A model generated the notes under the pieces. That model was not told the origin of the DNA and ran no database searches. It was given only the letters and a program-made list of their open reading frames with translations. The position numbers and the translations under genes were made by a program. 22,625 bases of DNA, taken from positions 1-22,625 of IMG/VR virus record IMGVR_UViG_3300009441_000054; one strand, given 5' to 3'. The first letter of the stretch is position 1; every line of letters starts with the position of its first letter. Positions 1 through 22,625 of the stretch are shown here, piece after piece. The stretch is from a virus.

Positions 1-223
1 CGGTTAGTTCTTTTTTACGGTTACCTTTATAGGCAGGGTAAATATCTTTTCGGAAGTTACCCTTACCTTTAATAGCTATCTTACCTGTACTGCCCTCCAG
101 ATCACCCATAATACTTGAGATAGTCTGGTCTAGTTTTTTCTTAATATCTTTAGTGGTATTAGCACCCCAGATAGATTGATAGACTAAGATGTCTCCATCT
201 ATGTATACATTAATACTCATCAT
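1..223 (-). CDS. 5'-3' exonuclease (FLAP/T7 gp6-like), N-terminal part only
   Basis: Partial gene running off the left edge; about 74 residues are readable. The protein begins (M)MSINVYIDGDILVYQS, matching the first metal-binding aspartate strand of the FLAP/PIN exonucleases (T7 gp6, T4 RNase H, Pol I 5' nuclease). It continues to KGKGNFRKDIYPAYKGNRKK, the 'FR..IYP.YK.NR' signature of phage 5'-3' exonucleases. In T7 this enzyme removes RNA primers and degrades host DNA. Two in-frame ATGs lie side by side (223 and 220) after an AGAGGA ribosome site, and either could be used. The gene overlaps the end of the preceding membrane peptide. Its position after polymerase and glutaredoxin fits a replication operon. 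The family call is from motif recognition; the C-terminal metal ligands are outside the window. Confidence 0.85.
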   Translation of the reverse strand, partial: MMSINVYIDGDILVYQSIWGANTTKDIKKKLDQTISSIMGDLEGSTGKIAIKGKGNFRKDIYPAYKGNRKKELT

Positions 224-365
224 CTTCTTCCTCTGATAAAGTTATATCACCTATATGTAGACCTACGACAAGGTCCACAATATCTTCATAGCTACGTTGT
301 AGCCGCCATATCTGATAGGCTTGAAACATAATTATAAACACTAAAAGATAGATTACTTCTACCAT
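210..365 (-). CDS. 51-residue single-span membrane peptide
   Basis: Small ORF between glutaredoxin and exonuclease. It begins MVEVIYLLVFIIMFQAYQIW, a hydrophobic segment at about residues 4-20 that can span the membrane once. An amphipathic stretch follows, then a strongly acidic tail (SEEEDDEY). Its ATG overlaps the last codons of the glutaredoxin gene (shared 359-365), and its stop overlaps the exonuclease start. It therefore fills the gap exactly and is probably translationally coupled. No family recognised. The tight overlaps on both sides and the coherent membrane profile are the main support. Confidence 0.7.
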   Translation of the reverse strand: MVEVIYLLVFIIMFQAYQIWRLQRSYEDIVDLVVGLHIGDITLSEEEDDEY

Positions 366-595
366 TTCCATTGCTCAAGATGCTCCTGTAGTTCTTGGTA
401 GCCACCGACATGCATACCATCAATAACAATTTGAGGGACAGTAGTGCCCAGTGTAGACTTAACTGTGTCTTTCATTTCAGGTTCTTTGTTGAGGTTGATT
501 TCGTATATAACATACTCTGGATAGGAATGCAATAAGTTTTTAGCTCTCTCACAGAACTCACAGTTATCTTTGGTATACATAGTTACGTTACGCAT
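359..595 (-). CDS. glutaredoxin
   Basis: A 78-residue thioredoxin-fold protein with the full glutaredoxin pattern. It has an N-terminal beta strand (NVTMYTKDNC), the redox motif CEFC at residues 12-15, the cis-proline motif TVPQIVIDG at about 52-60, and the glutathione-binding GGY at about 64-66. Glutaredoxins reduce disulfides using glutathione. In phages they usually supply electrons to ribonucleotide reductase for dNTP synthesis, though no reductase gene lies in this window. The start codon shares one base with the upstream stop (TAATG), so it is coupled to the DUF6899-like gene and DNA polymerase. The CEFC motif is a common variant of CPYC. Confidence 0.92.
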   Translation of the reverse strand: MRNVTMYTKDNCEFCERAKNLLHSYPEYVIYEINLNKEPEMKDTVKSTLGTTVPQIVIDGMHVGGYQELQEHLEQWKW

Positions 596-837
596 TAGTA
601 CACCCCTCCATTAAGTATTTCTTTCTTCTCTTCATAGGGCGTTACTACTTTTCTGTAGAACTCTTGTTGTGCACCTGATAGCGCACCCATAACCTCATTT
701 AAGGTATGATAATTGTAATCACCTTTGTCTTGTAAGTAAACGGAGATCATTGCAGCTATAAGATATTGTATTTCACCTGCATTAACAGGATCACGATCAA
801 ATAACTCTTCTCTGTCTTGTTTACTAATATACGGCAT
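595..837 (-). CDS. small conserved phage protein (MPYI..., DUF6899-like)
   Basis: 80 residues starting MPYISKQDREELFDRDPVNAGEIQYLI, mostly helical and without membrane segments. The N-terminal 'MPYI..R.E' followed by a 'GELNYLI'-like helix resembles a small widespread phage and bacterial family I know as DUF6899. That assignment is from memory and unverified. It joins DNA polymerase upstream and glutaredoxin downstream through one-base TAATG overlaps, so the three form one translational unit. No function is known. Confidence 0.75.
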   Translation of the reverse strand: MPYISKQDREELFDRDPVNAGEIQYLIAAMISVYLQDKGDYNYHTLNEVMGALSGAQQEFYRKVVTPYEEKKEILNGGVY

Positions 838-2675
838 TAGTGTACCTCCAAATAATCTTTACCGATCTTACAATCACCGGCTTCCATAATAGAAACACCC
901 AGTTCTTTGGGTGCTTCAACGAACCATTTACGAATAATCTTCTCTGCTTTATCCGCATCATTAGGTGCTATCTCCCATGTACATTCATCATGGTAAAACA
1001 ATAGTTGTTTAGCTTCAATACCTTCTTCTTCAAAGGCTTCATTGATTCTAACTATAGTTCTTTTCATTAAGATAGCTTCAGTACCTTGGATAAGATAGTT
1101 GAAAGCCTTATAGGCTTCGTCAGTATAAATACGACGACCATCGAGACCACGCAGATAACCTCTTTGTTGCGCTACATTCTTTACTTGTTCTGTTAGTGCA
1201 GCAAGCGCTGGCCAACGATTAAGAAAAGCATCTTTAGCTTTGTTACCTGCTTGTGCAGACCTACCTAATATAGTACCGAGTTTATTGCCTCCGGCACCAA
1301 ATAGAAAGGCAAAGAAGAAAGGCTTAGCCTCGTTTCTAGTACAGTTAATAGCATCAGCATTTTTCTGGTGTATATCTCCTTTAAGAATTTCATCTGACAT
1401 CTCCTGATCTCTACCAAAGTGAGCAACAACACGAGCCTGGTAACCCGCGCCGTCAGCAGAGATTAGTACTTTATCTTCAGGACAGATAAACATAGAACGA
1501 ATCTCTGAACCGTATAAGGCTTTAGGTGAAGGAATGTTGGCGATAATCTTGTGTGTTTGACGACCTGTAGCAGCACCGATATCAATCACATCACCGTATA
1601 ACCTACCGCTATGGATATGCTCTTTCCAGCCACCCAAGATGCTATGCCTAGCACGAAGAGTAAAGTAAGTATCAATGTCAATACCGATACCACCTAGTTT
1701 AGCTAGACTATCTGAAGTTAACTTGGGGCTTACCTTAACAAACTCGTTGTGTATCTTCTTCCAGTTCCACTGAGTAGGCTCCCAACCAAGAGTATACAAG
1801 AACTCTTTGAGGTGATCCTGATTACCTAACCTGGCCTCAACTGTTTCTGTACGTTGAAACTCTTCTCCAGGTTTTATTGGGGGATTACTGCTAAGAGCAT
1901 CAGACACATCAACGTAGCGCCCAAAATAATCCCCGAGTAGCCTTGCAGAAACGGCGGTGTATTCTCCGTTCTTTTTGTAATTAGCTGTTTTCGGTTCTTT
2001 ATCGATTGTAATTGTAAGTGTTCCAAGTTTGTGTTCAACTCGTTCTTCAATTTCATCCATCTCACCTTTAATTTTATTTATAGTAGAGTTAAGTAGTGGC
2101 TCGTTAATCTTCCAGCCATGTTTAATCTGTTCACCAGACCAGTAGGCCATTTGATGTTCAACCTTAATTGCATCATCATAACCTGGGTTAGTTGTTTTAA
2201 TCTTATCATACTCTTTCATCAGCATATTATACACTGATATGTTAGCATCAACGTCGTCTACACAGTAGCTCACCATCTCTTCAGAGTAGTTATCAAAGCC
2301 ACCGTCATAGTCTTGTTTCTGCGCTTCCCCTGCTTGTATAGCAAGAGCCTTGAGGCTGTGACGTCGTCCTGTCTTGCGACGATGGAAGTCATTTAGCCTT
2401 GAGTAGATTACTGTATCGATAATCTTATTACGATCGATAGCATAACCTGTTACCTTCTCTAAGACCACACGGTCATAACGCATACCATTATGTGCTATAA
2501 TCCCTGTGGCCTCGTCGAATAGTTTAAACGATTCAGATACATTAGGGTACTGTTCGTCATGATCACTAAAGATATGTAGTTCTTTAGTATCTAAGTTACG
2601 CATTACCGAAACCCATATTGTGTCCGCTACATCTTGGAAGCCGTTCGCTTCGATGTCCCACGCATATACTGTCAT
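837..2675 (-). CDS. DNA polymerase, family A (T7 gp5-like) with 3'-5' exonuclease
   Basis: 612 residues, close to T7 DNA polymerase in length and layout. The proofreading domain has exo I DIE at residues 7-9, exo II AHNGMRYD at 61-68 and exo III YCVDD at 137-141. The polymerase domain has TGRQTHKIIANIPSP at about 370-384, then motif A SADGAGYQAR with catalytic D408. Motif B runs RNEAKPFFFAFLFG, with R447 and K451, and motif C is HDE at 562-564. There is no 5' nuclease domain; that activity is in the separate gene at the left edge. Two core positions differ from the usual: the steric-gate Glu (E. coli E710) is Gln413, and the O-helix Tyr (E. coli Y766) is Phe459. The E. coli F762 position is Phe455. 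A clear TTAAGG ribosome site precedes the ATG. Confidence 0.97.
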   Translation of the reverse strand: MTVYAWDIEANGFQDVADTIWVSVMRNLDTKELHIFSDHDEQYPNVSESFKLFDEATGIIAHNGMRYDRVVLEKVTGYAIDRNKIIDTVIYSRLNDFHRRKTGRRHSLKALAIQAGEAQKQDYDGGFDNYSEEMVSYCVDDVDANISVYNMLMKEYDKIKTTNPGYDDAIKVEHQMAYWSGEQIKHGWKINEPLLNSTINKIKGEMDEIEERVEHKLGTLTITIDKEPKTANYKKNGEYTAVSARLLGDYFGRYVDVSDALSSNPPIKPGEEFQRTETVEARLGNQDHLKEFLYTLGWEPTQWNWKKIHNEFVKVSPKLTSDSLAKLGGIGIDIDTYFTLRARHSILGGWKEHIHSGRLYGDVIDIGAATGRQTHKIIANIPSPKALYGSEIRSMFICPEDKVLISADGAGYQARVVAHFGRDQEMSDEILKGDIHQKNADAINCTRNEAKPFFFAFLFGAGGNKLGTILGRSAQAGNKAKDAFLNRWPALAALTEQVKNVAQQRGYLRGLDGRRIYTDEAYKAFNYLIQGTEAILMKRTIVRINEAFEEEGIEAKQLLFYHDECTWEIAPNDADKAEKIIRKWFVEAPKELGVSIMEAGDCKIGKDYLEVH

Positions 2676-2676
2676 A

Positions 2677-2693
2677 GTGTTTCCTTAAGTTGT
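2677..2693 (-). promoter_or_regulatory. shared leader with ribosome site, upstream of DNA polymerase
   Basis: The bases ACAACTTAAGGAAACAC on the minus strand lie one base before the polymerase ATG. They contain the TTAAGG ribosome site and a CTTAAG palindrome. The identical 17 bases occur before the DUF3310 gene (5299-5315), in both cases one base before the start codon. The exact match suggests a common translation-initiation or regulatory element. Confidence 0.6.
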
Positions 2694-2697
2694 TTGT

Positions 2698-2774
2698 TGG
2701 CCTACCCTGTAGGATTCGAACCCACGACCTAGTCATTAGAAGTGACTTGCTCTATCCAGCTGAGCTAAGGGTAG
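2698..2774 (-). tRNA. tRNA-Arg (anticodon TCT), CCA encoded
   Basis: A full cloverleaf reads leftward. The acceptor stem is CTACCCT/AGGGTAG (7 perfect pairs), followed by TA at positions 8-9 and a D stem GCTC/GAGC. The anticodon stem is AGTCA/TGACT with loop CTTCTAA, giving anticodon TCT. The T stem is GTGGG/CCTAC around TTCGAAT, the discriminator is G, and CCA is encoded in the DNA. It decodes AGA, a codon used heavily by the phage genes here, so it probably supplements a scarce host tRNA. It lies between the small membrane-protein gene and DNA polymerase in the same direction as both, so it is probably cut from the operon transcript. Confidence 0.95.
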
Positions 2775-2781
2775 GAAGAGT

Positions 2782-2973
2782 TTATTCTCCGGTTACTTTA
2801 TCTTTAATCTTACTTGCAGCATCTACAGTATAGTTTACAGCAGACTTAGCAGAAGGTACAATGACCTCTTGTGTGTAGGTTACTGTTTTCTCTGCAGTAG
2901 GTACTACTACCTCTTCGATTACGCCTACTGCGATTGTTCCTACTACGAATAGTGCGAAAATTGGTGCTAACAT
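2782..2973 (-). CDS. small membrane-anchored protein with internal repeat
   Basis: 63 residues. The N-terminus (LAPIFALFVVGTIAVGVIEE) is a hydrophobic segment that is either a signal anchor or a single membrane span. The rest holds two copies of a unit of about 15 residues: VVVPTAEKTVTYTQE, then VIVPSAKSAVNYTVD. A charged tail follows (KIKDKVTGE). The repeated V(V/I)VP(T/S)A..(T/A)V.YT pattern suggests an amphipathic helix or strand facing the membrane. It lies eight bases from the tRNA. No family recognised; a membrane or envelope role is inferred only from composition. Confidence 0.7.
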   Translation of the reverse strand: MLAPIFALFVVGTIAVGVIEEVVVPTAEKTVTYTQEVIVPSAKSAVNYTVDAASKIKDKVTGE

Positions 2974-2984
2974 TATGTTACTCC

Positions 2985-3131
2985 TTATACGTCTACGTGA
3001 CGTTGTTTGTTTTTAATATAAGATACCATAGCTTGTGTAACGTCATACAACCTACCGATATATCTCTGGGTTAGACAACTGTCATTTGCCAGCTTGCGAA
3101 TCACTTTTACTTCTTTCTTTGTCAGCTTCAT
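2985..3131 (-). CDS. 48-residue helix-turn-helix protein
   Basis: Very small protein beginning MKLTKKEVKVIRKLANDSCL. Its C-terminal part reads TQRYIGRLYDVTQAMVSYIK, the classic HTH layout in which a first helix (..YIGRLYDV) and turn precede a recognition helix (TQAMVSYIKNK). Similar HTH units accompany phage homing nucleases and resolvases. It is preceded by AAGAGAG as ribosome site. It lies directly downstream of the GIY-YIG gene, so it could supply DNA binding to that nuclease, or be a separate small regulator. Basic overall. DNA binding is inferred from the motif. Confidence 0.7.
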   Translation of the reverse strand: MKLTKKEVKVIRKLANDSCLTQRYIGRLYDVTQAMVSYIKNKQRHVDV

Positions 3132-3178
3132 TTTGTTTTCTCTCTTCTTTTAAAGGTATAATCCAGTGGTCCGACCCA

Positions 3179-3667
3179 TCATGGGGATCGTCCGAATTCT
3201 TTTGGGATATACTTGATCCCTGCGATGTTTCCGTTATAGAACTTTGGTTTGTCATTTGAATCCCTTAAGGTCAACACATCAAACTTATGTTGCATATTAG
3301 CTTCACCGTAAGAAAGACCACCACGGGTCTCATACAATTTTATAATAGAGAACAGAAAGTTTTCTATGTTGTGTTTAGCTATATCTACATTCAACTCAGC
3401 TGAAGAACCCGTATAGGTTTTCCAGTTAGTATCAGTACCATACCTATAGTTAGGGGTTTTAACTCCTTTCCTTACGTAGTTTTTCTTACCTCCATGAAGG
3501 AAGTTCTTTTTACCGACATAATAACGATCATCCACGACATTATGTATGAGATAAACAAAGCCATGCAAGCCAGTAGTCTCAATGGGTTCACTAGTTCTCC
3601 AGTGACCTTGATCTTCGTGCAGCTTGTATGGCTTTATTGTATCTAAAATAGTATTGAAATCAGTCAT
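3179..3667 (-). CDS. GIY-YIG nuclease-like protein
   Basis: 162 residues. The GIY-YIG signature is visible as GFVY (residues 36-39) followed by YYVGKK (49-54). Further on is a basic patch (GKKNYVRKGVK), then WKTYTGSS, and Y..GEAN with Glu122, the likely conserved catalytic glutamate. The family cuts DNA and includes homing endonucleases and repair nucleases. The usual catalytic arginine after YIG is not obvious. The C-terminus lacks a recognisable NUMOD or zinc finger, but a separate HTH peptide follows. It overlaps the 3' end of the deoxyribosyltransferase-like gene by eight bases. Free-standing homing nuclease is the most likely role; a nuclease acting on host DNA is possible. Confidence 0.75.
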   Translation of the reverse strand: MTDFNTILDTIKPYKLHEDQGHWRTSEPIETTGLHGFVYLIHNVVDDRYYVGKKNFLHGGKKNYVRKGVKTPNYRYGTDTNWKTYTGSSAELNVDIAKHNIENFLFSIIKLYETRGGLSYGEANMQHKFDVLTLRDSNDKPKFYNGNIAGIKYIPKEFGRSP

Positions 3668-4100
3668 AGTACTCTAAGACTGCTTCCACTGCTTCTTGTA
3701 GATCGTAGTGTACTTCTGTTGCGTATGTATAAATGAAGGGGTGTTTAAATTGACCTGGATCTACCAAAACAATTACAACCTTACCCATCTCTTTAGCTTT
3801 AGCAACCTCCATTACAGTACCCCATTTCTTTCCAGGCATACTGTCTCTCAGGTCAGCTAAGATTACTCTAGAACGCTTAATGTCTAGCATATCTTGAGCT
3901 TCAATACGTTTAGATCGGTTATAAGTAGACAACTCATCTTCACAGTTGTCTTGCAGGTGTAATGGCATACGCCTTGTTGGGTGTAAGCAGTCAATATCAA
4001 AGTCATATAGATACTTATCTACATAGTCTCTCCAGTCTACCATTGCAGCTGTACTAACATGTTCCATTGCACCAGCGGTGTATACAAAGCTCTTCTTCAT
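3660..4100 (-). CDS. nucleoside 2-deoxyribosyltransferase-like protein
   Basis: 146 residues with the full pattern of the nucleoside 2-deoxyribosyltransferase fold. It has the N-terminal YTAGAMEH (residues 7-14), the core strand SRVILADLRDSMPG (77-90), and GTVMEVAKAKEMGK (94-107) with the nucleophilic glutamate at Glu98. It ends in a hydrophobic strand VVIVLVDP. Enzymes of this family cleave or exchange the N-glycosidic bond of deoxynucleosides or deoxynucleotides. Phage members can serve nucleotide salvage or the making or removal of unusual bases. The substrate cannot be told from the sequence. It lies beside the SSB gene and a GIY-YIG nuclease, within the replication block. Confidence 0.85.
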   Translation of the reverse strand: MKKSFVYTAGAMEHVSTAAMVDWRDYVDKYLYDFDIDCLHPTRRMPLHLQDNCEDELSTYNRSKRIEAQDMLDIKRSRVILADLRDSMPGKKWGTVMEVAKAKEMGKVVIVLVDPGQFKHPFIYTYATEVHYDLQEAVEAVLEYYD

Positions 4101-4101
4101 T

Positions 4102-4248
4102 TTACTTACCTTCTTTGTTTAGAGGTCTAGCGAAGCGGTTAGCCCAGAGAACCTGAGCCAACTGCGTTACGTAGTATTCGCTATTGTAATCCGGAAGGAT
4201 CCATGCAGGACCATTCCGAGTAGTAATTTTAATAAGCTGTTCTGACAT
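4102..4248 (-). CDS. 48-residue hypothetical protein
   Basis: Small soluble protein beginning MSEQLIKITTRNGPAWILPD. It has a beta-rich N-terminus and a helical C-terminus (VTQLAQVLWANRFARPL). It starts at a one-base TAATG overlap with the SSB gene and stops within the ribosome-site region of the next gene, which supports it as real. No family recognised. Confidence 0.65.
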   Translation of the reverse strand: MSEQLIKITTRNGPAWILPDYNSEYYVTQLAQVLWANRFARPLNKEGK

Positions 4249-4673
4249 TAGAAGTCCTCGCCAGCACCATCGTAGCTAGTATAGTCAGTGATCTGCAATG
4301 CAACAAGCATAGCGGAGGTGCCTTGTTTACCTGCCATCTCCCAGTCATAGGAGAATAACTTGATATGACCCTTGGATCCGTTACCCATAGCTTTAATTTT
4401 ACTTGGGGCCATCTCCTCTTTATCAGTGTCAACAACCTTGGGTGGCTCGTTAGATTCTCCATTAGCTTTGATTGCTTTACGCTTAATGTTAGCATAGAAA
4501 CCATCGTTACCTGACTTCATCTTGACGCCAGCAGATTCTAGTTGAGCCTTAGTTGCCTCGTTGCTTGTGACTACTTGGATATCCCACTGTAGTGTACCGA
4601 AAGGAGAGTGCTTGTCAACTAACTTAGGCCAGTTGAATGTTACGTCACGTACTACGATTACTTGATTAGCCAT
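4248..4673 (-). CDS. single-stranded DNA binding protein 1 (T7 gp2.5-like)
   Basis: 141 residues, the size expected of a T7 gp2.5-type OB-fold SSB. Near the N-terminus is VTFNWPKLVD, then QWDIQVVTSNE, the central basic segment FYANIKRKAIK, the conserved GNGSKGHIKL, and a C-terminus ending DGAGEDF. An acidic tail ending in Phe is the hallmark of gp2.5 and lets the SSB contact polymerase and helicase. The protein should coat single-stranded DNA during replication and recombination. A second, divergent copy lies at 11755-12213. The SSB assignment is strong at motif level. Confidence 0.85.
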   Translation of the reverse strand: MANQVIVVRDVTFNWPKLVDKHSPFGTLQWDIQVVTSNEATKAQLESAGVKMKSGNDGFYANIKRKAIKANGESNEPPKVVDTDKEEMAPSKIKAMGNGSKGHIKLFSYDWEMAGKQGTSAMLVALQITDYTSYDGAGEDF

Positions 4674-4690
4674 TATATTTATTCCTTATG

Positions 4691-4888
4691 TTAATGGATT
4701 GTAATTACATCCGAGTATAGTTCAACCATCAGTTGTGCTACTATCTCAGATATATTGTCGTTATCAATCACATGATTGACTTCCAGGTTAAACAACTCAG
4801 TATAAAGAAGAGTTGTATCGTCTTCCAGAACCTCCCAGCTTACTGGGAAGTCCCTATGATAGTGTAGAGATAGTATTTTATGATTCAT
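4691..4888 (-). CDS. 65-residue hypothetical protein
   Basis: Begins MNHKILSLHYHRDFPVSWEV and is acidic with alternating strands and helices (ISEIVAQLMVELYSDVITIH). No membrane segment and no recognised motif. Its first 11 bases overlap the end of the DUF3310 gene, and it ends 17 bases before the SSB start. It is accepted as real because it fits the compact operon. Confidence 0.65.
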   Translation of the reverse strand: MNHKILSLHYHRDFPVSWEVLEDDTTLLYTELFNLEVNHVIDNDNISEIVAQLMVELYSDVITIH

Positions 4889-5297
4889 TCTCTTGCTCTA
4901 TCACTTTAACAAGATAGTTAGCATACCACTGAATCTTCTTGGCATCCTGTAGCTTGTCGTCTTTCTTACCTAGTCGGGTACTGTATTTAAATACTTGACC
5001 GAGGAGGTGAGATGTCACACCAGTATGATGAGCTAGTAAGTACTGCATTAAGTCCATGTACTCTAGTCCATCAGGATAGTTACCTGGTGGTATTACTTTG
5101 TAATGAGCAGGATTAATTACGCTGTCTTGGTTAGCGGCATCCATGTTTTTAAAGTTACCGTGGAACTTTGATTCTTTTTGTATATCACGTTGTGATTCAA
5201 GATCACGATCCAGGTTTATTAGGTATTCTGTTAGTCTTTCTTTCTCAGCTGTTGACTTAGCGTGAGCGAGTTTACCTAGTATTTCATTACGTGTCAT
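4878..5297 (-). CDS. DUF3310 protein (T7 gp1.7-like)
   Basis: 139 residues. The N-terminal 50 are helical and charged. From about residue 58 it carries the DUF3310 pattern: DSVINPAHYK (59-68), LEYMDLMQYLL, HLLGQVFKYSTRLGKKDD (98-115) and DAKKIQWYANYLVKVI. In T7, gp1.7 carries this domain and acts as a nucleotide kinase for dGMP and dTMP. Many other phages carry the domain alone with no known activity, so kinase function is only suggested. The gene is the first after the promoter-like motif at 5330-5351 and shares its 17-base leader with DNA polymerase. Confidence 0.85.
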   Translation of the reverse strand: MTRNEILGKLAHAKSTAEKERLTEYLINLDRDLESQRDIQKESKFHGNFKNMDAANQDSVINPAHYKVIPPGNYPDGLEYMDLMQYLLAHHTGVTSHLLGQVFKYSTRLGKKDDKLQDAKKIQWYANYLVKVIEQENES

Positions 5298-5298
5298 G

Positions 5299-5315
5299 GT
5301 GTTTCCTTAAGTTGT
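5299..5315 (-). promoter_or_regulatory. shared leader with ribosome site, upstream of DUF3310 gene
   Basis: Identical to the 17 bases before DNA polymerase (2677-2693), one base before the ATG, containing TTAAGG and the CTTAAG palindrome. It lies inside the transcript predicted to start from the motif at 5330-5351. Confidence 0.6.
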
Positions 5316-5329
5316 GGGGAAAATAACGT

Positions 5330-5351
5330 TCCCTTTTAATAATGGACTATA
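5330..5351 (-). promoter_or_regulatory. candidate phage promoter, leftward copy 2
   Basis: On the minus strand this reads TATAGTCCATTATTAAAAGG followed by GA. It differs at two positions from the copy at 10816-10837. It overlaps the stop codon of the 325-residue gene and points toward the DUF3310/SSB/polymerase block. Just after it, GGGAA and TTCCC can form a short stem, like the 5' hairpin of many T7-type transcripts. Promoter function is inferred from repetition, position and orientation. Confidence 0.6.
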
Positions 5352-6324
5352 GATTTAGTGACTTAATCATAGCCGCTTTTTGTCTACGCTTCATAGTACT
5401 CTCTGCTCTCATAGCATTACTACCAATAGCTTGGTGTTGTTTGTCAGCAGACACAGATAACACTACATCTTTAACTCTAAATAGCTTACGGGTATGCTTG
5501 TTAGCTATATTGCGATAGTAACGTTCTCCGTTAGCAAGTAATCTTTCTTCACGATTACCCTGTATTTGTACAATTATAATGTCATACAAGGTTTTCTCAG
5601 TATCCTCCTCTATTTTGTTAGCTTGTGTGGTGAAGGCATGGGTTCCTTCGTACTCAAGTATAGCTAAGCCTCTATCAAATACATCTTCAACCCACTGTTT
5701 ACCTACAATTATTTCTGGTGTGGTTGCAATGCCCCCACTATTACCTATTACTTTTCTTATTTGGTGAACAAAGCCCTTACTGTTAGGTCTATCTTCTTCG
5801 TTTATATATTTAAGGTTAAATAGATCACATACACCTAAATCTCTGTTCAACCTATTGTTAGACATAGCTATACTGTCATTAATTTTTGTTACGTCTTTAG
5901 TTTCTTCTGTTTCAGATAGTTTGTACTCAATATATTTTTCTTTCTTAGCTATCTGAAGTACAGTGTTAGTAAGTAATCTGGATAACTCTCCTTTTATACA
6001 ACCAATGTCATTGTGATTGTAGACATCTATATCTGCAGTAGCATAGTAACCTCTTCGTTGGTAGCTCCAACCATAATCACGGGTTAGTTCTAAGTTACCT
6101 AAGGTTTCTAGCTGACTCGTTACGGTAGTGCATTCACAGTTTTCTTTGAATACCTTTTCTACCCCCGCCTTTATACTCTGATAGGCAAGGTCAATATCAG
6201 ATACATCTAGGTCACTTACTGTAAGATTAAAGAAACGCACTAACTTACCGTGTAAGTAAGCCTGACGATATATTGTTGATTCATCTGCGCCTGCTACTGC
6301 TATGTCTTGATGATTATTAAACAT
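5347..6324 (-). CDS. 325-residue protein of unknown function, partner position to the VWA/MoxR pair
   Basis: No family recognised. It begins MFNNHQDIAVAGADESTIYR and is soluble and mixed alpha/beta. Aromatic patches are seen near residues 83-93 (DYGWSYQRRGYY), and the C-terminal third is strongly basic (residues from about 265, ending STMKRRQKAAMIKSLNL), which could bind nucleic acid. It starts 14 bases after the VWA metallopeptidase-like gene and is in its operon, so the two may act together. It ends at the promoter-like motif at 5330. Codon use matches its neighbours. Confidence 0.85.
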   Translation of the reverse strand: MFNNHQDIAVAGADESTIYRQAYLHGKLVRFFNLTVSDLDVSDIDLAYQSIKAGVEKVFKENCECTTVTSQLETLGNLELTRDYGWSYQRRGYYATADIDVYNHNDIGCIKGELSRLLTNTVLQIAKKEKYIEYKLSETEETKDVTKINDSIAMSNNRLNRDLGVCDLFNLKYINEEDRPNSKGFVHQIRKVIGNSGGIATTPEIIVGKQWVEDVFDRGLAILEYEGTHAFTTQANKIEEDTEKTLYDIIIVQIQGNREERLLANGERYYRNIANKHTRKLFRVKDVVLSVSADKQHQAIGSNAMRAESTMKRRQKAAMIKSLNL

Positions 6325-6338
6325 GACTTTCTCTTTCT

Positions 6339-7448
6339 TTAAAGTTCTACGTGTACTAATGTACCGTAAGGGTTATCTTTAGCTTGCGTTGAGAGCCATA
6401 CTACAGGCAACTCAGGTTCTTCAGGCCACGACCAGAATTCGCAGTCAGAAAAACATAGTAAGGTTTCTGTTTCAGGTAAACACTCTGTAACGTACTTGAA
6501 ACCAGGATTCATATCAGTACCACCACCTCCTTTCAGTTCTAGTTCTGTTATATCATCATAGGGTGTAAAGCTATGACAGATAGCTACATCAGTATCAACA
6601 CAGATAACGTTGATAGACTCAGGTTGCATACTCTCGTTGATAGACTGTAGTTCTGCTAAGAATATTTCTCTTTCTTCTTTACTTACAGAAGCAGAGGTGT
6701 CTATTACTACAGCGATAGGTCCTAACGCATTAGATACCATTGAAGGTAAGTACAAGTCTAACGCAGATAACATCTTACGATTAGGTCTAGCCCAAGAGTA
6801 GTCTTCGGGTTTCTTACTCATAAGGTGTGTACGTAGAAAGGCCCGCCAATTAACTTTAGGTGTACCTACGTTCTTAACAAGCTCTTCAATGCTACCATGC
6901 ATAGTCTGCCCTGCTTTCTTAGCAGCATCAGCAGCAGAGGCTATCATCTCATTGACATCATCAATAGCCTTGTCTTTAGCGTCGCCAGTAATAGGGTTAC
7001 CCTCTTCGTCAGACAGCTCCATTACATAACCCCACTCAGGGTCCTCATAGTAGTTATCTTTAATCTCATCATATACTTTCTCTGCATTTTTATTACGGTG
7101 ATCAGCATCTAACAAGGCACCTTCAGGTAACTTGAATCCATCTTGTGTTAATGTTTCATTGATAGAAAAGTCTGTAGCAATGTTCCATTTCTTGTGTGAT
7201 CTATCTTTAATTCGGAGGTGATGTAACAGTACTACGTGCATTACTTCATGTGCCAGTACCCCCATTACCTCCTCTTCAGACCACTTATCTACAGCTACAC
7301 GACCCCAGAAGATAGACCTGCCATCTGTAGCCATAGTATTAGTGTTAGGGTCTTCACGTATGTTTAACCTTAACGCACAAGAGCCATAGAAGGCATACTT
7401 GCTTACAAGTTTTATTAAGGCTCTGCTTACTTTCAGTTGAGCTTCCAT
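6339..7448 (-). CDS. VWA/metallopeptidase-like protein (DUF2201 type)
   Basis: 369 residues in two parts. The N-terminal domain has a zinc-protease-type HEVMH at residues 67-71, followed by WNIATDFSINETL (88-100), where the third metal ligand would be expected. The C-terminal domain is von Willebrand A-like. It has the MIDAS motif DTSAS at 250-254, GGGGTDMNPG at 307-316 with Thr311, and the strand LLCFSDCEF with Asp335. This architecture is known from bacterial proteins paired with MoxR-type AAA+ ATPases. Such pairs are thought to remodel or mature protein complexes. The matching ATPase is encoded upstream at 9480-10505. Whether the zinc site is catalytic cannot be judged here. Confidence 0.88.
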   Translation of the reverse strand: MEAQLKVSRALIKLVSKYAFYGSCALRLNIREDPNTNTMATDGRSIFWGRVAVDKWSEEEVMGVLAHEVMHVVLLHHLRIKDRSHKKWNIATDFSINETLTQDGFKLPEGALLDADHRNKNAEKVYDEIKDNYYEDPEWGYVMELSDEEGNPITGDAKDKAIDDVNEMIASAADAAKKAGQTMHGSIEELVKNVGTPKVNWRAFLRTHLMSKKPEDYSWARPNRKMLSALDLYLPSMVSNALGPIAVVIDTSASVSKEEREIFLAELQSINESMQPESINVICVDTDVAICHSFTPYDDITELELKGGGGTDMNPGFKYVTECLPETETLLCFSDCEFWSWPEEPELPVVWLSTQAKDNPYGTLVHVEL

Positions 7449-7452
7449 TGTA

Positions 7453-7656
7453 TCACACTTTCATTCTGATTTTCATTAATGTATAGAGTTCAGACTCAGT
7501 TGGTTCGAGATCTAGCTCCTCCATACGTGAGAGTATTATCTGATTAGCCCATTCCATTTCCTCTTCTGGTAGTTCGCCTTGTAACTCTTCGCGGTAGTAT
7601 ATAGTCTCACCGATCATATAGTCTAAGGCTACGGATATAATGTCTTTAGGTTTCAA
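7453..7656 (-). CDS. hypothetical acidic protein, probable TTG start
   Basis: About 67 residues, helical and acidic (GELPEEEMEWANQIILSRME), no motif recognised. The reading frame opens earlier with GTG at 7662, but that codon abuts the strong ribosome site AAGGAGGT (7661-7668) and cannot be served by it. The in-frame TTG at 7654-7656 lies five bases after the GGAGG core, so I place the start there. The 5' end overlaps the preceding gene by 11 bases (17 if GTG were used). It ends five bases before the VWA gene. Confidence 0.7.
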   Translation of the reverse strand: MKPKDIISVALDYMIGETIYYREELQGELPEEEMEWANQIILSRMEELDLEPTESELYTLMKIRMKV

Positions 7657-7837
7657 GTACACCTCCTTGTCTAAGTTTTATTTTAAGGGTAGCTAAGTTT
7701 AACAGGTCCCCGTGATTACCGTCAGGATAATCTGACCTGAGTCGATAGTACTCTTCAAGTACTAACTTTTCTCTCTGTCTTTCTTTATACTCTGCTAGTC
7801 TGATAGGGTCTTTATCAACGTCTTTAAAGTTACTCAT
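7646..7837 (-). CDS. 63-residue charged hypothetical protein
   Basis: Begins MSNFKDVDKDPIRLAEYKER. Highly charged and helical, with no membrane segment. It ends inside the start region of the next gene, and its 3' end supplies that gene's ribosome site. Only one base separates it from the stop of the preceding gene. No family recognised. Confidence 0.65.
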   Translation of the reverse strand: MSNFKDVDKDPIRLAEYKERQREKLVLEEYYRLRSDYPDGNHGDLLNLATLKIKLRQGGVLET

Positions 7838-7838
7838 G

Positions 7839-8081
7839 TTACCACTCCGGTTTGTTAAGAAGGTCTCTTACTTTAGCACGAAGCCTTTCTGATTTATCGA
7901 AAGGACGAATGTCATTTTGTTCTACTACAATGCCTGTGTTATAGCGCTTAGCATGTAACTCAGCAAGGTTTTTATTATCAAAGATAATGGGTTTGGATTC
8001 GTAAGTAAAAGGATTCTCTGCACTTGAGTACATCATCTCTCCTTCTTCTACCTCAAACATTACTAAGTAAGATTTAGTCAT
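7839..8081 (-). CDS. 80-residue hypothetical protein
   Basis: Begins MTKSYLVMFEVEEGEMMYSS. Predicted to be a small alpha/beta protein with a C-terminal basic helix (KSERLRAKVRDLLNKPEW). The frame stays open ten codons further upstream, but the ATG at 8081 has a GGGAGAGA ribosome site at good spacing and overlaps the preceding stop by eight bases, so I prefer it. No family recognised. Confidence 0.65.
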   Translation of the reverse strand: MTKSYLVMFEVEEGEMMYSSAENPFTYESKPIIFDNKNLAELHAKRYNTGIVVEQNDIRPFDKSERLRAKVRDLLNKPEW

Positions 8082-8253
8082 CTGTCTCTCCCAATATGTT
8101 TTTAAACACATAGTCTAATTTTGTTTCTGTAGCACCACAGTACAGCAGTAGCTTAAGCCCTAACTCTTGGGCTAATTCTGTTGTTTTCTCGTCAAGATCA
8201 AAGACGCAGGTAAAATTACCATCTTCATTCTCATTTAATTCTAAGACTTTCAT
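8074..8253 (-). CDS. 59-residue hypothetical protein
   Basis: Begins MKVLELNENEDGNFTCVFDL. Acidic, with strand-rich N-terminal and helical C-terminal parts (KTTELAQELGLKLLLYCG). An in-frame ATG exists six codons upstream at 8271, but the GAGGTAGGA ribosome site lies between the two and favours the start at 8253. It overlaps the next gene by eight bases. No family recognised. Confidence 0.65.
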   Translation of the reverse strand: MKVLELNENEDGNFTCVFDLDEKTTELAQELGLKLLLYCGATETKLDYVFKNILGETDD

Positions 8254-8267
8254 TGTTCCTACCTCAT

Positions 8268-8405
8268 TCATGACATTTTACCACAAAAAGAGCAAGGGTG
8301 GCTTTCGCCATCATCTGTTTCTGGCCCTTGATCGTTGCACCAGCAACATGGCTCATCATATTCCTCTATCTCTGTTACTTTGATGGACTTGTTTACATCA
8401 GTCAT
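8268..8405 (-). CDS. 45-residue zinc-ribbon-like protein
   Basis: Short protein with two CxxC knuckles, C20-C-W-C23 and C38-S-F-C41, separated by an acidic loop (NDQGPETDDGESHP). This is the layout of a zinc ribbon that could bind nucleic acid or a protein partner. It overlaps the gene upstream by eight bases and ends 14 bases before the chosen start of the next gene. Too short for the family to be named, but the spacing of the four cysteines is unlikely to be chance. Confidence 0.7.
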   Translation of the reverse strand: MTDVNKSIKVTEIEEYDEPCCWCNDQGPETDDGESHPCSFCGKMS

Positions 8406-8553
8406 TATCTATCTCCTTATTATGTTTACGAAACCTTTTATTGTAAGCACGTTTAATCTTCTTTACCTGACCTGCCTTCCACAAGTGAAATTTACGGGCT
8501 TTAGTGAGAGCATCATACTCATCTCCGCCTTTCATTGGTATACGTTTATTCAT
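8398..8553 (-). CDS. 51-residue basic protein
   Basis: Begins MNKRIPMKGGDEYDALTKAR and is very rich in Lys and Arg in its second half (VKKIKRAYNKRFRKHNKE). It probably binds nucleic acid or a negatively charged partner. A GAAAGGTAAC ribosome site precedes the ATG. I have seen similar short 'KGGDEYD.LT.A' proteins in other phages, but I know no function for them. It overlaps the zinc-ribbon gene by eight bases. Confidence 0.7.
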   Translation of the reverse strand: MNKRIPMKGGDEYDALTKARKFHLWKAGQVKKIKRAYNKRFRKHNKEIDND

Positions 8554-8572
8554 TAGTTACCTTTCTTTTTAA

Positions 8573-8860
8573 CTAGTAGTTTTCTAGTTCGTTATAATCA
8601 GTTACTTCTATTAGTTGTCCTTTTAATTCTTCAACTTCAACCCACCAGGTTATACGATCAGGGTAGCCCCCGATACGTTCAGCTACACTTGAAACAACAT
8701 TCATCATGTCTCTTACTTGAGAAGCAGACATGTGGTATTGAGGCGAGTCTGGTACCTTGTAGTAGTCTTTGTTTTCAGGATTCAGCATTTCTTGGGCGTT
8801 ATCAAGGTTATCCATGTCCATGAGATAGAAGCTACGTATCTTAGCTTTACGATAATACAT
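8573..8860 (-). CDS. 95-residue hypothetical protein
   Basis: Begins MYYRKAKIRSFYLMDMDNLD. Soluble, with a helical middle (SASQVRDMMNVVSSVAERIG) and a strand-like segment RITWWVEVEEL near the C-terminus. No motif recognised. Its ATG forms a TAATG overlap with the stop of the 25-codon ORF upstream, so they are translationally linked. Confidence 0.7.
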   Translation of the reverse strand: MYYRKAKIRSFYLMDMDNLDNAQEMLNPENKDYYKVPDSPQYHMSASQVRDMMNVVSSVAERIGGYPDRITWWVEVEELKGQLIEVTDYNELENY

Positions 8861-8937
8861 TACTTGTTTTCCTTTTCTTTGTGTTCAGCATTAGCTATTC
8901 TTATATCAAGGAATAGTTGTTCTAGTTTACTTAGCAT
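8860..8937 (-). CDS. 25-residue micro-ORF
   Basis: Encodes MLSKLEQLFLDIRIANAEHK followed by EKENK, a single amphipathic, charged helix. It overlaps the upstream gene by 11 bases and the downstream one by a TAATG. It may be a genuine micro-protein, or mainly a coupling device that carries ribosomes from one gene to the next. Confidence 0.45.
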   Translation of the reverse strand: MLSKLEQLFLDIRIANAEHKEKENK

Positions 8938-9148
8938 TAGGGCTACTCCAATCAACAAAGAAACCACCAACAGTATTTTTAGTTAGCTTATAGCCCTTCT
9001 CAGTCAAGTCTAGTTGTTCTGTTGTTGTCAGCTCTATATCAAAGTATACACCAGTTCTGGCATTAAGACAAGCAGTGAGGATAAACTCTTTAATACGTTT
9101 ATTACGATGCATGTTAGACGAGGATAAGGCTTCTCTGGCAGTCAACAT
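8927..9148 (-). CDS. 73-residue hypothetical protein
   Basis: Begins MLTAREALSSSNMHRNKRIK. It has an N-terminal basic helix and a C-terminal strand-rich region (GVYFDIELTTTEQLDLTEKG, then GGFFVDWS) that looks like a small alpha/beta fold. No family recognised. It is the first gene after the hairpin at 9178-9201. Confidence 0.65.
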   Translation of the reverse strand: MLTAREALSSSNMHRNKRIKEFILTACLNARTGVYFDIELTTTEQLDLTEKGYKLTKNTVGGFFVDWSSPNAK

Positions 9149-9177
9149 TTTATTATTCCTGTATAATAAGGGTTAAT

Positions 9178-9201
9178 AAGGAGAGCAGGATTGCCCTCCT
9201 T
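9178..9201. terminator. strong hairpin between small genes; terminator-like on the plus strand
   Basis: AAGGAGAGCA and TGCCCTCCTT pair over ten positions (one G-U on one strand) around the loop GGAT. On the plus strand it is followed directly by GTTTTT, a textbook intrinsic terminator. On the minus strand, the coding strand here, no T-run follows, so there it may only slow RNA polymerase or serve as a processing site. A plus-strand terminator here would stop antisense transcription entering the ATPase gene. Confidence 0.6.
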
Positions 9202-9239
9202 GTTTTTAATAAGATTATATGTACGTATTTGACACCCAC

Positions 9240-9464
9240 TTATACGTGCACAACCTTATGGTTGCTTCTAAGTTTAACTCCTTTGAGGACAAACTTAGCT
9301 ATCACCTTATCTTTCGCGGTTTTAGCAGTAACACTAGAGATATTGATGGTGTTCAGCAGTTCATCTCTGAGTTTAACAAAGTCTTTGGGATGGAAAACAG
9401 TAGTAACATAGTTCTCTGTCTTGTCAGAGATTTCATATACTTTTATTGCATTAGTAGATAACAT
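9240..9464 (-). CDS. 74-residue hypothetical protein
   Basis: Begins MLSTNAIKVYEISDKTENYV. A lysine-rich, probably alpha/beta small protein (AKDKVIAKFVLKGVKLRSNH). No motif recognised. It lies 15 bases downstream of the MoxR-like ATPase gene, with a CCTTTC-type ribosome site between, and ends ahead of the hairpin at 9178-9201. Confidence 0.6.
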   Translation of the reverse strand: MLSTNAIKVYEISDKTENYVTTVFHPKDFVKLRDELLNTINISSVTAKTAKDKVIAKFVLKGVKLRSNHKVVHV

Positions 9465-9479
9465 ACTTATTCCTTTCTA

Positions 9480-10505
9480 TCACAACAACAAGGCTTTACC
9501 TTCAGACATAAACCATGCTGTAATGTGTTTATCTGCTTTAAGTTTAGGGTTCCTCTGTAGAGCATCTCTGATGGTGAAGGCAGCAAACTCTTTGTTAGGT
9601 AGACTTGTTAGGTACTCAACAAAGACTCTACTGGTCTTGGGTGTAACAAGGTTAGCTAGGGCTGCACACAGAGCATACAACACAGTGGACTCCTCGGGCA
9701 CAGTAGTAACACTACCTTGTAACACTTCATTGGGATCAGGCATCTTATCAGCTACCTTTAAGTACCCTAAGAAGTCTGCCTTGCAAGCCTCACCTACTTG
9801 ACCTTTAATAGCCTCATTTCTTAGTTTGTAAGGCAGATTCATCTTAATTAAGGTATCTACTCTCATCCAACCTCTGGGTGAGGCACAGGAATCCACAGCA
9901 GGATCAAAGGTAGACAATTGACTCGGTCTATTACGTAGATAACCTAAGATATACTGATGTAGACCTTTGCTATTACCGTAGGCTAAGAACTCTGTTACAT
10001 CTTCCATAACCTCAAAGAAAGTTACTCGATCTTTAAAGTGAGAAGGAAGAGGGTTAGTACCTGCTCGGTGTTGCATCTGATTACCAGCACAAACAATAAC
10101 AACATTATCATTTAATTTATGCTCACCTAACTTCCTCTCATTAACTAACATAGATAATACATTAACGTTAGCTGTGGGAGCCTGTGATATCTCATCATAG
10201 AATAAGATAACAGGTTTATCTGTTGGTGTATCTAACCAGAAGGGTTTAGCTCTGGTATAAATACCTTGTTCCTTATCTAAGATAGGATAACCTGCTATCT
10301 CACCTGCATCATAGGAGGCTAGTGGTATAGTGAGAAGGTGATAGTCATTCTCCTTGGCTATCTGTTCTACAATACTGGTCTTACCAATACCAGGCTTGGA
10401 TACCAACATGGGTACAATATTCCTACCAAAGTCCTTAGTATCATTGTTGGTAAGATTGTACTTAAGGATGGCTGCTACTACTTCTTTACATTCATTGATA
10501 TTCAT
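9480..10505 (-). CDS. MoxR-type AAA+ ATPase
   Basis: 341 residues. Walker A is KPGIGKTS at 37-44; the first Gly of the classic GxxxxGKT is Ser36. Walker B is VILFYDE at 99-105 with Asp104 and Glu105, sensor 1 is CAGNQ around Asn142, and a likely arginine finger follows at FKDR160. The loop IAGYPILDKEQGIYTRAKPFW between Walker A and B is typical of MoxR-class ATPases. These work with VWA-domain partners to remodel or insert cofactors into protein complexes. The expected partner is the VWA/HExxH protein at 6339-7448 in the same direction. Phage N4 and relatives carry a comparable ATPase/VWA pair, from memory. Its leader holds the hairpin described at 10511-10527. Confidence 0.9.
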   Translation of the reverse strand: MNINECKEVVAAILKYNLTNNDTKDFGRNIVPMLVSKPGIGKTSIVEQIAKENDYHLLTIPLASYDAGEIAGYPILDKEQGIYTRAKPFWLDTPTDKPVILFYDEISQAPTANVNVLSMLVNERKLGEHKLNDNVVIVCAGNQMQHRAGTNPLPSHFKDRVTFFEVMEDVTEFLAYGNSKGLHQYILGYLRNRPSQLSTFDPAVDSCASPRGWMRVDTLIKMNLPYKLRNEAIKGQVGEACKADFLGYLKVADKMPDPNEVLQGSVTTVPEESTVLYALCAALANLVTPKTSRVFVEYLTSLPNKEFAAFTIRDALQRNPKLKADKHITAWFMSEGKALLL

Positions 10506-10510
10506 TGTGT

Positions 10511-10527
10511 ATATCCTTTCAAGATAT
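10511..10527 (-). promoter_or_regulatory. ribosome-site hairpin before the MoxR-like gene
   Basis: Minus strand ATATC, seven bases, GATAT. The AAAGGA ribosome site begins in the loop and ends in the 3' arm. Related leaders occur at 11683-11699 and 12218-12232, each followed by (A)TACAATG or ACACAATG. Confidence 0.5.
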
Positions 10528-10536
10528 GTTGGTTAG

Positions 10537-10734
10537 TTATACTTCTTCACCTTGTTGTGTTAACCTCGGTACACAGTAATAATAGTAAGTGTAATCTCCT
10601 GTATCAAAGAGATAGTCTTCCAGTATATTACTGTTAAGTCTGGTTATACAGTCTTCCATAGTACCTTCATACTCATAGTCTACATCTTGTATAGCACCTA
10701 GATGTAATGTGACTACTATCATGATTGTTAGCAT
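10537..10734 (-). CDS. 65-residue hypothetical protein
   Basis: Begins MLTIMIVVTLHLGAIQDVDY. The hydrophobic N-terminus (residues 2-13) is short for a membrane span and could be a weak signal or a buried strand. The remainder is acidic and tyrosine-rich (DYTYYYYCVP). It is the first gene after the promoter-like motif at 10816-10837. No family recognised. Confidence 0.6.
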   Translation of the reverse strand: MLTIMIVVTLHLGAIQDVDYEYEGTMEDCITRLNSNILEDYLFDTGDYTYYYYCVPRLTQQGEEV

Positions 10735-10815
10735 AGTATATCTTTCTTTGTTGTTACTCTAAGTATACTTATATAATATATATAATATATAACCTAAAGG
10801 GGAGGGAAGGGATTC

Positions 10816-10837
10816 TCCCTTTTAATAGGGGACTATA
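10816..10837 (-). promoter_or_regulatory. candidate phage promoter, leftward copy 1
   Basis: On the minus strand this reads TATAGTCCCCTATTAAAAGG followed by GA. The first 20 bases are identical to the rightward copy at 12828-12848. It runs directly into GGGAGAATCCC, which can fold into a small GGGA/TCCC stem and would make a 5' GGGAGA transcript like T7 class promoters. An AT-rich, gene-free leader of about 80 bases follows before the next start codon. Confidence 0.65.
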
Positions 10838-10861
10838 CTTTCTCAATTTTAGTCATCGCTG

Positions 10862-11071
10862 TCAACGATGTTCTAGTCTGTACGTAGTTAGTATGACCTT
10901 GGTAGTCTTTCGTACAATAACACAGATACCTTTATGGTAGTATCTCAGTTGACCTCCATACAACTTAGATTTGTATTCTTTGCCTAAGGTTACAGCATCA
11001 CTTATTTCTTCCAAAGTAATACCTCTGGTATCCGCTCGTTCACAGGCATGCTCTGACATAGCGTAACGCAT
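10862..11071 (-). CDS. DUF4258 protein
   Basis: 69 residues, matching the DUF4258 pattern. It has an N-terminal helix with His and Arg (MSEHACERADTRGITLEEIS), a conserved turn after 'RGI', then strands LRYYHKGICVIVRK and KVILTTYR. The family is related in fold to the RelE/BECR toxins and is often found as small stand-alone genes of unknown activity. The first Met is preferred because GGGGGT lies upstream at suitable spacing, whereas the Met at residue 5 has no ribosome site. The ATG shares one base with the upstream stop (TAATG). No antitoxin gene is recognisable beside it. Confidence 0.75.
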   Translation of the reverse strand: MRYAMSEHACERADTRGITLEEISDAVTLGKEYKSKLYGGQLRYYHKGICVIVRKTTKVILTTYRLEHR

Positions 11072-11253
11072 TACTTGATACCCCCTATTGAGTATACCTT
11101 AGTATCTCCCTCCATGCTTATATCGCAATAGTAATTCTGGTTATTAGTCAGAATACGTTCGATTAGCATGTTGGCTGTCTTTACGCTTGTACCTGTGTTG
11201 GTTGTACTGTAGAGATAGCCTGAGTTGTCATGGCATCTGATTTCATGTTTCAT
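11071..11253 (-). CDS. 60-residue hypothetical protein
   Basis: Begins MKHEIRCHDNSGYLYSTTNT and reads as a small strand-helix-strand protein (VKTANMLIERILTNNQ, then YYCDISMEGDTKVYSIGG). No family recognised. It is coupled to the DUF4258 gene by TAATG, which makes it a candidate partner or antitoxin by position only. It is the first gene after the structured region 11254-11472. Confidence 0.6.
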   Translation of the reverse strand: MKHEIRCHDNSGYLYSTTNTGTSVKTANMLIERILTNNQNYYCDISMEGDTKVYSIGGIK

Positions 11254-11472
11254 CTTATTACTTTCTGTGTTGTGGTTCAGTTATTACAAGGACAACCCGG
11301 ATAAACCCTCAGGTTTCGTTCCTTCCGGTTTACCCCTGGTATACTCTGATGTATAGGAGGAAATCCTCCAGTTACATTCCAATACACCCTGGTTGCCCTT
11401 TAATGTTTTGTTTACAGGGTTATCCTTAAGGTTTTTATCAAGGACAACCCTGCAAGGTTCTTACCATTCTAG
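11254..11472. other. 219-base gene-free region rich in hairpins
   Basis: No ORF of useful length on either strand. It holds a long imperfect hairpin, CAGGGTTATCCTT (11415-11427) against AAGGACAACCCTG (11440-11452), with 12 of 13 pairs. A GGAGG-AAAT-CCTCC hairpin lies near 11357-11370. Another pairing is possible between GATAAACC (near 11299) and GGTTTACC (near 11329). The element AAGGACAACCC occurs twice, near 11288 and 11440. It may be a structured 5' leader, an RNA-processing region or a small RNA. Confidence 0.6.
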
Positions 11473-11679
11473 TTACCTTCCGATTAACCTGTGATTATCC
11501 TCATCCATGTAAAGTTCACCCATCATTTCCTCCGCAGAGTATTCGATGACATCATAGTGACCATCATGTACTGACAGTACCTGCACAACGTAGTGCTCAT
11601 CATCTGATAAGGCTACCTGTACATAATCTCCTACTGCATACTGTTTAGCCGTAGGTAAGTCTTTCCATTCTCTAATCAT
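11473..11679 (-). CDS. 68-residue hypothetical protein
   Basis: Begins MIREWKDLPTAKQYAVGDYV. The middle (VGDYVQVALSDDEHYVVQVL) has the look of a small beta-barrel (SH3/Tudor-like), with an acidic C-terminus. This is a loose impression, not a family assignment. The gene has the AAAGGATATACAATG leader shared with its neighbours and is followed by the long hairpin at 11415-11452. Confidence 0.65.
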   Translation of the reverse strand: MIREWKDLPTAKQYAVGDYVQVALSDDEHYVVQVLSVHDGHYDVIEYSAEEMMGELYMDEDNHRLIGR

Positions 11680-11682
11680 TGT

Positions 11683-11699
11683 ATATCCTTTCTAGATAT
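11683..11699 (-). promoter_or_regulatory. ribosome-site hairpin, copy 2
   Basis: Minus strand ATATC/GATAT arms around a seven-base loop (six pairs if flanking T/A are included). The GAAAGGA ribosome site spans loop and 3' arm. Same design as 10511-10527. Confidence 0.5.
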
Positions 11700-11724
11700 A
11701 TAGCCCGTAAGTGGACATGAATGC

Positions 11725-11741
11725 CCTCCCATTACAGGAGG
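11725..11741. terminator. intercistronic hairpin after SSB 2
   Basis: CCTCC and GGAGG pair around a seven-base loop, just downstream of the SSB 2 stop. No T-run follows on either strand, so it is a weak terminator at best. It could be an mRNA processing or stabilising hairpin. Confidence 0.4.
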
Positions 11742-11754
11742 ACATGTAGTCAAC

Positions 11755-12213
11755 TTAGAAGTCGAAGTTATCTTCATAAGTAGTAGGCTCTGCAATGAAC
11801 TCTACTAGTGCCTTCAACTTAATAGCCTCAAGACAAACGTAAGGACGACCTGTCTTAGGGTGTTGCTTGTGAGAGATCTTGATGTCACCACGAGAACCAT
11901 TACCTATAGTTCTACGTACTGCAACATCCATAGCCATACCATCTTCCCACACGATAGCAGGTGCTCCTAAGAAAGAAGGACGCTTGAGTGTGAAAGAAGT
12001 AACGCCTTCGCTAACAATATTAATGTTAGGCATTATACCATACCAAGCTGCTGCTTGCTCTGCGTTATCTGTGGCTATCTGTAGCTCATACTGTGGTTTC
12101 CCACCATTATAGCCTGCCACTGGCGTTACAATCTTAACCCAGTTAAGTTGTACATCAGCCAATACAGAAGCTGCGCCATCACGAGTGTTACGTGTTTCTA
12201 CGAAGTTAGTCAT
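11755..12213 (-). CDS. single-stranded DNA binding protein 2 (T7 gp2.5-like)
   Basis: 152 residues from the ATG at 12213, chosen over an upstream in-frame ATG because AAAGGA lies seven bases before it. It shares the layout of SSB 1: VQLNWVKIV (VTFNWPKLV in SSB 1), PQYELQIATDN (QWDIQVVTSN), GNGSRGDIKI (GNGSKGHIKL), and an acidic tail ending EDNFDF. Overall similarity is low apart from these blocks, so the two are old paralogues or separately acquired. It should bind single-stranded DNA. It is the second gene of the leftward arm, far upstream of the rest of the replication genes, so it may act early or have a different partner. Confidence 0.75.
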   Translation of the reverse strand: MTNFVETRNTRDGAASVLADVQLNWVKIVTPVAGYNGGKPQYELQIATDNAEQAAAWYGIMPNINIVSEGVTSFTLKRPSFLGAPAIVWEDGMAMDVAVRRTIGNGSRGDIKISHKQHPKTGRPYVCLEAIKLKALVEFIAEPTTYEDNFDF

Positions 12214-12217
12214 TGTG

Positions 12218-12232
12218 TATCCTTTCAGGATA
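12218..12232 (-). promoter_or_regulatory. ribosome-site hairpin, copy 3
   Basis: Minus strand TATCC/GGATA arms around a five-base loop, containing GAAAGGA, directly before the start of SSB 2. Same leader type as 10511-10527 and 11683-11699. Confidence 0.5.
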
Positions 12233-12275
12233 TAAGGTATCTGCCTCATCAGTGCATGGAGATAAGCCCATACAG

Positions 12276-12289
12276 ACGCCCTAAGGCGT
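12276..12289. terminator. intercistronic hairpin after the first leftward gene
   Basis: ACGCC-CTAA-GGCGT, a perfect five-pair stem with four-base loop, extendable by GCC/GGC outside. There is no T-run on either side, so processing or attenuation is as likely as termination. Confidence 0.4.
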
Positions 12290-12294
12290 TTCGG

Positions 12295-12465
12295 CTATAA
12301 AGTAGTGCCAGACATAGCGTAAGCTACTACCCAGATACAGTAGAACAGTACCATAATACAGAATGCGGTTGCCCCCATAATTATCGCTGTCCAAGCTATA
12401 TCAAGGAGGTTCTCCAGGTTACGCATACGGTTATCCTGGCGTTTACGTAGTTCGGTTCTAGTCAT
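12295..12465 (-). CDS. 56-residue single-span membrane protein
   Basis: First gene of the leftward arm. A basic N-terminus (MTRTELRKRQDNRMRNLENL) precedes one long hydrophobic segment (AWTAIIMGATAFCIMVLFYC, extending to VVAYA), so the protein should span the inner membrane once with its N-terminus in the cytoplasm. The start at 12465 is chosen for the GAAAGGA ribosome site; an ORF extension to 12507 has none. As the first gene transcribed leftward it may be expressed early. No family recognised. Confidence 0.65.
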   Translation of the reverse strand: MTRTELRKRQDNRMRNLENLLDIAWTAIIMGATAFCIMVLFYCIWVVAYAMSGTTL

Positions 12466-12671
12466 TGTTTTTCCTTTCAGAGTTGTGTTAGGAGTGTCTT
12501 GTGACAAACCAAGAAGAGACGCAGCCGGGAGGAAGCCACGCCCCTACTAAGAATGTCAAGTAAAAGAATCAAGCAAAGCCTAGGACGACTTCGCAAGTAA
12601 AGGGGGGTACACATGTTAAATAATAGGTAACCTTATATATAATTAATATTTTCCATCCACACAAGAGACCT

Positions 12672-12693
12672 AACCAACGTACAACCAACGTAC
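12672..12693. repeat. 11-bp tandem repeat AACCAACGTAC x2
   Basis: Two exact head-to-tail copies, one helical turn each, followed by a partial third (AATCTAC). The period places the repeats on the same face of the DNA, as in protein-binding iterons. It lies in the divergent control region. Confidence 0.7.
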
Positions 12694-12711
12694 AATCTAC
12701 AAAAAACAATA

Positions 12712-12740
12712 CCCCCTATCCCAGTACAACCCCCTATCCC
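12712..12740. repeat. CCCCCTATCCC direct repeat, two copies 18 bp apart
   Basis: Exact copies at 12712-12722 and 12730-12740. The core CCCCTAT is also inside the promoter-like motif at 12828-12848, which suggests a shared recognition element. Confidence 0.6.
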
Positions 12741-12827
12741 CCAGAGGTTTTTCCTCCCATAAAAGTAAAATCTTTGGATCCAAAAATTATTTTTATTTTT
12801 TGAGGGCAATATAACGCCTTCGGCGTG

Positions 12828-12848
12828 TATAGTCCCCTATTAAAAGGA
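12828..12848 (+). promoter_or_regulatory. candidate phage promoter, rightward copy
   Basis: Plus strand TATAGTCCCCTATTAAAAGG followed by A, with its first 20 bases identical to the leftward copy at 10816-10837. It stands 51 bases ahead of the first rightward gene, just after a small GC hairpin. Here the motif leads into GGATTTTTTT rather than GGGA, and no 5' hairpin follows. Confidence 0.65.
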
Positions 12849-12899
12849 TTTTTTTACACAAGTTGGACTCAGAGAGTTAACTATAGAAGGATAGCTGTA

Positions 12900-13094
12900 A
12901 TGAATATTAAAGGACATGTTAATAAGTGGGCAGAGGTACTTCGAAAGAGAAGTAATATGAATGCTACTATTAAAGAGATGCACATGTTGACTGATGCTGA
13001 ACTCAATGATATCGGGATTAATCGAGGTGAAATCGAGAATATTGCAAGAGGTATTATTGATTTCCACAGGAATGTGCGGGACTCTGATAAATAA
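12900..13094 (+). CDS. DUF1127 protein
   Basis: 64 residues, first gene of the rightward arm. After a basic N-terminal helix (HVNKWAEVLRKRSNMNATIK) comes MHMLTDAELNDIGINRGEIE, which matches the DUF1127 core 'L..L.D.EL.DIGI.R..I'. In bacteria these small proteins are common in alpha- and gammaproteobacteria, and some affect RNA turnover and phosphate or carbon metabolism. A phage copy could alter host RNA handling. The start is placed at 12900 because AGAAGGA precedes it; the frame is open upstream without a ribosome site. Confidence 0.8.
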   Translation: MNIKGHVNKWAEVLRKRSNMNATIKEMHMLTDAELNDIGINRGEIENIARGIIDFHRNVRDSDK

Positions 13095-13106
13095 AAGGAA
13101 GTAAAA

Positions 13107-13529
13107 ATGTTTGGATTACCACTAGAATTGATCACCATGTTGTTTTCTACCATACTTGGTGGCGTAATGTCTATGTGGGGTCAAAGCAATAAGCATAAAG
13201 CAGAACATCAAAGGGCACTTGTTGGTGCTGTAAGTCAGGCAAGGGAACACGGTAAGACCGATATTCACTTTGCTTGGACAAGAAGAATTATAGCTCTCTC
13301 TGCAGTAGGCTCTATTATTGTGTTACCAAAGCTTGTAGCTGTTTGGTATCCGGAAATAAGTGTTGTTGTAGGTTATACTGAGATGCAAGGTGGTTTCTTC
13401 GATTGGATTTTCAACACACAAGAATCAATTCAGTGGAAGTCAGCCTACGGGTTTGTAATTACTCCACTTGACACACATATAGTCTCGGCCATTGTAGGTC
13501 TGTACTTTGGCGCGGGGTTCACTAAATGA
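13107..13529 (+). CDS. membrane protein, candidate holin
   Basis: 140 residues with an N-terminal hydrophobic segment (PLELITMLFSTILGGVMSMW), a charged cytoplasmic-looking region (NKHKAEHQRALVGAVSQARE), a second span (IIALSAVGSIIVLPKLVAVW) and a C-terminal one (HIVSAIVGLYFGAGF). Three spans, small size and place among other membrane genes suggest a holin of the three-span type, though another inner-membrane role is possible. Its stop overlaps the next gene's start by four bases (ATGA). Confidence 0.7.
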   Translation: MFGLPLELITMLFSTILGGVMSMWGQSNKHKAEHQRALVGAVSQAREHGKTDIHFAWTRRIIALSAVGSIIVLPKLVAVWYPEISVVVGYTEMQGGFFDWIFNTQESIQWKSAYGFVITPLDTHIVSAIVGLYFGAGFTK

Positions 13530-13801
13530 GTAACAAAGAAGAACAAGACTGGCATTTATCTAAGTCTATACCAGTTACTTTTATACTGGCCATAGTAGGC
13601 CAAACAGCAGCCTTAGTTTGGTTTATAGCAGCATTAAGTGGTGATATAGAAAATAACGCGAGAGAAATTGTTCGACATGAATCACGGTTGATTGTGTTAG
13701 AAAATATTGTTCAAAGTCAGGCAGTGACTATGGCTCGTATAGATGAGAACATTAAGTCTATCCGGGAGATGATGGAAAATACAAGGTCTTCACAAAAGTA
13801 A
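13526..13801 (+). CDS. membrane-anchored coiled-coil protein A
   Basis: 91 residues: a short basic/acidic head, one membrane span (IPVTFILAIVGQTAALVWFI, residues 15-34), then a long helix rich in Glu, Arg and hydrophobic heptads (ARIDENIKSIREMMENTRSS). The layout and the sequence around the span resemble the protein at 14499-14849. The type is frequent in phages near holin genes and could be a spanin-like or lysis accessory protein, which is not proven. It overlaps the candidate holin. Confidence 0.7.
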   Translation: MSNKEEQDWHLSKSIPVTFILAIVGQTAALVWFIAALSGDIENNAREIVRHESRLIVLENIVQSQAVTMARIDENIKSIREMMENTRSSQK

Positions 13802-13832
13802 GACTGAAATTTAAACGGGGTTAATAAATGAT

Positions 13833-14306
13833 ATGATTGAAGTATTAGCTTTAGCCAGCGCTGTAACTACCATTTCGAGTAGTATCAGTAATGCAATCAA
13901 GGCTGGCAAAGATGTTGGCTCCGTTCTACCTTCTTTCGGTAAACTAGCTAAACTAGAAGCAGACATTAACATTGCTGAAAAAGGGAAACACAAGGGGCCA
14001 CTGGGTCGCCTTACTTCCACAGAAGCAGAAGGGTTTGCTATTGCACAAGCGAAGATGGCACACAAAGAGTCTATGGAAGAACTCAGATCTGTTTGCAGGC
14101 TTTACGGGCCTCCAGGTATGTGGGACACTGTTGTTAGAGAACAAGCGGCTGCACGGAAGAGGCGTAAAGATGCCTTGGAAGAGCAAGCCAGGAAAAGAGA
14201 TCATTTGTTTTACGTTCTAAGTATAGTTCTGATTGTATCCATTTTTATTCTTGGAGCAGGCGGACTCATCTGGGGCGCAGCAATGATTGCAGAAGAAGTA
14301 AAGTAG
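13833..14306 (+). CDS. 157-residue protein with C-terminal membrane span
   Basis: The N-terminal half is small and Ala/Ser/Gly-rich (LASAVTTISSSISNAIKAGK), and the middle is charged and helical. A C-terminal hydrophobic segment (HLFYVLSIVLIVSIFILGAG) is a clear membrane span. I have seen comparable 'SSISNAIKAGKD' proteins beside lysis or tail genes of other phages, without a known role. A two-codon reading frame (ATG ATA TGA) just before the start overlaps it and is probably chance. Confidence 0.7.
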   Translation: MIEVLALASAVTTISSSISNAIKAGKDVGSVLPSFGKLAKLEADINIAEKGKHKGPLGRLTSTEAEGFAIAQAKMAHKESMEELRSVCRLYGPPGMWDTVVREQAAARKRRKDALEEQARKRDHLFYVLSIVLIVSIFILGAGGLIWGAAMIAEEVK

Positions 14307-14319
14307 GGAGTAGGTAGTT

Positions 14320-14484
14320 ATGTGGTTTCTTGTTTGGTTCCAGTTTATGAATAACAGCTTGGAACACTACCAGTTAGGTCAGTTTACAACTGAAGTATTG
14401 TGTGAAGAAGCTAAAGAAAAATCTTTAGTTTTGATAACCCACAGTACTACTTCAGTATACTGTTTTGAAGTTATACCTGAATAG
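14320..14484 (+). CDS. 54-residue hypothetical protein
   Basis: Begins MWFLVWFQFMNNSLEHYQLG. The hydrophobic N-terminus could be a short signal. It has two cysteines, at residues 28 and 48 (LCEEAKEKS and VYCFEV), that could form one disulfide if exported. A GGGAGTAGGTAG ribosome site precedes the ATG. Short 'MWxLxW..' proteins with this shape occur in other phages, and no function is known to me. Confidence 0.65.
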   Translation: MWFLVWFQFMNNSLEHYQLGQFTTEVLCEEAKEKSLVLITHSTTSVYCFEVIPE

Positions 14485-14498
14485 TTTGAGGAAAGATA

Positions 14499-14849
14499 AT
14501 GGATAATATTAAATTACCTATAGCTTTAGTGTTAGCAATGGCCGCACAGCTTGCCGGGGGTGTATGGTGGGTTTCTCAACAATCCGCAACAATTAATAGT
14601 TTGGAAGAAACAGTAAGTCAACTTGGTTCTAAAATGGCTATTGAAGAAAATGTTAATCTACGCAGAGATGTTGAAGATGCCCTAGATGAATTAGAACATG
14701 TTTGGGTAGAACTGGAAGAGATGTGGGAAGAAAACGCTAGTCTAGCTAGTAGCATATCTCATATTACTAAGTTACAACAAAGAGTAGCTCTGTTAGAAAG
14801 TGAAGTTAGATTCATGAGTAGAGATTACAATAATGTAATGGGTAAGTAA
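14499..14849 (+). CDS. membrane-anchored coiled-coil protein B
   Basis: 116 residues. The N-terminal span (KLPIALVLAMAAQLAGGVWW, residues 5-24) is followed by a long acidic coiled coil (residues about 30-110). The span pattern (L/I)P(I/V)...LA..Q.A..VW(W/F)(V/I) repeats that of the protein at 13526-13801, so the two look like diverged duplicates. An inner-membrane location with the coil in the periplasm is likely by charge. Possible roles are a lysis accessory or an envelope-interacting protein. Confidence 0.7.
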   Translation: MDNIKLPIALVLAMAAQLAGGVWWVSQQSATINSLEETVSQLGSKMAIEENVNLRRDVEDALDELEHVWVELEEMWEENASLASSISHITKLQQRVALLESEVRFMSRDYNNVMGK

Positions 14850-14860
14850 GGAGATAAAGT

Positions 14861-15115
14861 ATGGCAGGAGATCCGAATAAAGGTAAGGCTAAAGTAAAAG
14901 TCACGGCAAGTGGCAAGAGAGTTAGCTACGGACAGGCGGGTACGGCTAAAAATGGAAGTAAAAGAGTACAGCCTAGCAGCAAAAAGGGAGATGCTTACTG
15001 TGCCAGATCCGCTGGACAGAAAAAGCGCTCCCCTGCTGCAGCCAAAGACCCTAACAGCCCCCTGAATCTGAGTCGTAAAAGATGGAAGTGTTCAGGAACT
15101 AAATCTAAGAGGTAA
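14861..15115 (+). CDS. basic protein, DUF6321-like
   Basis: 84 residues, very rich in Lys, Ser and Gly. The C-terminal half has the recognisable pattern KKGDAYCARSAGQKKRS, then DPNSPLNLSRKRWKC, which I know from phages as DUF6321 (from memory). Two cysteines, in YCAR and WKCSG, may bind a metal or form a disulfide. Its strong positive charge suggests binding to DNA or RNA. It has an AAGGAG ribosome site and lies just upstream of the structured region before the terminase. Confidence 0.75.
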   Translation: MAGDPNKGKAKVKVTASGKRVSYGQAGTAKNGSKRVQPSSKKGDAYCARSAGQKKRSPAAAKDPNSPLNLSRKRWKCSGTKSKR

Positions 15116-15118
15116 ACT

Positions 15119-15184
15119 ATGGCTACCACTAAAACAAAGAAAATAGCGAAATTCCTTAGGGGTAAAATGGACAACCCCCGGTGA
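15119..15184 (+). CDS. 21-residue basic ORF, possibly a truncated gene
   Basis: ATG at 15119, three bases after the previous stop, reading MATTKTKKIAKFLRGKMDNP and then Arg before TGA. A TAAGAGG ribosome site precedes it. Phages often have a longer gene starting 'MATTK..KKIAK' at this place, with a second half that is absent here. It may be a micro-protein, a leader peptide for the structured region that follows, or the remnant of a longer gene. Confidence 0.4.
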   Translation: MATTKTKKIAKFLRGKMDNPR

Positions 15185-15402
15185 CCCGATGGTAGTGACG
15201 GGGAGGATACACTACCACTAATTCGTGAGTAATACTCTCACACAAGCAATACCACTCGCGAACACGTCGTTCTGCAGCAACGGAAGTTTCGCTACCTTAG
15301 GAACCGTTGGTTAAAAATCAACAGGTTAGTCGTTGCACCGGGTGGGTGTCAGGCCTCGGGGTGTCAGGTAAAACTGTACCCCGAGTCCAACCAGGAAACA
15401 TT
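15185..15402 (+). other. 218-base hairpin-rich region upstream of the terminase gene
   Basis: No ORF of useful size. Visible stems: TGGTAGTG (15190-15197) with CACTACCA (15210-15217), eight pairs; GTGAG/CTCAC at 15225-15241; CAACGG (15278-15283) with CCGTTG (15304-15309), competing with GTTGGT/ATCAAC near 15306-15322; and CTCGGGGT (15355-15362) with ACCCCGAG (15378-15385), eight pairs with an inner CAG/CTG. GGGTGTCAGG is repeated directly near 15344 and 15359. It is more GC-rich than its surroundings. It could be a structured RNA, a packaging signal, or both. Confidence 0.6.
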
Positions 15403-17067
15403 ATGGATAATCAGAAGAAGGAAGCTAGAGCACAGTTGGAAGCTCTAAGAGAACTTAAGAGAAGAAAGAGTCTTGAAGATTACTCTGATGACTTTGAAAA
15501 GTTCTCACAAGAACAGATTAGAATTATCACTAAAGACGCTACCAAAGGTTTTGTGCCTTTCGAATTTAACGAAGCACAGGTTATTATTAATGCAGCGTTA
15601 GAGAAACAAAGAAAAGAAACAGGTAAAGTTAGAGCTATTATTTTAAAAGCTCGACAACAAGGTATCTCTACCTTCTGTGCAGGGAGAGTGTTTTGGAAGA
15701 CTTACTTTCAGCAACACACCAGATCTGTAGTGATGGCACATGATAGTGCTACCTCAGATTCTCTTTTCTCGATGAGTAAGAATCTTATCAAGAACATGGA
15801 AAAAGGGTTACAACCTAAATTAGAAAAAACGAACGCAAAAGAAATTGCGATTCAAACCCCAGCTTACACCGATCCAGAAGCCGTAGGCTCTTATCGTTTG
15901 TACACAGCAGGGTCACCGGAAGCGGGACGAGGAACTACCCCCACTATCTTACACGCATCAGAAGTTGCATTCTGGCAACATGATGCCAAGATCTTAGCGG
16001 GATTGTTTCAAGGTATTTCCCAGTCTGACGGTACAGAAGTTATTATTGAGTCCACAGCTAACGGGGCTTCCGGAGAGTTCTACCGTCTATATCAGGCGGC
16101 AGCAGCGGGGGAGTCCGACTATGTGGCTATCTTTATTCCGTGGTTTAAAACCGCAGAGTATAAAAGAGATATTCCAGAAGAATTTGAATTAACCTTTGAA
16201 GAAAAAGATTATAAAGAAAAGTATGAGTTAACAGACGAACAGATCTACTGGAGGCGACTTAAGATCGTTGAAGGTGGTGTAGACAAGTTTAGACAAGAGT
16301 ATCCTGCTAACGCAGAGGAAGCTTTCCTGGTGTCTGGTTCTTCTGTATTTAATCCTGAAAAGATCAACTCATTTTTACCAGTACAACCAGTAGCTCTACG
16401 CTTGTATAACGAAGAGCTAGGTTCTTTTGATGACAGTCCTCGTGGTAACCTGGAAATATGGATACCACCTGATTGGAAAGACAACTACATCATTGGGGCA
16501 GACGTTGCCCTGGGGGTTAAACAAGACTACAGTACTGCTATTGTGTTAAATACTCAAGGTCACATTTGTGCCATGTATAGAGACAACACAGTAGATCCTA
16601 CTCTTTATGGTGAACACTTGTTTTACCTAGGTCGTTACTTTAACAACGCACTGATGGCAGTGGAGTCTAACAGTATGGGTGTCGCTACCCTACAAAGACT
16701 CAAGCAGATGAACTACGTTAACATGTACTACGAAACTAAAGCAGCTAAACTCAGCTCTGAGGAAGGTCAAACACCTGGCTTCAGAATGACACATGGCAGT
16801 AAGCCTCGAGTGATTGGACAGCTTAAACATGCTGTTGAAGAAGAAGACATTTGGATTCCCTCTAAGACTATCTTGTCAGAGATGAAAACTTATATCTCTA
16901 CTTCTTCAGGTAAAACAGAAGCTATTCAAGGTAGAAATGATGACACAGTTATGGCACTGGCTATCGCCTGGGAAGCTTATCGTACTAATATTGATAAGCT
17001 GGCTAACAATAAAGTTGACTGGAGGCAAAAGAATTTTGTCAACCGGAATAATGAGGAATGGATTTAA
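15403..17067 (+). CDS. terL: terminase large subunit
   Basis: 554 residues. The ATPase domain has a deviant Walker A, KARQQGIST (82-90), Walker B ILHASE (182-187) and the coupling motif ESTAN (216-220). The RNase H-like nuclease domain has IIGADVALG with Asp367, AVESNSMG with Glu421 and RNDDTVMALA with Asp513/514. These are the usual acidic residues for cutting concatemeric DNA. It packages DNA into the prohead through the portal. The frame is open back to 15307, but those codons lie in the hairpin-rich region; the ATG at 15403 has AGGAAAC before it and starts where conservation-like sequence begins. Its stop overlaps the next gene's ATG (TAATG). Confidence 0.95.
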   Translation: MDNQKKEARAQLEALRELKRRKSLEDYSDDFEKFSQEQIRIITKDATKGFVPFEFNEAQVIINAALEKQRKETGKVRAIILKARQQGISTFCAGRVFWKTYFQQHTRSVVMAHDSATSDSLFSMSKNLIKNMEKGLQPKLEKTNAKEIAIQTPAYTDPEAVGSYRLYTAGSPEAGRGTTPTILHASEVAFWQHDAKILAGLFQGISQSDGTEVIIESTANGASGEFYRLYQAAAAGESDYVAIFIPWFKTAEYKRDIPEEFELTFEEKDYKEKYELTDEQIYWRRLKIVEGGVDKFRQEYPANAEEAFLVSGSSVFNPEKINSFLPVQPVALRLYNEELGSFDDSPRGNLEIWIPPDWKDNYIIGADVALGVKQDYSTAIVLNTQGHICAMYRDNTVDPTLYGEHLFYLGRYFNNALMAVESNSMGVATLQRLKQMNYVNMYYETKAAKLSSEEGQTPGFRMTHGSKPRVIGQLKHAVEEEDIWIPSKTILSEMKTYISTSSGKTEAIQGRNDDTVMALAIAWEAYRTNIDKLANNKVDWRQKNFVNRNNEEWI

Positions 17068-17528
17068 TGGCTAAAACAAGTAAACAGATTGAGGAAATTC
17101 GTCAGAGAATGATGAAAGATCCTCGTCAAGCTAACTTTGCTCAACACATGATTAATCCTGAGACTGAAGAAGGTCAGGAGAAGATTAGAAAGTTTCAGGC
17201 TGCAGGGGTTAAAGCTTCCGCTGAAGCCCGCAGGCTAAGAAAAGAAAAGGATATTCGGATTAAAGAGAAAGCTGCTGAAATGGCAGAAACTCTTGCAGCC
17301 ATCAACTCGGTTGCACAAGATCCTCTGGATGTAATGAAGTTGCTTATGCATGAAGCGATGGAAGACGGAGACAGAGAAGAAGCCTTTAAAATTGCTAAAG
17401 AACTAGGGGAATATAAAGCACCCAAGAAAACACGAGTAGAATCTGTTACCACAGAAAGATCTAGTGCAGACTTGAGTGTAGAAGAACTAGAAGAACTAGC
17501 ACAACTTAAAAAAGATCTAGGAGGATAA
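17067..17528 (+). CDS. possible terminase small subunit
   Basis: 153 residues from the ATG that overlaps the terminase stop; an ATG nine bases upstream has its ribosome site too close. Charged, with long helices. The C-terminal third (DPLDVMKLLMHEAMEDGDRE, then AFKIAKELGEYKAPKKTRVE) resembles the end of small-terminase proteins, where 'A..L..Y..PK' precedes a short tail. It lacks an obvious N-terminal HTH, so DNA binding is uncertain. A head-assembly or scaffold-like protein is the alternative. Unusually, it would be placed after terL instead of before it. Confidence 0.5.
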   Translation: MAKTSKQIEEIRQRMMKDPRQANFAQHMINPETEEGQEKIRKFQAAGVKASAEARRLRKEKDIRIKEKAAEMAETLAAINSVAQDPLDVMKLLMHEAMEDGDREEAFKIAKELGEYKAPKKTRVESVTTERSSADLSVEELEELAQLKKDLGG

Positions 17529-17530
17529 CC

Positions 17531-17716
17531 ATGTCTGTTTATAGAGCATCTAAGGGTGTAAAACAAAAGAGTGGCAAAGTCTGGGATCCAACTACTAAGT
17601 CCAAGAACTCAGCTACACAAGCGAGAGCTAATGAAGTCGAGATCAGGGAACCAGAGTTAGTCCGTGCTCACCGCGAAGAATGGCGGAAAGAGGGGAAAGA
17701 CGGACTGCACAGCTGA
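17531..17716 (+). CDS. 61-residue basic hypothetical protein
   Basis: Begins MSVYRASKGVKQKSGKVWDP, basic at the N-terminus and charged throughout, probably disordered. A GGAGG ribosome site sits at the end of the previous gene. No family recognised. It lies between the terminase genes and the portal, so it is likely a minor head or assembly component. Confidence 0.65.
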   Translation: MSVYRASKGVKQKSGKVWDPTTKSKNSATQARANEVEIREPELVRAHREEWRKEGKDGLHS

Positions 17717-17717
17717 A

Positions 17718-17805
17718 CCACATGCTGTTCTGGGTTTTGGGGTACCTACGGTTCAAAAACCCCAACCAATTATACCCATGTGGGTGATAGATAGATAGGA
17801 GGCCT
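17718..17805 (+). promoter_or_regulatory. structured leader of the portal gene
   Basis: Nested pairing: CCACATG (17718-17724) with CATGTGG (17777-17783) outside, and TTGGGGT (17737-17743) with ACCCCAA (17759-17765) inside. Then ATAGG-AGG-CCTAT puts the strong AGGAGG ribosome site inside a small palindrome five bases before the ATG. This could tune portal synthesis relative to other head genes. Confidence 0.5.
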
Positions 17806-17807
17806 AT

Positions 17808-20042
17808 ATGGGCGATTATATGACTGGTTACCGTGAAAAAGTAACTGATGAACAGCTGGTAAGCTTAGTGTCTACCGGAGTAGCTAACTCTGTAGGAGAC
17901 TTCTTAAACTCTTCTGAGCTGGCCAACGATAGACTACAGTCTACTTACGAATACGCGGGTTTACCTGCAGGACATCTTAGCCCTAACGGTGTATCTAAGA
18001 TTGTGTCTTCTGACACTACAGAGACAGTGGAAGCTTACCTTGCAATTATTTCAGAACTTATGTTTAACAATAACCGACTGGCAAAATTTAAATCTTGGTC
18101 CGCCTCTCCAGCAGCTATCGCTGCAGCTAACGATGCTTCTGACCTGGTAAACTACACTATCTTTAAGAAGAACAACGGTTGGGAACTTCTAAACACTTGG
18201 GTGAAATCCGCTCTGCTGTGGAAGAACTCTATTATCCGCTGGGATTTTGTAGAAGACATGTCTACTAGCTTTGAAGAGTACGAGTCTCTTACCGAAGAAG
18301 CACTTGACCTCAAGTTAGCAGACAAAGACGTTGAAGTAGTGGGTGAACTAAACTTTAACCCTATGACTAATGCGTATGAAGATATCCGTCTCAAGCGCAC
18401 TTATAACATGTCTCGAGTCAAGATTGAAAACGTACCACCAGAGAACTTTTTGATTTCACGGGATGCAAGCAGTATTGAGACTGCAGCTTTTGTAGGTATT
18501 CAAGTAGAAATGTCTCGTTCAGATATTCGTAAGATGTATCCTGATATTGCAGAAGGCATGGAAGACTGGTCAGTACTGCCCACAACTTCAGAAGATCATA
18601 CAGTATACTCACATGACGTAGCAGTACGTAAACGTGTAACTGGCCAATCTTACTGGCAAGGAATGACTGATGCGGATGATGCGCTGGAAGCTAACCGTAA
18701 CGTAGCAGTAACCGAGTGCTGGATGGAAGTAGATCGTGATGGTGATGGTATTGCCGAGCTTAAGCACTTCATTGTAGCAGGTGATACTATTCTGCACGAA
18801 GAAGACTGTAGCTATGTGCCTCTTGCTTCACTAAGTCCTTTTGAAATTCCTTATGAGTTCTTCGGATTGTCTGTAGCAGATATGACACGTTCTACCACAC
18901 TTACTTCCACTGCAATTTTGCGTGGTTTTGTAGAGAATACCTATCTGACTAACTATTCTCCGAAACTAGCAGATCCAAACGTAGTAGACTTTTCAGCACT
19001 TCAGAACCTGAGACCTAAACAGATTATCCCAACTAACGGTAATCCTCAGGGCGCTGTGGCAGATCTTCCTCCCAGCCCTATTAGTGCAGGTACGGTTCCT
19101 TTGCTACAACACCTGCAAGTTCATAAAGAACAAGCAACAGGTATGTCTAAGGCAGCACAAGGTCTTAACGATGAACTTTATGTTTCTGGTAACAGTGAAA
19201 TGAAGTTGAGCCAAGTGATGAACGCTAGCCAAAAGCGTATTCAACACATTGCTCGAAAGTTTGCTGAAGGCGGATTCAAGCGTTTGTGTGATGGTGTATT
19301 TAAAACTATCCGCGATAACATGGATGAAGTTACTATCATGTCAGATCGTAGAGGAGAAATCCTTGATTTGGACTTGAAGAATCTACCTGAATGCATTGAG
19401 CTTGAAGTAGATGTCAACTTAGGTGAAAACTCTAACTCTAACAAGAGGGATAAGTTGATGTTGGTTGCTTCACAACTAGTTCCTATGTTAAAACAATCAG
19501 GTGCAGGGGGTCTAATTAAACCGGACGCCATTGCAACTATTGCCTTTGATCTTCTAAATACTTTAGATCTCAAGCCAGAGAACTATCTTCGTGACCATAC
19601 TACAGAAGATTTCTTGAAAGAAGCAGAAGGTCTTCAGAAACAAACTAAAGAAGCAGAAGATAAACTTAAAGGAATTCAGAATCGTGTTGAAGAATCTAAA
19701 GCTAAACAAGCAGAAGCTAACTCTGTTTATACAAAAGTTCAAGCAGATAATGCACTACAAGATAACATTAGGCAAACAGCTATTGCACTGGATCGTCATG
19801 ATCAAGAATGGGCTCGTCTCAAGACTGCTGCGATTAAAGCAGAAGTGCCAGCAGACCATCTCCCAACTCCGGGAAATATGGACGAAATAATGATGAAGGC
19901 TAATCAGATTGTTAAGTCAATCGAAGCAGCTCCATCAGGACAAGAAGCAGAATCATTAGATGCAATGGTTAAAAAATTAGGTATCGAACCTGCACAAGCA
20001 GTTCAGATGCTACAACAAGCTATGGGAGGAGGTGGCCAATAG
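17808..20042 (+). CDS. portal protein (P22-like)
   Basis: 744 residues, the size of P22-type portals. Recognisable stretches include VSSDTTETVEAYLAIISELM, 'VENVPPENFLISRDASS'-type sequence (KIENVPPENFLISRDASSIE), TECWMEVDRDGDGIAELKHF with SYVPLASLSPFEIPYEFFGL, and TRSTTLTSTAILRGFVENTY. The C-terminal part is a long coiled region (EGLQKQTKEAEDKLKGIQNR) and ends in an Ala/Gln/Gly-rich tail. Twelve copies form the ring through which DNA enters and leaves and to which the tail attaches. A P22-type portal fits a short-tailed virion. The start has AGGAGG at five bases. Confidence 0.93.
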   Translation: MGDYMTGYREKVTDEQLVSLVSTGVANSVGDFLNSSELANDRLQSTYEYAGLPAGHLSPNGVSKIVSSDTTETVEAYLAIISELMFNNNRLAKFKSWSASPAAIAAANDASDLVNYTIFKKNNGWELLNTWVKSALLWKNSIIRWDFVEDMSTSFEEYESLTEEALDLKLADKDVEVVGELNFNPMTNAYEDIRLKRTYNMSRVKIENVPPENFLISRDASSIETAAFVGIQVEMSRSDIRKMYPDIAEGMEDWSVLPTTSEDHTVYSHDVAVRKRVTGQSYWQGMTDADDALEANRNVAVTECWMEVDRDGDGIAELKHFIVAGDTILHEEDCSYVPLASLSPFEIPYEFFGLSVADMTRSTTLTSTAILRGFVENTYLTNYSPKLADPNVVDFSALQNLRPKQIIPTNGNPQGAVADLPPSPISAGTVPLLQHLQVHKEQATGMSKAAQGLNDELYVSGNSEMKLSQVMNASQKRIQHIARKFAEGGFKRLCDGVFKTIRDNMDEVTIMSDRRGEILDLDLKNLPECIELEVDVNLGENSNSNKRDKLMLVASQLVPMLKQSGAGGLIKPDAIATIAFDLLNTLDLKPENYLRDHTTEDFLKEAEGLQKQTKEAEDKLKGIQNRVEESKAKQAEANSVYTKVQADNALQDNIRQTAIALDRHDQEWARLKTAAIKAEVPADHLPTPGNMDEIMMKANQIVKSIEAAPSGQEAESLDAMVKKLGIEPAQAVQMLQQAMGGGGQ

Positions 20043-20096
20043 GCCCCTCTTCACCACACTCCCTCTACCCTTACGGATGATGGATAAAGGTAAATT

Positions 20097-20417
20097 ATGG
20101 AAAAGTACAGAGAAGCAGGCGACAAGCGGATGACTAAGAAGATTCATCCAGATCGTCTATCACAGATCGCACTACAAGAAGCAGAGTTTGCTGCACACAC
20201 TCGCAACAGCTTCTTCGACTCAGCCTATGGAGATATCTTAGTAGATTTCTTTATTGAATGGTTGAAAACAGAACCTCACGAAAGTAAGAGCCGAGAACAT
20301 CTTTATGCTTGCTCAATGGCGCTAGGTAGCGTTAAAGAGAAGTTGATTAGTGTCGAGACCCGGGGACGTAATATCCCTGTGATGGAAACTCTAGGTGAGG
20401 AACATAATGATGATTAA
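20097..20417 (+). CDS. 106-residue hypothetical protein
   Basis: Begins MEKYREAGDKRMTKKIHPDR. Helical and soluble (LSQIALQEAEFAAHTRNSFF, then SREHLYACSMALGSVKEKLI). An AAAGGT ribosome site precedes the ATG at 20097; a second Met at residue 12 is possible but less well served. It lies between portal and scaffold genes, where small head-assembly or head-tail joining proteins are usual. No family recognised. Confidence 0.7.
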   Translation: MEKYREAGDKRMTKKIHPDRLSQIALQEAEFAAHTRNSFFDSAYGDILVDFFIEWLKTEPHESKSREHLYACSMALGSVKEKLISVETRGRNIPVMETLGEEHNDD

Positions 20418-20667
20418 GAGCAGCAAAGAATCCATTGATACAGTAGTGATTAACATCGAACGCTCGATTGACTACTTTATTAACCAACACACAGCAGACA
20501 TTAGCGGGGCAAGTCGCATTAGAAACGACGCCTCAGTTGTACGAAGCCTGTTCGAATATCGAACCGCTTTGCTAGAGCTGCTTGAAGAGAGTACTCCTAA
20601 AAAGAAAAGAGGTAACCCCAACTTTGGGAAGGATAACCCTTATCTTAACAAGGAGGTAAATGAATAA
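20407..20667 (+). CDS. 86-residue hypothetical protein
   Basis: Begins MMIKSSKESIDTVVINIERS, helical, with a basic, proline-containing C-terminus (STPKKKRGNPNFGKDNPYLN). The start is the ATG (20407, or the adjacent one at 20410) following GAGGAACATA; an open GTG upstream is inside the ribosome-site region. It overlaps the previous gene by 11 bases and the scaffold gene by TAATG. Probably part of head assembly by context only. Confidence 0.7.
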   Translation: MMIKSSKESIDTVVINIERSIDYFINQHTADISGASRIRNDASVVRSLFEYRTALLELLEESTPKKKRGNPNFGKDNPYLNKEVNE

Positions 20668-21764
20668 TGGCTGAAGAAAATAATTCTACCCGTATGGATG
20701 ACGTATTGGACAACAGCGGTACTGAAGATCAGATGCTCGCAGACATTCTTAACAGATCGGAAATACTCCAGGAAGCTGGTGTAGTTCCTTTCCCCGAAGA
20801 ATCTCAACCCGAGGATGAACTTCAGGACTCAGAAGAAACAGGAACAGATGAAGACCTTGAAGAGCCTGTAGAATCTGCCGAATATGAAGATGATGTTGAA
20901 CCAGATGATGAAGAAGAGACTGAAAGTGATAAGGAAGACGGAGATGCTGCGGCTACCGAAGTTGAGACTTATGCGCTAGATGACTTAGAAGACATTATGG
21001 TGACCCACAAAATTGATGGTGAAGAGGTAACTCTACCGCTATCAGATTGGATTGCTGGTTCTGCTACCAAACAACATCTCAGTAAACAAGGTCGTGAAAT
21101 TGGTGAGGCTCGGAAATCATTAGAAGAAGAGCGGACCCAAAAACTAGGTGAAATTGAAACTTTAGCAAGCATTGTAGCTAATGAGGTTTACACTGAAGAA
21201 ACTAAACACCAGAATAAGTACCATGAAATCTCTCAGAAGCTGGCGACAGCTCAAAAAGAAGGGGATACTTATGAAATTGGTGAGTTGATTCAAGAACAAA
21301 CTAAGTCACAGACTGAGTACTGGGCAGCTCGTAATAAACGAGAGGCTCTTGCTACACAAGTGACTCAGCAACGTCAAGAGCTACAACAATCACAATTTGC
21401 GGAATCAGTAAAACATTTTAATGATACCATTACGGAAATTATTCCTGATTGGGATGATAACATTCAACAATCCGTGCGTGAATTCGCACTGGAAGAGGGG
21501 CTTCCGGAGGCCTTAGTGAATGCTGTATCAGATCCAAACTTAGTAAAATTTGTAGATGAATTTCGTAGATTGAAAAAGGGTGTTGAAATCGGTGCTAAAA
21601 AGCGCGCCAAGCTCCCTGCAAAAAAGATGCCTGCTAAAAAGGCTGCATCACCGACTAAACGTAAACAAGATAAGGAGTCGACTATTAAAGCTCGTGCATT
21701 TAAAAAAGATGCGTCTAATAAAGATCAGATAGAGTTCTTAAAAAAGTTTGCTCCCACACGATAA
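20667..21764 (+). CDS. scaffolding-like protein
   Basis: 365 residues, directly before the capsid gene. The N-terminal quarter is extremely acidic (Glu/Asp runs around residues 45-95), the middle is a long coiled coil rich in Gln, Glu and Lys (about 150-260), and the C-terminus is basic (KKRAKLPAKKMPAKKAASPT). Acidic head, helical middle and basic capsid-binding tail are the usual design of phage scaffolds, which shape the procapsid and leave or are cleaved later. Identified by composition and position, without a specific motif. Confidence 0.8.
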   Translation: MAEENNSTRMDDVLDNSGTEDQMLADILNRSEILQEAGVVPFPEESQPEDELQDSEETGTDEDLEEPVESAEYEDDVEPDDEEETESDKEDGDAAATEVETYALDDLEDIMVTHKIDGEEVTLPLSDWIAGSATKQHLSKQGREIGEARKSLEEERTQKLGEIETLASIVANEVYTEETKHQNKYHEISQKLATAQKEGDTYEIGELIQEQTKSQTEYWAARNKREALATQVTQQRQELQQSQFAESVKHFNDTITEIIPDWDDNIQQSVREFALEEGLPEALVNAVSDPNLVKFVDEFRRLKKGVEIGAKKRAKLPAKKMPAKKAASPTKRKQDKESTIKARAFKKDASNKDQIEFLKKFAPTR

Positions 21765-21798
21765 GCCAGTATTCGGCTAATTATATAGGTATATTAAA

Positions 21799-22625
21799 AT
21801 GGCAACAGGACGTTATGGCACCTCAGGTGTATCAACCCAGGCAGCAACTGCTGTAGGTAATCGTTTCCCATCAGGCGCGTCAAGCGCAGCGGTATCCGAG
21901 AAAGAAGATCTAGCGAACTTCATCTCCATGATTACCCGTGATGAGACTCCTTTCATGTCTTCAATCGGTAAGACAAAAGCTACTGGTATTTACCACGAGT
22001 GGCAAACAGACGAGCTAAAAGCTCCAGGAAACTCTCGTGTTTCACAGGGCGCTGACTTCTCCGCAGTTACTCCAGATGGTCGTACGACTACTGGTGGTGA
22101 TCACGGTTCAGGCGGCGGTGTAGTACTAGCAGACGCAGATCGTAATCGTTCACGTCTCGGTAACTATACACAAATTAACGCTAAAACTGTAGCAGTCTCC
22201 GGCACCAAGCGTGCAGTAGACCAAGCAGGCGTTGCAGATGAGTATGCATACCAGTTGAAAAAGCGTGGCACAGAAATGCGTCGCGATGTTGAAGCTGACT
22301 TGATTCACTCTCTAAACGTTTCTACACCAGGTTCTGCTTCCGCAGCAGGCTCTATGTCCGGTGTATTCTCTTGGGCAACCAACGTTGTTAACGTTGCGTC
22401 CACAGATGGGTCAGATACAGCTGCTCGTATCTCAAATGCAGGCGTAACAGCTGCAGAAGCAGGTATTGGTGCTAACAACTTCTCAACAGAATCTACAGGC
22501 GCAAGCGTAGGTGAACTTGAGTTGTCACACATCGACTCTATCATGCAGACTATTTACGAAGCTGGCGGTAAAGCCACTAAAGTAATGCTCTCACCAAAGA
22601 ACCGTCGTACATTCTCAGCCAAAGC
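21799..22625 (+). CDS. major capsid protein (SU10/DUF5309 type), 5' part
   Basis: The gene starts at 21799 and is open to the window edge, giving about 275 residues. It begins MATGRYGTSGVSTQAATAVG. Residues 41-71 carry FISMITRDETPFMSSIGKTK, then ATGIYHEWQTDEL, the N-terminal signature of the DUF5309 (SU10-type) major capsid family, which has the HK97 fold. Many more codons end in C than in neighbouring genes, as expected of a very highly expressed gene. The ribosome site is weak (TATAGG, further than usual from the ATG). It forms the icosahedral head on the scaffold encoded just upstream. Confidence 0.93.
   Translation, partial: MATGRYGTSGVSTQAATAVGNRFPSGASSAAVSEKEDLANFISMITRDETPFMSSIGKTKATGIYHEWQTDELKAPGNSRVSQGADFSAVTPDGRTTTGGDHGSGGGVVLADADRNRSRLGNYTQINAKTVAVSGTKRAVDQAGVADEYAYQLKKRGTEMRRDVEADLIHSLNVSTPGSASAAGSMSGVFSWATNVVNVASTDGSDTAARISNAGVTAAEAGIGANNFSTESTGASVGELELSHIDSIMQTIYEAGGKATKVMLSPKNRRTFSAK

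Follow-up and report, generated by a model that had tools for sequence, protein, structure and literature searches.

A 20-bp motif standing in front of three operons of a viral DNA fragment is very probably, judging by sequence comparison, a promoter recognised by a T7-like single-subunit RNA polymerase (RNAP) that the phage itself encodes. The window, meaning the whole stretch of DNA analysed, comprises the 22,625 bases of an IMG/VR virus record. The initial annotation had read the motif as the promoter of a phage-encoded single-subunit polymerase, and this reading is supported by further copies in related genomes, by the RNAP gene of the closest sequenced phage and by a motif that changes from one phage lineage to the next.

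The source phage and the expected location of its RNAP gene

Roseobacter phage CRP-7 (MK613349.1), a podovirus of 58 kb from the RCA lineage of marine roseobacters, is the sole near match among phage records and aligns with 37% of the window at ~79% nucleotide identity; by sequence, the window is a fragment of a CRP-7 relative. The minus strand of CRP-7 corresponds to the plus strand of the window, and the two have in common the genome type, a tRNA-Arg and the order of the early and replication genes. A gp28 exonuclease homologue is cut by the left window edge, leaving its N-terminal 74 codons (2..223, minus strand). In CRP-7, gp28 (12231) is followed by a primase and by gp30 (14792; CDS 14792-17251), annotated as a T7-like RNA polymerase, so that by synteny the RNAP gene of the window's phage would be expected to start ~2.3 kb beyond the left edge. 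Because the gene lies outside, a PF00940 profile search of the window gave no match, which agrees with the earlier statement that the window lacks it. The paper on CRP-7 describes the RNAP, calls its relationship to the T7 group distant (<25%) and does not contain the word "promoter" (PMC6918029).

The motif in the window

Three putative phage-RNAP promoters are present in the window. Two are exact copies of TATAGTCCCCTATTAAAAGG, namely the "gp06/07" copy (10818..10837, minus strand) and the late copy (12828..12847, plus strand), and the third, the middle "gp17" copy (5332..5351, minus strand), reads TATAGTCCATTATTAAAAGG and differs from TATAGTCCCCTATTAAAAGG by two changes. The initial annotation had counted the same two exact copies and one changed copy; its sites were right, and their ends were up to 2 bases off, GGGA having been included. 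No fourth copy was found in the whole 22,625-base stretch at up to 6 mismatches, and 100 dinucleotide shuffles produced no match with up to 3 mismatches allowed. A functionless recent duplication or a chance repeat would agree with two of the copies being identical, but chance expectation in the shuffles is zero and the motif is retained at five separate places across contigs with differing flanks, which makes this explanation close to negligible.

Every copy lies on the same strand as the next open reading frame (ORF) and points into the downstream genes, as had been claimed. The 5332 copy is ~35 nt ahead of the ORF 4878-5297 (minus strand), heads genes gp17-gp19 and the DNA polymerase operon, and shares bases with the stop codon of the ORF before it (5347-6324). 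The 10818 copy, ~84 nt ahead of the ORF 10537-10734 (minus strand), heads a MoxR-ATPase/VWA/replication operon, and the 12828 copy, ~53 nt ahead of the ATG at 12901 (plus strand), heads the terminase/portal/capsid operon.

Several other elements were seen in the window. A Type II hammerhead ribozyme (Rfam RF02276, 42.9 bits) lies in the early region at 12235-12296 (minus strand), where it would, by its position, cut the early transcript just ahead of the gene starting near 12213; the early region of CRP-7 has one as well (L004, 570-633, plus strand), as do contigs L196, L216 and L185. Positions 11270-11480 (minus strand), also in the early region, are non-coding and predicted to fold into a multi-hairpin RNA (-81.8 kcal/mol, z -7.3, with 0 of 200 shuffles as good) that matches no Rfam family; the 3' hairpin part is ~87% conserved in CRP-7 and other relatives, and the segment is a candidate for an unknown structured RNA. 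A stretch of ~290 nt before the terminase gene (15116-15405) is mostly non-coding, and its predicted fold is fairly stable (z -2.3). The ORFs 4248-4673 and 11755-12249 (both minus strand) are apparent counterparts of CRP-7 gp19 and gp02, and since both match one lineage-3 protein, gp19 and gp02 look like paralogues.

Conservation in CRP-7 and its relatives

The initial annotation had proposed looking in the rest of the genome for further copies and for a T7-like RNAP gene, and both are found in the closest sequenced genome: CRP-7 encodes the polymerase (gp30), and copies lie upstream of other operons there and in its relatives. With up to 6 mismatches allowed, the 58 kb of CRP-7 contain exactly five copies, at 2025(+), 7146(+), 14763(+), 38262(-) and 57212(-), and when its intergenic DNA was searched blindly for repeated 18-mers, the motif came back as the only five-copy family. 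The 14763(+) copy ends 9 bp short of the start codon of the gp30 RNAP. In the window, the 10818, 5332 and 12828 copies are homologous to those at 2025-2044(+), 7146-7165(+) and 57212-57231(-) of CRP-7, respectively, the last being upstream of gp71.

Relatives were taken as contigs that have the DNA polymerase, RNAP or terminase in common, together with motif-bearing contigs. About 80 of 109 distinct sites (up to 5 mismatches) lie upstream of the same five genes and are oriented into the gene. These conserved positions are gp06/gp07, gp17, gp30 (RNAP), gp46 (ribonucleotide reductase) and gp71, three of which are in the window, and the motif is ~10-170 nt from the gene (10-11 nt before the start at the gp30 RNAP). 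Position-wise alignment of related sites shows the 20 bp as a sharply bounded, near-invariant island between variable flanks, seen in 8 related sites for the gp06/07 copy and 10 for the late gp71 copy, while the AT variant of the gp17 copy is kept in 20 of 20. In all phages sampled, CCATTATT is always present at the gp17 and RNAP copies and CCC[CT]TATT at the other three, a class difference that suggests two promoter strengths, as in T7 class II and class III.

The full motif was matched 3 times in a 257-Gb collection of bacterial and archaeal genomes; these matches are isolated, lie in metagenome-assembled genomes and were taken as chance. The motif matches on unrelated IMG/VR contigs (35 of 112 loci) mostly look like chance too, as expected from a 17-base pattern in a collection of that size, those in lineage-4 phages excepted.

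A Group I intron (Rfam, 79.2 bits) is located in CRP-7 (L004) at 36986-37196 (minus strand), between the ribonucleotide reductase coding sequences gp44 and gp46, which are therefore probably one split gene.

The RNA polymerase

CRP-7 (gp30) and some 40 related contigs encode a T7-like RNAP, and the RNAP of the group matches PF00940 with E=5e-59. Identity to T7 RNAP is ~23% over aligned residues, which agrees with the <25% given in the CRP-7 paper (PMC6918029), and the equivalents of T7 D537, K631, Y639 and D812 are conserved in all four lineages (in IDG, in SKRATMTRAY for K and Y, and in HDSF). The specificity-hairpin region is ~10 residues longer than that of T7, the insertion being present in lineages 1 and 2. 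All 35 positions of this region are invariant in 17 lineage-1 RNAPs, compared with 73.6% overall, and 19 of the 35 are identical between lineages 1 and 2; as 16 of 785 RNAP windows are equally invariant, the constancy of the loop taken alone is weak support. Base contacts through T7 positions 746, 748, 756 and 758 were dropped from the analysis, since the 10-residue insertion makes the alignment of the loop to T7 ambiguous (it can be shifted by 3 residues) and residues cannot be assigned to bases; a T3-like D748 is a possible reading of the sequence but not a defensible one. An AlphaFold model of the RNAP, built with 21 relatives, had a mean pLDDT of 48 and was too poor for use.

A Group I intron (96.6 bits) splits the T7-like RNAP gene of one lineage-3 phage near its catalytic DG motif (L309, 4085-4291, plus strand).

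Four lineages with four motifs

The RNAPs of three distant lineages are ~45% (lineage 2), ~40% (lineage 3) and ~37% (lineage 4) identical to that of CRP-7 (range 36-47%), and those of lineages 3 and 4 are 50-52% identical to each other. These lineages do not have the CRP-7 motif and carry motifs of their own, TATAGATCCCTTATAGGG, TATCCGTCCCTTATAGGG and, in lineage 4, TCTAAGTTCCTTATAGGG, at homologous or equivalent positions. The CRP-7 motif, with mismatches allowed, gives chance-level matches only in lineage 2, where inspection of the DNA upstream of the gp17 and gp46 homologues revealed TATAGATCCCTTATAGG. It is directly upstream of the gp17 homologue in four contigs, the same place as that of the window's 5332 copy, and of the ribonucleotide reductase gene in a fifth, and its sites include two single-base variants. 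The lineage-3 motif, TATCCGTCCCTTATAG[GA]G, stands before the terminase, before the portal and in the divergent early/late region. That of lineage 4, TCTAAGTTCCTTATAG[GA]G, has exactly five sites in each of 5 genomes of 57-60 kb at up to 2 mismatches, reversed-pattern controls gave no sites, and the RNAP is present in these genomes. A TYCCYTAT-type core is common to all four motifs (CCC[CT] promoters in the CRP-7 lineage), and the main differences lie just upstream of it.

The motifs are lineage-specific, stand at homologous sites where they can be compared, and change with the RNAP, and this divergence in parallel is best explained, at the sequence level, through recognition by the RNAP. Several directional copies before operons would also be expected if the host RNAP used the motif as a middle or late promoter with a phage-encoded sigma factor or activator. 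This is very unlikely: the motif has neither -35/-10 geometry nor a sigma-70-like site, forms a strict contiguous 20-bp block through GG, and changes by lineage in step with RNAP divergence, and the T7-like RNAPs in these genomes would otherwise be left without promoters. In lineages 2 and 3 no motif copy was seen directly before the RNAP gene, so autoregulation of that gene is not universal.

In lineage-4 contigs (L162, 4957-5054; L089, L093, L139, L166 and L169), an orphan CRP-7-type promoter occurs exactly 79 bp upstream of the phage's own promoter, beside a gene like CRP-7 gp49. It is probably a recombination scar between phages of different RNAP specificity.

Start site and leader hairpins

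The initial annotation had described, for the two minus-strand copies, GGGA followed by a small hairpin, like the start of T7-type transcripts. The hairpin is supported for both of them (GGGAGAATCCC and GGGAACGTTATTTTCCC) and does not extend to all copies. The leader after the 10818 promoter begins with GGGAGAATCCCTTCCCTCCC (10800..10819, minus strand) and that after the 5332 promoter with GGGAACGTTATTTTCCCC (5312..5333, minus strand), each with a predicted 5'-terminal hairpin. When 30-nt leaders were folded across the relatives, stable hairpins were predicted for almost every gp46 leader (reaching -15 kcal/mol in CRP-7) and for the gp06/07 leaders, and for about two thirds of the gp17 leaders (most leader types), while at gp30 and gp71 the hairpin is absent or weak. 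The hairpin is a property of some leaders and does not belong to the promoter.

These leaders also bear on the reading of the motif as an element for protein binding or replication, such as an operator or origin, or as a leader element acting as RNA. T7-like promoters may also act as replication origins, and a hairpin does follow several copies. Such an element is nevertheless extremely unlikely, given that copies are always oriented into a gene ~10-170 nt away, that gp30 and gp71 have little or no hairpin, and that conservation starts 18 bp before GG and stops there, upstream of most of the hairpin. The promoter reading also leads to the question of where transcripts begin. In lineages 2-4, CCTTATA is followed by GGG or GAG, like TATA|GGG in T7, and the core-aligned CRP-7 lineage has CCYTATT|AAAAGG. 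In view of CCTTATA|GGG in the three other lineages, sequence gives a start in the AAAA run roughly the same likelihood as the GGGA/GGAT start first proposed. Two As of AAAA pair with TT in the hairpin predicted for several gp46 leaders, which fits a start in the AAAA run but is no proof of it.

From the TCCCYTAT core to GG, the CRP-7 lineage is ~3-4 bp longer than the others, which have TCCCTTATA|GGG or TTCCTTATA|GGG. The lineage may have gained a spacer and, if the distance from core to active site is fixed, would start with A (5'-AAAAGGGAG...), possibly with slippage, unlike its GGG-starting relatives; we offer this tentatively, as a reading that falls slightly short of being an even call. 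If true, promoter sequence, spacing and specificity hairpin would have changed in concert across the four lineages, which would form a natural series.

Relation to known systems

The kind of system is known, namely a T7-type RNAP with dedicated promoters, and the several near-identical, contiguous, correctly oriented motif copies found here, one per transcription unit, agree with the 17-23 bp promoters of such systems. The T7/T3 systems of the Autographiviridae are alike in their single-subunit RNAP with catalytic aspartates, lysine and tyrosine, in one short contiguous promoter per operon with two sub-types (class II/III), in a promoter made of an AT-rich block, a GC-containing middle and an AT-rich melting region followed by GGGA, and in the hairpin at the start of some leaders. 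They differ in promoter sequence, and here there are only five promoters per genome. T7 gene 1 follows a host-type promoter, whereas here the RNAP gene ends the replication operon under its own promoter, and the specificity hairpin of lineages 1 and 2 is longer than in T7.

The T3 promoter is AATTAACCCTCACTAAAGGGAGA. The core of the T7 promoter is TAATACGACTCACTATAGGGAGA (PMC3950665). By inspection, only GGGA and scattered bases are common to the motif and either TAATACGACTCACTATAGGGAGA or AATTAACCCTCACTAAAGGGAGA, in keeping with the earlier remark that the motif does not match the T7 promoter. The marine cyanophage Syn5 also has a single-subunit RNAP and a short dedicated promoter, which is 15 bp long and has been used with GGG after it (PMC3950665), but its promoter sequence, ATTGGGCACCCGTAA, is different and it belongs to a different phage group. 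Neither motif variant was found in any paper of the open-access literature searched, and the promoter specificities of the CRP-7-type RNAP group appear undescribed.

A model of transcription and its implications

In the model proposed, the host RNAP would transcribe the early region flanked by the two divergent promoters (~12.8-10.8 kb, minus strand), and read-through from there would extend to the far end of the replication operon, where the RNAP gene lies. A sigma-70 scan of 10400-13300 for host promoters gave fewer sites than shuffles. The phage RNAP would then recognise the 20-bp motif at about five places, its targets being the MoxR/VWA operon, the gp17/DNA polymerase operon, the ribonucleotide reductase and the oppositely oriented structural operon, and each unit would be transcribed as a middle or late operon. 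In lineage 1 a fifth promoter, before the RNAP's own gene, would give positive feedback. The comparison itself shows the motif copies with their placement, orientation and conservation, the RNAP gene with its catalytic motifs intact in relatives, and the divergence of motif and RNAP between lineages; that this RNAP recognises the motif, where exactly transcripts start and how the units are timed is what we infer from it.

The promoters would supply the missing regulatory map for a widespread and barely characterised group, the ~58-kb marine podoviruses. The four predicted phage RNAP/promoter pairs may also be of use in synthetic biology. As a set of natural variants, they would further help in studying how a single-subunit RNAP can shift its specificity together with that of its promoters, about five of them being kept in step.
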